DNA of 59,219 nucleotides from Candidatus Gastranaerophilales bacterium. Its GTDB lineage: Bacteria; Cyanobacteriota; Vampirovibrionia; Gastranaerophilales; Gastranaerophilaceae. The stretch lies in NCBI GenBank assembly GCA_944323595.1, contig CALUTF010000008.1, positions 1 to 59,219 on the forward strand, given 5' to 3'. The number at the start of each line of letters is the position of its first letter. Within the stretch, counting starts at the first letter, position 1. Below, piece after piece: positions 1-59,219 of the stretch. Under the pieces are notes generated by a model. That model was not told where the DNA came from. It did not search any database and was given only the letters and a program-made list of their open reading frames with translations. Both the position numbers and the translations under genes were made by a program.

Positions 1-114
1 CATTTTTTACCTTTTACCTGTTTCTTTTTTATTACTTATCCTATCGGCTCTTTCTCTCCCTTTCTTTAATCTTTTTTCCCTTTTCTTAACTTTTGTTAAC
101 GATTTTAATTTTTA

Positions 115-123
115 TGCTATTAT
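115..123 (+). promoter_or_regulatory. Extended -10 box of hom
   Basis: TGCTATTAT lies 7 nt before the hom ATG, with TTGTTA at 93-98 as a possible -35 (19-nt spacer). No Shine-Dalgarno follows, so the transcript is predicted to be leaderless. Upstream, positions 1-110 are a pyrimidine-rich stretch without an ORF. Confidence 0.5.
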
Positions 124-130
124 TAAAACT

Positions 131-1417
131 ATGGATAAGAATTTAAATAAAAACGGAAAAATTAAAATCGGCTTAATCGGTCTTGGCACCGTAGGCTCCG
201 GTGTTTATAAGACTCTGGAAGCTTTTAAAAATATCGAAGTAGTTAAAATTGCTGTTCGGAATGTTAATAAAAAAAGAAATATTCCGAATCTAGATGAATC
301 AATTATTACCGGCGACCCTTACGAGGTTGTTAATAACCCTGAAATTCAAATTGTAGTTGAACTTATCGGCGGATTGGAACCTGCTTTCGATTTGATTAAA
401 ACAGCTGTTAAAAACGGTAAACATATTGTTACAGCTAACAAGGAACTTCTTGCAAAACACGGCGAAGAATTGTTTACATTTGCAGAAAAACATAACAAAG
501 TTGTCCTTTATGAGGCTGCAATCGCAGGCGGTATTCCTATTATTATGCCTATCAAAACAATTCTTGCAGGTAACAAAATTACCCGAATAGAAGCTATCCT
601 TAACGGAACCACAAACTATATTCTGACAAAAATGGATGTCCAAGGCGCATCTTATGAACAGGTTTTGAATGAAGCACAGGCTCTCGGATATGCAGAAGCA
701 GATCCTACAGGTGATGTTGAGGGGTTTGACGCTGCTTATAAAATCACGACGCTTGCAACACTTGCGTTCAAAAAACGTATCAAAATAGAAAATGTTTACC
801 GCGAGGGAATCACAAAAATTCGTCCGGAAGATATGAAAGCTGCAAATGATTTGGGATACAAAATTAAGCTTATCGCATCCGCATATCTGGATGAATATGG
901 AAGAGCCGATGTCAGAGTTCACCCGATGCTTGTTTCCAAAAAATCAACTTTAGCACACATAGATTACGTGACTAATGCTGTAAGTCTCACAGGGCACCCT
1001 GTCGGAAGTGTTACACTCTCAGGCCCCGGAGCCGGTGAATTCCCGACAGCAAGTTCCGTTGTTGGTGATATACTTTCTATAGCAGCAGAACTAGGTACTA
1101 CTGACTATCTTCTCCCTATGATGAGATGCCAGCATGAAGATGCCGCTGAAATGATTAATATTCTTGATACCGAAAATAAATATTATATTTCTATCAATGC
1201 CCAGAACAACAAAGGGGTTATCGGTACAATAGGAACCATTTGCGCACAAAACGATATAAGTCTTGCAAGTATTGTTCAACGCTGCGTTTCTGATGATAAT
1301 ACCGCAGACATTACAGTTATCACAGAACTTGTAAAAGAAAAAAATATGCAAAATGCAATCAAACTTATTGAACAGGACGGAAATAAAGTAAACAGCATCA
1401 TAAGAGTGCAAATATAA
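131..1417 (+). CDS. hom: Homoserine dehydrogenase with ACT domain
   Basis: Reduces aspartate semialdehyde to homoserine with NAD(P)H, the entry to threonine and methionine synthesis. The Rossmann motif GLGTVGSG is at residues 17-24, the TANKELL lysine near 104, the substrate motif NGTTNYIL at 158-165, and a C-terminal ACT domain starts near residue 350, the usual site of threonine feedback inhibition. The length of 428 residues is normal for the family. thrC follows after 13 nt, so the two probably form one unit. There is no Shine-Dalgarno; an extended -10 ends 7 nt before the ATG, which points to leaderless initiation. Confidence 0.96.
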
Positions 1418-1430
1418 AGAGGAACATAAG

Positions 1431-2489
1431 ATGAGTTATTACTATCAAGGATTAATAAATACTTTCAGAGAATATCTGCCGGTTACGGACAAAACACCAG
1501 TTATAACGCTAAATGAGGGTAATACTCCCCTGATTAAAGCAGATAATCTTGCTAAAAAAATCGGCGTGGATGCTGAAATTTACTTGAAATTTGAGGGTTC
1601 AAATCCTACAGGAAGTTTTAAAGACCGCGGCATGACTATGGCAGTTTCAAAAGCAAAAGAAGACGGCGCAGGTGCCATAATCTGTGCATCTACAGGCAAT
1701 ACCTCCGCATCTGCCGCAGCTTACGGGGCTAAAGCAGGAATGAGAACTTTTGTACTTATTCCGGATGGTTATATTGCACTCGGAAAACTCTCACAGGCTA
1801 TGATGTACGGTGCGGAAATTATCGCTATTCAGGGGAATTTTGATGAAGCGCTTGAAGTTGTCAGAAACATCGCTGCAAAATACCCTGTTACGCTGGTAAA
1901 TTCCGTTAATCCTTATAGAATTGAGGGACAAAAAACAGGCGCGTTTGAAATTATAAATGCGCTCGGACAAGCCCCTGACTACCATTTCATCCCTGTAGGC
2001 AACGCCGGAAATATTACCGCGTACTGGAAAGGTTACAAGGAATGGTTTAACCTCGGTAAAATCCCTGCACTTCCTAAAATGATGGGATTTGAAGCAGAGG
2101 GCGCCGCTGCAATCGTCAAAGGCGAAAGAATTATGAAACCTGAAACGCTTGCCACTGCCATTAGAATAGGCAACCCTGCAAGCTGGAAACAGGCTGAAGC
2201 TGCACGCGATGAAAGCAACGGTATGATTAATTTTGTAACAGATGAAGAAATCGTTAAAGCATACAAACTCATTGCCTCTACAGAGGGAGTTCTTGCAGAA
2301 CCTGCAAGCGCCGCATCTGTTGCCGGATTAATTAAAGTTAAAGATAAGGTAAAATCAGGTTCAAAATGTGTTTGTATCCTGACAGGCAACGGGCTTAAAG
2401 ATCCTGACAATGCAATCAAATACTCTAATGTCGACGTTAAAAAGACTTCGTCAGATATTACTGATATCTTAAAGGTTATGAATATATAA
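1431..2489 (+). CDS. thrC: Threonine synthase
   Basis: PLP enzyme converting O-phosphohomoserine to threonine. The PLP lysine is K64 in the GSFKDRG motif, followed by the phosphate-binding STGNTSAS segment and a late GNGLKDPD motif. At 352 residues it belongs to the shorter bacterial class. AGAGGAACATAAG precedes the ATG, a normal ribosome binding site, in contrast to hom upstream. Together with hom, and with asd and dapB 33 kb away, it covers part of the aspartate family pathway; homoserine kinase is not in this window. Confidence 0.96.
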
Positions 2490-2565
2490 CCCGGCTCAGT
2501 GGTAAAAGCATAAATTTATACAGGATAATTTTGTAAAATCTAGGATTGTATAATTTTCTACTCTC

Positions 2566-2574
2566 TGGTATTAT
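2566..2574 (+). promoter_or_regulatory. Extended -10 box of the M48-like gene
   Basis: TGGTATTAT lies 6 nt before the ATG at 2581, with TTGTAT at 2547-2552 as a -35 (16-nt spacer). It has the same form as the hom promoter and implies a leaderless transcript. TATAAT at 2549-2554 is an alternative -10. Confidence 0.45.
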
Positions 2575-2580
2575 TATTAT

Positions 2581-3282
2581 ATGAAAAAGATTATTAATGT
2601 TTTAATTGCGGTACTTTTAAGCATAAATGCAGGCTTTGCCTACGAAATGACCAATGAAGAGCTCTTAAAAGATATATCAATTCAAAATGTAATTGATAAC
2701 ATCGCTTATGAGATGCTGAATGTCGGGCAAATTAAACAGAGAATGATTTTTACATACGATAAAGAAAGTAAGAAAAAACTCTTAAAAGCCAATGAATCCC
2801 TTACAAAACGCGAAATTTTGATTTATGGAGATGTTGTACAAAAAATTTCTGATAAAAATGAACTTGCCGCACTTATCGCACGTGAAATTGTTAAGGCTGA
2901 CGCCTCCTACTGGGGATATTTTAAAGGTTATGTCGGCTCTGCACAAATCAGATTTGCACCTAAAAAATATGAGATTTATTTTGACAGTGCCGCAGTAGAT
3001 TTGATGGTAAAAGCAGGTTACAATCCCATAGGTATGATTACTCTTCTGCATAAAGTTTACCCGCAGAGAAGAACCGATTTCCTATCAGCCTCAAATCTTA
3101 CCAGCAAAAGGGTTATGTATGTATATGAATATATTTACAAAACCTATCCTGAATTTCTGGCAAATAATGAGTACAGGGAAAATAAATATTATCAAAATTT
3201 TCTGTTAACCTCAACAGAAAACAGAGCCAAATTCTACGAAAAAATGAAAAATAACTCTGATGAGAAAATTAAGTATGAGTAA
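2581..3282 (+). CDS. Secreted M48-like protein with degenerate zinc site
   Basis: Function unknown. Residues 1-20 form a signal peptide ending in NAGFA. The rest resembles an M48 metalloprotease: NELAALIAREIVKA (residues 93-106) aligns with the usual zinc helix ELAAVIAHELGHA, and EIYFDSAAVDLMVKAGYNP (131-149) aligns with the third-ligand ExxxD and 'aGYdP' region. Both zinc-binding histidines of HExxH are replaced (R101, K105) while E102 and E131/D135 remain. I infer a catalytically dead M48 fold in the periplasm. The next gene overlaps its 3' end by 23 nt, suggesting a two-gene unit. Confidence 0.6.
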   Translation: MKKIINVLIAVLLSINAGFAYEMTNEELLKDISIQNVIDNIAYEMLNVGQIKQRMIFTYDKESKKKLLKANESLTKREILIYGDVVQKISDKNELAALIAREIVKADASYWGYFKGYVGSAQIRFAPKKYEIYFDSAAVDLMVKAGYNPIGMITLLHKVYPQRRTDFLSASNLTSKRVMYVYEYIYKTYPEFLANNEYRENKYYQNFLLTSTENRAKFYEKMKNNSDEKIKYE

Positions 3283-3850
3283 GTTTTTGTATATCTTAGC
3301 ATTTTTATTTATCTTTTCAGCGTCAGTTTTTGCCGCAGAACCACAAACCTGCGAACAAATTCCTGACATGCCTGAAAATCCGCTGTCCGAAAAAATTCTC
3401 ATAAAAAAATATGATTATACAAACACAACAAAAATTCCTATTTACCTGCATATAGAAAACCGTTACAAAACAAACGGTGATACAAAAGCAGGTGATGAAC
3501 TGACTTTTGTCGTATCAAGAGATGTTTACCATAACGGACAACTTCTGGTAAAACGCGGAGAGAAAACAACCGTAAAACTTACCCACTATATCCGCCGCGG
3601 GATGAACGGAATTCCATCTATTTTGATTCTTGAGGGATTTAATTTTGAAAATATTGATTCAAGAAAACTTGACGCCAGATTTATAAAACGCGGATTTGAT
3701 AATACGCTTTTTGTATTGCCGCTTAAATGGGCTCTAACATTCCTTTATCCGTTGGGTTCCTTTGCTAATTTTGTTATCGGCTGTGAAGCAAGAATTTCGC
3801 CTAAAGATGAAATCATTATCTATTATTATCCTGACTGGGTTATTGAATAG
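3260..3850 (+). CDS. Secreted protein of unknown function
   Basis: Not recognised. A signal peptide is clear (hydrophobic FLYILAFLFIFSASVFA, cleavage before AEPQTC); either ATG 3260 or ATG 3275 could start it, and neither has a strong Shine-Dalgarno. The mature part is about 170 residues, mostly beta-like (DELTFVVSRDVYHNGQLLVKRGEKTTVKL reads as a small beta domain), with one hydrophobic stretch near LKWALTFLYPLGSFANFVIG. It overlaps the M48-like gene and is probably co-expressed with it, so both may act in the envelope. Confidence 0.6.
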   Translation: MRKLSMSKFLYILAFLFIFSASVFAAEPQTCEQIPDMPENPLSEKILIKKYDYTNTTKIPIYLHIENRYKTNGDTKAGDELTFVVSRDVYHNGQLLVKRGEKTTVKLTHYIRRGMNGIPSILILEGFNFENIDSRKLDARFIKRGFDNTLFVLPLKWALTFLYPLGSFANFVIGCEARISPKDEIIIYYYPDWVIE

Positions 3851-3947
3851 ATTGTTAAATTTTGGTTAATAAATCAGCACTTCTATTAATAAAGAGTTAT
3901 AACGTACATGTAAGGAATAAATAAGAAATTTGAAAGGAGTGTTGATT

Positions 3948-4403
3948 ATGAAATTTTTAGTTAGAAAAGCACCGGAAAACTTTATAAGAACCGTTAATGA
4001 TGAAATCAGTTCTTTACTAAACAGACACTTCGACAGCTATTTTCCAGAAGCTGCCTACTGGGAAGATATGGATAAATTCTCTATGCCTGTAGAAATTACG
4101 GATAAAGGCAGAGATTATGAAGTACGTGCTGAATTGCCGGGAGTTAAAAAAGAAGATCTTGATATAGATATTGATAAAAATTACCTGACTATCAACGCTA
4201 AAAAAGAAGAAGAAAATAAAGTCGATGATAAGACTTATAAAAAATCCGAATTCAGATATGGTGAATTTTCAAGAACAGTTTATTTCCCTGAAGAAATTAA
4301 TGTTGAAAAAACCGAAGCTAAACTTGAACATGGTGTCTTGAAAATTGACGCACCTAAAAAATATACTGAAAACGAATCTAAAAAGAAATTAACTGTTAAA
4401 TAA
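3948..4403 (+). CDS. Small heat shock protein, Hsp20 family
   Basis: ATP-independent holdase chaperone. The alpha-crystallin domain spans roughly residues 40-140: YEVRAELPGVKKEDLDIDIDKNYLTI and the C-terminal LEHGVLKIDAPK are the family signatures. The ATG at 3948 is chosen because AAAGGAG lies 9 nt upstream; an in-frame TTG at 3930 would extend it without a binding site. 151 residues is typical. A perfect 15-bp hairpin terminator follows. A second Hsp20 is encoded at 8467-8946 on the other strand. No convincing CIRCE operator is visible. Confidence 0.93.
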   Translation: MKFLVRKAPENFIRTVNDEISSLLNRHFDSYFPEAAYWEDMDKFSMPVEITDKGRDYEVRAELPGVKKEDLDIDIDKNYLTINAKKEEENKVDDKTYKKSEFRYGEFSRTVYFPEEINVEKTEAKLEHGVLKIDAPKKYTENESKKKLTVK

Positions 4404-4433
4404 AGATTCCACGATAAACATTAAGTAACGTAG

Positions 4434-4470
4434 GCACCTCTGATTTTATAAAATCAGAGGTGCTTCTTTG
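4434..4470 (+). terminator. Rho-independent terminator after hsp20
   Basis: Perfect inverted repeat 4434-4463 (arms GCACCTCTGATTTTA and its complement, no unpaired base) followed by TTCTTTG. It can serve the plus-strand hsp20 and, in the other direction, sits just past the end of the 4518 gene. Confidence 0.85.
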
Positions 4471-4517
4471 TAGAAATACTAATAAAATCTCTACATTAAC
4501 ATAAGAATATTTACAGC

Positions 4518-6134
4518 TTATTGTTTAAAAGCCTCAAAAGCTACCGGAAGATTGTCATGAATATCAGGACGAATATTTAACTGTTCGCCGCCTATAGCGT
4601 TCTGATGTTTCTTTTTATATTCCGCCACAGCAATATTGAATAATGGAACCATAAAACCAAGAGCAACAGTTGAATATGCCAGCCCTGTAAGATGTGCGAC
4701 ATTTAACTTCCACATATTATTACGCGCAAAAGCGCTTCCCTTAGCGGCAATTTCAGTATGAGATTTCAGGGTAATATCATTAAGCCAATGCTTTAAACCT
4801 TTGCCCTGTTTATTTATATTGAACAAAAATTCTTTTTTCTTATCAAGCAGATTGGCAGCTCCCTTAGCAGCAAAACCGCCGAGCACAAGCCAGTTTAGAA
4901 AACCAAAATAATCTCTTGTAACAGATTCTCTGAGTTCCGTATCATTGTCTGCTGCCATAAATCTGCCAACAAGAGTAGAAGTATAGACTGTTTTTATGGC
5001 ATTTCCGCTTGATATCGGCCCTGTAAATTCAAGTTTTCTGATAAAATCTTTAGGGCTTTTTATCCGCATAACCCCTATTGCCATAGCAATAATTCCTGCA
5101 CTTGCCGCAAGTTTTCTAAAGAAAAATCCCGTTCCTTTCTTTTCTTCTTCAACCTTTGCCGCAATACCTGTAACTGATGATTCATAATCTATATCACCGA
5201 CAAATTTTGTTGAACCGGTCCGTTTTTTGGTTATCTGGCGGTTAATATACTGGTTTGTAAGCCCTAAAACAGACGCAAGACTTAATGCACCCAGAATTTT
5301 TACTTTATTTACCTTTGTAATTTTTTCAAGAGCCGCATCTATATTTACATTGGGATTTGTAAAAATATCTTTTCCCATATCGTATGTATCACGAATAATA
5401 TTTGAAAGTGTTGCATTCATAGAATACTTTCCTGATGTAACATCAACACTTCTGTTTACACCGAGAGCATTTGTCACTCTGGCTTCCAACAAACGGAAAA
5501 TATTCTTTCTGTCGCCATTTGAAATATCATCACTTTTGATAACATCCACAAGCGTATTTACTATTCCGTCACCTGTTTTTAATTTTTCCTGAATATTTTT
5601 ATAAGCAGGGTTTTCCCACTTAATTTTTCCCCAGCTTTTTTCATCAATCCATTCAACATTTTTCCAGTTAATATCATTCCAGGTTACAACTTTATCACCG
5701 TCATGACCTTTCATTCCGCCGAAAACATTTTTGACATACCCGCGTAACCCGTCAGAACTTCTGTCCCATGAATTTTTCAGTACCATTAATGAATCATTAG
5801 AAAACCAGCTTTTGCTGTTAATATTAACTTTAGGATTTATATACCGGCAGGCGAGTTTAGCAATAGGAATTGCAAGAAGTCCCGCAGACAAACAGTTAAT
5901 AAATGTTCCGCAAATTTCACGGAAAAAAGTTTCTGAACCTGCATATTTGTTACGTTTCTTTGTATCAATATATGTTCTCGGGATAACCATAGCACCGACA
6001 TCAAGAGCAACGGCATTCATCATTTCGTTTGTATCAAGTGTTCTGAAAGTATTTGTAACTATCCCGTCTAAAGGTCCTTTAAAAGCCGGTTTGTAAGCTT
6101 GTTTTGTCTGATAATTCTGTACTGCTAAATCCAT
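4518..6134 (-). CDS. Membrane protein with N-terminal PAFKG tag, attenuator controlled
   Basis: Function unknown; 538 residues. The N terminus carries KPAFKG (about residues 15-20), the P-x-F-x-[GA] tag seen in other orphans here. Hydrophobic segments occur near residues 75-95, 280-300, 345-362, 410-430 and 480-505, so it is probably an inner-membrane protein with a long soluble part (about 100-270). Residues 390-440 (GRFMAAD, then ELRES, TR, GFAAKGAANLL) align with residues 291-335 of the divergent 6638-7981 protein, and both end in -[AI]KQ/-FKQ, suggesting paralogy. GGAG precedes the ATG. Its leader holds a Ser-rich peptide and a terminator. Confidence 0.65.
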   Translation of the reverse strand: MDLAVQNYQTKQAYKPAFKGPLDGIVTNTFRTLDTNEMMNAVALDVGAMVIPRTYIDTKKRNKYAGSETFFREICGTFINCLSAGLLAIPIAKLACRYINPKVNINSKSWFSNDSLMVLKNSWDRSSDGLRGYVKNVFGGMKGHDGDKVVTWNDINWKNVEWIDEKSWGKIKWENPAYKNIQEKLKTGDGIVNTLVDVIKSDDISNGDRKNIFRLLEARVTNALGVNRSVDVTSGKYSMNATLSNIIRDTYDMGKDIFTNPNVNIDAALEKITKVNKVKILGALSLASVLGLTNQYINRQITKKRTGSTKFVGDIDYESSVTGIAAKVEEEKKGTGFFFRKLAASAGIIAMAIGVMRIKSPKDFIRKLEFTGPISSGNAIKTVYTSTLVGRFMAADNDTELRESVTRDYFGFLNWLVLGGFAAKGAANLLDKKKEFLFNINKQGKGLKHWLNDITLKSHTEIAAKGSAFARNNMWKLNVAHLTGLAYSTVALGFMVPLFNIAVAEYKKKHQNAIGGEQLNIRPDIHDNLPVAFEAFKQ

Positions 6135-6154
6135 ATTTTCTTTTTTTCTCCATT

Positions 6155-6252
6155 AAAAAAGTCCCGCCTTACTGACGGGACTTAATCTATTTTATAAACT
6201 TTGCTGCATTAAAACTTCTTCATCACACGCAAAACTCTAAAATAAGTCCCGT
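6155..6252 (-). promoter_or_regulatory. Transcription attenuator with Ser-rich leader peptide
   Basis: On the minus strand, AAGTCCCG (6183-6176) and CGGGACTT (6166-6159) form an 8-bp hairpin followed directly by six T, a terminator only 20 nt before the 4518-6134 start codon. The upstream leader ORF contains ACGGGACTTA (6252-6243), which can pair over 10 bp with TAAGTCCCGT, the 5' arm of the terminator, to form an antiterminator. A ribosome stalled at the Ser run (6282-6265) would leave that element free; one reaching the stop would not. This is the architecture of classical amino-acid attenuation. Confidence 0.7.
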
Positions 6253-6309
6253 TGGAAACTTATTCGAATTGGAGGAGGATGAATTTGTTAATGCTGTTAA
6301 ATTAATCAT
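6223..6309 (-). CDS. Leader peptide, Ser/Asn-rich (28 aa)
   Basis: Starts at ATG 6309 with AAGGAAAAATA immediately before it and stops at TGA 6225-6223. The middle reads TNSSSSNSN, with codons TCA TCC TCC TCC AAT TCG, placed about 20 nt before the antiterminator element that lies in codons 20-23. Position, ribosome binding site and spacing fit a regulatory leader peptide rather than a functional protein. Confidence 0.6.
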   Translation of the reverse strand: MINLTALTNSSSSNSNKFPTGLILEFCV

Positions 6310-6333
6310 TATTTTTCCTTGTTTATGTTTTAT

Positions 6334-6363
6334 ATAATACGCCAACAAAAATTTTTTTGTCAA
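6334..6363 (-). promoter_or_regulatory. Promoter for the Ser-leader/4518 transcript
   Basis: TTGACA (6363-6358) and TATTAT (6339-6334) with an 18-nt spacer on the minus strand. Predicted start near 6327, about 18 nt before the leader ATG. Confidence 0.65.
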
Positions 6364-6391
6364 TAGGTGTACTGTATACAATTCATATATA

Positions 6392-6418
6392 TTGACATAA
6401 ATTTTTATTTTTTATACT
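6392..6418 (+). promoter_or_regulatory. Promoter for the Met-leader/6638 transcript
   Basis: TTGACA (6392-6397) and TATACT (6413-6418), 15-nt spacer. It diverges from the promoter at 6334-6363; the two -35 boxes are 28 nt apart. The region 6135-6637 contains no other gene than the two leader ORFs. Confidence 0.5.
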
Positions 6419-6446
6419 CTCTAATTAAGAAAAAAGGAAAAATATT

Positions 6447-6536
6447 TTGAATATACGTTCTTTTGAAAAAATGTCAGATATGATGATGGATATGCAAATG
6501 ATGATGTGCATGTCAGCTTCAGTCTGCCGAATGTGA
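6447..6536 (+). CDS. Leader peptide, Met-rich (21 or 29 aa)
   Basis: From ATG 6471 the peptide has 21 residues, 10 of them Met and 2 Cys; its core is MMMDMQMMMCM, followed by SASVCRM and TGA. An in-frame TTG at 6447 has AAGGA 8 nt upstream, within the same 11-nt sequence AAGGAAAAATA that precedes the Ser leader on the other strand, so TTG is my preferred start (29 residues). A Met run in front of a terminator/antiterminator is what a methionine-sensing leader would look like. Confidence 0.65.
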   Translation: MNIRSFEKMSDMMMDMQMMMCMSASVCRM

Positions 6537-6598
6537 TGAACATTTTTTCAAAATTAACAGATTGGAGCTGACGGTAATTAAACGGGTCAGCTTTTTTT
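6512..6598 (+). promoter_or_regulatory. Transcription attenuator with Met-rich leader peptide
   Basis: AGCTGAC (6566-6572) and GTCAGCT (6586-6592) form a terminator stem followed by seven T ending at 6598. Inside the leader ORF, 6512-6524 (GTCAGCTTCAGTC) can pair with 6560-6572 (GATTGGAGCTGAC) over 13 bp with two G-U pairs, a longer helix than the terminator and mutually exclusive with it. Stalling on the early Met codons (6480-6488) would expose 6512-6524 and allow read-through into the gene at 6638; completion of the peptide would mask it and allow termination. Confidence 0.72.
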
Positions 6599-6637
6599 AT
6601 GCGTGTATTACAAAATTTTATAGAGGAATTAAAAATT

Positions 6638-7981
6638 ATGGCATCTGATTATAATGTTACATTTACTGCAAAAACTCCACGTAATATGAGTAAAATTTCA
6701 AAAGATTTACTTGACAATCTCACACCGAAGAAAAGATTTCTGGCAAAAGTAATAGATATGAAAGAGGGGGATTCAGGCCTTTCACATTCAAGATTTGCAC
6801 AGGCAACAGCCACCAACTGGCTGCCTAAAGCTGTATTTGCCAGAAGTTTTGCGGATCTGGCAGAAATAAGTTTTTTAGAAATATTTGAATCTGCACTGTT
6901 TTTCTATCTTCCGTCAATAATGGGAGAATATCTTTCCCGCAGAAAAATCTTCTCCAAATTTCTGCCGGAGAATCTGAGAAAAGATGTTTCCAAACCTGTA
7001 TCAGAGCTGGTGAATACGCCCGCCGCAAAAAAACTTCTGCCGGTCAAAGCTGGAATTGTAATGAGTTGTGCCGCAATTCCTGCTGCGGAATACGGATTGA
7101 GTTTCGCCAAGAATCTTTTTACCCAGAAATTATTTCACAAAGCAGATTTTAGCAACGTAGTTAATCTTGATAAAGAAAAAAAAGAAGACCCGAAAGTGCA
7201 TGAAAGAGTAGAAAAAAGCGCAATTTCACATTTAAAAAAAGCCGGTCTGTTTTCAGCTGCGGCATTTGGAGCAAGCTTAGTCCTTGCAGGTGCAGGGCAA
7301 AAAAGCAGCGCCATCAGAAAAGCCTGTGAAATATTTTTAAATCCCGGAGCAAAAATTTATCAGGGGCTGGAAAAAGCAGGTGTAAAATCGAAAGGATTGA
7401 AAAATTTTCTGGATACTTACATAAATCTGGATTTTGCAAGAAAATCAGACGGTTCATTAGCCCTCGGAAACGGACAGCTTGCAGTAACTGTATTATCAGG
7501 AGTCGCAGGATATTTTGATGCAGCAAAAGACCGCGGGAAACTTGAAGTACAGGAGGTCGCAACAAGAGTTCCGGTAATTGCCCTGTATACAATATTCGGA
7601 AGCACTCTTTTTGATGCAGGATTTAAAAAATTACTGCATAACAAAGGCAAGTATCCGGAAATTTTGTCTGCAGATTTGAAAACAGCATCACTGAATGATA
7701 TTCCTAAAATAGCAAAACAACTTGCCGGTGATGATAAAAATCTATACAGGCAAAAAATAGGAGAACTTTTCAAGGGCAAAGCAGTTATCGCAATGGTTCC
7801 GTTTTTATTCAGTCTGCTTGTTGTGGGCGGTCTGCTAGCACTTATTTCACGCATCTGGACACAATACCGCTATAATCACGGAGTAGGCAACCCTCATTTT
7901 AACAAGCAAACACAGAATGCCGGTTTTAATACGCTTAAACCCTCTAAAGACAGCCCTTTTACTTCATTCATAAAACAGTAA
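6638..7981 (+). CDS. Membrane protein, paralogue of the 4518-6134 product
   Basis: Function unknown; 447 residues from ATG 6638, which has GAGGAA upstream (an in-frame ATG at 6599 abuts the attenuator T-run and is less likely). The N terminus has VTFTAKTPRN, a variant of the short tag of the neighbours. Hydrophobic segments lie around residues 70-90, 130-150, 205-225, 310-330 and 380-405; the last is followed by YRYNHGVGNPHFN. Residues 291-335 (GYFDAAKDRGKLEV... ATR... FDAGFKKLL) align with residues 390-440 of the divergent neighbour. The gene meets the HTH gene on the other strand stop to stop. Confidence 0.62.
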   Translation: MASDYNVTFTAKTPRNMSKISKDLLDNLTPKKRFLAKVIDMKEGDSGLSHSRFAQATATNWLPKAVFARSFADLAEISFLEIFESALFFYLPSIMGEYLSRRKIFSKFLPENLRKDVSKPVSELVNTPAAKKLLPVKAGIVMSCAAIPAAEYGLSFAKNLFTQKLFHKADFSNVVNLDKEKKEDPKVHERVEKSAISHLKKAGLFSAAAFGASLVLAGAGQKSSAIRKACEIFLNPGAKIYQGLEKAGVKSKGLKNFLDTYINLDFARKSDGSLALGNGQLAVTVLSGVAGYFDAAKDRGKLEVQEVATRVPVIALYTIFGSTLFDAGFKKLLHNKGKYPEILSADLKTASLNDIPKIAKQLAGDDKNLYRQKIGELFKGKAVIAMVPFLFSLLVVGGLLALISRIWTQYRYNHGVGNPHFNKQTQNAGFNTLKPSKDSPFTSFIKQ

Positions 7982-8188
7982 TTATCTATCGGCAGTGTAG
8001 CGTAATATATCCTGAGTTGTACATTCCAGCGCCCAGCACAACCTGTCTATTGTTTTAAAATCAATACGGGTTGTGTTGTTGTGATATAAGTTATAAACGG
8101 TAGTGTAGTCAAGCTGTGCAAGTCTTGAAACTTCCTTTATATTTAGTCTTTTTTCGCCTAACAAGGCGGATAATCTGTTGGTTATCAT
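7982..8188 (-). CDS. Small XRE/Cro-type HTH regulator
   Basis: 68 residues, essentially only a helix-turn-helix: MITNRLSALLGEKRLNIKEVSRLAQLDYTTVYNLYHNNTTRIDFKTIDRL has the XRE order of helices, with recognition helix around residues 27-37, and ends in CWALECTTQDILRY, typical of the small Cro/C1 subfamily. ATG 8188 is chosen since a TTGTCA-N18-TATACA promoter on the minus strand ends just before it; the frame is open back to 8245. It lies between the attenuator-controlled membrane protein and a structured RNA region, and may act on either; no operator is evident. Confidence 0.75.
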   Translation of the reverse strand: MITNRLSALLGEKRLNIKEVSRLAQLDYTTVYNLYHNNTTRIDFKTIDRLCWALECTTQDILRYTADR

Positions 8189-8319
8189 ATAAATACCATT
8201 GTATATTTTCAGATGCATCTTGTTGACAAATTGGAACATGTCCAATATAATATCGAGTATTAGACAAAATAATCGTAATATCGATTAATAATTCCAACAA
8301 ATACTTAAATTCTTTTGGT

Positions 8320-8470
8320 AAAAAGAGGCGTCATTACAACGCCTCCTTCTTTTGACTGCGAATTTAAGACAGGTAATCGTGCAGACCCGTCTGCAGTCAA
8401 GTAACGGAACTCATCGCCTTATTTTGCACGCCCGCACAGTCGCGGGAGAACTGCGACGAATTGTTCCTAG
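8320..8470 (-). ncRNA. Structured GC-rich RNA downstream of hsp20
   Basis: About 150 nt clearly richer in GC than the flanks. Reading the minus strand it folds into three units: a nested stem GGAAC...GTTCC enclosing CGTCGC/GCGATG (one G-U) and CCCGC/GCGGG; a stem TTGACTGC...GCAGTCAA enclosing GCAGAC/GTCTGC; and a terminator GAGGCGT/ACGCCTC (arms at 8325-8331 and 8339-8345) followed by TTTTT. It starts at the hsp20 stop codon, so it may be a 3'-UTR-derived or independent small RNA. I cannot match it to tmRNA, SRP RNA or RNase P. A perfect AGGAGG followed by ATG and a 9-codon ORF overlaps the terminator. Confidence 0.5.
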
Positions 8471-8946
8471 TCATTGATAGCCAATTTTTTGGGTTCTTTA
8501 TTGGCTTGTTCCTGTTTCGGGATTGTTATATTCAAAATGCCGTCTTTGTATCTGGCAGTTGCTTCATCGGTTTTTACGGGTGTATCAAAAGATATTGTTC
8601 TCTGATACTTTCCGTAACGAAATTCACTTGTGTGATAGCGTTCATTTTTTTCGTGTTCTTTTTTCTCTTCTTTTTCTTCTTCAATTGTTGCTGTTATTGT
8701 CATAAAGTCATTATCAAGTTCAACTTCAATATTATCTTTGGGAACCCCCGGAAGCTGAACTTTTACTTTATAGTTTGCGTCATTCTGTTTAATTTCAACA
8801 GCAGGACGCCAGACAGATTTCTTTTTAATATTCAGCGGGTTAGCAAATGTATTCACAAGTAATGTATCACGAAGAAAATTGTTCAATTCCTGATGGATAC
8901 TATCAAAATATAAATCAGGTTCACGAATTATTAAATCATGTTTCAT
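8467..8946 (-). CDS. Small heat shock protein, Hsp20 family
   Basis: Second Hsp20 of the window, 159 residues. Alpha-crystallin core around residues 48-150: YKVKVQLPGVPKDNIEVELDNDFMTI, then SEFRYGKYQRTISF and YKDGILNITIPK. The linker EEEKEEKKEHEKNE between strands is unusually charged and longer than in the 3948-4403 protein. AGGAG lies 9 nt before the ATG. It is transcribed away from the 2-hydroxyacid dehydrogenase gene and runs into the structured RNA element at its 3' end. Confidence 0.93.
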   Translation of the reverse strand: MKHDLIIREPDLYFDSIHQELNNFLRDTLLVNTFANPLNIKKKSVWRPAVEIKQNDANYKVKVQLPGVPKDNIEVELDNDFMTITATIEEEKEEKKEHEKNERYHTSEFRYGKYQRTISFDTPVKTDEATARYKDGILNITIPKQEQANKEPKKLAIND

Positions 8947-9096
8947 CGGGTTTTGCTCCTTTCACATTATCAGAATAAAAAATTTCAGAGCGTATTTCAT
9001 TGCCGTATATAGCAAAAATTTACTCCAATATATTAAACTTTAGAGCAATAGAATAAAAAGCAGATTAAGGATAATTTAATGAAGAGGAGAAAGTTT

Positions 9097-10131
9097 ATGT
9101 CGGTAAAAATGCTAATATTTGATTACAGAGAATCTGAACAACGGTATTTTAATGAACACGGCGGAGAACTTAACAGTTTTGACATAAGTTTTTACAAAAA
9201 CAGTTTAAACCGCGACACTGTAGAAAATCTTTCATCAGAAGAAAGAGATAATACAGCAGTAATAAGTGTGTTTATAGATTCCGTTGTAGACAGTGAAGTA
9301 ATCAGCAGATTTAAAAATCTGCGGGTAATTTCAACACGCTCGACAGGGATAGATCATATTGATAAAAAAGCCTGTGAAGAACGGAATATTATGCTTGTGA
9401 ATGTAGAAAATTACGGATCTACAACGGTCGCACAATTTACATTAGGATTATTAATTGCGCTTGTCAGAAATATAATTCCTGCGGATTTGTCGATAAGATA
9501 CAAAAATTTCTGCGACTACAATTTTATGGGGAGGAATTTGGGTTATCTGACACTTGGAATAATAGGTACAGGTGCCATCGGTGCAAATTTATTCAATTAT
9601 GCGTCTGCATTCGGAATGAAAATTCTTGCTTATGATTTGAAACCAAAACTGGAGCTTATAGAAAAACAAAATATTGAATATGTTGAATTACCGGAATTGC
9701 TGCGGAATTCCGATATTATTTCACTTCATATTCCATATACCGGCGACAATTACCATCTCCTCGGGGAAGAACAATTCAACATGATGAAAGACGGCGTAAG
9801 GATAATAAACACCTCCCGCGGCGAATTGATAGATATTAAAGTTCTGCATAATCTATTGCTAAGCGGCAAAGTAAAAGGAGCTGCACTGGATGTTTTAGAA
9901 TGTGAAGATATTTCGTTTAAATGCGAAAAACTAGCAGAAAATATGGGAGATGTCGGATTAACATGTTTTGAAGAAGCAAATATAGTAAAAAAAATGGCAG
10001 AACTTCCAAATGTTATAATAACCCCGCACATCGCCTATGATACACAGGATGCTATAGATTACATTTTGAAAGTAACAATAAATGCAATAAAAGATTCTCT
10101 ATCCGGTAGCAGTCAATATCGAATTGTTTAG
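9097..10131 (+). CDS. D-2-hydroxyacid dehydrogenase (D-lactate dehydrogenase-like)
   Basis: NAD-dependent interconversion of a 2-ketoacid and D-2-hydroxyacid; the sequence is closest in style to D-lactate dehydrogenases. NAD-binding GTGAIG sits in the Rossmann domain (about residues 156-161), the catalytic Arg in NTSRGELID, the Glu in DVLECED and the His in ITPHIAYDT near residue 320. Start ATG 9097 is preferred because GAGGAGAAAG lies just upstream; the in-frame ATG 9079 overlaps that site. In a fermentative cell a role in pyruvate reduction is plausible, but vancomycin-type (VanH) or other ketoacid substrates cannot be excluded. It converges with ubiE/menG, overlapping by 4 nt. Confidence 0.85.
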   Translation: MSVKMLIFDYRESEQRYFNEHGGELNSFDISFYKNSLNRDTVENLSSEERDNTAVISVFIDSVVDSEVISRFKNLRVISTRSTGIDHIDKKACEERNIMLVNVENYGSTTVAQFTLGLLIALVRNIIPADLSIRYKNFCDYNFMGRNLGYLTLGIIGTGAIGANLFNYASAFGMKILAYDLKPKLELIEKQNIEYVELPELLRNSDIISLHIPYTGDNYHLLGEEQFNMMKDGVRIINTSRGELIDIKVLHNLLLSGKVKGAALDVLECEDISFKCEKLAENMGDVGLTCFEEANIVKKMAELPNVIITPHIAYDTQDAIDYILKVTINAIKDSLSGSSQYRIV

Positions 10132-10790
10132 CGTTTCATAACCGTAGCACACATCATATTCAGGGCATAAAAATTTTGTGTGACGTATTTTAGTCCGCGC
10201 GTTTGAAATTTATCCACAAGCTCCTGCGGATTAAAATACTCCTGTTTTGATTTAACAAGATATTCATAAGGAACTGTATTGTTGTAAAATACATGCACCA
10301 AAAAAGGTACAAACATGTCAAAAATAAAATCTCCTGCAGGATTTGTTTTACTGAAATCAAGATGCATAAAAATGCCGTCAGGTTTTAATACTCTTATAAC
10401 TTCGTCAATAGCAAGATTTGCATTTTCAATATTTCTAAGCCCGAATCCCATTGTAACAAGGTCAAATGTTTCATCTTCAAACGGCAGATTAGTACAATCG
10501 CATTGTATAAATTCAGCCTCCGGCACTTTAAGTCGGGCGCGGACAAGCATTTTTTCAGAAAAATCCACGCCTGTAACTCTGCCGCGTGACTTAAGAAAAT
10601 ACGCTAAATCTCCGGTTCCTGTGCACAAATCAAGAATTTTTGCATCAGGCACAATATCCGGTAAATCATTTATTGCCTGTTTTTTACCGTATTTATGTGT
10701 CCCGAAAGAAATTATGCCGTTTATAAAATCATAGCGGGCAGCAATAGAATCAAACATTTTGCGAATTTTTTCGGGATTTTTAGAGGTCAT
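10128..10790 (-). CDS. ubiE: Demethylmenaquinone/ubiquinone methyltransferase
   Basis: SAM-dependent C-methyltransferase of quinone synthesis (UbiE/MenG). Signatures: FDSIAARYDFINGIISFGTHKYGKK at the N terminus, SAM-binding ILDLCTGTGDLAYFL, and FGLRNIENANLAIDEVIRVLKPDG. The frame is open to 10964, but that would overlap the divergent gene; ATG 10790 gives 220 residues and the expected N terminus MTSKNPEKIRKMFD. Its presence suggests a menaquinone, or that the enzyme serves another methylation in an anaerobe. The 47-bp gap to the divergent gene holds both promoters. Confidence 0.9.
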   Translation of the reverse strand: MTSKNPEKIRKMFDSIAARYDFINGIISFGTHKYGKKQAINDLPDIVPDAKILDLCTGTGDLAYFLKSRGRVTGVDFSEKMLVRARLKVPEAEFIQCDCTNLPFEDETFDLVTMGFGLRNIENANLAIDEVIRVLKPDGIFMHLDFSKTNPAGDFIFDMFVPFLVHVFYNNTVPYEYLVKSKQEYFNPQELVDKFQTRGLKYVTQNFYALNMMCATVMKR

Positions 10791-10803
10791 ATTCTTTAAC
10801 TTT

Positions 10804-10831
10804 TTGCTTTTTTTGTATATTAACATATAAT
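10804..10831 (+). promoter_or_regulatory. Promoter of the DUF4127 gene
   Basis: TTGCTT (10804-10809), 16-nt spacer, TATAAT (10826-10831), then only 6 nt to the ATG at 10838, without a Shine-Dalgarno; leaderless transcript predicted. Confidence 0.55.
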
Positions 10832-10837
10832 AAAGAA

Positions 10838-12160
10838 ATGAAAATAGCATTTTTGCCGATAGATAACAGACCTGTATGCTACACTCTGCCAGTACAAATT
10901 GCACGAATTGACAGGTGTATAGAATTCTGCATTCCGGAAAGACGACTTCTGGGAGATTTAACAATGCAGGCGGATATAAGCGGACTTTTCAAATGGCTTG
11001 AAGAAATCAATAAATGCGATGCTATTATCCTTTCACTTGACACTATAGCATACGGCGGTTTAATCCCGTCACGGCGCTCTGTAGAAACATTTGAAGAGAT
11101 AAAAGACAGAATAGAACGGCTTAAAAAAGTCTTGCAATCAAAAAATGCAAAGATTTATGCATTTTCAAGTATAATGCGGATTTCCAATAACAATATAAAC
11201 GAGGAAGAAAAAGAATACTGGTCCCGCTGGGGCAAAAAAATTTTTGACTACTCGTACCAGACGCATAAACTCGGCTGCGAAAGCTGTATTGCAAACATTA
11301 TTCCGGCAGAAATTCTTGATGATTACATGGCAACCCGAAAACGAAATTTTGAGATAAACAAAATCTATCTTGAATGGCAAAAAGAGGGGCTATTGGATAC
11401 TCTTATTTTTTCAAAAGACGATTGCGCGGAATACGGATTTAATGTACAGGAAGCGCAGGCACTGGAAAAACTTGGCGGATTTACAAAAACAGGTGCCGAC
11501 GAAATTCCGCTTACACTTCTTGCAAGAGCCTGCGGAAATCCTGTCAAAATTGCACCTGTCTTTCTAGCACCGGACTGCAAAGATTTGATATCAAACTACG
11601 AGGATGTTTCAATAGAAAAATCCGTCACGGGGCAGATTGAACTTGCCGGATGCACGGTGACTAAACCTGAAAATGCAGACATTTTACTTTATATAAACAA
11701 TTTTGAAGAACATCAGGGCGAAATTGTAATGAATAAAGGCACAAAACCTTTTGACGGAATCTGGCAAAAACCTGATAAACCATATATGATAGCGGACGTC
11801 AGATATGCAAACGGAGCAGATAATGCATTTGCCGAACAGGTTATAAACAATGGTTTTGACAAAAATTTCTACGGGTATTCCGCGTGGAATACATCCGCAA
11901 ACACTTTAGGCAGCCTGATTTGCGCTGCAAAAATTAAATTCTGTGCAAAAGACTACGATGAAGATGCATTCAAAGCACTTGAAGCAACCCGCCTGCTGGA
12001 TGATTGGGGCTATCAGGCAAATGCACGCCAGTCAGATGAGAAAATAAAGTATGCAATGCATCCTTTTGAAGAGAGAGTAAACAAATTTTTAGGCACTGAT
12101 TTCATGCCGGAATACAAATTCCCGTGGAACAGACGTTTTGAGGTAGAAATTATATTATGA
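10838..12160 (+). CDS. DUF4127 family protein
   Basis: Biochemical role unknown. The start KIAFLPIDNRPVCYTLPVQIA, followed by PERRLLGDL, LSLDTIAYGGLIPSRRS and FSSIMRISN, is the hallmark of DUF4127, a cytoplasmic family otherwise common in Firmicutes; the conserved Asp, Arg and Ser residues suggest an enzyme. 440 residues is slightly shorter than the roughly 500 usual. It overlaps mntP by 4 nt (ATGA), so the two are translationally coupled. The transcript appears leaderless. Confidence 0.85.
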   Translation: MKIAFLPIDNRPVCYTLPVQIARIDRCIEFCIPERRLLGDLTMQADISGLFKWLEEINKCDAIILSLDTIAYGGLIPSRRSVETFEEIKDRIERLKKVLQSKNAKIYAFSSIMRISNNNINEEEKEYWSRWGKKIFDYSYQTHKLGCESCIANIIPAEILDDYMATRKRNFEINKIYLEWQKEGLLDTLIFSKDDCAEYGFNVQEAQALEKLGGFTKTGADEIPLTLLARACGNPVKIAPVFLAPDCKDLISNYEDVSIEKSVTGQIELAGCTVTKPENADILLYINNFEEHQGEIVMNKGTKPFDGIWQKPDKPYMIADVRYANGADNAFAEQVINNGFDKNFYGYSAWNTSANTLGSLICAAKIKFCAKDYDEDAFKALEATRLLDDWGYQANARQSDEKIKYAMHPFEERVNKFLGTDFMPEYKFPWNRRFEVEIIL

Positions 12161-12705
12161 GCATAATATCAATAATTTTTCTTGCAATAGCTTTGGGTAT
12201 AGACTGTCTTGTTGTGTCGTTTTCGCAAGGGTTAATTTTCACATCAAAGCGCACAAAAAATTCACTGGCGCTTGCATTCACAATGGGGCTTTTTCAGGGC
12301 TTAATGCCTGTTATCGGTTACATCGGAGCAGATGTAATCCACAAATATGTAGAAACATTCAGTCACTGGGTTGTTTTCGGAATATTTTTAATATTAGGAT
12401 TAAAATTTATCTTTGAAGCTTTTCAGGAAAAAGAGGAAGAAATCTGCTGTATAGGACTTAAATGCCTGCTCGGGATGGGACTGGCAACAAGTATAGACGC
12501 ACTTGTAGCCGGAGCAAGCCTTAACTTCACAGGAACACCGCTGCTGCTTTCAGCTTTAATAATCGGTTTCGCATCATTTGTTATGTCACTATGCGGCTTC
12601 TGGTTTGGAAATTTTTTCAAAAAATTCCCCTCCAAATACCTTGAAATAACAGGCGGGATAATTCTGGTAATCCTTGCCGTCAAAGCCCTCAGACCTGAGG
12701 GATAA
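12157..12705 (+). CDS. mntP: Manganese efflux pump MntP-like
   Basis: Six-helix inner-membrane protein of 182 residues. Two MntP repeats are visible: ALGIDCLVVSFSQGL near the N terminus and GMGLATSIDALVAGASLNF in the second half, each with the conserved intramembrane Asp (the pairs in GID and SID) that define the family. It may equally be the YtaF branch. Coupled to the DUF4127 gene by an ATGA overlap. No manganese (yybP-ykoY) riboswitch is visible upstream. Confidence 0.82.
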   Translation: MSIISIIFLAIALGIDCLVVSFSQGLIFTSKRTKNSLALAFTMGLFQGLMPVIGYIGADVIHKYVETFSHWVVFGIFLILGLKFIFEAFQEKEEEICCIGLKCLLGMGLATSIDALVAGASLNFTGTPLLLSALIIGFASFVMSLCGFWFGNFFKKFPSKYLEITGGIILVILAVKALRPEG

Positions 12706-12732
12706 GAACAACATTAATCATATTCTGACAAA

Positions 12733-13560
12733 TTATAACGGCCCCGGTGCCTGTTTAAGATTAGAAAAATTGGTTGAATATTTATATCCGAATTTATCGG
12801 CATTTGCTTTCCAAAAATCATTAATGCTTTTTGCTGCAGTGCCGTTTTTTATAATTTCATTTTCTAACACACCGATTCGCTGCACTAATTTCTGATTATT
12901 TAAAAGTTTGCGCCCCGCATCTATTGTTTTTTGCCCTGATAAAAGTTCATTATTAATTGCGGCATGCATCATTTTACGGACACTATCTCTTAAGGGAGAA
13001 GGGAAAAATTTTGCCCACATTTTAGTAAATTTTTCAAGTGCGGTAGCAGAGGTGCCGACACGGCTAGCCAGTTCAAAAAATTCACGCATTTTGACCGGCA
13101 GAAAATTATAAAACTTTTTGTCCTGCTTTTCTTCCAGCATAGAGTATTCACCATCTTTATTAAAAGCAATCATCCTTTTAAATCTATGCCCTACCTGCGT
13201 CAAAAAATCCGCAAGACTAAGCGGCAGTGTGCCGCCATCATATAAATCAGGATGCCCGTGAATAAAATTAGCAGCCTCAAAATGTTTATCAGCAAAATTG
13301 GAAGTATCAATTTTGTTAAAGTCTCCGTTAATCTCCGCTAAAACTCTGTTCTTTTTAATAATTATTCCTTTTTCAAAAGGCAAATCTGAATTTAATGCCT
13401 GAAGAACTCTGTTTTTAGCATAAGAATACGCAGCACCCGGATTTTGGAAATTTATCACGCCATCAGGTCTGATCCAGCCAAGAGTTGAAGTATCTAACGT
13501 TTTTATATTAACTTTAGAATTAAAAAGTTTCGGGGATAAAACTGAGTGAAAGTTTAACAT
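12733..13560 (-). CDS. Orphan protein with JAMM-like motif
   Basis: Not a recognised family. 275 residues from ATG 13560, which has AGGAG 10 nt upstream; the frame is open to 13647. The segment PFEKGIIIKKNRVLAEING followed by NFIHGHPDLYDGGTLPLSLADF (about residues 100-120) fits the JAMM/MPN metalloprotease pattern E...H-x-H-P-x(10)-S-x-x-D, and GEYSMLEE after it fits a closing strand. The remaining 150 residues are helical. No signal peptide. A cytoplasmic metal-dependent isopeptidase-like function is possible but unproven. It sits 6 nt downstream of priA, facing the same way. Confidence 0.5.
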   Translation of the reverse strand: MLNFHSVLSPKLFNSKVNIKTLDTSTLGWIRPDGVINFQNPGAAYSYAKNRVLQALNSDLPFEKGIIIKKNRVLAEINGDFNKIDTSNFADKHFEAANFIHGHPDLYDGGTLPLSLADFLTQVGHRFKRMIAFNKDGEYSMLEEKQDKKFYNFLPVKMREFFELASRVGTSATALEKFTKMWAKFFPSPLRDSVRKMMHAAINNELLSGQKTIDAGRKLLNNQKLVQRIGVLENEIIKNGTAAKSINDFWKANADKFGYKYSTNFSNLKQAPGPL

Positions 13561-13653
13561 GTAAAATATACTCCTGTCGCTCACATGAAAAAGCCTGAAA
13601 AATAAATTTTGCTTTTTCCGTCCATCCCGCGTAACATTATTTAACAAAAATAA

Positions 13654-15948
13654 TTACAAAATATCAAGCGGATCAACATCCACAGCCATTCTGATATCTT
13701 TAGGCACAGTCATTTTGGAGAGAAAACTTGAGATAAACTGATGTCCTTTTTCCTCCAGTTTATTTTTAATAAGTATTTGAAATCTGTATAGCCCGTTAAT
13801 TCTTTCGATAACGCAAGGAGTAGGACCGAGCACCTCCAGACGTTCTGAAATCCCGTATTTTTCAATCATTGTACACAATCTGAGCGCAATTTCCTGAGCT
13901 GATTTTTCTGCGCGAAAATTGTTCTCGCTGCTCAAAATAATTCTGATAATCTGGCTGAACGGAGGATAATCAAACTCTTCCCGAGCAACTATTTCAGCAT
14001 CGTAAAATTCGCGGTAATTTTGGGATTTAGCACTTGCAAGAGCATAGTAGTCAGGATTATATGTTTGGAAAAAGACCTTGCCGCTGAATTCTCCGCGTCC
14101 TGCGCGCCCCGCAACCTGCGTCAAAAGCTGAAAACCGCGTTCTGATGCCCTGAAATCCGGCAGATTAAAACTTGCATCTGCAGAAATTACCCCGACTAAA
14201 GTGACATTAGGATTATCCAAACCCTTTGCAATCATCTGCGTTCCGACAAGAATATCAATATCTCCCTTTTGAAAACGTTCCAAAAGTCTGATATGCTCCC
14301 CTTTTTTAACCATAATATCGCTGTCGACGCGCTCAACATTATAATCAGGATAAAGTTCTTTTATGTACATTTCTATTTTTTGGGTTCCTGTACCGCTGTT
14401 TTTCAAAGCATCGGAGCCGCAATCCGGACAAAAATCAGGGAAAGATTGTTCGTGATTACAATAATGACATTTGAGTTTCTGGTCTTTAGCATGCCATATC
14501 ATAGGAATTGCACAGTTAGGGCAACCTATAACATAACCGCACGCCTGACATTGTGTAAACGTTGAAAAACCGCGGCGGTTAATCAAAAGGATTACCTGCT
14601 GACCTGCATCAAGTGTTGCCTGAATTTCTGTCTGTAGAGGTTTTGAAATAATATTTTTATAAGCAGCACGGCCGTATTCCTGCATATTAATAACAGTTAC
14701 CGGCGGCACCTTTGCATCGTTATAGCGTTTTGTAAGTTCAAAAAGATTACCGGAATTCAGTGCCCTGTAATAAACAGAAATATCAGGAGTAGCAGAACCT
14801 AAAATCAACGGACAGTTATGAAATTCCGAAAGTTTTTTAGCCACAATTTTAGCATCATATCTTGGCGCCGGAGAAGTCTGTTTATAAGCACTTTCGTGCT
14901 CTTCGTCAATTATAATCAGTCCTATATTTTTCAGCGGAGCAAAAACAGCAGAGCGGGCACCCGCGAGAATTTTTATTTCATTTCTGTAGAGTTTTTGCCA
15001 TACATCATAGCGTTCACCGTCTGAAATGCTGCTGTGCCAGATGGCAACATCCTGAGTTCCGAACTTTTTGGCAAGCCGTTTTGTTAATTGAGAAGCAAGA
15101 GCAATTTCCGGGGCAAGAAAGAGTACATTTTTACCGGACTTAATTGTATCGTCAATGAGTTTAAAATAAACTTCTGTTTTTCCTGATGCAGTAACCCCGT
15201 GGAGAAGTATCGGCTGACGAATAACAGGTGTAACTTGTTCGATGTCAGTATCTTCAGTTAGTACCGGATTTGAGGACATGGAGTCCTTTATTTTTTCTTT
15301 AATCCCTTCATAAACCTTTTGTTGTTCCGGAGATAATTCAAATAACGGTTCTTTTTCTGTTATGCGCAAGATATCCAGCGGGTTACGGTACAATTCCTCT
15401 GACGTTAACTTTAAACAACCTGCATCGGCAAGTTTTTTTATTGTTGCACGGGTTGTTTTTGCCATCTTTTCAAAGACAATCAGGGGTGTCTTCCCCATTT
15501 CTTTTAAAACTTCAAGAACTTCAATCTGCCGTTTTGTTGCACCGTCAAAGGTTACAAATTCAACCGCCTGTTCTGTTTTGGAAGCCTTTTCGATTAACTT
15601 AAGCGGAATCGCGGCATTCAAAACCGTCACTAAATCGCAGCAGTAATAATTCGCAACCCATTCAAGAAGTTTTAAGTAATCTATTGTAAAAAGCGGCGTT
15701 TCATCGAGGATTTTGCTGACCTTTTTAGCCTTTATCTCAGGCGGCAGATAATCGGAAAATCCTACACAAAAAGCATTAATAAGCCCCTGGCGTCCAAAAG
15801 GCACAAGAATAGCCTGACCGATTTGGATTTTGTCCTGCATTTCTTCGGGAATAATATAGCTGTATGTTTTTACCCCGAGACCTTTAATATTTACAAGAGC
15901 AAGAGCATATTTGTATTTTGGTGTTTCTTCAAATAAATTTATTTGCAT
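13654..15948 (-). CDS. priA: Primosomal replication protein N' (PriA helicase)
   Basis: Superfamily-2 3'-5' helicase that reloads the replisome at stalled forks. In order: 3'-DNA-binding domain at the N terminus (ALVNIKG... AILVPFGRQ), Walker A LLHGVTASGKTEVYFKL, DEEH box LIIIDEEHESAYKQ, the zinc-binding insert with CQACGYVIGCPNC and CHYCNHEQSFPDFCPDCGS, and the helicase C part with GTQMIAKGLDNPNV and QVAGRAGRG. 764 residues is normal. The orphan JAMM-like gene follows closely on the same strand. Confidence 0.96.
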   Translation of the reverse strand: MQINLFEETPKYKYALALVNIKGLGVKTYSYIIPEEMQDKIQIGQAILVPFGRQGLINAFCVGFSDYLPPEIKAKKVSKILDETPLFTIDYLKLLEWVANYYCCDLVTVLNAAIPLKLIEKASKTEQAVEFVTFDGATKRQIEVLEVLKEMGKTPLIVFEKMAKTTRATIKKLADAGCLKLTSEELYRNPLDILRITEKEPLFELSPEQQKVYEGIKEKIKDSMSSNPVLTEDTDIEQVTPVIRQPILLHGVTASGKTEVYFKLIDDTIKSGKNVLFLAPEIALASQLTKRLAKKFGTQDVAIWHSSISDGERYDVWQKLYRNEIKILAGARSAVFAPLKNIGLIIIDEEHESAYKQTSPAPRYDAKIVAKKLSEFHNCPLILGSATPDISVYYRALNSGNLFELTKRYNDAKVPPVTVINMQEYGRAAYKNIISKPLQTEIQATLDAGQQVILLINRRGFSTFTQCQACGYVIGCPNCAIPMIWHAKDQKLKCHYCNHEQSFPDFCPDCGSDALKNSGTGTQKIEMYIKELYPDYNVERVDSDIMVKKGEHIRLLERFQKGDIDILVGTQMIAKGLDNPNVTLVGVISADASFNLPDFRASERGFQLLTQVAGRAGRGEFSGKVFFQTYNPDYYALASAKSQNYREFYDAEIVAREEFDYPPFSQIIRIILSSENNFRAEKSAQEIALRLCTMIEKYGISERLEVLGPTPCVIERINGLYRFQILIKNKLEEKGHQFISSFLSKMTVPKDIRMAVDVDPLDIL

Positions 15949-15965
15949 AATTTAATTTTTAGAAC

Positions 15966-16047
15966 TAATAAGTGAATAAATTCGTTAATACGCTGACCCG
16001 TCAAATATCAATTTGAAACAGTATGATAACAACTTATTCACTTATTA
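15966..16047. repeat. Separated 14-bp inverted repeat between priA and PC4-like gene
   Basis: TAATAAGTGAATAA (15966-15979) and its exact complement TTATTCACTTATTA (16034-16047), 54 bp apart, with a further partial copy TTCATTTATTAAC at about 16053-16065. It could be an operator or a stem in the leader of priA. No T-run follows either arm. Confidence 0.5.
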
Positions 16048-16074
16048 ACCCGTTCATTTATTAACTTTCAATAA

Positions 16075-16305
16075 CTACTCAGCCATAAATTCTTTTTTAG
16101 CTTCTTCAATGGCTTCAGAGAGAATATCAAGCTGTTCAGGCGCAAATGTGACACCTTTTTTAGTCGGCAGCCATGTTGCACCGTCATCTGTTGTATAGAA
16201 AATTCTCAGGTTGAAATAACTTTTACCTTTGTATTCACTTACTGAAATTTGCAATTGTTCAGTATCATTTCTCTGAATTGTAGCCAAAATTTTAGAATCT
16301 GCCAT
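16075..16305 (-). CDS. PC4/YdbC-like ssDNA-binding protein
   Basis: 76 residues. The middle, LQISVSEYKGKSYFNLRIFYTTDDGATWLPTKKGVTFAPEQLDILSEAIEEA, matches the transcriptional-coactivator PC4 fold of bacterial YdbC proteins: beta strands with conserved aromatic and basic residues, a W-x-PTKKG turn, and a final helix. Members bind single-stranded DNA, usually as dimers. ATG 16305 is chosen because GGAG lies 7 nt before it. The divergent purB starts 80 bp away. Confidence 0.8.
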   Translation of the reverse strand: MADSKILATIQRNDTEQLQISVSEYKGKSYFNLRIFYTTDDGATWLPTKKGVTFAPEQLDILSEAIEEAKKEFMAE

Positions 16306-16369
16306 TCTCAATCTCCTTATAATAAAAACTTAGTACAACTAAAATGATATCACAAATAAACGGATTTTA

Positions 16370-16378
16370 TGGTAAAAT
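16370..16378 (+). promoter_or_regulatory. Extended -10 box of purB
   Basis: TGGTAAAAT ends 7 nt before the purB ATG at 16386; no Shine-Dalgarno and no clear -35. Probable leaderless transcript. Confidence 0.5.
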
Positions 16379-16385
16379 AAAACTT

Positions 16386-17675
16386 ATGATAGACAGATAT
16401 TCACGCGAAGAAATGAAAAACATTTGGTCTCTGCAGTCCAAATTTGAATACTACTTAAAAGTAGAAATAGCCGTATGTGAGGCTTATGCACAAATAGGCA
16501 CCATTCCGCAGGAAGATGTGGAACAGATAAAAAAACTTGCCAAATTTGATGTTGCAAGAATAGACGAAATTGAACGGGAAGTACGTCATGATTTGATTGC
16601 ATTCCTGACAAACGTTAACGAAAGCCTCGGCGATTTAGGACGTCACGTCCATGTCGGGTTAACAAGTTCCGATGTAATTGACACGGCATTTGCCATGCAA
16701 ATTCAGGACAGCGGAAATATCATCCTTGCGGATTTAGATAAAGTTATATTCTCAATCAGAGAACTTGCCAAAAAACATAAGTATACCGTATGCATCGGAC
16801 GTTCCCACGGTGTACACGCAGAGGTAATGACTTTCGGTGTAAAATTATGCAGCTGGATAGACATTCTTGAACGCCAGAGAGATAATTTTGCCCACGCAAT
16901 GGAACAGGTGCGGGTCGGACAAATTTCAGGCCCTGTAGGAACTTACAGTAATATTTCCCCTGATATTGAACAAATTACCTGCAAAAATCTCGGTCTGAAA
17001 CCTGCAAGAATTTCCACACAAATTATTGCAAGAGATTATCACGCATACTTTATGCAATCACTTGCCCTAATCGCAAGTGTACTGGAACAATTTGCAACAG
17101 AAATCCGTCACCTCCAGAGAACGGAAGTTCTGGAAGTAGAAGAGGGGTTTGCAAAAGGTCAGAAAGGTTCCAGTGCAATGCCGCATAAGAAAAACCCTGT
17201 CTTAAGCGAAAATCTCTGCGGACTTGCAAGAGTTGTAAGAGCAAATTCCATCGTAGCTCTTGAAAACATCCCGCTCTGGCACGAAAGAGATATATCCCAC
17301 AGTTCCGCAGAACGCATAATATTCCCTGACAGCCTGACCCTTGTGGATTTTATGCTGGACAGATTTAACGGTATTGTTGAAAATCTTGTTGTACATGAGG
17401 ACAACATGCTCAAAAATACCGAAAAATTCGGCGGAATTATTTTCTCTCAAAAAGTTCTGCTTGAACTGGTAAACAAAGGGCTTTCAAGAGATGATGCTTA
17501 CAGAATAGTTCAACGCAACGCACTTGACGCGTTTGAAAATAACGGAGATTTTAAAGCAAATCTTCTCTCTGATGAGGAAGTTTTGTCATACCTTTCTCCG
17601 GATGAGATTGAAGCTGTTTTTAACAAAGAACAATTCCTGCAAAATATAGAAACCATTTACAACAGGATTTTATAA
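16386..17675 (+). CDS. purB: Adenylosuccinate lyase
   Basis: Fumarase/aspartase-superfamily enzyme acting twice in purine synthesis (SAICAR and adenylosuccinate cleavage). The signature loop GSSAMPHKKNP is near residue 260, preceded by GLTSSDVIDTA and GRSHGVHAE with catalytic histidines. ATG 16386 (MIDRYSREEMKNIWS) gives 429 residues and the canonical PurB N terminus; the frame extends to 16344 but that region holds the promoter. The hydrogenase operon follows 61 nt downstream with its own ribosome binding site. Confidence 0.96.
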   Translation: MIDRYSREEMKNIWSLQSKFEYYLKVEIAVCEAYAQIGTIPQEDVEQIKKLAKFDVARIDEIEREVRHDLIAFLTNVNESLGDLGRHVHVGLTSSDVIDTAFAMQIQDSGNIILADLDKVIFSIRELAKKHKYTVCIGRSHGVHAEVMTFGVKLCSWIDILERQRDNFAHAMEQVRVGQISGPVGTYSNISPDIEQITCKNLGLKPARISTQIIARDYHAYFMQSLALIASVLEQFATEIRHLQRTEVLEVEEGFAKGQKGSSAMPHKKNPVLSENLCGLARVVRANSIVALENIPLWHERDISHSSAERIIFPDSLTLVDFMLDRFNGIVENLVVHEDNMLKNTEKFGGIIFSQKVLLELVNKGLSRDDAYRIVQRNALDAFENNGDFKANLLSDEEVLSYLSPDEIEAVFNKEQFLQNIETIYNRIL

Positions 17676-17736
17676 AAATCTTGCTTTATCGGTTAAGATA
17701 AGCTAAAATTTTGATACAAAGAGGTAATAAAAAATT

Positions 17737-17985
17737 ATGGCAAAGTTAAATATATCTGTATGCATGGGAAGTTCTTGTTTTGCCCGCGGCAACAATGAGA
17801 ACCTTGAATTTATAGAAAAATATATTAAAGATAATCATCTGGAAGCAGAAATAGATATAACCGGCACACGCTGCGAAGGTAAATGCGCCACCGGTCCTAA
17901 CATCGTAATTAACGGAATTGAATACAGCGAAGTAGACATCGATAAACTTCAAAATATCCTTGCCGAAGCCGCTCAAATTAAATAA
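17737..17985 (+). CDS. Thioredoxin-like [2Fe-2S] ferredoxin
   Basis: 82-residue NuoE/HoxE-type domain. Cysteines CMGSSC near residue 10 and CEGKCATGPN near residue 50 are the four ligands of the thioredoxin-like 2Fe-2S fold. It is the first gene of the hydrogenase operon and probably passes electrons between NAD(P)H- or ferredoxin-linked partners and the H-cluster protein encoded next. GAGGTAATAAAAAATT precedes the ATG. A paralogue is encoded at 20923-21189. Confidence 0.85.
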   Translation: MAKLNISVCMGSSCFARGNNENLEFIEKYIKDNHLEAEIDITGTRCEGKCATGPNIVINGIEYSEVDIDKLQNILAEAAQIK

Positions 17986-18022
17986 AACATAAAAAAATTT
18001 TAATAGATAATCAGGAGTTTAT

Positions 18023-19738
18023 ATGAATAAGCAAAATGCGGTCTATACACTTGTAAATGAATGCCACGACTGTTATAAATGTGTACGTGAATGCCACGTA
18101 AAAGCGATTAAAATCGAAAACGGACACGCATCTGTAATCCCTGAACGCTGCATAGCCTGCGGTGCCTGCGTAAAAGCCTGTCCGGCAAACGCAAAAAGAG
18201 TCAGAAGCGATATCGACAAGGCGAAAAATCTAATCCTTGCACAAAAAGATGTCTACGTTTCACTTGCGCCGTCATGGAAAGGTGTTTTTGAATACGCTGA
18301 AGACAAAATGATTTCATTACTTAAAGCTCTCGGCTTTAAAGGTGTATCCGAAACCGCACTGGGTGCGCAGGAAGTTTCCATCCGCACTGCAGAAATTTTA
18401 AACGAAGCAGAAAAAGGTCTGTTTATCTCCAGTGCTTGTCCCGTTGTTGTAGATTACATAAGACTTTATCAGCCTAAATATGCAAAATACATAACGCCGA
18501 TAGGTTCACCGGCAATGACACACGCTCAAATGCTTAAAAACAAATACGGTGAAGATATCTCCATCGTATTTATTGGTCCTTGCATAGGCAAAAAAAATGA
18601 AGCAGCTAAAAGTCATCTGATTGATGTTGCATTAACTTTTGAAGAATTAAAAGTCTGGATGCACGACGCCATTGACGACAGCTCGGAAGTTAAAGTTAAT
18701 TCGGATAACCACTTTGTACCAAACAATGCTTATGAGGGAGCTTTATACCCGATTGACGGCGGAATGAACGAAACTATCCGCCGTATAGGAATAAAAAAAG
18801 AAGTCCAGCTTTTGAATATCTGCGGATTAGAAACAATTGAGAAAGCACTGACAAATCTTAACCCCGACAAACTGGATATTCCGCTGTTTGTGGAAACACT
18901 TGCCTGCGAGGGCGGATGTGTTGCAGGGCCGGCAATATCAACGGACAAAGCAGGAATAAGTGTTATTTCCGATGTATTAACCCACATAAGAAACAGAGAA
19001 TTTATTCCTAAAAAACCAGCCGTGGTGGTTGATATGGATGTAAGTCCGTCAGAAGTTACTTACAAAGAATATCCGCTGGAAGATATTCTGAAAGCCTTGA
19101 AAAAAATAGGTAAACACACTGTAGATGATGAACTTAACTGCGGCGGATGCGGTTATCCGACCTGCCGTGATATGGCAGTTGCGCTATTGAACGGAGACGC
19201 AGAAACATCCATGTGCGTTTCCTATATGAGAAAAATTGCGATGAGAAAAGCTGCCGCACTCGTTCGCTGCATGCCTGCCGCCGTTGTTATGGTCGATAAC
19301 AATTTGAATATTCTTGAAGCCAACGAAAGCTTTATGAGAATGTTCACAGGCGATATGTATGAAATTTTCAAAGCCCGTCCTGACGGCATGACAGGCGCAG
19401 CTATTGAAAGAATTGTGGACTTTGCGGAAATATTCAAAACTATTCTTAAATCAGGCAAAGACCTGCACAAAGAACGTTATCCGAGTAACAACCGTCTTTA
19501 CGACATAAGTGCATTCACCATTGAAGAAAACGAAATAGTCGGAGCCGTCATTACAGATGTAACCCAGACAGAAACAAACCGTGAAAAAATTTCCCAAAAA
19601 GCTCATGAGGTTATCTCCAAAAATATTTCCATTGTTCAAGAAATCGCCTGTCTTTTAGGTGAACACATGGTTGAAACAGAAACGCTATTGAGTTCTATAG
19701 CAAACGACTTTGACGATAAAGATGAGGATGAGGCATAG
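18023..19738 (+). CDS. Sensory-type [FeFe] hydrogenase with PAS domain (HydS-like)
   Basis: 571 residues. In order: two 4Fe-4S motifs (CHDCYKCVRECHVKA, CIACGACVKACPANA; residues 14-55), an H-cluster domain with L1 SSACPVVVDY, L2 IGPCIGKKNEA and L3 ETLACEGGCVAG, another 4Fe-4S domain (CGGCGYPTC plus a later Cys), and a PAS domain (AAVVMVDNNLNILEANESFMRMF, about 415-500). L1 lacks the second Cys of TSCCP, as in group C/D enzymes proposed to sense H2 rather than turn it over. The downstream phosphatase overlaps by 1 nt. I infer H2-dependent regulation of the catalytic enzyme at 21211. Confidence 0.85.
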   Translation: MNKQNAVYTLVNECHDCYKCVRECHVKAIKIENGHASVIPERCIACGACVKACPANAKRVRSDIDKAKNLILAQKDVYVSLAPSWKGVFEYAEDKMISLLKALGFKGVSETALGAQEVSIRTAEILNEAEKGLFISSACPVVVDYIRLYQPKYAKYITPIGSPAMTHAQMLKNKYGEDISIVFIGPCIGKKNEAAKSHLIDVALTFEELKVWMHDAIDDSSEVKVNSDNHFVPNNAYEGALYPIDGGMNETIRRIGIKKEVQLLNICGLETIEKALTNLNPDKLDIPLFVETLACEGGCVAGPAISTDKAGISVISDVLTHIRNREFIPKKPAVVVDMDVSPSEVTYKEYPLEDILKALKKIGKHTVDDELNCGGCGYPTCRDMAVALLNGDAETSMCVSYMRKIAMRKAAALVRCMPAAVVMVDNNLNILEANESFMRMFTGDMYEIFKARPDGMTGAAIERIVDFAEIFKTILKSGKDLHKERYPSNNRLYDISAFTIEENEIVGAVITDVTQTETNREKISQKAHEVISKNISIVQEIACLLGEHMVETETLLSSIANDFDDKDEDEA

Positions 19739-20901
19739 TGTTTATAGATATCGCCTGCAGCCAGTTAAAAAAATATAACCAGAATGCCTACGGGGATTAT
19801 TTTGTTTCCAAAAGATACCCCGATGAATCCCGTCTGATTGCAGTATTATCCGATGGACTCGGCAGCGGAATTAAAGCAAATATCCTGTCTTGTATGACAG
19901 CAACAATGCTTCTTCGCTTTATTGAAAGCGAACAGATTTCAATAAGAAAAGCCGCCGAAATTGTCATGAACTCGCTTCCCGTTTGCAAAGTACGACGTAT
20001 AAGCTACTCTACTTTTTCAGCAATAGACTGCTATGATGACGGAGTTGCAAAAATTGTAGAAGAGGGCAACCCGCAATTTTTATGGATTAGAAACAACGAA
20101 GTCCTTGAACCTGAATATGAATCAATTCAATCCAAAACATTCAAAAACAGATGTATGAAAGTATATAAACTGCGCCCGAAACTCGGAGACCGTTTTATTT
20201 TCTGTTCCGACGGCGTAACACAGGCAGGACTCGGCGGCGGCAGATTGAAACTCGGACTCAGACGCGACGGTCTTATTGTACTGGTAAAAGACAAACTCGC
20301 AGAACATCCTGATATTTCCAGTTCCGAACTTTCGCAATACATAATTCAACAGGCAAGAAATATTGAAACAGACCGTCAACCTAAAGATGATATTTCCGCC
20401 TGCGTTCTTTATTTCAGAGAACCGCGGGAAGCTCTTGTATTTACGGGTCCGCCTTACCATCAGCAAAAAGATGCACAGTATGCACAAATGTTTGCAAATT
20501 TTAAAGGCAAAAAAGCAATCTGCGGTGGCACTACAGCTAACTTAATATCCCGCGAGCTTAACCGCCCGATTACTATGGATACAACTATCAGTATCGGCAA
20601 ACTGCCTGCCTGTTCTTATATGGAGGGCGTTGACCTTGTGACAGAAGGTGTACTCACTCTCACAAAAGCGCTTGAATATCTGGATGCAAACAGCTATGAT
20701 GTTGACAATGCCGCCGGAAAGCTGGTAAAATTTTTGTTAGATAGTGATTGCATTAATTTTATGGTTGGTGCAAAATTAAATCAAGCACATTATGATCCCG
20801 CCCTCCCGATTGAAATTGAAATCAGGAAAAATATTATCAAAAAAATGGCGGATATACTGCAAAGTAAATATTTCAAAAAGGTAAACGTACAATTTATTTG
20901 A
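19738..20901 (+). CDS. SpoIIE/PP2C-type phosphatase of the hydrogenase operon
   Basis: 387 residues, GTG start sharing one base with the upstream stop. The PP2C-type metal-binding motif SDGLGSGIKAN is near residue 38, FCSDGVTQAG near 158 and KDDISACVLYF near 217. The C-terminal 150 residues (from ALVFTGPPYHQ, with KAICGGTTANLISRELNRP) are a conserved extension not part of the phosphatase fold. Such proteins accompany PAS-containing hydrogenases and probably relay the H2/redox signal to a phosphorylated partner, here unidentified. Cytoplasmic; no membrane segment. Confidence 0.85.
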   Translation: MFIDIACSQLKKYNQNAYGDYFVSKRYPDESRLIAVLSDGLGSGIKANILSCMTATMLLRFIESEQISIRKAAEIVMNSLPVCKVRRISYSTFSAIDCYDDGVAKIVEEGNPQFLWIRNNEVLEPEYESIQSKTFKNRCMKVYKLRPKLGDRFIFCSDGVTQAGLGGGRLKLGLRRDGLIVLVKDKLAEHPDISSSELSQYIIQQARNIETDRQPKDDISACVLYFREPREALVFTGPPYHQQKDAQYAQMFANFKGKKAICGGTTANLISRELNRPITMDTTISIGKLPACSYMEGVDLVTEGVLTLTKALEYLDANSYDVDNAAGKLVKFLLDSDCINFMVGAKLNQAHYDPALPIEIEIRKNIIKKMADILQSKYFKKVNVQFI

Positions 20902-20922
20902 GGAATTCCTCAGGAAGGTAAG

Positions 20923-21189
20923 ATGATGATGGAAAAGAAAATTAGTGTCAAAGTTTGTTTAGGTACAACATGTTTTGTAATGGGTTCCGCTAATTTACAG
21001 GAATTAATAGACACAGTTCCGGCAAAATACGGTGACAAAGTAGAAGTTTCCGGAGTGCCTTGCCTGGGTCTTTGCTCTATTGACTGGGAATTCTCAAAAG
21101 CACCTTACGTAAAGGTTGACGATGATGTTATCAAAGAAGCAACCGTGGAAAAAGTTTTAAAAGCTATAGATGCAAAATTAAATAAATAA
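20923..21189 (+). CDS. Thioredoxin-like [2Fe-2S] ferredoxin, second copy
   Basis: 88 residues; cysteines in CLGTTCFVMG and CLGLCSIDW define a NuoE-like 2Fe-2S protein, related to but clearly diverged from the one at 17737. AGGAAGG precedes three consecutive ATG codons. It lies directly before the group-B-like hydrogenase and is its likely electron partner. Confidence 0.83.
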   Translation: MMMEKKISVKVCLGTTCFVMGSANLQELIDTVPAKYGDKVEVSGVPCLGLCSIDWEFSKAPYVKVDDDVIKEATVEKVLKAIDAKLNK

Positions 21190-21210
21190 TAACTAGAAAG
21201 TTGGAGGAAA

Positions 21211-22677
21211 ATGGCAATTAACACCCCGAAACAAACATCACACTTAAAACGTGAAATACTCGTAAGATTAATAAAAGCATTTTTAAGCGATAATTTTACG
21301 GAAAATACACGCTTAATCCCTTTTGATATGCGTCCGAAAGGAAGCGAAGTTCCTTACAGATGCTGTATTCATAAGGAAAGAGCTATATTAAAAGACAGAA
21401 CTGTTGCAGGTCTTGGGATGGCAATTGAAGACGTGGAAGATTCAACTCTCTTATCCACACTGGCTGAAAAAGCTCTTGAAAGAACCGAACCTGAAGTAAA
21501 TCCGTTGACCGTACTGACAACAGCTTGCAAAGGTTGTGTTCCGGCAAGAATTTATGTAACAGATCTCTGTCAGGGCTGTGTAGCAAGACCTTGCGTAAAT
21601 ACCTGCAAATTTGGTGCTATCAGTGTTATCAACGGCAAATCAGTTATAGATCCTGCAAAATGTAAAAATTGCGGAATGTGTGCTCAGGTTTGTCCTTATC
21701 AGGCAATCACAAAAATTATCGTACCTTGTGAAAATGCCTGCCCTGTAGGCGCAATTGCAAAAGATGAAGACGGACATGCACAGATTGATTTTGAGAAATG
21801 CATCTCCTGCGGCAAATGCGTAAGCGCCTGCCCGTTCGGTGCAGTTCACGAAAAATCACAAATTATTGATGTTCTCAGAAACATCAAAGCAGGAAAAAAA
21901 GTTGTAGCAATGCTTGCCCCTGCAATTATGGGACAATTACCTTGCACACCTGCACAACTCAGAAAAGCAATCCTTGATTTGGGATTTGCAGATGTTGTGG
22001 AAGTTGCTCAGGGCGCAGACGTTACAACAAAAACAGAAGCTGCCGAATTTGAAGAAAGACTTCTCCATGGAGCAGAATTTATGACAACATCATGCTGTGC
22101 AGGATACAATGAACTGGTTGACAAACATATCCCTGATATGAAACCTTTCCGCTCTAACACACAAACACCATTGTATTATACGGCAGAAATTGTCAAAAAA
22201 GCTCATCCGGATGCTGTTACAGTATTCTTCAGTCCGTGTGTTGCAAAAAGAAAAGAAGCAATGAAAAACCCTAATGTAGACTATGTACTGAATTACGAAG
22301 AATTAGGTGCATGGTTTATTGCCGTAGGTACACAGGTTGATAAATGTGAAAGCTCCGAATTTGAAGTTCAGGCTTCAAAAGAGGGTAGAAATTACGCAGT
22401 AACCGGCGGTGTTGCAAAAGCTGTACAAACACTTTTACCGGAAGACCTGCCGACATATCCTGTTGTAATTAACGGTTTGGACAAGCAGTCAATACGCGAC
22501 CTGAAAAAATATGCCAAAAACGGAGTTTGTGAACTCGGTAATCTTATAGAAGTTATGGCATGTCCGGGCGGCTGTCTGGGCGGAAACGCAACTGTAAACA
22601 GCTACAAAGCTGCATTAAAACAACTCACAGGTTACGTTGAAAGCAGCGAAACCATTAAAGATCAGGTGGAACATTAA
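21211..22677 (+). CDS. [FeFe] hydrogenase, group-B-like
   Basis: 488 residues. An N-terminal region with CQGCVARPCVNTC, CKNCGMCAQVC and CISCGKCVSAC binds 4Fe-4S clusters; the H-cluster motifs are L1 TTSCCAGYNEL, L2 FSPCVAKRKEA and L3 EVMACPGGCLGG. L1 has both cysteines, unlike the sensory paralogue at 18023, so this copy is expected to be catalytic, making or oxidising H2 with ferredoxin. TSCCAGY rather than TSCCPAW is typical of the group B type. Last gene of the operon; GGAGG precedes the ATG and a terminator follows. The maturase HydF is at 32376. Confidence 0.9.
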   Translation: MAINTPKQTSHLKREILVRLIKAFLSDNFTENTRLIPFDMRPKGSEVPYRCCIHKERAILKDRTVAGLGMAIEDVEDSTLLSTLAEKALERTEPEVNPLTVLTTACKGCVPARIYVTDLCQGCVARPCVNTCKFGAISVINGKSVIDPAKCKNCGMCAQVCPYQAITKIIVPCENACPVGAIAKDEDGHAQIDFEKCISCGKCVSACPFGAVHEKSQIIDVLRNIKAGKKVVAMLAPAIMGQLPCTPAQLRKAILDLGFADVVEVAQGADVTTKTEAAEFEERLLHGAEFMTTSCCAGYNELVDKHIPDMKPFRSNTQTPLYYTAEIVKKAHPDAVTVFFSPCVAKRKEAMKNPNVDYVLNYEELGAWFIAVGTQVDKCESSEFEVQASKEGRNYAVTGGVAKAVQTLLPEDLPTYPVVINGLDKQSIRDLKKYAKNGVCELGNLIEVMACPGGCLGGNATVNSYKAALKQLTGYVESSETIKDQVEH

Positions 22678-22693
22678 TTTCACATATAAATAC

Positions 22694-22728
22694 AAAAACG
22701 ACCGGATTAAAAAATCTGGTCGTTTTTT
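22694..22728 (+). terminator. Terminator of the hydrogenase operon
   Basis: Stem AAAACGACCGGATT / AATCTGGTCGTTTT (one G-U) with an A-rich loop, followed by TTTTTT. It also lies just past the end of the 22733 gene on the minus strand and may work both ways. Confidence 0.85.
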
Positions 22729-22732
22729 CTTT

Positions 22733-23017
22733 TCAATTTCTTTCCCATTTCATTGAATCATATTCTTTTTGTCTTTTTCTGTGATTTTCATCAGAAGTAC
22801 GTTCTTCAATTTCTTCAATATTATGGATTAAATTCTTTGTAATTTCTTTAAACCTCGCTTTAGAACACAAACAGCCTGCGGGAGGTTCATTGTCATTTTC
22901 CTCTTTAGAATTTTCTTCGTCTTTTTTCTGTTGTGCATTTTGAATAATAGTTCCGGCAGCACCTATTAAGGCTGCTGTTACAATAACACCGAAAACTATT
23001 TTTAGTACTTTCATCAT
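22733..23017 (-). CDS. Small single-pass membrane protein
   Basis: Unrecognised, 94 residues. One N-terminal membrane segment (about 4-24, VLKIVFGVIVTAALIGAAGTI) is followed by an acidic linker (KKDEENSKEENDNEPP), a CLC pair and a charged helical tail. It lies 21 nt after the ferritin-like gene, same strand, with GAAAGGA before the ATGATG start, so the pair is probably one operon. Confidence 0.6.
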   Translation of the reverse strand: MMKVLKIVFGVIVTAALIGAAGTIIQNAQQKKDEENSKEENDNEPPAGCLCSKARFKEITKNLIHNIEEIEERTSDENHRKRQKEYDSMKWERN

Positions 23018-23038
23018 TTTAGCTTTTCCTTTCGGGTT

Positions 23039-24337
23039 TTAAAACTCTACTATATCGTTTTCCCCCATTTCTTCATATTCCTCAGGAGTAACCGTATCCG
23101 GAGCCTGTGCTTCCGGTTCAAGACCGCGGCGCAGTAGAGAAGGTTGTTTTTTGATTAGTTTTTCATCCGCAGAAACTATATCTCTGTAAACCGATGTTGT
23201 TATTAACTGTATTGTCTTTTCTGTCGGGGCACCTTCTTCGCCGACTTTTTCCTGAACTTTGTAACTTGCCCAATCGTCAGGAAGTTCCGATATTCTTGTA
23301 TAATCCTGATTTTCGCCGAGACGTTTGTCTATTTCGTTTTCCAGAATGTTTGTTACATATTCTTTTTGTGACTCGAAATGACACGGTTCGTAGATTTTTG
23401 TACCTATAACTTCTTCAGGATCACGTTTTTCGTATTTTTTAAACAAATCTGCAGCAATGTGAAGATGTTCAAGTTCAAATGCAAGAAATTCTTCCCAAAC
23501 CTGTTTTATCTTTAAATCTGATTCGTCTTTGTAACAATTGTAGTAGTTGCAGACTTCCGTAAATTCGTGTACCAGAAGTTTTTCAAATTTGGACTCCGTA
23601 GGGTCGATAAGTGATTCGTACATTGTAACGTGTTCTTCTTCCACATCACAAATTTCCGCGTATGTTCTTCTTAAATCATCATTTCCGTACATAAATCCGT
23701 GTTCGGCATAATAGTTATGTGTCTGCTGTTCACCTGATACAAGTGTCAGGATGTTAACTTTTGTCTGCGGAGAGGCTGTTTCTTTGTCATAAGATTTTCT
23801 AAGCCTGATTGTATTATCATTATGATGGTTCTGGGTCGGTCTGCCTATAACAACATCCGTCATACCCTGCAGAATATCATTAGGATCCTGCCCCTCTATC
23901 ATATATTGCCACTGGCTGTATCTGTATAGATGGTCAAAATCCTCCAGAAGTCCAAAATTAAAAGTTTCTCTGACATATTCATCAGGCTCATTCTGGGCAA
24001 GCCATGCGGTTAAATCCACAGCAACCTGTTCGTAACCTAAAGTTGTATTAAGAATAGATTGATCAGCAGGTCCAAGCCAGTTAACTGTTGTTTGCTGCAT
24101 ATCTTCAATGCGTCTTACATCAGCGAGAATTTTTCTCAAATCCAAATCATCGCATAATCTTGCCATACAATGTTTGTATCCCCATGCTTCGGTTTCAATA
24201 CCGTTCATAAGAATTTGTCTTGTTCTGGTATAACAGTCAACTTCCGTTTTATTAAACGGTCTTTTGACTATATCCCGCCATGTCCTTATCTGTTTGTCCA
24301 GTGCTATCCCTTTTTCTTTAAGCGGATTAAAAGTCAT
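23039..24337 (-). CDS. Ferritin-like (di-iron) protein, uncharacterised
   Basis: 432 residues, cytoplasmic, almost entirely helical. Repeated acidic/His patterns suggest a ferritin-like four-helix bundle: NGIETEAWGYKHCMARL (residues 51-67), SGEQQTHNYYAEHG (about 206), VEEEHVTMYESL (about 232) and FLAFELEHLHIAADLF (about 282). The block TQNHHNDNTIRLRKSYDKETASPQ between them is not a motif I know. Unlike short rubrerythrins or Dps it is long and ends in an acidic, disordered tail (EPEAQAPDTVTPEEYEEMGEN). Oxygen or peroxide protection is a guess. AAGGAG precedes the ATG. Confidence 0.5.
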   Translation of the reverse strand: MTFNPLKEKGIALDKQIRTWRDIVKRPFNKTEVDCYTRTRQILMNGIETEAWGYKHCMARLCDDLDLRKILADVRRIEDMQQTTVNWLGPADQSILNTTLGYEQVAVDLTAWLAQNEPDEYVRETFNFGLLEDFDHLYRYSQWQYMIEGQDPNDILQGMTDVVIGRPTQNHHNDNTIRLRKSYDKETASPQTKVNILTLVSGEQQTHNYYAEHGFMYGNDDLRRTYAEICDVEEEHVTMYESLIDPTESKFEKLLVHEFTEVCNYYNCYKDESDLKIKQVWEEFLAFELEHLHIAADLFKKYEKRDPEEVIGTKIYEPCHFESQKEYVTNILENEIDKRLGENQDYTRISELPDDWASYKVQEKVGEEGAPTEKTIQLITTSVYRDIVSADEKLIKKQPSLLRRGLEPEAQAPDTVTPEEYEEMGENDIVEF

Positions 24338-24478
24338 ATTTTTCTCCTTTTTCGTTTAATATAAATCACGGCATTACAAAAATACCTTTTAAACACATAT
24401 ACATCCGGAGAAATTTTTTTGCTATTCCCTGAGAAGATAATTGTATTTCAGAGGAAATTATAGTAGTATAGATGTATT

Positions 24479-24826
24479 ATGATGAAGAAATTAATTAAAT
24501 TGATGTCAGTTATGATACTTACTTGCGGTATTGCAATTGCACAGGAATTTACAACAGTAAGAGCAAGTCATATTCTGGTTAAAAACAGAAACGAAGCCGT
24601 ACAGATTAAAAAAGATATTGATAACGGCGGTAGTTTTGAAGAGTATGCACAAAAATATTCACTCTGCCCGTCAGGACAAAAAGGCGGAGATTTAGGTTAT
24701 TTTGGACGCGGTCAAATGGTAAAAGAATTTGAAGACGAAGCTTTTGAACTTCCGGTAGGAGAAGTTTCAGATCCGGTTCTTACTCAATTCGGCTGGCATT
24801 TGATTAAAGTTACGGATAAAAAATAA
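24479..24826 (+). CDS. Periplasmic parvulin-type peptidyl-prolyl isomerase
   Basis: 115 residues: signal peptide (cleavage after GIAIA, about residue 21) and one complete parvulin rotamase domain, with RASHILVKNRNEA, SLCPSGQKGGDLGYFGRGQMVKEFEDEAF and FGWHLIKV. No chaperone domain, so it is a minimal PpiC-like enzyme assisting folding of exported proteins. The start has no Shine-Dalgarno; TTGTAT-N17-TAGTAT (24441-24469) ends 9 nt before it. The GNAT gene follows after 2 nt. Confidence 0.9.
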   Translation: MMKKLIKLMSVMILTCGIAIAQEFTTVRASHILVKNRNEAVQIKKDIDNGGSFEEYAQKYSLCPSGQKGGDLGYFGRGQMVKEFEDEAFELPVGEVSDPVLTQFGWHLIKVTDKK

Positions 24827-24828
24827 AT

Positions 24829-25317
24829 ATGGAATTAAAAAAAGTGACAAAAGAGGAGGTACCTGCGCTTGCGGCACTCGCCTCTGAAATTTGGCATGAA
24901 TACTGGAAAACGCTGCTTTCAAAAGAACAGATTAAATACATGGTAGAAAATTTTCAGTCAGAAAAGGCTATGTATAAACAGATTAATGAAGACGGCTACT
25001 CTTACTATTTTATAATACAAAACAGCAATATTGCCGGCTATTTCGGAATTTGTCCCGAAGACGGATACATGTTTTTGTCTAAATTATATTTGAAAAAAGA
25101 CTTCCGGGGGCAAGGTTTGGGGCGGCAAGCCTTTGAAGAGATTAAAAAAATTACTAAAAACAGCGGATTAAACAAAATTCAATTAACAGTAAACAAGTAC
25201 AATACAAATACAATTAAAGCCTATGAACACTGGGGGCTTGATACAATTGATGCTGTTGTGACAGATATAGGCAAGGGCTTTGTAATGGATGATTATATAA
25301 TGGAATATAAGTTTTAA
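24829..25317 (+). CDS. GNAT N-acetyltransferase
   Basis: 162 residues. The acetyl-CoA loop is KDFRGQGLGRQAF (motif A, R/Q-x-x-G-x-G/A), preceded by the strand MFLSKLYLKK and followed by LTVNKYNTNTIKAYEHWGLD. The style (IWHEYWKTLLSKEQIKYMVENF at the N terminus) resembles acetyltransferases acting on small molecules; substrate unknown. It starts 2 nt after the parvulin stop and is probably co-transcribed. Confidence 0.85.
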   Translation: MELKKVTKEEVPALAALASEIWHEYWKTLLSKEQIKYMVENFQSEKAMYKQINEDGYSYYFIIQNSNIAGYFGICPEDGYMFLSKLYLKKDFRGQGLGRQAFEEIKKITKNSGLNKIQLTVNKYNTNTIKAYEHWGLDTIDAVVTDIGKGFVMDDYIMEYKF

Positions 25318-25341
25318 TTATTAAATTATTATCACCTGTTA

Positions 25342-26106
25342 TTAAAACTTATTAAGAAAGAGCGTAACATTTTTTGCCCATTGGGCACCTACCGATTTAT
25401 CACAGTATTTACCTGAAAGTCCGAGTTGATAAACATCTTTTATATTTTCATTTTTTCGTTTTTTAAGTGTTTTTGCCATTACATCAATGCAGTCATCGAC
25501 TTTAGAAAAAGTCCTGAGACCTTTTCTGCCCATGATACCGCCTACATTATTTCTAATCCTCGCAGCATAAGATGTTCCCCTGCCGGATTCAACCATGGCA
25601 ATTGATGCAATTACCGCCGGATTTACTCCGTATTTTTCACCTTTTTCAATAAAGACTTCACCTTTGCCGTAAAGAGGATTTTTTGTTATGTCTGCGCCTT
25701 TTTTGGTAATTAGTGAATTTATAACTAAATTCATATCTTCAGCGCTCTTGTTATACGTTCCGCCCAGAAGATTTGAAACGGCATCTGCAGTGTTCACACG
25801 AATTCTTTTTATTGCCGGATTTTTGGCAGCCTTTTCCAGATTCGGAACAACAAGTTTAGTAAAAGAATCACCGCTTGATGCTATAATATTTTTTGTTATA
25901 TTAATTCTATGCATTTCCTGAATTTGTGCAGGATGCATAAAAGCTTCCGCAATCAAAAATACACCGGGCAAAACTTTTCTGTTTATTGTTTTTTCTGCCG
26001 TGTGAATTAATCTGTTTGAAACAGGAGCTGTTTTTTTAGATATTCTGTAAGCCGTGACATTCATTACACGACCTATTCGTCTGGGATTTACCTGGGGTAT
26101 TCGCAT
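25342..26106 (-). CDS. Glucosaminidase/lysozyme-like protein
   Basis: 254 residues. The C-terminal half (from about residue 150: FIEKGEKYGVNPAVIASIAMVESGRGTSYAARIRNNVGGIMG) has the GH73-like pattern, with catalytic Glu in AMVESGRG, so a peptidoglycan hydrolase acting on the N-acetylglucosaminyl bond is likely. The N-terminal half is basic and helical, without a clear signal peptide, which leaves export unexplained. Similar domains also occur in lytic transglycosylases. Convergent with the GNAT gene. Confidence 0.65.
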   Translation of the reverse strand: MRIPQVNPRRIGRVMNVTAYRISKKTAPVSNRLIHTAEKTINRKVLPGVFLIAEAFMHPAQIQEMHRINITKNIIASSGDSFTKLVVPNLEKAAKNPAIKRIRVNTADAVSNLLGGTYNKSAEDMNLVINSLITKKGADITKNPLYGKGEVFIEKGEKYGVNPAVIASIAMVESGRGTSYAARIRNNVGGIMGRKGLRTFSKVDDCIDVMAKTLKKRKNENIKDVYQLGLSGKYCDKSVGAQWAKNVTLFLNKF

Positions 26107-26233
26107 AATTTATCTGTCCTTATTTATCCGAAGTAATTTTATTTTAAAAAAATTTAAAATGCAATATCTAATCGGTAAAGTGTGTAATATTAAATTTTAT
26201 CATCTCAATTTATATTAAATGCAGGAGAAGATT

Positions 26234-26479
26234 ATGAAAGTAAACAGAATTACATACACCCCGCGGAGTATTGTACACTCTAAAAGTCAGACTCCGGCTT
26301 TCGGTGCAGTCCCTGCAAAAGTTAAAGACTCAATAATAAACTGCGGAATGTTCGCTGCAATCGTAGGAATTGGAGTACTTCTAGCAAAATTTTTCAAAAA
26401 TTACCCGCAAAATGATTCAATCTTTTTAAATGACGGTTCTTACTTCTGTGAAGCTTATGAGCTTAATGAACTAGCCTAG
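26234..26479 (+). CDS. Small PAFGA-tagged membrane protein
   Basis: 81 residues, unrecognised. N-terminal basic stretch, then TPAFGA (about residues 19-24), the same P-x-F-x-[GA] tag as the 4518-6134 protein, then one membrane segment (NCGMFAAIVGIGVLLAKFF) and a polar tail. ATG 26234 is preferred over 26219 because AGGAG lies 7 nt upstream. Its 3' end overlaps the convergent 26471 gene by 9 nt. Confidence 0.65.
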   Translation: MKVNRITYTPRSIVHSKSQTPAFGAVPAKVKDSIINCGMFAAIVGIGVLLAKFFKNYPQNDSIFLNDGSYFCEAYELNELA

Positions 26480-28351
26480 AGGATGTTCTGCCCAGTAAAG
26501 TCGTATAAAGAAACACGCAACGTGCTGAATGGAATCAACTCTGACCCATTGGCGTGTCGCTTTAAAGCGAATTGAATGCGCTGATTTTTCAGGATTTGGA
26601 TGTGCGTAAGTGCATTCTTCGCAGTTAAAGAGAGAGAACTGGCTCTTTGCCGCTCTTTTACAAGCAGCAAGAAGTTCTGATGCAAGTTCTTCTTTACCGA
26701 GTCTTTTTGCCAGATAATAACCTGAAATTAACCCCTCTGAGCGCGCTCCGTCAGGGAAATAATGGTCACCGTAGTTATAGTAAAATCCCCCCTCATAATC
26801 AAGATAAGGATTGTCAGTATCGGTGTACATTTTTTCTACCATAGTATTTGCGTCCGTGAGTACAAAATTAATGTAATCATCTTTTCTAAATCCGTCAATA
26901 TCAACCCATGTATCAATGGCCTGCATAAGCCAAGCGTCTGACGGAAGTGCTGTGAACTGGTCGCCGTAAATTTTCGGGCGTTCATTTACAATCCAATCAA
27001 GAGCTCTGTGACAGTTAGATTTTACTTCTTCCACAAGCGCATTATCTTCATCAAAATCTTTTACAAACAATGCCAGCCCGAACAAGGCTTCCCCCGGATA
27101 ATAAAAAGAAAATGTTTCTTTGCGCTCTTTTTCGGTCATATTAATAAGCGGCTTGCCGTCATTATAAGACGGGTGAATATAGTAGCCGAGCATCTCACCT
27201 GTTTCAGTAATTCTGCTGATTAAATGCCGTGCAAATCCTTTAATATAACCGTCATAAGATTTGTCGCCCGTTACTGTTCTGTATTGCATCATCATAATCA
27301 GAGCCAAACCTGTGCCGCCCAGTTTGCCTTTATTATTGTAATGTGCATACATTCCGGTCTGACCGTTAACATCATGTTCACGAACAATAGTTGTTGTCCA
27401 GTCAATAGCACGTTTTGCGGCATCCAGATATTTGCGGTCTTTCGTCTGTAAATATGTTTTAATCAGCGTAATAGCACCGCCGCAGTGACGCAAATCATTA
27501 TAGTACAGGTTGTCTTCTTTTCTGTTAGGATGTTCATGATCTTTTCTTGTATCTGTTGCCGCGTCATAATAATACAAAAATCGCCCGTCATCATACATTG
27601 TATTCACAAGCCAGTCAGAAGTTTTTATATACTGGTCAAGCAATATTTCATAACTGAATTCGGGGTATAGAATATTTCCCCTGTAAAGCGGAACGCATTT
27701 ATCATTATAAGTCACAAAGGCACGGCTTTTTAATAAAAACAACTCATAATCAGCGGAAGTTTTAAGAATTCTGATTCTCTCAGGAACTCTTGTTGTAAGC
27801 TTTGCTATAGGAGATTTCCTCAAAAGAGCCTTGATAACCGCATTAAGCCCCAGATGGCTCTGCAAAACAGCATCCGTCGGCATATAATACCATGATAAAT
27901 TCCCCTGTTTGAGTTCCAAACCGTTTATACCGATTTCAAAACGGTTTTCATTAAACTTTGTCTGCTGTAAATCTTCATATTTTACAGGATGTTTTTCTGA
28001 AACATACTCAAGCATGATTCTGCATTTTTTTTCGTCAGCAAAATCAAATTTATCAAAATTTTTATTCTCTCTGATTTTTTCAAGATTTCTGTCAATAGTT
28101 GCAGCAAGATCCTTTTTGCGGCTGCCCCAGCGGATAGGTGCAATATGCGCCTGAAAAACCGTTATATATGTAAAAGACAAAGACGGTATATAATCAAAAA
28201 TTCCGTCAAGATTAATACCTGATATATCAACATTTTCACCTGTTATAAGAGCGGTTCTGATACGTTTCAGAAGCTCTGCAACCGGTGTAAAATCCTGACT
28301 GTAATATTTTTTTTCTACATAATTTTCAATTTTAAAATCAAGTTTTTCCAT
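26471..28351 (-). CDS. Six-hairpin glycosidase-like enzyme with N-terminal AMMECR1-like region
   Basis: 626 residues, no signal peptide. The C-terminal two thirds (from about 240, YIKTSDWLVNTMYDDGRFLYYYD... DLRHCGGAITLIKTYLQT... YPGEALFGLALF... GGFYYNYGDHYFPDGARSEGLISGYYLAKRLG) look like an (alpha/alpha)6 barrel of glycoside hydrolases, epimerases or lyases. Residues 40-210 (YITVFQAHIAPIRWGSRKKDLAATIDRNLEKI... WYYMPTDAVLQSHLGLNAVIKALLRK) weakly resemble the AMMECR1 fold. The real substrate is unknown. GAGGAACGGTT precedes the ATG. Confidence 0.45.
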   Translation of the reverse strand: MEKLDFKIENYVEKKYYSQDFTPVAELLKRIRTALITGENVDISGINLDGIFDYIPSLSFTYITVFQAHIAPIRWGSRKKDLAATIDRNLEKIRENKNFDKFDFADEKKCRIMLEYVSEKHPVKYEDLQQTKFNENRFEIGINGLELKQGNLSWYYMPTDAVLQSHLGLNAVIKALLRKSPIAKLTTRVPERIRILKTSADYELFLLKSRAFVTYNDKCVPLYRGNILYPEFSYEILLDQYIKTSDWLVNTMYDDGRFLYYYDAATDTRKDHEHPNRKEDNLYYNDLRHCGGAITLIKTYLQTKDRKYLDAAKRAIDWTTTIVREHDVNGQTGMYAHYNNKGKLGGTGLALIMMMQYRTVTGDKSYDGYIKGFARHLISRITETGEMLGYYIHPSYNDGKPLINMTEKERKETFSFYYPGEALFGLALFVKDFDEDNALVEEVKSNCHRALDWIVNERPKIYGDQFTALPSDAWLMQAIDTWVDIDGFRKDDYINFVLTDANTMVEKMYTDTDNPYLDYEGGFYYNYGDHYFPDGARSEGLISGYYLAKRLGKEELASELLAACKRAAKSQFSLFNCEECTYAHPNPEKSAHSIRFKATRQWVRVDSIQHVACFFIRLYWAEHPLG

Positions 28352-28462
28352 AACCGTTCCTCGCTATAGTAACAATGATACCATAAATCACGATTTACAT
28401 ATCAACAAAACGGTTTATTTTTGATTGTAAGCCCGCCAAACATTTATAATTATAAACTGTTA

Positions 28463-28870
28463 TTATTCACTTACTATAAAAGGCGACATCGTAAGGGGTT
28501 TTTGCGGATTATCTTTTGAATATACAACCATTACATAGGAGCCTGTTTGATTTATGACAACATAGTCATCATAATAATACATCTGTTCTTCTTTTAACCT
28601 TGCGTTATGCGTCCAGTAAAGTTCATACCCCAATCTGCCGGCACTTCCTTTTTTGATTACCTGTATATAGATGTTGTGTGTTTTTACCTTTTTAGGGAGA
28701 AGTATAAGATAGTATATCCGCTCTCCGGGTTTGAAAACAGTATCGTTATCCATTACCGTTTCGACTGTTATCTGATTTTTATTAAACAAAATCATCGGCT
28801 TTGTATTTGAACAGGCCGTTGTCGTCAGGATTACAAGAATTGATAGTATGTAGAGTACAAATCTTTTCAT
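28463..28870 (-). CDS. Small lipoprotein
   Basis: 135 residues with a lipoprotein signal (MKRFVLYILSILVILTTTAC, lipidated Cys at residue 20). The mature domain (FKPGERIYYLILLPKKVKTHNIYIQVIKKG... YVVINQTGSYVMVVYSKDNPQKPLTMSPFIV) looks like an immunoglobulin-like beta sandwich. No family name assigned. Its ATG overlaps the TGA of the TPR gene by one base (TGATG), so it is translationally coupled to it and may share an envelope function. Confidence 0.75.
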   Translation of the reverse strand: MKRFVLYILSILVILTTTACSNTKPMILFNKNQITVETVMDNDTVFKPGERIYYLILLPKKVKTHNIYIQVIKKGSAGRLGYELYWTHNARLKEEQMYYYDDYVVINQTGSYVMVVYSKDNPQKPLTMSPFIVSE

Positions 28871-30912
28871 CAGCTTAATTTTTTAATCTTATCTAATACA
28901 GGTGCAACCTGCGTTTCGTCGGTATTATATTCAAGGAATTTTTGATAATTTTTAACTGCCTCTTCTTTGTTATTTTCTGTTTCAAAAGCAAGAGCGAGCG
29001 CAAAATATGCATAGGCGTATTTTGAATCTATTGAAATTACCCTGTTAAAACACTCTTTGCTGCCTGCAATATCGTTATCATTTGCATAAGCCAGCCCGAG
29101 GTTGAACCAGCCGTCAGCATATGACGGATTTACAAATATTGCTTTTTTATAGAAATCTACAGCTTTCTCCATATCGTTTTGAGCCTTGTAAATATTACCG
29201 AGTTTAAGCAGTGTTACTTCATCGCTCGGATTAATTTTCAAAGCAGCCTGATAGTTTCTAATTGCATCATCAAATTTTTTGGATTTAAAACTTTCATCAG
29301 CAATGGCAATAAAATCTTTATTACGTTGTGCATCAAGAGCAGCGTCTTCCTGAGCAGCTTTTGCCGTATTATCACTAACAACAACCGCAGGAATTTCCAT
29401 ATCATCAGTAATTTCTATATTAGATGCAACTTCCTTATTCTGGGTTGATGCAATAAAGTCAGCGTATTCTTCACTGTAAAGCTGATTATCCGGAGACATA
29501 TTAATAGCTTCTTCATAAAATTCTGCGGCTTTGTCATTCATTTTGCAAGCTCTGTAAGCACGTGCAAGCCCGAAATATGCCTCACTGTCTTTTGTACCTA
29601 ATTCAACGGCCTTTTCAAAATGTTCGGCGGCTTTCGAAAAATTAGATGCCGTAAGTTCAAGGTTCCCTTGAGCCATAAGAGCTGTCAGCAGATTATCTTT
29701 TATAAGTTTGCTGTCATCCCAGTTCATAATATCTTCATAAAGCGCAATAGCTTCCTCATAACGGTTAAGAGCATGGAGTGCTATAGCTTTATCAGTCTTA
29801 ACCTGCAGGTCTTTACTGTCAAGCGCAAGAATTTCATCATAGTATTTAAGCGCATGTTCATAATCTTTCTGGATGTGATAGCATTTGGCAATTTCTTTTT
29901 TCAAAGAAATATCATCCTTATCCTTTTCAATTGCCTTTGCAAATTCCGCTATAGCTAAATCGTAATTTTTATCACGTTCGTACAATATTGCAAGGTTTTT
30001 AAAACCTCTCACATCATCAGGAAATTTTTCAGTATAAATTTTGTACTGTTCAATAGCAGCGGCATTATTACCTATATCAGCCAGAAGATTGGCGTAATCA
30101 AGCCTTAAAGAATGAAGCTGCGGCGCCTGTTTAAATATAACATCATACTGTGCAAGCGCCTGATTGTTTCTTTCAAGTTCCTGATACGCAAGAGCGAGAG
30201 AAACATGTGCAGAAGTATTTTCATAATCCGCACTTACAGCCTTTTCAAGCATTTCTACCGCTTTATCGTAATCTTTAAGTTTAAAAAGTGCCTGACCGTA
30301 GTTTGAATAGTATTTAAAATCATTCGGATTTTTAGCAAGAAGTTCAGCATAAGCAGCAGCTGCATTCTGTGAATCTCCTGCGGCAAATAGTGAATTTGCA
30401 AGGTTCTCTCTGGCTTCTTTATGATTAGGATAGGCCGTCAGAAATTTTTGATAATTTTCAATTCCGGCTTTGTATTCTCCAAGCTGGTATTGAACATTTG
30501 CTATATTCAGGTAATTGTATTTGTATTCCGGAAATATTTTCAAAGCATTTTCATAAGCCGCAAGTGCCTGTTTATAATCACCTTTTGTCTGGTAAATATT
30601 ACCTATGCTTATGAAAATAAAAGCATCGTTAGGACGGAGTTTTGCAACCTTGGAATACGCGGCTAAAGCTTCATCGTATTTATCAAGTTCCGTATAAAGA
30701 CCTGCAAGTTTTGTATAAAGCAGTGCATCATCACCGGCAAGTTGAATTGCCTGCAGGACTTTTTCCACTGCAGCTTCATAATTGTGCTGATACTCAAGTG
30801 TACATGCCTGTTGATAAAATGTAGTTGCCTCAGGCGACATATATGCGTCTGCAGGAACCATCCCCGCCAAAGCCATAACCATCATTGTAGATATAATAAA
30901 ATGCTTATTAAT
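28870..30912 (-). CDS. Exported tetratricopeptide-repeat protein
   Basis: About 680 residues; signal peptide NKHFIISTMMVMALAGMVPADA, then some 14-16 TPR units of 34 residues (for example YNYLNIANVQYQLGEYKAGIENYQKFL and DGWFNLGLAYANDNDIAGSKECFNRVI), with a non-repeat linker around residues 515-550. A scaffold in the periplasm or envelope is likely. Start: the frame is open to GTG 30951, but that codon lies in the promoter; AGGAG sits 8 nt before an ATT at 30912 that yields a perfect signal peptide, so I place a non-standard AUU start there (ATG 30885 is the fallback). Confidence 0.75.
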   Translation of the reverse strand: MNKHFIISTMMVMALAGMVPADAYMSPEATTFYQQACTLEYQHNYEAAVEKVLQAIQLAGDDALLYTKLAGLYTELDKYDEALAAYSKVAKLRPNDAFIFISIGNIYQTKGDYKQALAAYENALKIFPEYKYNYLNIANVQYQLGEYKAGIENYQKFLTAYPNHKEARENLANSLFAAGDSQNAAAAYAELLAKNPNDFKYYSNYGQALFKLKDYDKAVEMLEKAVSADYENTSAHVSLALAYQELERNNQALAQYDVIFKQAPQLHSLRLDYANLLADIGNNAAAIEQYKIYTEKFPDDVRGFKNLAILYERDKNYDLAIAEFAKAIEKDKDDISLKKEIAKCYHIQKDYEHALKYYDEILALDSKDLQVKTDKAIALHALNRYEEAIALYEDIMNWDDSKLIKDNLLTALMAQGNLELTASNFSKAAEHFEKAVELGTKDSEAYFGLARAYRACKMNDKAAEFYEEAINMSPDNQLYSEEYADFIASTQNKEVASNIEITDDMEIPAVVVSDNTAKAAQEDAALDAQRNKDFIAIADESFKSKKFDDAIRNYQAALKINPSDEVTLLKLGNIYKAQNDMEKAVDFYKKAIFVNPSYADGWFNLGLAYANDNDIAGSKECFNRVISIDSKYAYAYFALALAFETENNKEEAVKNYQKFLEYNTDETQVAPVLDKIKKLS

Positions 30913-30941
30913 TGTTCCGCTCCTAATTTTTCCCTGCTGAC

Positions 30942-30971
30942 ATTTTAGCACAAAATTTATATTAGTGTAAA
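30942..30971 (-). promoter_or_regulatory. Promoter of the TPR-lipoprotein operon
   Basis: TTTACA (30971-30966), 18-nt spacer, TAAAAT (30947-30942) with upstream TGC (extended -10). The -35 lies in the end of the methyltransferase gene. The predicted start downstream of 30942 excludes GTG 30951 as initiator. Confidence 0.55.
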
Positions 30972-31877
30972 GCTGTGAGAATAGATTTTCCTGTTAAAAA
31001 TAATCTCTGCGGCTTTTATAATTTTGCACATTTCATCATCGTTCAGGTCATACTCAGGCACCGAATAATCCGGAAAATCCGACATTTGTTTTACCAGAGC
31101 CAGATACAAATCATCAACGCTTTTTTCCGGTATACCCTTTTCCAACATTTTAAAAATTCTGATAAGTTCAGCATCCCCCGCATCGGCAATAACAGCATCC
31201 AGACCGGCACCGTATGCAAGAACCCCGAATACTCTGTTTATTAAAGGCCGCAGCTCCGCAGGCGAGCCGTTTGAAATATTTGAAAGACCTATGACTGTTT
31301 TAACCGGAGGATCAAAACTTTCTTTTATCATTTTTATTGTTCCCAGAACCTCCAGCCCCTGTGACTGGTCAACACTCACAGGCAAAACCAGCGGGTCAAA
31401 AAATATTTTTTCAGAGTTGATACCCTTTGCCACTGAATTTTCATACATCTCAAACGCAATTTCCAGCCTGCCGTCAGCCGTCTTTGGAATTCCTGTTTCT
31501 TTTGACAGGATTAATTCTATAAGATTACTTTGAAATTCAAGCGCCAGATCAGTCATCTTCTCAAATCTGATTTCATCATTACTTGTACTGTTGATAAATG
31601 TTTTAGCAGGATTTTTAACACTTAACAAACCGGCTGCAATCTCATCCGCGTTTGTGGTATCAATAGAAATTCCAAGGTCAGAATGCCTTTCCAGCAGCTT
31701 ACAAAGCCATGGAACTATCCCTTTTAAATCACCCTTTGCCGGTCCGACATTCAAATCCGCATAATCCATATTTTTTTGCTTGTCAAGTATTGTTAAAATT
31801 ACATCCTCATCACGGGATAAAAGAGCCTCACGAATCTTCGGGGATATAATATGTATGTTTTCTCCAATTAAAATCAT
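30957..31877 (-). CDS. Pterin-dependent methyltransferase (AcsE/MetH-like)
   Basis: 306 residues forming a dihydropteroate-synthase-like TIM barrel: MILIGENIHIISPKIREAL, YADLNVGPAKGD, GISIDTTNADEI, INSTSNDE, VIGLSNISNGSPAELRPLINRVFG. This is the pattern of methyltetrahydrofolate:corrinoid methyltransferases (AcsE, MtrH-like, MetH pterin domain). Neither a corrinoid protein nor a CODH/ACS gene is adjacent, so the acceptor is unknown. It appears leaderless: the extended -10 TGCTAAAAT ends 6 nt before the ATG, and AAGGCT in between is only a weak binding site. Confidence 0.8.
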   Translation of the reverse strand: MILIGENIHIISPKIREALLSRDEDVILTILDKQKNMDYADLNVGPAKGDLKGIVPWLCKLLERHSDLGISIDTTNADEIAAGLLSVKNPAKTFINSTSNDEIRFEKMTDLALEFQSNLIELILSKETGIPKTADGRLEIAFEMYENSVAKGINSEKIFFDPLVLPVSVDQSQGLEVLGTIKMIKESFDPPVKTVIGLSNISNGSPAELRPLINRVFGVLAYGAGLDAVIADAGDAELIRIFKMLEKGIPEKSVDDLYLALVKQMSDFPDYSVPEYDLNDDEMCKIIKAAEIIFNRKIYSHSFTLI

Positions 31878-32042
31878 AGCCTTATTTTAGCACAAATAAC
31901 TTATATGAAAATAGTGACTAAAAGCATATAATATTACAAAAAAATATTATTGTTACAAAAATTTACACAGCCGGCGTAGATGAACAGATTACATTCCGGA
32001 GAATTAATTACTGCATAGGTAGTAAAAGTTCTGAAAAAATGT

Positions 32043-32048
32043 TATAAT
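32043..32048 (+). promoter_or_regulatory. -10 box upstream of the 52-aa protein gene
   Basis: TATAAT at 32043-32048, about 95 nt before the start codon, leaves a 5' leader of about 90 nt. No clear -35. The stretch 31878-32144 contains no supported gene besides this. Confidence 0.35.
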
Positions 32049-32144
32049 AAATACATTGGATAAGTAAGTGTATTTAGTATAAGTATATGAAACAACAAAT
32101 AATTTTTGGGGCTCTCAAAAACAAAAAGGAAAAGGAGTAATTGT

Positions 32145-32303
32145 ATGGCAACATTAGTAACACCAACGACAGACAAAACCATCAAATCGAAATTCAACGA
32201 TGAATTTGAAAACTATCTGAAAAATCAATGCTTAAAAACAACTTTCAACGGAATTGAATTGGAAACATTCTCTTGGTATAAGAAAGTATTAGGTCTTGCA
32301 TAA
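32145..32303 (+). CDS. 52-residue orphan protein
   Basis: Unrecognised. Start ATG 32145 with a strong AAAGGAG 6 nt upstream; the frame is open further back but without a binding site. The protein is soluble, with a helix KSKFNDEFENYLKNQCLKTTF followed by ELETFSWYKKVLGLA. It is monocistronic between its own promoter and a hairpin terminator. The strong ribosome binding site and dedicated terminator suggest abundant expression. Confidence 0.65.
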   Translation: MATLVTPTTDKTIKSKFNDEFENYLKNQCLKTTFNGIELETFSWYKKVLGLA

Positions 32304-32339
32304 TCAAAATTTTAAAAGAAAGGGTAGAATATTCAAAAG

Positions 32340-32369
32340 TGCCAATCGAAACCGCAGGTTGGTATTTTT
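32340..32369 (+). terminator. Terminator after the 52-aa gene
   Basis: TGCCAA (32340-32345) pairs with TTGGTA (32359-32364) with one G-U, an inner AACC/GGTT stem is also possible, and TTTTT follows. The opposite strand reads ...GGCACTTTT, so it may also serve hydF. Confidence 0.6.
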
Positions 32370-32375
32370 GTATAT

Positions 32376-33572
32376 TCATTTTCTAAAGATGCTTATGGCT
32401 CTTGGCAAAATACCCAAACAGTAGGAAATAACAACACCATAGTTTGTGATAGGGATACCTGCCGCATTCGCAAGAAGTATTCGGGAAAGAATTTCGCGCC
32501 TGTTCGTCATACAAGCACCACAATGGATAATCAGCTTATATCCTGTTATATCAGGAAAATCATGACCTGAATAATGCTCTATTGTAAGTTCTTTTCCGGT
32601 CTTTTTACGAAGAAGTGCCGGAATTTTAACTGTACCGATATCATCTTCTATAGCATGATGAGTACAACTTTCCAGAATCAAGACTCTGTCACCGTCATTC
32701 AAGGACGCAATTGCATCAGCGCCCTGTACAAACGCGTCTAAATCACCTTTCAATCTTGCAAAAAGGATTGAAAATGACGTAAGCGGAATTTCCTGCGGTA
32801 CAATTTCGCTTACGGTTTTGAAAGCCTGTGAATCAGTTACGACAAGCGCCGGAGGGGTTTTTAAGTTTTTAATCGCCGCATCCAGTTCTGTTTCCTTAAC
32901 AACATAACTTAAGCAATTACTATCCAGCAAATCCCTTATTGTCTGCACCTGCGGCAAGATAATTCTGCCTTTCGGGGCTTCTTTGTCAATCGGGATTACC
33001 AGAATAACCGTATCCCCCTCATTCACCAGATCACCTGCTATTTTCGGAGAATTTATAAAATCCTCAGGAAGCATTTTAACCAGCATATCTTTAAATTTAA
33101 AAATTATCTTTTCATCACTAACTGCAGATGTAATAAGGATTTTATCCGTATAATTTACAATCTCGCTTAATTTCTCGCCGCTAATCTGCTCTATATCGCA
33201 TTTATTTATAACAACCAGATAAGGAATTTTCAATTCATCAAATTTCTTAAACAAATCTTTTTCATATTCGTCAATACCGTTAAAATCGCAGATTACAACG
33301 GCAATATCCGTACGGTTAATAATTTTCAAAGTTTTTTCAATCCTCTGTCCGGAAAGCAACGTTTTATCATCCAACCCTGCAGTATCAAGAAAAGTTACGG
33401 GACCAACAGGCAAAAGTTCCATTGATTTTTCAACTACGTCAGTCGTTGTGCCGGCTATATCAGATACTATAGACATATCCTGACCCGTTATTTTATTTAA
33501 AAATGAAGACTTCCCTACATTTGTTTTACCGAAAATCCCGATATGAAGTCTCATAGATTTCAATGTTTTCAT
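32376..33572 (-). CDS. hydF: [FeFe] hydrogenase H-cluster maturation GTPase HydF
   Basis: 398 residues. GTPase domain with P-loop GIFGKTNVGKSS (about 13-24), DIAGTTTD switch, DTAGLDD and VINKCD; a dimerisation domain; and the C-terminal 4Fe-4S-binding part with ESCTHH and, 50 residues on, HCGACMTNRREI, matching CxH...HCxxC. HydF is the scaffold that assembles and delivers the 2Fe subcluster, made by HydE and HydG (not in this window), to the hydrogenases such as those at 18023 and 21211. rpsO lies upstream on the same strand, separated by a terminator. Confidence 0.96.
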   Translation of the reverse strand: MKTLKSMRLHIGIFGKTNVGKSSFLNKITGQDMSIVSDIAGTTTDVVEKSMELLPVGPVTFLDTAGLDDKTLLSGQRIEKTLKIINRTDIAVVICDFNGIDEYEKDLFKKFDELKIPYLVVINKCDIEQISGEKLSEIVNYTDKILITSAVSDEKIIFKFKDMLVKMLPEDFINSPKIAGDLVNEGDTVILVIPIDKEAPKGRIILPQVQTIRDLLDSNCLSYVVKETELDAAIKNLKTPPALVVTDSQAFKTVSEIVPQEIPLTSFSILFARLKGDLDAFVQGADAIASLNDGDRVLILESCTHHAIEDDIGTVKIPALLRKKTGKELTIEHYSGHDFPDITGYKLIIHCGACMTNRREILSRILLANAAGIPITNYGVVISYCLGILPRAISIFRK

Positions 33573-33631
33573 AAAGCCCCTTTATTTTACTGACAAATAA
33601 CCAACACCGTTTTACAAAGCACCGGATACAA

Positions 33632-33657
33632 AAAAGGCACTCCGGAGAGTGCCTTTT
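33632..33657 (-). terminator. Terminator after rpsO
   Basis: AAAAGGCACTC / GAGTGCCTTTT, 11-bp perfect stem with a CGGA loop; on the minus strand it is followed by further T. It lies directly downstream of rpsO. Confidence 0.88.
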
Positions 33658-33668
33658 CTTGTTTAGAA

Positions 33669-33938
33669 TTAACCTCTGATACCTAACTTTTTAATCAATT
33701 CTCTGTACTCATCAAGGTTTTGATCTTTAAGGTAAGAAAGTAATCTCTTTCTTTTACCAACCATCATCAACAGACCTCTTTTAGTAGCAAAGTCTTTTTT
33801 ATTGTTTTTCAAGTGTTCGGTAAGTTCAGAAATTTTCTTGCTCATCAAAGCGATTTGAACGGCAGGAGAACCTGTATCTTTTTCGTTCGCACCGTATTCT
33901 TTAATGATGTCTTGTTTGTTTTTCAAATTAATTGACAT
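33669..33938 (-). CDS. rpsO: Ribosomal protein S15
   Basis: 89 residues, standard S15: [37 protein letters not shown] and [35 protein letters not shown] carry the conserved 16S-binding residues (GSPE/AVQ, HLK, GRR/KRLL). It organises the central domain of 16S rRNA. Unlike in many genomes pnp is not next to it. AAGGA precedes the ATG, and a strong hairpin terminator follows. Confidence 0.97.
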
Positions 33939-34053
33939 GATATATTTTTCCTTATTTAGTGTGAGTTGCTATTTTGGCGTAAGCACTCTACAAGGACATC
34001 ATAATATATCAATCCCAAAAATCAAGCCCATGAAAACCGCATGTTACAAATAA

Positions 34054-34500
34054 TTAACCGTTAAAATACAGTCCGTGTCTTTGCATATCAACAGCGCGGA
34101 AACGTGCATCCAATGCTAAATCTGCTGCCAGTTCGGCATCTGAAGTATTTTTAATCAAATCAGCAGTCAGACCTGCAGCACTTTTAAACCCGTTTAAAAT
34201 TCCTGACGGCACTTGATTAATATCTGTTAGATTATTTTGTTTCATATATGCCAGTAATGATGATTGGTAATCATCTTGAGCTCTATCCTGCTGTGCTTTC
34301 AGGTTACCAAACAATGTCATATAGTTATTATATTTTTCTGTTGCATTTTGATAAGCAATTTTACCTTGCAGCCACAATGGTGTACTTTTTAATTGCTCCA
34401 TCATTCTGGCTTTATAATTCTCATACGTTCCGTACTGATTCTGTAATTCCGTACTAGAATTAAAGTAAAATTCTGATTTAATTCCGTCAGTTGGTGCCAT
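34054..34500 (-). CDS. Soluble coiled-coil orphan protein
   Basis: 148 residues, unrecognised. Helical and glutamine-rich: ELQNQYGTYENYKARMMEQL, YQNATEKYNNYMTLFGNLKAQQDRAQDDYQSSLLAYMKQ reads as a coiled coil. No signal peptide or membrane segment. AAAGGGAG precedes the ATG. It stands between rpsO (same strand) and the divergent dapB. Confidence 0.6.
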   Translation of the reverse strand: MAPTDGIKSEFYFNSSTELQNQYGTYENYKARMMEQLKSTPLWLQGKIAYQNATEKYNNYMTLFGNLKAQQDRAQDDYQSSLLAYMKQNNLTDINQVPSGILNGFKSAAGLTADLIKNTSDAELAADLALDARFRAVDMQRHGLYFNG

Positions 34501-34644
34501 AAATCTCCCTTTTTTCTTGTTACTTATATATATAAAGTATTTCTTGCGTCAAAAATTGCCTTTTTGATTAAGTTTTGTAAAGCTAAATTACTCATACGTT
34601 TTTGTTTCTGCTAACATTGTAGAACACAAAGAGGAGTGATTATT

Positions 34645-35394
34645 ATGATAAAAGTTGCAGTATGCGGCAGCGAGGGGAAAATGGGAAAAGAAGTGGTTCA
34701 GGCAATAATTGATGAACCGCAGACAGAACTTGCCGCAAAAATCGACATAGCAGGAAATGATACCTATAAAACAATAGAAGAAGCATCAAAAGCTGCAAAA
34801 ATTGATGTGCTGATTGATTTTACCCAGCCAAAATCAATTTTTGAAAATGCAAAATTCTGCCTGACACACGGAATAAAAATAGTCATCGGCACAACAGGCT
34901 TAAAAGATGAGCAGATAGAAGAACTCAAAAAATTATCAGCTGAAAATAAGACCGGATGCTTTATTGCGCCGAATTTTTCAACCGGAGCAGTCCTTATGAT
35001 GATGTTTGCAAAACAGGCTGCAAAATACTTTGACAATGCCGAAATCATTGAACTTCACCATAACCAGAAAAAAGATGCGCCATCAGGTACTGCAATAAAA
35101 ACAGCCTTGATGATGTCAGAAGCAAATGATAATTTTAAAAAAGGGAATTGCCCTGAAACAGAAACCATTGAGGGAGCCAGAGGCGGGGAATCTTATGCGG
35201 GAATTCAAATTCATTCGGTAAGAATGCCGGGTTATATAGCCTCACAGGAAGTTCTGTTCGGCTCAAGCGGACAACTTTTCAAAATCCGCCACGACTCGAT
35301 GGACAGAAAATGTTATATGGCAGGGGTAATTCTTGCAACAAAACATGTTTTTGAAAAGAACGATTTTATTTACGGGTTAGAAAATATATTATAA
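34645..35394 (+). CDS. dapB: 4-hydroxy-tetrahydrodipicolinate reductase
   Basis: NAD(P)H-dependent step of lysine/diaminopimelate synthesis. Nucleotide motif AVCGSEGKMGKEVV replaces the usual GAxGRMG, with the family's later IGTTGL, ELHHNQKKDAPSGTAIKTA and RHDSMDRKCYMAGV motifs present. ATG 34645 is preferred over GTG 34636 since GAGGAG lies at 34631. 249 residues is normal. asd follows after 13 nt, making a dapB-asd pair. Confidence 0.95.
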   Translation: MIKVAVCGSEGKMGKEVVQAIIDEPQTELAAKIDIAGNDTYKTIEEASKAAKIDVLIDFTQPKSIFENAKFCLTHGIKIVIGTTGLKDEQIEELKKLSAENKTGCFIAPNFSTGAVLMMMFAKQAAKYFDNAEIIELHHNQKKDAPSGTAIKTALMMSEANDNFKKGNCPETETIEGARGGESYAGIQIHSVRMPGYIASQEVLFGSSGQLFKIRHDSMDRKCYMAGVILATKHVFEKNDFIYGLENIL

Positions 35395-35407
35395 GGGAAT
35401 TAAAACA

Positions 35408-36424
35408 ATGAGAAAACCAAACATAGCAATTTTAGGCGCAACAGGTGTTGTAGGAAGAGAAATAACAAAAATAATCGACGAATTGAAAATTGAATTTAAC
35501 GAAATCAAATTTCTTTCAAGTGCCAAAAGTGCAGGTACAGAGCTTGAATTTCAAGGTAAAAAATATATAGTGGAAGAAGCTAAACCTGAGAGTTTTGACG
35601 GTGTAAATATTGTGCTTGCATCAGCAGGGGCATCAACTTCAAAACTTTTTGCTCCGGAAATCGTTAAACGCGGCGGAGTTCTCATTGATAACTCCAGCGC
35701 TTTCAGAATGGATAAAGATGTACCGCTTGTAATTGCTTATGTTAACGATGAAGATTTGAGAAAACACAAAGGAATTATAGCAAACCCGAACTGTTCAACT
35801 TCCCAATTGATGCTGGTTTTGAAACCGCTCCACGAAAAAGCAAAAATTAAACGACTCTTAGTATCGACTTATCAGGCAGTATCAGGAGCAGGACTTGCGG
35901 CAATAAACGAACTTACAGCAGATACAAAAGCAAACCTTGCCGGTGAAAAATTTGAAAATAAATGTTTCAAAAAACCTATTTCATTTAACGTAATCCCGCA
36001 GATAGATGTATTCTGCGAAAACGGTTACACAAAAGAAGAAATGAAAGTGGCAAACGAAACTAAAAAAATTCTTCACCTTGCACCGGAAACTCCGATATCA
36101 TGCACCGCTGCACGCGTACCGGTTTACAACGGACACTCAGAAGCTGTTGATATTGAATTTGAAGAAAAAATTACGCCCGATGAAGTAAGAGAAATTTTGA
36201 AAAACTCTTTCGGAGTAACAGTAATTGATAATCCTGAAAATTACGAATATCCGACAACACGCGATGCATCAGGTGTCGATCCGGTCTTTGTAGGACGAAT
36301 AAGAAAAAATCTTGCGTTTGATAACGGAATTTCACTCTGGTGCGTTGCCGATAACCTCAGAATCGGTGCGGCTTTGAATACCGTCAGACTTTGCCAGAAA
36401 GTTATTGAAATGGATTTGTTTTAA
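35408..36424 (+). CDS. asd: Aspartate-semialdehyde dehydrogenase
   Basis: Makes aspartate semialdehyde for lysine, threonine and methionine. NADP motif AILGATGVVGREI at the N terminus, active-site Cys in NPNCSTSQLMLVL (near residue 128), YQAVSGAG, and the His of RVPVYNGHSEAV. 338 residues is normal. Co-transcribed with dapB; it supplies the substrate for both DapA/DapB and the hom product at 131. A 15-bp inverted repeat follows the stop codon. Confidence 0.96.
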   Translation: MRKPNIAILGATGVVGREITKIIDELKIEFNEIKFLSSAKSAGTELEFQGKKYIVEEAKPESFDGVNIVLASAGASTSKLFAPEIVKRGGVLIDNSSAFRMDKDVPLVIAYVNDEDLRKHKGIIANPNCSTSQLMLVLKPLHEKAKIKRLLVSTYQAVSGAGLAAINELTADTKANLAGEKFENKCFKKPISFNVIPQIDVFCENGYTKEEMKVANETKKILHLAPETPISCTAARVPVYNGHSEAVDIEFEEKITPDEVREILKNSFGVTVIDNPENYEYPTTRDASGVDPVFVGRIRKNLAFDNGISLWCVADNLRIGAALNTVRLCQKVIEMDLF

Positions 36425-36439
36425 TTGAAAAAAGTTGAC

Positions 36440-36475
36440 TTTTCACACAAAATTATTAAAAATTTTGTGTGAAAA
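36440..36475 (+). terminator. Inverted repeat after asd
   Basis: TTTTCACACAAAATT and its perfect complement, 6-nt loop (arms 36440-36454, 36461-36475). No long T-run follows on the plus strand, so termination efficiency is uncertain. Confidence 0.6.
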
Positions 36476-36584
36476 TTTCAACAAAATTTTATTAATTTTT
36501 TGCAAAATTTCTAAACATTCAGACAAAAAAAATTATGTTTGTGTTTTAATCAAATCAACAGAAAAATATAAAGGTCATACAATT

Positions 36585-36734
36585 ATGAAAACAGAAGAAA
36601 AAAAAGTAAACTTAATGGACAAAAAACACGTAATCACTAACGTTGATACCCACATTGACTCTAATGAAAATGATTCTATTTACGAATACCGTTCTAATAT
36701 AGAAATGCTTGAACAAACATTACAAATCGCATAA
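36585..36734 (+). CDS. 49-residue orphan protein
   Basis: Unrecognised, acidic and soluble (MKTEEKKVNLMDKKHVITN... YEYRSNIEMLEQTLQIA). ATG 36585 has AAAGG 10 nt upstream; the frame continues back to 36435 without a binding site. It lies between the asd inverted repeat and another small ORF starting 23 nt on, so the two small genes are likely expressed together. Confidence 0.45.
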   Translation: MKTEEKKVNLMDKKHVITNVDTHIDSNENDSIYEYRSNIEMLEQTLQIA

Positions 36735-36757
36735 CAGGAAAAAAGAGAAAAAGGGAA

Positions 36758-37018
36758 ATGGAGATCTCTAAAATTACGGTTGGAGCATTTAATAAAATAA
36801 ATGCAAAACATACGGTTATTAACCCTGCTTTGAATTTTGTAGAAACAAATATAAAAACTGCATTAAATATCCATACACCTGAAGTAAAAATCAAAACTCC
36901 GGATGTTGATGTTTTTCAAGAGATGAAAGGGGTAGAGCAAATAGAACGTAACTACCGTATGAAAGCTGATATTGCAAAAAGTCTTGGCAGTGTACAAGAT
37001 TTTTATTTTTTGATGTAG
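36758..37018 (+). CDS. 86-residue orphan protein
   Basis: Unrecognised. Residues 1-60 read as beta-rich (KITVGAFNKINAKHTVINPALNFVE), with VKIKTPDVDVF, then a helix EMKGVEQIERNYRMKADIAKSLG and a short end QDFYFLM. AAAGGGAA precedes the ATG. Convergent with the glycosyltransferase gene 39 bp away; the spacer contains the palindrome TTTGCCGGCAAA but no terminator. Confidence 0.5.
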   Translation: MEISKITVGAFNKINAKHTVINPALNFVETNIKTALNIHTPEVKIKTPDVDVFQEMKGVEQIERNYRMKADIAKSLGSVQDFYFLM

Positions 37019-37057
37019 TCAGGTGTTTGCCGGCAAAGATATTCTATTAATGCACCG

Positions 37058-38026
37058 TCAGGGTTGTTTGTATAAATTTTTGCTTACCGGAATTTTTATA
37101 CCAAGAATTGTCAGTGTTTTAATTTTCTTTTTGTGGCTGAAAACATTTTTTATAGAAAACAGCTTTTGTGAAAAACTTTCAGGTTTTGGAAGAGCAGATT
37201 TTTCATAGCATAATTTTATTTCATCATACACAACTGATTTCTCGGCGTATTCCCACCATAAATCTTTTAACGGATGCCCGCAGCCTTTGAGACAAGGTTT
37301 AATTCCTGTATAATGGATGATTACCGGAGTTTTTGAAGCATTCAAATAATCTTCTTCCGCTTGTCCGTCGTATTCATAGTAGAAGTTGCGCCACCATGTG
37401 TTAAGATAATTGTATTTCGGGTTCAGGAGAACTTTTTTCTCATCCGTTACCACATTCAGGATATCCTGATCACAAAATTCTATTTTTCGTTCGGTAGAAA
37501 GAGCGTATGATTTTACCAAATCAAAAAATTTATTTTCCCTGCAATATTTACAGTTAAAAAGTAAAACACCCGAATTAAAATAATGCGGCTGTCTCAGTCC
37601 TAATCTTTTAATATGTTTTTGGACATCCCATACATCTTCTACTGCGCCAAGAAAATTTCCCTCCAAATTTGTTTCCCATAATTCGGTCAAATCCCCGCAT
37701 ACAAGCGTATCGCAGTCAAGATAAAGAATTCTGTCTAAGTCAGGACAAAAATCAGGCAGTTTAACTCGGAACCATGCCTCTTTTGTTACCCATCCCGACA
37801 TCGGAAATTTATCAAATTCCGACTGGTCAACTTTTACCATACGTATGGTGCATTTAGTTTTTACTTTAAACTTTTCAAGCTTTAACAGGCTTTCGGTATT
37901 TAAGTTTGAATACAATATAACAAATGAGATGTAAGGATTATTGATAGCAGCCCCTGTCATTGAAACAATTGTCTGATCCAGATATTTGTCATCCGGAGCG
38001 TATGCTATTGTCATTTTATTTTTCAT
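37058..38026 (-). CDS. Family-8-type glycosyltransferase
   Basis: 322 residues, GT-A fold. N-terminal MTIAYAPDDKYLDQTIVSM, the metal-binding DCD in RILYLDCDTLVCGDLTELWE (near residue 100), PHYFNSGVLLFN and FCDQDILN are GT8 signatures; C-terminal part HYTGIKPC. It probably transfers galactose or glucose onto LPS core or a similar glycan, fitting galE nearby. Last gene of the leftward run that starts with the methyltransferase at 42090; overlaps the preceding gene by 11 nt. Confidence 0.88.
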   Translation of the reverse strand: MKNKMTIAYAPDDKYLDQTIVSMTGAAINNPYISFVILYSNLNTESLLKLEKFKVKTKCTIRMVKVDQSEFDKFPMSGWVTKEAWFRVKLPDFCPDLDRILYLDCDTLVCGDLTELWETNLEGNFLGAVEDVWDVQKHIKRLGLRQPHYFNSGVLLFNCKYCRENKFFDLVKSYALSTERKIEFCDQDILNVVTDEKKVLLNPKYNYLNTWWRNFYYEYDGQAEEDYLNASKTPVIIHYTGIKPCLKGCGHPLKDLWWEYAEKSVVYDEIKLCYEKSALPKPESFSQKLFSIKNVFSHKKKIKTLTILGIKIPVSKNLYKQP

Positions 38027-38933
38027 AATCCCCGCCTGTCAGTTTTTCATATAGAGTGCCTGTAAAATCAATATTTTTTTTCTTACTCAAAACTTTCATT
38101 TTATGCGTAAGTTTATGAATGGAAGACATCTGTTTAAATTGTTCAAAACGTTCTTTACTGTATGGATTTAAAAGTTCATTTTGCATTTGCTGTACGGGAA
38201 AGAAACTGAAAAACGGAACATTTTGCCATAATTTTTTATTTTCATCCCCAGCCATTGTTACCATTGTGAATGCGTGCAAAAACGTAAAATAATTTACCAG
38301 AAAATGATTGTTGCGCCAGTATTCATGCAGAACTTCTTTTGTATCGGTGAGGATTTTATGTTCCGGCTTTGAATGAATAAAATAACTTGCCATATTAAGA
38401 CCGTCGAGGTCTGCTTCAGGATTATTCCGGAATACAAACAGGTCGGAATTTGTAATATACTCAGGCATTTTATCCGTAAATAATACTGTTGCATCCACCC
38501 AGGTGCCGCCGTGTTCCGTAAGCAGGTGCGTGCGGAGAATATCAGAAAAATGCGCGGTTTTAATTATACCTTTATTTTTCAAATCATAAATAAATCCGGG
38601 GATGTTTGCATAATTTTCTATATTGTCCGAAGTAAGAATTATTCTTTCACGTCCGTCTGAAAATTTTTCAACACTTTCAAGACATGTTTTCACAAGCGGC
38701 GGAAGATTTTCCATGCCCTGCTCCCAGTATTGCCAGATTATTTTCGGCGCATCTTTAAGTGATTCCTGCTTTTTATTTTCGTTTCTTTTCTGAACAATTT
38801 TTACATATTTTTTCAGGTATTTTTTTGCATAATCACCTTTTACAATACGCCGGATGCGTTTGTTTGGAATAAATATTTCAATAAAAATTTTAAACAAAGA
38901 ATTTTTTGTTTGATTTAGAAAAGATTTAATCAT
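38016..38933 (-). CDS. Capsule-type glycosyltransferase (DXD sugar-binding family)
   Basis: 305 residues. IIWQYWEQGMENLPPLVKTCLESV, HFSDILRTHLLTEHGGTWVDATVLFTDKMP and the following NSDLFVFRN match the capsular polysaccharide synthesis/GT32-like family, with the conserved D-x-x-R and W-x-DA. The N terminus is basic and may bind the membrane. It overlaps the TSCPD gene by 8 nt and the GT8 gene by 11 nt, so translation of the three is probably coupled. Confidence 0.85.
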   Translation of the reverse strand: MIKSFLNQTKNSLFKIFIEIFIPNKRIRRIVKGDYAKKYLKKYVKIVQKRNENKKQESLKDAPKIIWQYWEQGMENLPPLVKTCLESVEKFSDGRERIILTSDNIENYANIPGFIYDLKNKGIIKTAHFSDILRTHLLTEHGGTWVDATVLFTDKMPEYITNSDLFVFRNNPEADLDGLNMASYFIHSKPEHKILTDTKEVLHEYWRNNHFLVNYFTFLHAFTMVTMAGDENKKLWQNVPFFSFFPVQQMQNELLNPYSKERFEQFKQMSSIHKLTHKMKVLSKKKNIDFTGTLYEKLTGGDYEK

Positions 38934-39216
38934 TTTTCACTGTTGTTTTAATTTTATTTTTGTACTCAATCAGACATTTAGCAAGCTGGTCAGGGCAGGA
39001 TGTCCCCTTGTCCCCGCAGGTTATCCCCTGTAATCTTTCGATTACTTCATCAATTTTCATTCCTCTAATCAGGCTGACTATTCCTTTAAGGTTGCCGTTG
39101 CAGCCGCCCAGAAATCCTGCGTCAACTATCCTTCCGTCTTCATCAATTGCAGCCTGTATCATTCTGCTGCATGTACCTGTTGTTTCGTATTGAATTACTT
39201 CTACATTTTTATTCAT
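38926..39216 (-). CDS. TSCPD-domain protein
   Basis: 96 residues, the whole of which matches the TSCPD/TIGR03905 type: TTGTCSRMIQAAIDEDGRIVDAGFLGGCNGNLKGI... ERLQGITCGDKGTSCPDQLAKCL. Four cysteines could bind a metal. The domain is otherwise found at the end of adenosylcobalamin-dependent ribonucleotide reductases; the stand-alone form has no established role. Here it sits between a nitroreductase and two glycosyltransferases in one transcription unit. Confidence 0.85.
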   Translation of the reverse strand: MNKNVEVIQYETTGTCSRMIQAAIDEDGRIVDAGFLGGCNGNLKGIVSLIRGMKIDEVIERLQGITCGDKGTSCPDQLAKCLIEYKNKIKTTVKND

Positions 39217-39227
39217 TATTCATACCT

Positions 39228-40118
39228 TTATCTGATAAAATTCCAAAAATATCTTTTTACTTTGTCAAAAATTTTCATATCATTTCTGCCGCCTTTTTGT
39301 GCGGTTGAAATTGTGTAAGGTTCAGGCTGGGTGGTTCTTGAATATTTAATATCGCGCGGCCCGAAAAGCATCACGTAAGAAGCTTTGTAACCGTCTGGAA
39401 TTTGAAGCTGGCGGCAGAGTTCCGGAAACATTTTAAGGCAGATTTCCGCAAATCCGCACCACACAGTGCCGACACCTAAACTCTGTGCATATAATTCAAA
39501 ATAACTTAATGCAATTATCGGGTCAATATCCGCACACGGTGCGTCTATTGGTGAGCAGGCAACTATAAGATGCGGTGCGCCTCTAAAAATTACGTCTTCA
39601 CCGTTTAAAAATGCGTCTTTGTATTTGCCGAATTTTTCAAGGATAGGTTTAACCGGAGTTTTTGTCAGAATTTTTATAAGTGTGCTGGTTACATACGCTC
39701 TAAAGTCATTCATTACAGCAATATCATCAATAAAGGCAAAATGAAGACGATGATTGTTACACCCGGTTGGTACCCAGTTTAGCATATTTTTAAGTTTGTC
39801 CATAGTTTCTTTGTCAAGATTTTCACTCTTATAATGCCTGAAACTTCTGCGGCTTTTTATCAGGTTTAAAATATCTTCGCTTTTAATATCTTTTATGGAG
39901 TCTGAATCCTGCGGATTTTTACCAAAAATTGAAAGTGCACCTGTAGGACATACTGCAAGACAGTGCTGGCATTTTATACATCTTTGTTCCCCGTTTTGTG
40001 CAATATGCGGGACTTCATTTTCATTTTGTTCCAATACTCCTGCAGTACAATCTTTTACACAAAGTCCGCAGTGTATACATTTTTTTTCATCAATAACCAA
40101 ATTCATGCAGTTCATCAT
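39228..40118 (-). CDS. Ferredoxin-nitroreductase fusion
   Basis: 296 residues. Two 4Fe-4S motifs (CIHCGLCVKDC and CIKCQHCLAVCP, residues 13-53) are fused to an FMN nitroreductase domain (from about 80: LIKSRRSFRHYKSENL, NWVPTGCNNHRLHF, GTVWCGFAEI). Such fusions reduce quinones, nitro- or enoate-type substrates with ferredoxin electrons. It overlaps the acyltransferase stop by 4 nt (ATGA), tying it to the polyene locus, where it might reduce or protect the product; that role is only inferred. Confidence 0.87.
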   Translation of the reverse strand: MMNCMNLVIDEKKCIHCGLCVKDCTAGVLEQNENEVPHIAQNGEQRCIKCQHCLAVCPTGALSIFGKNPQDSDSIKDIKSEDILNLIKSRRSFRHYKSENLDKETMDKLKNMLNWVPTGCNNHRLHFAFIDDIAVMNDFRAYVTSTLIKILTKTPVKPILEKFGKYKDAFLNGEDVIFRGAPHLIVACSPIDAPCADIDPIIALSYFELYAQSLGVGTVWCGFAEICLKMFPELCRQLQIPDGYKASYVMLFGPRDIKYSRTTQPEPYTISTAQKGGRNDMKIFDKVKRYFWNFIR

Positions 40119-41014
40119 TTCTCTCCTGTTTTACCGTCAACAAATATATCATAAAAATGGTAAAATTGCAGCGGATAGCGGCGTGTAAGGTTTTCAAGGA
40201 ATTTTACGTATGCAGTTTGCATTTCTTTTTGATTTACCGGTGCTTTTTCTATGTAAGTAATGTATTTGTCACCTTTAGTTTTTACAAGTACAATAAAAAA
40301 AGTCGGGCAATCCATAAGTTTTGCAAACGTAAATGTACCAAGCGGAAACTCAACAGTTCGTCCAAGAAATTTTGTTTGAAATACCGTAGAGCCTGTTTCC
40401 GACACTCTGTCTCCGGCAATAAATACAAGCTCGCCGCGGTCTAATTTTTCTTTAATTTCAATCGGAGTACTGACGTTAATCTGTTCCACCGGATAAGTTG
40501 TTACATCAGCCTGCGGCACCATAATTCTTCTGATAAATTCATTAAATATTTTACACTGGTTTTCACTGAGAAATATATTTACGTGAACATTGTATTTATC
40601 GTATTTCGCACTCAAAAATGAGCGCAAAACATGAATATTACCGAGATGTGAACTGATAAAAAATCCGCCCTTTTTTTGTATTACGCAATTAAAAAATTCA
40701 TTCTTTGTATCTTCATCAGCGAATGTAATATTATGAGGGTCAAATTTATTTATAAATGTTTCCATATTGTCAATAAGAATATCGGAATATGATAAAAAAT
40801 GCCGGAACTGGTTTACTAAAGTAGGTTTTACACCGGCTTCAGGCAGATATTTTTTGGAATACCCCCGTACTTCTTTTCCAAAAATAAATGCAAAAAAAGT
40901 GACAAAAAAGGTTAAACATTTTACGGCTTTTTTGCCGCAGATACGGTATAAATAATACATAAACAGAAGCCTTTTAAGTCCGGCAGCCTGTTCTTTTACC
41001 TGATACCATTTCAT
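40115..41014 (-). CDS. Lipid A-type (LpxL/HtrB-like) acyltransferase
   Basis: 299 residues from ATG 41014, which overlaps the methyltransferase TGA (ATGA). Family features: N-terminal membrane-anchoring segment, GGFFISSHLGNIHVLRSFL, GELVFIAGDR and FPLGTFTFAKLMDCPTFFI. In aryl-polyene clusters such enzymes are thought to move the polyene onto a lipid. Oddly, the catalytic H-x(4)-[DE] box reads H-LGNI-H, so the acidic partner is replaced by His. Inner-membrane, cytoplasmic face. Confidence 0.78.
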   Translation of the reverse strand: MKWYQVKEQAAGLKRLLFMYYLYRICGKKAVKCLTFFVTFFAFIFGKEVRGYSKKYLPEAGVKPTLVNQFRHFLSYSDILIDNMETFINKFDPHNITFADEDTKNEFFNCVIQKKGGFFISSHLGNIHVLRSFLSAKYDKYNVHVNIFLSENQCKIFNEFIRRIMVPQADVTTYPVEQINVSTPIEIKEKLDRGELVFIAGDRVSETGSTVFQTKFLGRTVEFPLGTFTFAKLMDCPTFFIVLVKTKGDKYITYIEKAPVNQKEMQTAYVKFLENLTRRYPLQFYHFYDIFVDGKTGEK

Positions 41015-42090
41015 GCTTTTACACACTCCAGCAGGGTGTAGTCATGTGTGCTTATACGGTATTCCGATGATATTTTTAAGCCTGACTGCTCAATGAGTTT
41101 TTCCATATCGGATTTTTTATACATTTTGCTTTTACCGTTTGCCATACAGGTAAAATAAAGTGAAATATGTACAAGAGAATAAGCAGCTCCGCCGAATATC
41201 TGGTTATCTGTAAACGGTTCCAGAATATAAATTCTCGTATCATCTTCCATGTTATTGCAAATGTTTGAGAGTATATAGACAATCTGTTCTTTTGAAAAGC
41301 AATCAAGAAACTGACTCATAAACACAGCACCCGAAAAATGCGGATATGCATAATTTTTATCAATGACATTTATTCCGCAAAATTTGCATCTTGAGGAATT
41401 TATATTTTGTTTTGCGCGTTCTATATTTTCCGGCAAATCAAGCATGGTAACGTTGCAGTTTTCGTTATATGCAAGACATGCTTTTTCAAATTTACCTGTA
41501 TTTCCGCCTATGTCAAAAATTTCTGCAGGGTTATGCTTGAAAATTATTTTTAAAGCTTCTTCAAAGCAGCCGTCAGAATAATAATGGTCAAATTCATACC
41601 AGCTTTTTTGTATCTGCGGCGGAAGTTTTGTCAGTGCAGGATAGATTGTCGGGTAGTCGCCTATAAATTTATGAAGCCCGCATGGCTCTTCTGTTTTAAA
41701 AGAGTCTAAAAGCTTTGATGCCCCGAGATAACAAACATCTTTCATAAAATTAAAGTTGACCCTTGTCATTTCATCATAGAGGAATGATTGGGCAAGTTTT
41801 GTCGTTGAAAATTTACCGTCTTCACATTTTACCAGTCCTGCACATTCGGCAGCATCAAAAAGCGTTGATACGCAATATTCGGTAACATTACAATGTTTTA
41901 TGATTTCATCTATTGTAGATGGAGTTTCATCAATAAATTTTAAAATTCCAAGCTCCAGAAGTGCGCCTGTTGCATGAAATGTAAAGGGCGAAAAAGCTAT
42001 TTCCTGTGCCTTTGTCAGTGCTTCAACACGTGAGGATTCTCTTTTGCGCTCTCTTCTGTATCTTAATTTTGTTGCATTTTCCTCTGTCAT
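41011..42090 (-). CDS. SAM-dependent O-methyltransferase
   Basis: 359 residues. An N-terminal winged-helix dimerisation part (residues 25-110, FHATGALLELGILKFIDETPSTIDEI... STLFDAAECAGLVKCEDGKFS) precedes a class I methyltransferase domain with AEIFDIGGNTGKFEKACL and later ILEPFTDN, the layout of small-molecule O-methyltransferases. In an aryl-polyene setting it would methylate the aryl head group hydroxyl. The extended -10 TGCTATAAT lies 9 nt before the ATG with no Shine-Dalgarno. First gene of the run to 37058. Confidence 0.82.
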   Translation of the reverse strand: MTEENATKLRYRRERKRESSRVEALTKAQEIAFSPFTFHATGALLELGILKFIDETPSTIDEIIKHCNVTEYCVSTLFDAAECAGLVKCEDGKFSTTKLAQSFLYDEMTRVNFNFMKDVCYLGASKLLDSFKTEEPCGLHKFIGDYPTIYPALTKLPPQIQKSWYEFDHYYSDGCFEEALKIIFKHNPAEIFDIGGNTGKFEKACLAYNENCNVTMLDLPENIERAKQNINSSRCKFCGINVIDKNYAYPHFSGAVFMSQFLDCFSKEQIVYILSNICNNMEDDTRIYILEPFTDNQIFGGAAYSLVHISLYFTCMANGKSKMYKKSDMEKLIEQSGLKISSEYRISTHDYTLLECVKA

Positions 42091-42107
42091 GATATTAAAA
42101 TTATAGC
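42091..42107. promoter_or_regulatory. 17-bp divergent spacer with overlapping -10 boxes
   Basis: The two start codons (42090 minus, 42108 plus) are separated by only 17 bp. Rightward -10 TAAAAT is 42096-42101 (TTGCAT at 42072-42077, 18-nt spacer); leftward -10 TATAAT is 42105-42100. They overlap, both -35 regions lie in the other gene, and neither gene has a ribosome binding site. Confidence 0.55.
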
Positions 42108-42779
42108 ATGGAAATTTTTTATATTGATTCTGATACTTTTTTAAATAACATCAATATTAGTTCTCTGGACAATTTTTTGGAAGAGAAATCGTTCAAATCA
42201 GACAAACAAAAAATACAGTTTTGTCTAGGACGTTTTCTGGTGAAATATATAGGAGTTTTAAAATACGGTGTTGAAAATCCTGAAATAGAAATTTTGGATA
42301 AAAAACCGGCGTTCAAATATTCTGATATAAAATTTAGTATTTCACATTCCGGAAATATAATCCTTGCGGCTTTTGATACAGAGCCTGTCGGCGTCGATAT
42401 TGAATTTATGAAACCCAGAAAATTTGATGAAATTTTTAAATATTATAAACTCAAGATTGAAAATCCTGACGCGGAATATTTTTACAGATTTTGGACAGAA
42501 TACGAAGCCGGCATAAAACTGCAAATGCCTCCTAAAACTTCCGCGGTTTTCAGAATGAATAATTTTATGCTTGCAGTCAAAAGCTATTCTTCTTTAGGTA
42601 TCAAAAGCAGGCTCAAAATATATGAGCTTAAAAGTCCTGTTGTCAGGACAAATCCCAGTGAACTTATAAGTTTGAAGCCGGTCAGCGCTAATAATAAAAA
42701 TGAAAATACACTTGTCATACAAGACATAAATACGGCATCTCTTACAAGTTTTTCGCCGTTAAATCTGAAAATTGAGTAG
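42108..42779 (+). CDS. 4'-phosphopantetheinyl transferase (Sfp-like)
   Basis: Activates ACPs by adding phosphopantetheine from CoA. KIQFCLGRFLVKYIGV, KPAFKYSDIKFSISHSGNIILAAF, GVDIEFMKPR (GVDIE at 95-99) and FWTEYEAGIKL (W129 to K137) are the Sfp/AcpT motifs, the last with EYE in place of the usual KKE. It probably serves the two ACPs of the cluster. The last about 65 residues, past the family's end, overlap the MMPL gene in antisense and look unconserved. Confidence 0.82.
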   Translation: MEIFYIDSDTFLNNINISSLDNFLEEKSFKSDKQKIQFCLGRFLVKYIGVLKYGVENPEIEILDKKPAFKYSDIKFSISHSGNIILAAFDTEPVGVDIEFMKPRKFDEIFKYYKLKIENPDAEYFYRFWTEYEAGIKLQMPPKTSAVFRMNNFMLAVKSYSSLGIKSRLKIYELKSPVVRTNPSELISLKPVSANNKNENTLVIQDINTASLTSFSPLNLKIE

Positions 42780-44716
42780 TCAAGGCTGAACCCGATTATC
42801 AAAAACATTGCCATTACATGGAAAAGATTCAAACTTATATGTAAAAGCCCCAGCAATCCTGTGGTGAAAAGACAGGCACACAAAGACGGTAATATAATTC
42901 TGATTGCATTTTTAGGTTTATAAATAACAGCAAGCAATGCATATAGCAGAATAAATACAGGAATAAGAAGTTTTGCACAGTTAACTCTGCATCCTTTTAC
43001 AAGATTTGAAATATCCTCACGGACATTATAATATTCAGCCCCCTCAACCTGTTTTATAATTTCGGGCTTATCAAAATCATACAAAATCATAAGAGATTTG
43101 TTTTCTCCAAGAAAGAAATTCTCCAAGAACGGAAAGGTTTCTTTGTCATAAACAAGATAGTCACCTGCAGGAACCTTGGAACTTGCATTAAGTGCGGTTG
43201 TGTATGGTGAAATTTCTGTTTCATAGAGCTTTTGCATCAAAGCGCGGTTTTTGTTCTGGGTTTTTATTGATGGTATATATCTGCTGATTGCCTGATATTT
43301 TGTATCACCCAGAAGTTTTGCGACCTGCTCTTCTTTTTCAAGTACTTCCTGAACATTTTTTCCCTCGACAACTACAAAAGATGTCTTTGGATTTATGCCC
43401 GCAACTTCAGCAAAAATACTTTCTGCATGCATTAATTTTTTTGATGGTTTATACATGCTTCTTATATCATCGTTTGTTCTCACAAAAAATAAACCGCTCA
43501 GAGTGATTATTGCCATTAAAATAAGTATATTTTTTGCAATTTGCGGTTTAAACTGAAAATTCCATCTGACTCCGAGATTATTATTGTTTAAATCTATTTT
43601 CCGGCTGATTACCGGATAAAACAGAACAACAAACAAATATACCGTTACAAGTCCGGTTATTGTAAATACTGCTATCTGTTTAAGAAGCTCCGTATGTGAA
43701 AAATAAAGTACAAGAAATGCTGAAATTGTTGTCAAAAGACTTACGGATAAACTTTTGAAAATTTCCTTTATAACATCATCACCTGTTTTATCTTCTGTTT
43801 TGCATACAAAAAAGTGGAGTGAATAATCAACGGAAATCCCGATTAAAGTTGTTGAAAAAACAAACGTCAGTACATGAATTGACGGGAACATAGCAGCCGT
43901 TGCAAAATAACCTGCAAGGGCTCCGCAAAAAATACTGCCTGCAACAGGGATAAGAATTTTTATTTTTTTGAAATAATTCAGACATAAAAAGATAACAAAA
44001 AGTGCTGAAATTATGCCGATGATATTTATCTCAACCATAGACCTGCTGCTTGCGTAATACGAATGTACGGGGGTACCGGTTAAATAAACTTCAACACCGT
44101 TTTCTGAAAGAGATTTCTGAATTTTAATTATTTTTTTTACCTGTTTATTTAAAAGTGCAGGTGATAGGGCAATGTTTTTATCAAATTCATAATTCAAAAT
44201 TCTGTAATATTTGTCATTATGATTAATAATACTGTCAGGATTAATATTATCACCAAGATTCATTATATAATCCGTAAACAGAAGAAAAGGATCTTCTTCC
44301 GGTTCCAGCAGGGAAAATCCGAGCGGGTTATAAATCATTTCAATAGTATTTTCTTTTACTTTTTTGTAATCATTTTTTTCTAAAAGTTCAGCCGTATTTG
44401 CAGATAGCAATCCGCCGCGCGATACTTTGTATACTTCAAGAATTTTATTACCGTCAACTGAAATAGATTTTAAATCATTCTTAACGGCAAGTTCATCAAA
44501 TTTATCTGCAGTTTCACTTACTTCTTCAGGTTCTTCCCCCTCAATAAGAACATTGATTTTTGCAGAATACATATTACTCAAATCAAGAAGATTTGACTGC
44601 TTTTGAGGCACTACTGTGCGCAAAATATTTGTTTCGGTTGTTATCGGATTTCTCAATGCCAGAAACGCCAGCATTAAAAATAATCCTACAAATAAAATTC
44701 TTAAAAAATTTTTCAT
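42584..44716 (-). CDS. MMPL/RND-type exporter of the polyene cluster
   Basis: 710 residues, about 12 membrane helices in two halves, each starting with one helix and a large periplasmic loop (first loop about 30-220, second about 415-575). Conserved membrane motif FVFSTTLIGISVDYSLHFF in the first half and FLIIGFSLDYSIFRF in the second, with the RND-type Asp. Such exporters accompany aryl-polyene genes and hand lipid-linked product to the LolA-like carrier encoded next door. Start ATG 44716 shares a base with the LolA-like stop (TAATG). The 3' end overlaps the PPTase gene by 196 bp. Confidence 0.85.
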   Translation of the reverse strand: MKNFLRILFVGLFLMLAFLALRNPITTETNILRTVVPQKQSNLLDLSNMYSAKINVLIEGEEPEEVSETADKFDELAVKNDLKSISVDGNKILEVYKVSRGGLLSANTAELLEKNDYKKVKENTIEMIYNPLGFSLLEPEEDPFLLFTDYIMNLGDNINPDSIINHNDKYYRILNYEFDKNIALSPALLNKQVKKIIKIQKSLSENGVEVYLTGTPVHSYYASSRSMVEINIIGIISALFVIFLCLNYFKKIKILIPVAGSIFCGALAGYFATAAMFPSIHVLTFVFSTTLIGISVDYSLHFFVCKTEDKTGDDVIKEIFKSLSVSLLTTISAFLVLYFSHTELLKQIAVFTITGLVTVYLFVVLFYPVISRKIDLNNNNLGVRWNFQFKPQIAKNILILMAIITLSGLFFVRTNDDIRSMYKPSKKLMHAESIFAEVAGINPKTSFVVVEGKNVQEVLEKEEQVAKLLGDTKYQAISRYIPSIKTQNKNRALMQKLYETEISPYTTALNASSKVPAGDYLVYDKETFPFLENFFLGENKSLMILYDFDKPEIIKQVEGAEYYNVREDISNLVKGCRVNCAKLLIPVFILLYALLAVIYKPKNAIRIILPSLCACLFTTGLLGLLHISLNLFHVMAMFLIIGFSLDYSIFRFNGEKLVRDAVFMSCMTSVFSFLLLALTGFKLISSLGFVLTTGLLSSYILSLLLIPKEE

Positions 44717-45225
44717 TACTCTTTCCCGCATTCAAATAAAATTTCGGTTTGACCGCTGTTGACAGTATCAATAAAAATTCTGTCAATATCTTTGCTGCCG
44801 TCTATAGTCACACTATTCAAATGTTTTTTTATAACATCTTTTTTAGGATTTAAAACAAGCTGCCATTTATCATCAAGTTTTGTAAAGCTTAAATCAAAAT
44901 TTTTATCAAGATAAGTGTAATCTTTTTTGGCGACTGCAAGAATTATATCATTGATATGTTTTGTCCGCGGTGATTCATAACCGGTAATCATATGTATAGG
45001 ATACATCGTTTCAAAAATTACACCTTTACCCTCTATAAATTGAAAATTACCGCCTGAATTTAGTTCAACATCGTTTCTGGTTTTCTTCTGAGTAAATGTG
45101 CAGGAAACATTTTTCAATTCCGGTATTTGCTCTGCAATTTCCTTTGCATTTTTTTTACTTCCGAATGCTATTGCGGTGTTCAAACTTAAACACATAACCA
45201 ACATAATTAATAAAATCTTTTTCAT
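44716..45225 (-). CDS. LolA-like outer-membrane carrier
   Basis: 169 residues: signal peptide (MKKILLIMLVMCLSLNTAIA) and a LolA-type half-barrel, with IPELKNVSCTFTQKKTRNDVELNSGGNFQFIEGKGVIFETMYP and NPKKDVIKKHLNSVTIDGSKDIDRIFIDT. It is expected to shuttle a lipidated molecule across the periplasm. It is not general LolA by context: the gene lies between the thioesterase and the MMPL exporter, in the same order as in aryl-polyene clusters. Confidence 0.83.
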   Translation of the reverse strand: MKKILLIMLVMCLSLNTAIAFGSKKNAKEIAEQIPELKNVSCTFTQKKTRNDVELNSGGNFQFIEGKGVIFETMYPIHMITGYESPRTKHINDIILAVAKKDYTYLDKNFDLSFTKLDDKWQLVLNPKKDVIKKHLNSVTIDGSKDIDRIFIDTVNSGQTEILFECGKE

Positions 45226-45230
45226 ATTTT

Positions 45231-45647
45231 TTATACTTTACACTCCTCAAAAATTTGTTTTAATCTTTCCGGTGCCTGATGTATGCTCTCACCGCTTTCT
45301 GCATTAATACATATTTGCATGCTGCGGGCTTTTAATATACATTCACCGGTTTGTTCATCAGTAATAATGTACTTTATTATTATACACGGTTCAATTTCTT
45401 CCAGCAAGGTTGTTACTTTAATTTTCTGGGCAAATCTGCAGGATTTTATAAATTTTAAATCCATTTTTGCAATCGGATAAGCAATCCCCTCATCTTTCAT
45501 ATCAACGTATGTGTATTTCAAATTTTTAAACATTTCGCATCTTGCAGCCTCAAGATACTTAATATAATTGCCGTGCCATACAACATTCATCGGATCCAAA
45601 TCATAAAACGGTATTTCAATTATTAATGAAGATTCAAATTTGACCAT
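45231..45647 (-). CDS. Hotdog acyl thioesterase (4HBT)
   Basis: 138 residues; IEIPFYDLDPMNVVWHGNYIKYLEAARCEMF contains the catalytic Asp and the H-G-N-Y pattern of 4-hydroxybenzoyl-CoA/YbgC-type thioesterases. In this cluster it may release or edit acyl intermediates on the ACPs, as the thioesterases of aryl-polyene loci do. It lies 5 nt upstream of the LolA-like gene and 34 nt downstream of the AMP-ligase gene. Confidence 0.86.
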   Translation of the reverse strand: MVKFESSLIIEIPFYDLDPMNVVWHGNYIKYLEAARCEMFKNLKYTYVDMKDEGIAYPIAKMDLKFIKSCRFAQKIKVTTLLEEIEPCIIIKYIITDEQTGECILKARSMQICINAESGESIHQAPERLKQIFEECKV

Positions 45648-45681
45648 TGTAAAACCTCTTTGTTTTATTTTTTTTAAATAT

Positions 45682-47274
45682 TTACTTTACGAATATACCT
45701 GATGAATAAATTTTGTCATCCGACAGGTAGGTATATTCTATGGAATTTTCTTTATTTTTTATAGTTAAAATAACTTCTTCATCAGGCGGAATAATATTTG
45801 AAAATTTAACTTTTTTGGCTTCGGTAAGCGGCAATTTTATACCGAGCATATTTTCCGTAAAAAAGTTTACGTAAAAAAGTTGTACAACTCCCGGGACTAT
45901 CGGAAAATTTTCAAAATGCCCGTTGAAAAAATTAGAATTTTTGTAAAAAATCAATTTTAATTCCAAAGAATTTTGTTCAATTTTTTTTGAAATTATAAAA
46001 GGCAATGAGAGATTTAAATCAAAAATTTTTTCGATTTTTTCTTTATCAATTTTACCGCATTGTGTTGTTGGAATTTCCGGCAAAAATTTCCATTTTTTAG
46101 GTTGAATTTCAGAATAATTTTTGCAGAAATTTTTAATATTCTGAACGGTTTTCAGCTTACCGTTTTTGATAAAAAATTCGCGTCCTTTTTCATTTAAAAT
46201 AACGGCGGCAGCAAGATTATCTCCATGTTTTAAACAGTAATTTTCTTTAACAAATTCATGTCTGTTTATAATGGATTCGATTTCACTCAACAGAACTCTT
46301 TTTTCTAAAATTTTTACTATTCTGTCTGTTCTGTTTTTCAGAATAAATTGATTGTCACTAACCATTTCGTATGCGTCAGCTATTGTAAGTTTATCTTCCA
46401 AAAAATATTCGGATTCAACAGTAATTACATCAGCAGAAGTGTCCAATTTTACGTTATCAATTATCGTAAGTCTTTCATCATTTGATTTTGTCCTGTACGC
46501 TATTGTAGAAGTTTCTGTACTCCCGTATATATCAACAACCACTGAATTTTTTTCAAAAACTTCAAAGGTTTCTTTTTTTAATTTTGAGCCGGCTGTAAAT
46601 ATTATTTCAGGGGAACTTTTTAATTCATAATCTGTAATTCTGTCCAGAAATGCAGGTGTTGAAATTAGTATATAATTTTTTTTCAAATCCAATTCTTCAG
46701 GAAAATTTACACGCTCTGTATCAATAAGATAACAATGCTCTAAAGGTAGGATAAAATAAAAAGTTAAACTGAACATATGTGCAGGATTTGTTGTTGCAAC
46801 AACAGTTGTTTTATCCGACGAATATTTTTTGTAAAATTGCTCATAAATATCTTTACTTTCAGCCAGTAAATTGTACAAACTTTTTTTAAATTTTTTCGGA
46901 GAAAACGTAGAACCTGATGTAAACAATGTGATAAAAATTTCTTTAGGATTTATCTGACAAAATTTATAATCAGGTATACTTATTTCGCTATAATTTTCCG
47001 GCAAAATATAGTCAACATCAAGCTGACTCAGACGTGTTTTATCTGTTAATAAAATAATTTCTTTTCGGGCAAAAACTGCACCCAGAAAATTAATAATAAA
47101 ATCAAAATTTGAGTCAGCAAATAAAACAACATTTTTTATATCTGATTTTAAAAATTTTTCAGTCTGAAACGCGACAAATTTTTTAATTTCTTCAAGCGTA
47201 AAATCGTGTCCGTTTTTTCTCAAAATCGGACGATGGTCATATTCATTTTTTGTAAATAATTCAATAAAATTCAT
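45682..47274 (-). CDS. AMP-dependent ligase fused to hotdog dehydratase
   Basis: 530 residues from ATG 47274, overlapping the upstream TGA (ATGA); the frame is open to 47352 inside the preceding gene. An acyl-adenylating domain (residues 1-430) has the P-loop FTSGSTFSPKK (118-128), DIYGSTETSTIAYR and the late ERVLLSEIE hinge; the last 90 residues form an ApeI/FabZ-like hotdog with catalytic His in GHFENFPIVPG (H453). It would load an aryl acid starter on an ACP and dehydrate intermediates. In many aryl-polyene loci these two are separate genes. Confidence 0.85.
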   Translation of the reverse strand: MNFIELFTKNEYDHRPILRKNGHDFTLEEIKKFVAFQTEKFLKSDIKNVVLFADSNFDFIINFLGAVFARKEIILLTDKTRLSQLDVDYILPENYSEISIPDYKFCQINPKEIFITLFTSGSTFSPKKFKKSLYNLLAESKDIYEQFYKKYSSDKTTVVATTNPAHMFSLTFYFILPLEHCYLIDTERVNFPEELDLKKNYILISTPAFLDRITDYELKSSPEIIFTAGSKLKKETFEVFEKNSVVVDIYGSTETSTIAYRTKSNDERLTIIDNVKLDTSADVITVESEYFLEDKLTIADAYEMVSDNQFILKNRTDRIVKILEKRVLLSEIESIINRHEFVKENYCLKHGDNLAAAVILNEKGREFFIKNGKLKTVQNIKNFCKNYSEIQPKKWKFLPEIPTTQCGKIDKEKIEKIFDLNLSLPFIISKKIEQNSLELKLIFYKNSNFFNGHFENFPIVPGVVQLFYVNFFTENMLGIKLPLTEAKKVKFSNIIPPDEEVILTIKNKENSIEYTYLSDDKIYSSGIFVK

Positions 47275-47672
47275 TCGTATTTTTTCTTCATTATTATACG
47301 GATTATGTATTCGATTATAAAAAATGTCCCTACTGCAAGGTAAGAGATACAACCGTTATAAAGCATCCATATTTTATCTGCCATAAACACCGTGGAAAGT
47401 GCGATTAAAAAATTTGCAAATAAAAAAACACACCAGATGTAAGTTAAATTTCTTGTATATTTTTTTGAAAAATCACTTAATTCTCCGCCCTCCATCGTTC
47501 TGGCAATTTTCTGTATCACGGTTTCTTTCATAAACAATGAGGAAAAGAAAAGCGCAAAAAATGAAAAATCCATTATAACAGGATATAATTTAAACGCAAA
47601 AATTCTGGTATACCAGAATAAAAAAATTATCATTAATGTAAATGATACGGGTAATAAAAATCTTAATTTCAT
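47271..47672 (-). CDS. Small polytopic membrane protein of the polyene cluster
   Basis: 133 residues with four membrane helices (about 7-24, 30-48, 68-90, 97-122) and a short cytoplasmic loop IARTMEGGELSDFSKKYTRN. It resembles the COG4648-type membrane proteins that recur between ACP and ligase genes in aryl-polyene clusters; the molecular role is unknown. Overlaps ACP (upstream) and ligase (downstream) genes by 4 nt each. Confidence 0.72.
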   Translation of the reverse strand: MKLRFLLPVSFTLMIIFLFWYTRIFAFKLYPVIMDFSFFALFFSSLFMKETVIQKIARTMEGGELSDFSKKYTRNLTYIWCVFLFANFLIALSTVFMADKIWMLYNGCISYLAVGTFFIIEYIIRIIMKKKYE

Positions 47673-47923
47673 TTCAATAATTCTTCTATTGCGTTAATAA
47701 CATCACCGACTGTTTTAATCTGTTTGAAATTTTCAGGCGCAATTTTTTTATCAGTAAAATACTGTAATTTAACAGCCAAATCTACAGCATCAATACTGTC
47801 AAGTTCCAAATCATCAAAAAGGCTTGCTTCAGGATTGATTTTTGCTTCATCTATTTCAAAATCATCAGTCAAAATTTCTGTTAATTTGGCGCTGATTTCT
47901 TCACGTGTAAACTGTTTATTCAA
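47669..47923 (-). CDS. Acyl carrier protein 2 of the cluster
   Basis: 84 residues. Phosphopantetheine Ser is S43 in DDLELDSIDAVDLAVKL; strongly acidic helix II, as expected for a type II carrier. It overlaps the first ACP by 8 nt and the membrane-protein gene by 4 nt. The two ACPs differ enough (DLELDSIDAV against GLGLDSIDAL) to suggest different partners, for example starter and extender loading. Confidence 0.92.
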   Translation of the reverse strand: MNKQFTREEISAKLTEILTDDFEIDEAKINPEASLFDDLELDSIDAVDLAVKLQYFTDKKIAPENFKQIKTVGDVINAIEELLK

Positions 47924-48173
47924 TACCTTGTCCCCTTATATAATCTGCCAGAGTTTTTACGGAATAGAAATATTCTGAATTTTCATCCTTATCAGAACTT
48001 AATGTCAGGTTATACTTCTTTTTCAAAGCCATACCGAGTTCAAGAGCGTCAATGGAGTCCAGACCTAATCCCTCATTAAACAAAGGGGCTTCATCTTCAA
48101 TATCATCAACACTTATATCTTCCAGTTCTAATGACTTGATTATCAATTTCTTTATATCTTCTTCTAAACTCAT
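47916..48173 (-). CDS. Acyl carrier protein 1 of the cluster
   Basis: 85 residues. Phosphopantetheine Ser is S40 in NEGLGLDSIDALELGMAL. Preceded by AGGAATTAGGG and by its own TTGACT-N17-TAAAAT promoter in the only real gap (62 bp) of the leftward arm, so the ACP-ligase-exporter genes may be transcribed more strongly than the first two genes. Confidence 0.92.
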   Translation of the reverse strand: MSLEEDIKKLIIKSLELEDISVDDIEDEAPLFNEGLGLDSIDALELGMALKKKYNLTLSSDKDENSEYFYSVKTLADYIRGQGIE

Positions 48174-48205
48174 AATTTTGTATCCCTAATTCCTGTGTCT
48201 ATAAA

Positions 48206-48234
48206 ATTTTAACCTGATAAAATATGAAAGTCAA
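48206..48234 (-). promoter_or_regulatory. Internal promoter before the ACP genes
   Basis: TTGACT (48234-48229), 17-nt spacer, TAAAAT (48211-48206) on the minus strand; followed by AGGAATTAGGG and the ACP1 ATG at 48173. Confidence 0.55.
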
Positions 48235-48235
48235 T

Positions 48236-48973
48236 TTATCGGGTAATAGCACTCTTAATCTTTTCTGATATGTGATTGCGAAGTTTTATATCTGTAAGAT
48301 GTTCTGTATCAAAGTCTTTCAGGCATAATGATGGTTTAATTTCAAGAGTATAATTAACTATATGCTCACCTGCATCCAGCATTGATTTGTTTTTCTGGAG
48401 AAAATCATAATCACAATCAATCTTAACCGGCACAATATCAACACCTGATGCTATAGCCAGCTGTGCTGCGCCTTTGTGGATTTTAACTTCTTCGTCTTTT
48501 TTTGTACGGGTACCGGTCGGGAATATCACAACATTAAATCCCTCCTCCAAAAACTGTTTGGCATCGGTAATAAACTGTTCGCTGTCTCCACCGTTCACAA
48601 TATAAGCGTGTTTTACTATATTACGCATTATAAAATTCTTCATCAGGCTTTGTTTTACTATACATACGGAATTCGGAATTTTCCCTATCAAAAGCACAAT
48701 ATCAATAAAACTCGGGTGAGATGCTACGATTATTTTACCTTTAATATTTTCAAAATTTCCTATCATGTTAACCCTCACACAGCCCATTTTCTGGATAAAC
48801 ATGGTGAAAAACTTCCATGCCAGATGAATAGTATTTGTATAGAATTGCCGTCTGCGCCTTTGAGGGACGAATATTGAGCCAAGCGGGAATATAAGAAAAC
48901 TAAGAGCGCATGAACCGGCTCCGAAAAGTATAATACATATCAACACTGCAATTGCTCTGAAAAATCTTATCAT
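48236..48973 (-). CDS. PlsC-like 1-acyl-glycerol-3-phosphate acyltransferase
   Basis: 245 residues. N-terminal membrane anchor (IRFFRAIAVLICIILFGAGSCALSFLIF), acyltransferase box VASHPSFIDIVLL (H-x(4)-D), then VVIFPTGTRTKKDEEVKIHKGAAQLA, the substrate-binding motif with PTGTR in place of PEGTR. Aryl-polyene loci carry such an enzyme, perhaps to build the lipid anchor. Overlaps the upstream gene by 4 nt. Confidence 0.85.
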   Translation of the reverse strand: MIRFFRAIAVLICIILFGAGSCALSFLIFPLGSIFVPQRRRRQFYTNTIHLAWKFFTMFIQKMGCVRVNMIGNFENIKGKIIVASHPSFIDIVLLIGKIPNSVCIVKQSLMKNFIMRNIVKHAYIVNGGDSEQFITDAKQFLEEGFNVVIFPTGTRTKKDEEVKIHKGAAQLAIASGVDIVPVKIDCDYDFLQKNKSMLDAGEHIVNYTLEIKPSLCLKDFDTEHLTDIKLRNHISEKIKSAITR

Positions 48974-49575
48974 TTGAGTTTCCTCAATATGTAAAAGTCG
49001 CTTATATATTCATCAGTATCATTATTAAGAAATTTTACAAAAGCATCAAAACTGTTATCAGACGCTTTTCTGTCATTGTTAGGAAGTAACGCAACCTGTA
49101 TAGCGTCATCCCGCGGAGTAATACCGAACAGACAGCCGACACTTTTCAATCCGCCAATTGATTCTGCAAAACAGAATAAAACATCTTTATCTGAAATTAT
49201 ACTCTCCAAAATCCCCGCTGCTAAACTGTTTTCACCTGCCGAAATTGAGTTGTATGACAAATTAATATGATTGAGCAGAGAAAACAGCCCTACAGAGGAA
49301 TTATGAACGGAAAAACTAAAACCTGTCGGAGACATTTCACCGTCGGTATTTTTCTGGTTTAAAAGTTTTTTTACGCGCTCAAGTTCGCCGTAATTAGAAG
49401 CATAAACCAGATTTATATCATTCTTTTCATATATTTCGTTCATAACATAAATTGCGGCTTTACCTATACTGCTTAGCTTTCTGCGCATAAGCATCGGCAA
49501 AAAGCTTACATCTGGGACTTCCTCTTTAATGTATGAAGATTTGTATATATAGAATGTCTTATTAAATTGGTTCAT
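48970..49575 (-). CDS. Truncated ketosynthase-like protein
   Basis: 201 residues, corresponding only to the N-terminal half of a ketosynthase (the PF13723-like type): KLSSIGKAAIYVMNEIYEKNDINLVYASNYGELERVKKLL, then FSVHNSSVGLFSLLNHI and ISAGENSLAAGILESII at the place where the nucleophile loop STACTSG should be; the Cys is absent. It is therefore probably a chain-length-factor-like or structural partner. First gene of the leftward arm; no clear Shine-Dalgarno. Confidence 0.75.
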   Translation of the reverse strand: MNQFNKTFYIYKSSYIKEEVPDVSFLPMLMRRKLSSIGKAAIYVMNEIYEKNDINLVYASNYGELERVKKLLNQKNTDGEMSPTGFSFSVHNSSVGLFSLLNHINLSYNSISAGENSLAAGILESIISDKDVLFCFAESIGGLKSVGCLFGITPRDDAIQVALLPNNDRKASDNSFDAFVKFLNNDTDEYISDFYILRKLK

Positions 49576-49578
49576 GAT

Positions 49579-49594
49579 ACTATATTAGTATAGT
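49579..49594. promoter_or_regulatory. Palindrome in the divergent control region of the cluster
   Basis: ACTATA-TTAG-TATAGT, an exact inverted repeat in the 38-bp spacer between the two divergent arms; it contains -10-like hexamers in both directions. TTGGTAAAAATAAAGTT precedes the rightward ATG (49614), closely resembling the purB leaderless promoter. A single regulator bound here could control both arms. Confidence 0.45.
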
Positions 49595-49613
49595 CGTTGG
49601 TAAAAATAAAGTT

Positions 49614-50708
49614 ATGGGAAAAATTTTTATTACAAAAACGTCAGCAATATGCTGTCTGGGACAGGATATCGGGGAGATTTTTAAAAACGCATTGAACGGA
49701 GTTATCCGTCCTCATAAAATTAGTACGAAATTACCGCAAATAGAGGATTCCGACTATAATCTACGCTGTAACCAGATTTTACTTCATTGCGTAAACAATA
49801 TGCGCAAAGAAATTGAAGATTTAATAAAAAAATACGGGAAAGACCGTATAGGAATAGTAATCGGCACAACAAATTCCGGTATTCAGGAATTTGAGCGTGA
49901 CGGGGAGTTAAAATATGCCCAATTTGGGAATCCTGCAGAATTTTTGGCGAAATATTTCGGGTTTACAAATTTTTACGCATCGGTTTCAACTGCCTGTACT
50001 TCGGGAGTCAAAGCATTTTCTACCGCAATAAAATTATTGAACAGCGGGATTTGTGATGCTGTTCTTACAGGCGGCACGGAACCTCTTGCTGATTTGCCGC
50101 AGTATGGTTTTGGCGCTCTGGAAGTTTTGACTGATGAACTTACCAATCCTATGAGTAAAAACCGTAATGGTATGAATATCGGGGAGGGCGGGGCTCTTTT
50201 TATTCTTGAAAAAGATGCTGAAAAAGGTATTGAAATTCTCGGACTGGGTGAAACTTCAGATGCATACCATGCTGCGACTCCGGACCCTGAGGGGAAACAA
50301 GCCGTACGGGCGATTGAAATAGCTCTTAAACAGGCAAATTTATCACCGGAAGACATTGATTACATAAATATGCATGGTACCGGAACCATCAGCAATGACA
50401 TTATGGAAGCAAACGCCATACATAAAGTGTTTGACGATAAGGTTCTTGTAAGTTCAACAAAACCGCTGACGGGACACTGCCTTGGAGCTGCGGCAAGTGT
50501 TGAGATTGCAATGTGCTGTGAAATGCTTGCGGACAATCCCGAACATCGTATTTTGCCGCACATTTACGACGGGGTTTATGACGACAAACTGCCTAAAATA
50601 AATCTTGCGGACAAAAATTCCCGTGCAGGAAAGCTTAATATATGTATGTCAAATTCGTTCGGATTCGGGGGCACAAACGCCGTTATAATTATGGGAAATA
50701 AAAGATAA
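49614..50708 (+). CDS. Beta-ketoacyl-ACP synthase (first)
   Basis: 364 residues, condensing enzyme with a full Cys-His-His triad: C128 in VSTACTSGVKAF, His in INMHGTGTISND and His in PLTGHCLGAAAS. Extends the ACP-bound chain with malonyl units. Shorter than FabF (about 410). Stop and next start overlap by one base (TAATG), so it is coupled to the dehydratase gene. Confidence 0.92.
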   Translation: MGKIFITKTSAICCLGQDIGEIFKNALNGVIRPHKISTKLPQIEDSDYNLRCNQILLHCVNNMRKEIEDLIKKYGKDRIGIVIGTTNSGIQEFERDGELKYAQFGNPAEFLAKYFGFTNFYASVSTACTSGVKAFSTAIKLLNSGICDAVLTGGTEPLADLPQYGFGALEVLTDELTNPMSKNRNGMNIGEGGALFILEKDAEKGIEILGLGETSDAYHAATPDPEGKQAVRAIEIALKQANLSPEDIDYINMHGTGTISNDIMEANAIHKVFDDKVLVSSTKPLTGHCLGAAASVEIAMCCEMLADNPEHRILPHIYDGVYDDKLPKINLADKNSRAGKLNICMSNSFGFGGTNAVIIMGNKR

Positions 50709-51145
50709 TGAAGTACGATTTGGAAAAAGTTTTGCCGCATAAACATCCAATGATATTGATTGATGATATCGTTGAGGTAAATTTGGATGAACATTACATA
50801 ATTTGTTCTGTAAACATCAGCAAAGACAAAATATTTTTTGAAAAAGACGGTGTAAATCCGCTTGTAGGAATAGAATTTATGGCACAAACCCTCGGATGCT
50901 ATTCTTATTTTAAAAATAACGAACGCACGCCAAAGGTGGGTTTTTTGCTGGGAACAAGGTCTTATAAAAATACTCTCGGACAGTTTGAAGAGGGCAAAAC
51001 CTATACTATAAAGGCAAAAGAAGTTTACGGTGACACTGACCTTGTGTCCTTTGAGTGTTTTATTTATAATGGTGAAGAAGAATGCGCAAATGCAATAATT
51101 AATGCGTATATGCCTGCAGATACTGAAAATATTGAAGGGATATAA
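50708..51145 (+). CDS. 3-hydroxyacyl-ACP dehydratase-like hotdog protein
   Basis: 145 residues. LPHKHPMILIDDIVEVN and NPLVGIEFMAQTLGCYSYFKN match the ApeP/FabA-like dehydratases of polyene clusters. Together with the hotdog domain fused to the ligase it gives two dehydratase halves, possibly acting as a heterodimer. Its stop is immediately followed by the ketoreductase ATG. Confidence 0.86.
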   Translation: MKYDLEKVLPHKHPMILIDDIVEVNLDEHYIICSVNISKDKIFFEKDGVNPLVGIEFMAQTLGCYSYFKNNERTPKVGFLLGTRSYKNTLGQFEEGKTYTIKAKEVYGDTDLVSFECFIYNGEEECANAIINAYMPADTENIEGI

Positions 51146-51868
51146 ATGGATAAACAAATTTTAATTACGGGCTCCAGCCGCGGAATAGGCAGAGAAACAG
51201 CTTTATATCTGGCACAAAACGGTTATGATATTGTTCTTCATTATAACAGGACAGTCCCTGTTGATGTGCAAAAAGAAATTGAAGAACTTGGACGGAAAGT
51301 TCGTACACTGAAATTTGATGTTTCAAACAGAGCGGAATGCAGTGATGTTCTTTTAAAAGACATCGGAGAACACGGAATGTATTACGGTATAGTTGTAAAT
51401 GCTGGGATATCCAGAGATAACGTATTTCCTGCAATGGAAGATTCCGAATGGGACGATGTCTTAAATACAAATTTAGGCGGGTTTTATAATGTATTACGTC
51501 CGCTGGTCATGCCTATGATAGAAAAGAGGATTAAAGGCAGAATAGTTACATTATCCTCCATATCAGGCTTATGCGGCAACCGCGGGCAGGTGAATTACAG
51601 TGCCTCAAAAGCAGGTATCATCGGCGCTACAAAAGCTCTGAGTCTTGAACTTGCAAAACGCGGTATTACAGTAAACTGTGTTGCCCCCGGTGTTATTGAT
51701 ACTGATATGACAAAAGATTTGCCGGTTGATGAAATGAAAAAAATGATACCGATGAAACGTTTTGGCAAACCGAGGGAAGTTGCAAGCTTAATAAATTATC
51801 TTATGAGTGAAGATGCGGCATACATTACCGGTCAGGTAATTTCCGTAAACGGGGGAATGTATCTGTGA
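51146..51868 (+). CDS. 3-ketoacyl-ACP reductase (FabG-like)
   Basis: 240-residue short-chain dehydrogenase: TGSSRGIGRETA (8-19), NAGISRDNVF, SSISGLCGNRGQVNYSASKAG with catalytic Ser, Tyr and Lys, and IDTDMTKDLP. Reduces the 3-keto group after each condensation with NADPH. Overlaps the next ketosynthase by 4 nt (GTGA). Confidence 0.93.
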   Translation: MDKQILITGSSRGIGRETALYLAQNGYDIVLHYNRTVPVDVQKEIEELGRKVRTLKFDVSNRAECSDVLLKDIGEHGMYYGIVVNAGISRDNVFPAMEDSEWDDVLNTNLGGFYNVLRPLVMPMIEKRIKGRIVTLSSISGLCGNRGQVNYSASKAGIIGATKALSLELAKRGITVNCVAPGVIDTDMTKDLPVDEMKKMIPMKRFGKPREVASLINYLMSEDAAYITGQVISVNGGMYL

Positions 51869-53091
51869 GACGTGTTGTAGTTACGGGAATGTCACTGATT
51901 AGTTCATTGGGATTTGATACTTTAAGTGCCTTTGAGAGGCTTCAAAAGTATGAAAATACCGTAAAATATATGGAAACCCTTGAACAGTATGAGCGCTTGA
52001 ATACAAAACTTGCGGCGCCTGTTGATAATTTTGAGACACCGGCACATTACACAAGAAAAACTTTGCGTACAATGGGCAAAGTTTCCGTGATGAGTGTTGC
52101 ATGCACTGAAAAAGCACTTGAACAGGCAGGGCTTTTGAATGATACCGTTATTCAAAACGGTAGAACAGGGGTAAGTTACGGTTCATCTTCAGGAACAATG
52201 GAAGCGTTGATAGATTTTTATTCAATGCAGGTGGAAAAATCCGTCAAAGGTTTGACATCAGGTTCTTATGTAAAAATGATGGCTCACACGGCTCCTGTAA
52301 ATATTTCAATGTATTTTAAAACAACAGGACGTTTAATAACGACGTCAACAGCATGTACATCAGGTTCAATGGGTGTAGGATGTGCTTATGAAGCTATTCA
52401 AAACGGTTATGCCGATGTAATGATAGCCGGCGGCTCCGATGAACTTCACCCGACACAGATTGCTATTTTCGACACTCTTTATGCAACAAGTCAGAAAAAT
52501 TCCACACCAAATCTGACACCGTCACCTTTTGATGCGGAGCGTGACGGACTTGTAATAGGAGAGGGTGCAGGGACGCTTATTCTTGAAGAATATGAACACG
52601 CGAAAAAACGCGGGGCAAATATTATAGCAGAAATTATAGGGTTTGGTACAAACACAGACGGCAATCATATTACAACACCAAATCGTCCTACCGTTGCAAG
52701 AGTAATGGAATTATCACTTGAAAACGCAAAATTATCGCCGGATAAAATCGGTTACATAAACGCCCATGGAACGGGAACTATACAGGGCGATATGACAGAA
52801 AGCAACGCAACTTATGATGTTTTTAAACGAGCGGTGCCTATCAGTTCATTAAAAAGCTATACAGGGCATACTCTCGGTGCCTGCGGCGCGATTGAGGCTA
52901 TTTTAACCATAGAAATGATGAACAAAAAATGGTTCCATCCGACATTGAACTTAAATAATGTTGATGAAAACTGTGCACCGCTGGATTATATAACAGTTGA
53001 GGGCAGAGAAATTGATACAAACTATGTCATGTCAAATAACTTTGCTTTTGGCGGGATTAACACGTCATTAATATTTACAAATAAATTCTAA
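51865..53091 (+). CDS. Beta-ketoacyl-ACP synthase (second, FabF-like)
   Basis: 408 residues, GTG start overlapping the ketoreductase stop. Triad: C164 in STSTACTSGSMGVG, His in INAHGTGTIQGD, His in SYTGHTLGACGA. Full FabF length, unlike the first ketosynthase. It closes the rightward arm; galE follows 34 nt on with its own GAGAGG site. Confidence 0.93.
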   Translation: MRRVVVTGMSLISSLGFDTLSAFERLQKYENTVKYMETLEQYERLNTKLAAPVDNFETPAHYTRKTLRTMGKVSVMSVACTEKALEQAGLLNDTVIQNGRTGVSYGSSSGTMEALIDFYSMQVEKSVKGLTSGSYVKMMAHTAPVNISMYFKTTGRLITTSTACTSGSMGVGCAYEAIQNGYADVMIAGGSDELHPTQIAIFDTLYATSQKNSTPNLTPSPFDAERDGLVIGEGAGTLILEEYEHAKKRGANIIAEIIGFGTNTDGNHITTPNRPTVARVMELSLENAKLSPDKIGYINAHGTGTIQGDMTESNATYDVFKRAVPISSLKSYTGHTLGACGAIEAILTIEMMNKKWFHPTLNLNNVDENCAPLDYITVEGREIDTNYVMSNNFAFGGINTSLIFTNKF

Positions 53092-53125
53092 AAAATTTTA
53101 CGGAAAATAAAAAGAGAGGTATAAA

Positions 53126-54115
53126 ATGACAATATTAGTTCTTGGCGGCGCCGGATACATAGGTTCACATACAGTATATGAACTTATAGATAAAGGCGAA
53201 GATGTTGTAATTATTGATAATTTACAAACAGGCTACGAACAGGCTGTTCATCCGAAAGCCCGTTTTTACAAGGGGGATATAAGAGACAGAGAATTTCTCG
53301 ACAGTGTTTTTGAAAAAGAAAAAATAGATTCCGTTATCCATTTTGCTGCAAGTTCGCTTGTCGGTGAAAGCATGGAAAAACCTCTGAAATATTATGACAA
53401 TAATTTATGCGGAACAAAAATTCTGCTTGATGCAATGGTTGCCCATGGAATAGATAAAATAGTTTTCTCATCCACCGCTGCAACCTACGGAGAACCGGAA
53501 AGAGTTCCTATCCTTGAATCTGACAAAACTGAACCGACAAATACATACGGTGAAACAAAACTTTCTATGGAAAAAATGTTCAAATGGGTAAGTAAAGCCC
53601 ATGGACTCAGATATGTTTCATTGAGATATTTCAATGCATGCGGCGCGCATAAAAGCGGTGAAATCGGAGAAGCCCACAATCCGGAATCACACCTGATACC
53701 ACTTATTCTTCAGGTGCCAAACGGACAGAGAGAATTCATTTCAATTTTCGGGGATGATTATGATACAAAAGACGGAACCTGCGTAAGAGATTACATTCAC
53801 GTAACAGATTTAGCATCAGCACATATACTTGCTGTCAGATACCTCGAATTCGGAAACGAAAGCAATATTTTCAATCTTGGAAACGGTGTCGGTTTTACAG
53901 TAAAAGAAGTTATAGAATGCGCAAGAAAAATTACCGGACATCCTATTCCGGCTAAAGTTTCACCTCGCCGTGCAGGCGATCCGGCACAGCTTATTGCATC
54001 AAGCGAAAAAGCAAAAAATAAACTGGGCTGGCATCCGGAGCATGCTGATCTGGAAGAAATTATTTCTTCCGCCTGGAACTGGCATAAAAATCATCCGCAC
54101 GGTTTTAATTCGTAG
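53126..54115 (+). CDS. galE: UDP-glucose 4-epimerase
   Basis: 329 residues. NAD motif GGAGYIGSHTVYEL, SSTAATYGEPERVPI with the catalytic Ser/Thr region, YGETKLSMEK (Tyr-x-x-x-Lys), CVRDYIHVTDLA and FNLGNGVGFTVKEVI. Interconverts UDP-glucose and UDP-galactose for surface glycans; could feed the glycosyltransferases at 37058-38933. Followed by a terminator. Confidence 0.96.
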   Translation: MTILVLGGAGYIGSHTVYELIDKGEDVVIIDNLQTGYEQAVHPKARFYKGDIRDREFLDSVFEKEKIDSVIHFAASSLVGESMEKPLKYYDNNLCGTKILLDAMVAHGIDKIVFSSTAATYGEPERVPILESDKTEPTNTYGETKLSMEKMFKWVSKAHGLRYVSLRYFNACGAHKSGEIGEAHNPESHLIPLILQVPNGQREFISIFGDDYDTKDGTCVRDYIHVTDLASAHILAVRYLEFGNESNIFNLGNGVGFTVKEVIECARKITGHPIPAKVSPRRAGDPAQLIASSEKAKNKLGWHPEHADLEEIISSAWNWHKNHPHGFNS

Positions 54116-54139
54116 TAAATAATTTCTATAAAATTATTC

Positions 54140-54186
54140 AAAAAAATCCTCCAAAAATTTAAAAATTTTTGGGGATTTTTTATTAC
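54140..54186 (+). terminator. Terminator after galE
   Basis: AAAAATCC(T)CCAAAAATT pairs with AATTTTTGGGGATTTTT (one bulged T), followed by T. The next 165 bp are extremely AT-rich and contain only a promoter. Confidence 0.8.
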
Positions 54187-54291
54187 AAAAATTTGATAAA
54201 TCTCAATAAAAATTTTTAAATTTTTTATTCCATTTAATTAAAACTTTTTTGTGAAAATAATATAAAAATTAATCGGAAATTTTAAAAAAAT

Positions 54292-54320
54292 TTGACAAAA
54301 ATTTTAAAAAATTGTAGTAT
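54292..54320 (+). promoter_or_regulatory. Promoter of the 54352 dehydrogenase gene
   Basis: TTGACA (54292-54297), 17-nt spacer, TAGTAT (54315-54320), in an AT-rich region between 54187 and 54351. Confidence 0.6.
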
Positions 54321-54351
54321 AAAACTGCGTTAATTGATTAGGATTTTTTAG

Positions 54352-55296
54352 ATGAATATAGTATTGCTTGAGTCATTATCAATTAGTAATGATACTCTGC
54401 AAAAATATATAAAAAATTTAGAAGAAAAAGGTCACAAATTTACTTTTTATGAAAGAAATGATGACGTAAATTTACAAATTGAACGCGCAAAAGACGCAGA
54501 TATTTTAATGCTTGCAAATATGCCTTTAAAAGGTGAAGTAATAAAAGCATGCAAAAACTTAAAATACATCAATATTGCCTTTACAGGGGTCGATCATGTT
54601 GATGTAAAAACCGCCGGAGAAATGGGTATAAAACTTAGCAATGCTTCCGGTTATTCAAACGATTCCGTTGCGGAATTAACGATATGTTTGATGCTTTCTC
54701 TTTTAAGAAATATTCCTCAGGTTGATGCCCGCTGCAGAGCCGGCAAAACAAAAGAAGGTCTTGTGGGCTGTGAATTAAAAGGGAAAACAATAGGCATTAT
54801 CGGCACAGGTGCAATCGGCATGACTGTTGCAAAATTATGTCATGCTTTCGGGTGTAAAATTGTCGCTTATAACGGATTTTCTAACAAAGAAAATTCTGAT
54901 TTAATTACATATCTTCCTCTGAAAGAAATGCTCGAAATTTCTGACATCGTAACTTTACATTGTCCGTTGACAGAAAAATCGAAAAATTTAATCAATAAAG
55001 AAACATTATCTTTTATGAAAAAAAGTGCAATTTTAATCAATGCGGCACGCGGTGGAGTTGTTGATACAGAGGCACTTGCAGATAGCCTGAATAACGGAAA
55101 AATTTCAGGTGCGGGAATAGATGTTTTTGAAACAGAACCCCCTCTTGATATTAATCATCCGTTATTAAAAACTCCGAACACAATTGTTACTCCGCACATC
55201 GCTTTTGCAACAAAAGAATCTATGGAAAAACGTGCGGAAATTGTTTTCGAAAATATTAATCAGTTTTTAGCAGGAAATCATATCAATAAAGTTTAA
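54352..55296 (+). CDS. D-2-hydroxyacid dehydrogenase family protein
   Basis: 314 residues: GTGAIGMTVAKLC (NAD site, about 149-161), catalytic Arg in NAARGGVVD, Glu in DVFETEPP, His in TPHIAFATKE. The compact length fits glycerate/phosphoglycerate-type members rather than the D-lactate dehydrogenase-like protein at 9097; substrate not determinable. There is only a weak AGGATTTTTT before the ATG. No C-terminal ACT domain, so it is not full-length SerA. Confidence 0.83.
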   Translation: MNIVLLESLSISNDTLQKYIKNLEEKGHKFTFYERNDDVNLQIERAKDADILMLANMPLKGEVIKACKNLKYINIAFTGVDHVDVKTAGEMGIKLSNASGYSNDSVAELTICLMLSLLRNIPQVDARCRAGKTKEGLVGCELKGKTIGIIGTGAIGMTVAKLCHAFGCKIVAYNGFSNKENSDLITYLPLKEMLEISDIVTLHCPLTEKSKNLINKETLSFMKKSAILINAARGGVVDTEALADSLNNGKISGAGIDVFETEPPLDINHPLLKTPNTIVTPHIAFATKESMEKRAEIVFENINQFLAGNHINKV

Positions 55297-55400
55297 AAAA
55301 TAACCTATATTTGGTGGATGTTTCAAATAAAAATTATTATTAGAATTAACCTATCAAAAAATTTAGTGAAAAATTGGCAACAAAAAAAAGGAGGCTCAAT

Positions 55401-55949
55401 ATGGCAGCAAAAAATTATGATGAAATGATAAGAAATTACACCGGTGGTGATTTGGACTTATCAGGATGTTCAATGAAAAGATTAGAACTTGATCACGTTG
55501 ACGGTAACTTAAACTTAACAAAAGCTACTATCGACAAATTAGCAATCGGCTGGGTTAGCGGTGAATTAAACATGACTAACGCAACTATCAAAACTATCGA
55601 AAATCCGATTGATGCAAAAAGTGTTAATATGACAGGTACTGATGTTAAAAAATTACCTGCTCACATCTGGACTGACAGCTTGACTGTTGAAAAAAGCTCT
55701 ATCGTTAAATTCAACACAGATGTTAGAGCTAATACTTTGAACATCAGAAATACAAAAATTGAACAATTACCTAAAGATTTGAGAGTAAACACTCTTATCG
55801 TTGATACAAAAACAGCAAAAACTCTTCCGCTTACAACATTGAGACAATGTGCTGAAATCGTTATGGATGACGTAACTTACGGCGAAAGAAGAGTTGGTGC
55901 TGATTTTGAATTCTGCAGCGTTAGCACTACAGAATATGCAAGTGTATAG
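55401..55949 (+). CDS. Repeat protein of unknown function, probably abundant
   Basis: 182 residues, no family name. A series of short beta-strand units of roughly 18-22 residues (DLDLSGCSMKRLELDHV, GNLNLTKATIDKLAIGWV, GELNMTNATIKTIENPI, KSVNMTGTDVKKLPAHI, NTLNIRNTKIEQLPKDL) suggests a small solenoid resembling leucine-rich or polymer-forming repeats. No signal peptide. A perfect AAGGAGG precedes the ATG, codon choice favours AAC, ATC and GGT/GGC more than neighbours, and a strong terminator follows, all signs of high expression as a single-gene transcript. Confidence 0.65.
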   Translation: MAAKNYDEMIRNYTGGDLDLSGCSMKRLELDHVDGNLNLTKATIDKLAIGWVSGELNMTNATIKTIENPIDAKSVNMTGTDVKKLPAHIWTDSLTVEKSSIVKFNTDVRANTLNIRNTKIEQLPKDLRVNTLIVDTKTAKTLPLTTLRQCAEIVMDDVTYGERRVGADFEFCSVSTTEYASV

Positions 55950-55970
55950 TTCATAAAAACTATCAATTAA

Positions 55971-56011
55971 AAAAGAACCTTTATTGAGATATTTCAGTAA
56001 AGGTTCTTTTT
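55971..56011 (+). terminator. Terminator after the repeat protein gene
   Basis: AAAAGAACCTTTA (55971-55983) pairs perfectly with TAAAGGTTCTTTT (55998-56010), followed by TT. It may also end the minus-strand thioredoxin transcript, which stops at 56015. Confidence 0.87.
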
Positions 56012-56014
56012 TGT

Positions 56015-56320
56015 TTAAGTTAAGTGCTCCATTAATCTTGACAGAAGCTGTGATTTTTCATGATATCCGGAGAGTGCAGCTATAATTTTTCCTTCTTTGA
56101 ATAATAAAAATGCAGGGAAACCCGTAATACCGTATTTTTCTGCAATGTCGGGATTCCTATCTACATCTACTGTACCAATCCAGATATTATTTGCCGAAAG
56201 TTCTTCAATAACAGGACGTTCTTTTTTACAATAGCCGCACCAGGATGCATAAAATTCAACCAGCTTTAGTCCTGTTCGGATATTGCGCTCAAAATTTTTT
56301 TCATCAAGTTCAACTAGCAT
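56015..56320 (-). CDS. Thioredoxin
   Basis: 101 residues, thioredoxin fold with active site W-CGYC (C28, C31) and the cis-Pro in TGFPAFLLF. CGYC instead of CGPC implies a shifted redox potential, closer to glutaredoxin- or DsbA-like sites; GTVDVDRNPDIAEKYGITGFPAF is typical of cytoplasmic thioredoxins. AAGGAGAAAA precedes the ATG. Confidence 0.92.
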   Translation of the reverse strand: MLVELDEKNFERNIRTGLKLVEFYASWCGYCKKERPVIEELSANNIWIGTVDVDRNPDIAEKYGITGFPAFLLFKEGKIIAALSGYHEKSQLLSRLMEHLT

Positions 56321-56438
56321 GTTTTTCTCCTTGTTTTTTGTTAATTTTAAGTTTTATTTTAAAAAATTTTATCCCTCATCTTACCAAACTTTAGTGTTTA
56401 TATTATACTGGGAAATAAAGTGATTAGGAGGTTCAAAT

Positions 56439-58082
56439 ATGCGTATACTGGTTATTGGCGGCGGAGCCTGCGGAGCAAGTGCAGCAGCAAGATGCAGAAG
56501 ATTAAATGATGATGCGGAAATAATTATTTTAGAAGCAACAGATGAAATTTCCATCGCCAATTGCGGTCTGCCTTATTACACATCAGATGTTATAAATTCA
56601 AGAGATAAAATGATTGTATCAAGTCCGATGAGATTTAAAAATCTTTTGAATATTGATGTCCGGTTAAATTCACGCGTAACAGAAATTGACAGAAAGAATA
56701 AAACAGTTACCGTGAATGGCAAAGATATTCTTTCTTACGACAAACTGATTCTTGCAGCAGGTGCTGCACCGGTGATTCCCCCGATACCCGGAGTGAATAA
56801 TAAAAAAATCTTCACCGTCAGAACTCTTAAAGACGGTGACGGAATAAAAGAGATTTTACGTACAGGCAATGCTAAAAATGCGGTTGTAATAGGCGGCGGT
56901 TTTATCGGTGTTGAGATGGCAGAAAATTTCATCCATGCCGGTCTGCATACAACACTTGTCGAACTGTCAAATCAAATTCTATCGCCTCTGGATAAAGAGA
57001 TTGCAGCTGCTGCGCAAAATACAATGAGAAACAACGGCGTTGAACTTATCCTTTCAGACGGTGTAAAAGAATTTGAAGAAAATTTTATTGTTCTGAATTC
57101 AGGCAAAAAAATTCCTTATGATATCGCAATTCTTGCAATCGGAGTTCGTCCGGATGTTACACTGGCAAAATCAGCAGGACTTGAAACAGGTAATCTCGGC
57201 GGATTAAAAGTTAATGAATACATGCAAACTTCAGATGCTGATATTTACGCCGGCGGTGACAGTGTTGAAGTAAAAGATTTTGTCACCGGACAATACTCTA
57301 TTATTCCGCTTGCAGGACCTGCCAACCGTCAGGGCAGAATTATTGCCGATAATATAAACGGATTTAAATCAGTTTACAAAAATTCTCAAGGTACTGCCGT
57401 TGTAAAAGTTTTTGACCTCACAGTAGCGAACGTTGGCAATAATGAAAAACAGCTTTTGAAAAAAAATATTCCATACAAAAAAACTTTCATTTATAACAAT
57501 TCGCACGCCGGTTATTATCCTGATGCAACTCGAACTTTATACAAACTGCTTTTCAATGAACAAGGACAAATTCTCGGTGCACAGGCGGCAGGATATGAGG
57601 GTGTTGAAAAAAGAATTGATGTGATTTCAACAATTATGCGCGAAAACGGAACCGTTCAGGATTTGCTCGACAGTGAACTTTGTTATGCCCCGCCATACGG
57701 CTCGGCAAAAGACGCTGTTAATATCCTTGGGATGCATGCGGATAATATTTTGAAAGGACTTGTCAAACCTGCCTTTATAGAAGACCTGCAGGGGTCAATG
57801 TTAATTGACGTCAGAGAAAAACCGTTTTTTGAAGCAGAAACTATCAATGGCGCAATAAATATTCCGACCTCACAAATGCGTACGAGATTGAATGAAATTC
57901 CGAAAGACAGAAAAATTGTATTATTTTGTAACACAGGATTTCAAAGTTACGTGGCATCAAGAATTTTGTTACAAAAGGGTTACACGGATGTATTCAGCCT
58001 GACAGGCGGGATAGAGCTGTTTAAAGAACTTATAAAAGATGACTCGGAAAGTTTTCAATTTTACAAATTGGCTAAATTATAA
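56439..58082 (+). CDS. CoA-disulfide reductase with C-terminal rhodanese domain
   Basis: 547 residues. FAD motif VIGGGACGASAAARCRRL, the single redox Cys in SIANCGLPYYTSD (C43), NAD motif VVIGGGFIGVEMAEN, and a rhodanese domain from about residue 450 with active-site Cys in VLFCNTGFQSY. This fusion is known from CoA-disulfide/NADH-dependent persulfide reductases, so it may reduce CoA disulfide, CoA persulfide or polysulfide and protect against oxygen. GATTAGGAGG precedes the ATG. The CoA-transferase genes follow 33 nt on. Confidence 0.9.
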   Translation: MRILVIGGGACGASAAARCRRLNDDAEIIILEATDEISIANCGLPYYTSDVINSRDKMIVSSPMRFKNLLNIDVRLNSRVTEIDRKNKTVTVNGKDILSYDKLILAAGAAPVIPPIPGVNNKKIFTVRTLKDGDGIKEILRTGNAKNAVVIGGGFIGVEMAENFIHAGLHTTLVELSNQILSPLDKEIAAAAQNTMRNNGVELILSDGVKEFEENFIVLNSGKKIPYDIAILAIGVRPDVTLAKSAGLETGNLGGLKVNEYMQTSDADIYAGGDSVEVKDFVTGQYSIIPLAGPANRQGRIIADNINGFKSVYKNSQGTAVVKVFDLTVANVGNNEKQLLKKNIPYKKTFIYNNSHAGYYPDATRTLYKLLFNEQGQILGAQAAGYEGVEKRIDVISTIMRENGTVQDLLDSELCYAPPYGSAKDAVNILGMHADNILKGLVKPAFIEDLQGSMLIDVREKPFFEAETINGAINIPTSQMRTRLNEIPKDRKIVLFCNTGFQSYVASRILLQKGYTDVFSLTGGIELFKELIKDDSESFQFYKLAKL

Positions 58083-58115
58083 TAAAATTGGAGATAAGAA
58101 AGCAGGGATTTATTT

Positions 58116-58766
58116 ATGAAAAATGTAGTATCAGCTAAGGATGCGGTAAGTTTAATAAAAGACGGTTCAACAGTAATGCTCGGCGGTTTTTTAAGCTGCG
58201 GGGTTCCGGATGAATTGATAGACGTACTTGTTGAACAGAATACAAAAGAACTTACACTAATCTGCAATGATACATCTTTCCCGCAGTCAGACAAGGGAAA
58301 ACTTATCGTAAATAAACAGGCTAAAAAAATTATCACTGCCCACATCGGCACAAATCCCGAAAGCGGTAAACAAATGCATACGGGTGAATTAGAAGTCGAA
58401 CTTGTTCCAATGGGTACATTGATAGAAAAAATTAGAGCCCACGGTGCCGGATTAGGCGGGGTTTTAACACCTACAGGAGTAGGTACTGATTTAGAAGAAC
58501 ACGGCAAAACCGTTGAAATTGATGATAAAAAATTCATTTTTGAAAAACCGCTCGGGGCTGACTTTGCACTTATTTACGGAACAAAAGTGGACAAGTTCGG
58601 AAATGTTGCTTTCTACGGAACAACAAGAAACCTGAACACAGTTATGGCAACTGCAGCAAATACCGTTATAGTACAGGCTGATGAACTTGTAGATTGTCTT
58701 GAACCAAATGAAGTTGTTATTCCGGGATTATTTGTAGATTACATAGTTGTACGCGGAGGAGAATAG
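58116..58766 (+). CDS. Acetoacetate/butyrate-type CoA-transferase, alpha subunit
   Basis: 216 residues. GSTVMLGGFLSCGVPDELIDVL has the family's GGF-x(3)-GxP oxyanion/CoA motif; IGTNPESGKQMHTGELEVELVPMGTLIEKIRAHGAGLGGVLTPTGVGT is characteristic of AtoD/CtfA/ScoA alpha chains. Moves CoA between short-chain acids, for example from acetoacetyl- or butyryl-CoA to acetate, in fermentation. The beta subunit starts 1 nt downstream. Confidence 0.92.
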   Translation: MKNVVSAKDAVSLIKDGSTVMLGGFLSCGVPDELIDVLVEQNTKELTLICNDTSFPQSDKGKLIVNKQAKKIITAHIGTNPESGKQMHTGELEVELVPMGTLIEKIRAHGAGLGGVLTPTGVGTDLEEHGKTVEIDDKKFIFEKPLGADFALIYGTKVDKFGNVAFYGTTRNLNTVMATAANTVIVQADELVDCLEPNEVVIPGLFVDYIVVRGGE

Positions 58767-58767
58767 A

Positions 58768-59219
58768 ATGGAAGCAATGCTTGAACAACAATTAACAAAA
58801 GAACAAATCCGTGCAATTATAGCCAAACGTGCAGCAAAAGAATTCAAAGACGGTGACGTTGTTACCCTTGGAATTGGTTTGCCTACAGAGGTTGCAAACT
58901 ATGTACCTGCAGATAAAAATGTTATTTTCCAATCAGAAAACGGCATTCTGGGGCTCGGTAAAAACCAGAGCGGACCGGATTTTGATACAAGAATTATAAA
59001 CGCCGGCGGAGGTCTTGTAGAGGCTAACTACGGAGCTTGTTTTTATGATGCACTTATGGCTTTCACTATGATGAGAGGCGGGCATATTGATGCAACGGTT
59101 CTTGGAGCACTTCAGGTTGATGAAGAGGGAAGTCTTGCAAGCTGGTGTATTCCGGGGAAATTCGTTCCGGGGATGGGCGGCTCTATGGATTTAATTGTCG
59201 GTGCTAAAAAAGTTATTGT
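58768..59219 (+). CDS. CoA-transferase beta subunit, 3' part outside the window
   Basis: 150 codons are visible from ATG 58768 (GGAGGAGAATAG upstream); the window ends inside the gene. EQIRAIIAKRAAKEFKDGDVVTLGIGLPTEVANYV and FQSENGILGLG are AtoA/CtfB signatures, the Glu of SENG being the catalytic residue that forms the glutamyl-CoA intermediate. GGHIDATVLGALQVDEEGSLASWCIPGKFVPGMGGSMDL continues the family pattern. Full length is usually about 215-220 residues. Confidence 0.92.
   Translation, partial: MEAMLEQQLTKEQIRAIIAKRAAKEFKDGDVVTLGIGLPTEVANYVPADKNVIFQSENGILGLGKNQSGPDFDTRIINAGGGLVEANYGACFYDALMAFTMMRGGHIDATVLGALQVDEEGSLASWCIPGKFVPGMGGSMDLIVGAKKVI

Follow-up and report, generated by a model that had tools for sequence, protein, structure and literature searches.

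Our analysis of a 59,219-nucleotide stretch of DNA (the window) from Candidatus Gastranaerophilales bacterium, the host of the leader region at 6447-6598, suggests that this region is a transcription attenuator of the trp/his type that responds to methionine through the ribosome. The product of the controlled gene would be one of a lineage-specific set of paralogous helical proteins, probably membrane-embedded; each paralog would be governed by an attenuator with its own amino-acid specificity and be depleted in, or nearly free of, that residue. Judging from sequence, and leaving any claim about uptake aside, we regard the combination of Met-responsive attenuation with a set of residue-purged paralogs as very probably correct. 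The original prediction had proposed the attenuator but overlooked its membership in a set, which comprises Met, Trp, Ser, Cys, His and possibly Arg attenuators.

The methionine leader and its competing helices

The elements of the region, and the gene that follows it, are these:

6392-6418, plus strand: candidate promoter, TTGACA (6392-6397) and TATACT (6413-6418) with a 15-nt spacer
6434-6438, plus strand: Shine-Dalgarno sequence AAGGA of the leader peptide, 8 nt 5' of TTG 6447, retained in sister loci
6447-6536, plus strand: Met-rich leader peptide ORF of 29 codons, MNIRSFEKMSDMMMDMQMMMCMSASVCRM, with a TTG start and a TGA stop (6534-6536)
6512-6526, plus strand: antiterminator 5' arm (region 2), GTCAGCTTCAGTCTG, within the leader coding sequence, 15 bp with 6558-6572
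6558-6572, plus strand: antiterminator 3' arm, CAGATTGGAGCTGAC, whose 3' part (6564-6572) is the 5' arm of the terminator (region 3)
6564-6598, plus strand: intrinsic terminator, stem 6564-6572/6586-6594 with its last pairs inside the T-run (6592-6598)
6638-7981, plus strand: controlled gene, 447 aa, family F1, Met-leader clade, Met-poor and predicted all-helical

The short ORF, both pairings and the T-run described in the original prediction are all present in the sequence, and its count of 10 Met and 2 Cys in the 21 codons from ATG 6471 to the TGA at 6534-6536 is correct. That count was made from ATG 6471, but TTG 6447 is probably the actual start, because AAGGA lies 8 nt upstream of it and the TTG is retained in sister genomes, while ATG 6471 has no Shine-Dalgarno sequence. 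The candidate promoter further upstream is absent from the scanner's listing of 16-18-nt spacers because its own spacer is short, at 15 nt; the sister loci L009 and L010 carry TTGACA and TATAAT with identical spacing. At the other end of the region, position 6638, the one given in the original prediction, is a better gene start than the in-frame ATG 6599, since the latter overlaps the T-run of the terminator and the sister genome G002 has no ATG there. The terminator between leader and gene consists of a stem of 7-9 bp followed by T7, and is also found in relatives.

The competing pairing claimed for the leader coding sequence is real, and is in fact 15 bp long (6512-6526/6558-6572) rather than 13. 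This helix includes two G-U pairs; its energy is -22.9 kcal/mol, whereas that of the terminator (6564-6572/6586-6594) is -11.7. When the leader was shuffled 2000 times with its dinucleotides preserved, no shuffle matched the native pairing with the 6558-6572 arm. When 6512-6526 is available, the minimum-energy fold of 6512-6596 contains the long helix; when 6512-6526 is masked, the fold is the terminator.

We infer from this arrangement the following mechanism. With ample Met-tRNA, the ribosome would pass the Met codons and cover or pass region 2 (6512-6526); with region 2 thus blocked, region 3 (6558-6572) would pair with region 4 (6586-6594), and transcription would stop in the T-run. When charged Met-tRNA is scarce, the ribosome would stall at the ATG codons in 6480-6506, leaving region 2 free at most stall positions. 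Region 2 would then capture region 3, the terminator would be blocked, and the gene at 6638 would be transcribed, i.e., expressed in Met starvation.

The Met run is nearly unique in the host. The pattern ATGATGATGN{0,9}ATGATG occurs twice in the 2.05-Mb genome, and the second occurrence (L201) lies out of frame within a protein gene. A scan of the whole window for the combination of residue-run leader, terminator and gene yielded the Met case and one comparable case, a Ser leader; the two leaders lie on opposite strands of one intergenic region.

Conservation and co-variation in relatives

Among orthologs of the Met clade, a Met-rich leader followed by a terminator was found in 40 non-redundant loci in 17 genera of the family, as counted from the genus labels given to the sampled genomes of that family. 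Two further loci (L171 and L173), in another family of the order, also have a Met-rich leader and a terminator. The leaders of the 40 loci contain a median of 8 Met, start excluded; MTKNNNTMMMQMMMCGSFRGGHCSASRMC and MNKYSVKTMNMMAMMSMQMMMCMPTLACRM are examples from relatives.

The stem sequences differ between genera (AGCTGAC, GCCGGC, GGACCGC, AAGCCACC and others). The leader segment 3' of the Met run varies together with the stem, such that leader arm and terminator arm remain complementary. Pairing of the leader arm with the terminator 5' arm exceeds that of shuffles in 31 of the 40 Met loci (p<=0.05). Nine loci fail this test, about half of them from genus g2, though a weaker arm can still be seen; two g27 loci, L045 and L062, are degenerate or shortened. 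The cognate leader arm also outpairs arms swapped in from other Met loci, with a median rank of 0.09 (Wilcoxon p 6e-7). It had been stated in advance that Met-responsive attenuation would be contradicted if relatives lacked the Met run or the pairing, and compensatory changes in the arms had been named as a check on it; both run and pairing are kept, and the arms co-change while the stems differ between genera.

These data bear on the notion that an A+T-rich leader produced the Met run and the pairing by chance. Weak hairpins and short ORFs are frequent enough, but conservation across 17 genera, co-changing arms and a run pattern that is nearly unique in the genome make chance scarcely credible.

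The distances involved are also those that an attenuator needs. A stalled ribosome is taken to cover about 15 nt past the first P-site base, and in the Met loci region 2 starts a median of 13 nt past the last Met codon of the run (interquartile range 8-14), i.e., just past the estimated reach of the stalled ribosome. Each of the 31 loci with significant pairing has at least two Met codons at which a stalled ribosome would not touch region 2. By a hand count, a ribosome that has arrived at the stop codon would reach region 2 in the window locus, and it would do so in 14 of the 31 significant loci. In the other 17 it would fall short of region 2, so the OFF state there would require tempo or another pairing.

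Probable sister attenuators and depletion of the cognate residue

The Ser leader found in the window scan belongs to a divergent neighbour of the F1 gene, with the following elements:

4518-6134, minus strand: F2 gene, 538 aa, Ser-leader clade, divergent neighbour
6159-6183, minus strand: terminator of the Ser attenuator, AAGTCCCGTCAGTAAGGCGGGACTT plus a T-run
6223-6309, minus strand: Ser-run leader peptide, MINLTALTNSSSSNSNKFPTGLILEFCV, of the divergent F2 gene, with Ser or Cys runs in relatives
6243-6253, minus strand: AACGGGACTTA, the antiterminator arm for the Ser leader, with a duplex energy of -15.1 kcal/mol (z -6.1)

Orthologs of this F2 gene have Ser runs in 21 loci, a count that includes L130, which automatic recognition had missed, and Cys runs in nine. 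The Cys-run orthologs occur in genera g16, g35 and g40, and their proteins are lower in Cys and higher in Ser. Cys-run leaders also precede the members of a paralog group, F2b. Most of the Cys-run leaders in Gastranaerophilales have terminators and antiterminator arms.

Within F1, the paralogous clade has Trp leaders with WW or WWW, such as MNYIQQNKTQNWWWLQKRAGTFCWR and MRNNLSNLNRNWWRL, laid out as in the Met leaders, and antiterminator pairing is significant in 29 of 37 of these loci. Trp leaders are also present in two other families of the order. The weak F1 paralogs L097-L103 have no such leader upstream. Four Trp-leader loci of genus g25 (L095, L096, L110 and L190) carry a palindrome around TATCGATATATCGATA just 5' of the leader, which is probably a regulator site additional to attenuation.

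Residue-run leaders elsewhere in the host genome were sought with Met, Cys and His patterns. Of the matches to the Cys-codon pattern, 20 were read and none was a convincing leader. The His-codon pattern led to a third family, F3, with His-rich leaders in all 33 loci read; in eight of the His-leader loci the script found no terminator. The His leader of the host genome itself, MILRTAKLHHHHHSFLKRL, is at L229 (contig G000:C54, near 2722, minus strand), 5' of an F3 gene, and L231-L260 are further His-leader F3 loci, whose proteins have 0-2 His per approximately 430 residues. At L261 (G034:C93), two tandem His-rich short ORFs lie 5' of an F3 relative; the first ends in HHHHN*, followed by a terminator-like hairpin, so that this locus is possibly a double attenuator.

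Antiterminator pairing was significant in 20 of 20 Ser, 12 of 18 Cys and 23 of 25 His loci tested. Region 2 lies within the leader coding sequence in the Met and Ser cases and in some of the Cys and Trp cases.

Arg-rich short ORFs (NIRR.., MMNLRRRRIR..) were seen 5' of F3b genes at L262-L277, and the F3b proteins are low in Arg; the assignment to Arg is tentative and was partly made after the composition was known. Most of these loci also have a short ORF with the conserved end L(M)NLxWGL*, whose stop lies 4-29 nt before the F3b gene. F3b may be under Arg control with a second, translational uORF.

The occurrence of other runs in the same layout also bears on whether the short ORF is instead a functional Met-rich peptide, metal-binding or residing in the membrane, with the hairpin a mere intergenic terminator. 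Peptides rich in Met and Cys can bind copper, and the ORF has a good Shine-Dalgarno sequence. RNA pairing, on the other hand, dictates much of the peptide outside the run: the GG residues in the C-terminal part of the leader peptides arise because the GGTGGT or GGCGGT arms follow the terminator arm. Furthermore, runs of W, S, C or H stand in an identical layout before related proteins, which fits codon sensing and does not fit metal binding. We consider a functional peptide very improbable.

Depletion of the cognate residue in the encoded proteins is observed in each set. The 41 Trp-leader proteins contain three Trp in total (0.02%), compared with 0.62% in the Met-leader paralogs, and at three columns where the Met clade typically has Trp, corresponding to window-protein residues 61, 308 and 407, the Trp clade has Leu, Leu and Phe, respectively. 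The 33 His-leader F3 proteins contain eight His (0.06%). In the Cys-leader F2b proteins Cys amounts to 0.04%, and nine of the 10 proteins have none; Cys-leader F2 proteins have 0.21% Cys versus 0.57% in their Ser-leader orthologs. Ser constitutes 4.5% of Ser-leader F2 proteins versus 7.1-7.8% in the other F2 groups. Internal Met is 0.79% in Met-leader proteins, 1.41% in the Trp clade and approximately 2.4% in most F2 groups; unlike that of Trp and His, the depletion of Met is moderate, about 3-fold.

When all 20 residues are ranked by depletion, the cognate residue comes first in five of the six sets and third in the remaining one. In genomes with both F1 paralogs (n=22), the Trp-leader copy has less Trp than the other in 22 of 22 and the Met-leader copy has less Met in 20 of 22; since the groups represent few independent lineages, these statistics show consistency rather than many independent events. 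Depletion is an independent pointer to expression during starvation for the residue concerned, and we propose that a protein so depleted can still be made once the supply of that amino acid is exhausted. L080/L199 (G015:C33), which belongs to the Met clade, has an Ile-rich leader (IAIISLIIIS) and 16 internal Met versus about 3.5; this single case on a long branch is possibly a change of specificity from Met to Ile.

Composition also helps to define what the leader in the window would sense. The original prediction allowed for Cys as an alternative ligand, and one can extend this to a signal that is mainly Cys or general translation stress (antibiotic, slow translation) instead of Met. The leader does have two Cys codons, Cys is also low in Met-leader proteins (0.43%), and a stall at any codon of the run would act alike. 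The Cys codons, however, vary in number and place between loci and are not the conserved part, whereas the Met runs are conserved; true Cys-run leaders (CCCC) exist separately within the lineage; and no residue is more depleted in the product than Met. Sensing of Cys or of general stress is accordingly improbable, and Met remains the preferred signal.

Known systems and possible function of the products

Ribosome-mediated transcription attenuation is classic for biosynthetic operons, as in the trp, his, thr, phe and leu leader-peptide attenuators of Proteobacteria. The Gastranaerophilales leaders share with these a short ORF with regulatory codons, mutually exclusive arms and a T-tailed terminator before the controlled gene. 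They differ in using Met, Ser and Cys besides Trp and His, and in that the target is an uncharacterised family instead of a biosynthetic operon or a tRNA synthetase. T-box and SAM riboswitches, which control Met transport and synthesis, likewise provide amino-acid-specific control beyond biosynthesis genes, with a predictable substrate; in Gastranaerophilales, by contrast, sensing would proceed through a translated leader. T-box-controlled transporters have been described (PMC2494555). An Rfam scan of positions 1-20000 of the window gave no match at the gathering score, including none to a T-box or SAM riboswitch.

In Mycobacterium, Cys-codon leader peptides precede cys operons, and a conserved terminator was not found there (PMC1262725); such leaders are also the subject of Canestrari 2020, as cited in PMC13236596. 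There, as presumably in Gastranaerophilales, a run of Cys codons reads the Cys supply, but the Cys leaders of Gastranaerophilales mostly have terminators and control an uncharacterised protein. In bacilli, His leader peptides precede hisZ/hisS* (PMC2965389), again combining a His run with a terminator outside Proteobacteria and placing attenuators on paralogs. The target in bacilli is a gene of the tRNA synthetase type, whereas in Gastranaerophilales it is a protein nearly free of His. Biosynthetic enzymes show a low cognate bias (PMC4209129), and Chlamydia has Trp-rich and Trp-poor protein sets (PMC3937554). The common element is that proteins required under starvation are poor in the amino acid that is lacking; elsewhere this bias is found in unrelated enzymes, while here paralogs are each purged of their own leader's residue.

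The regulatory principle is already known. What is new is the lineage, the use of Met and Ser runs, the fact that the targets are uncharacterised, and the match between attenuator specificity and residue-purged paralogs. The literature searched, which included few subscription journals, describes neither these leaders in Gastranaerophilales or Melainabacteria nor Met-run attenuators of this kind. A textbook mechanism of biosynthetic control would here wire paralogs to single amino acids, in non-photosynthetic gut relatives of cyanobacteria. Because the upstream RNA and the downstream composition are independent of each other and yet agree, the inducing condition of each gene can be predicted and directly tested. 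Families F1, F2 and F3 thereby gain a first functional handle, and the cognate-bias hypothesis gains a clean natural case in which the paralogs serve as controls.

Of 191 genomes sampled from the host family, 101 contain F1, 163 contain F2 and 172 contain F3; in a sample of the order, F1 is present in 159 of 286. The named relatives of the F1 gene are Candidatus Gastranaerophilales MAGs, and in a sample of 292 genomes from the phylum the F1 matches listed all fall within the same order. A tree of 93 F1 proteins, made by a quick method, has two clades, the Met-leader clade with the window gene and the paralogous one, at about 40% identity.

Searches of Pfam, NCBIfam and PDB with the product sequences gave nothing useful, with stray Pfam matches in one or two members and no match to a known transporter family. 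The product matches no known family; so far as this can be judged, the original prediction was correct in placing the controlled gene outside Met biosynthesis. AlphaFold models of F1 (pLDDT 87, pTM 0.83) and F2 (84.5 and 0.82) are mostly helical. Foldseek and VIA-align with the F1 model, and Foldseek with the F2 model, returned no significant fold match; prenyl-synthase and OprM-like entries were rejected as common helical arrangements. The hydrophobic segments of F1 are moderate, except for one strong segment close to the C terminus, and a membrane location, as originally suggested, is plausible. An internal repeat is marginal in F1 (E 0.004) and clearer in F3, where the N-terminal half matches the C-terminal half with E 5e-7. 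F2 and F3 are related (E 3e-6), while F1 and F2 show no similarity by blastp and a marginal one only by profile. A comparison of F1 with F3 did not show kinship either, so that a common origin is likely for F2 and F3 alone.

The repeated helical halves, together with the wiring to single amino acids, suggest uptake of the cognate amino acid. Our leading guess, a tentative one, is that each protein imports or scavenges the amino acid to which its attenuator would respond. Stated more fully, and with similar reserve, F1, F2 and F3 might be amino-acid scavenging membrane proteins, each paralog assigned to and purged of its leader's residue; the leader would name the substrate, and a change of role would show as a switch of leader (Ser/Cys, Met to Ile). 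The main rival to uptake, itself possible though by no means favoured, is that the products are not transporters but starvation stand-ins for an abundant envelope or growth-control protein, each having lost one residue so that its synthesis could continue when that residue is scarce. Leaderless F2 homologues in tandem, the near absence of the cognate residue, and lysine-rich, moderately hydrophobic segments are in line with such a role. It leaves unexplained, however, why F1, F2 and F3 serve different amino acids, and a transporter or an enzyme would be expected to show the same depletion (PMC4209129).

The leaderless F2 homologues (F2c, L157-L165) are often in tandem, e.g., at G000:C22, G018:C8 and G036:C24, and are possibly housekeeping forms. 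Genes that by eye resemble small heat-shock proteins (HSP20-type) flank the F1/F2 pair of the window, at 3930-4403 (plus strand) and 8467-8946 (minus strand).
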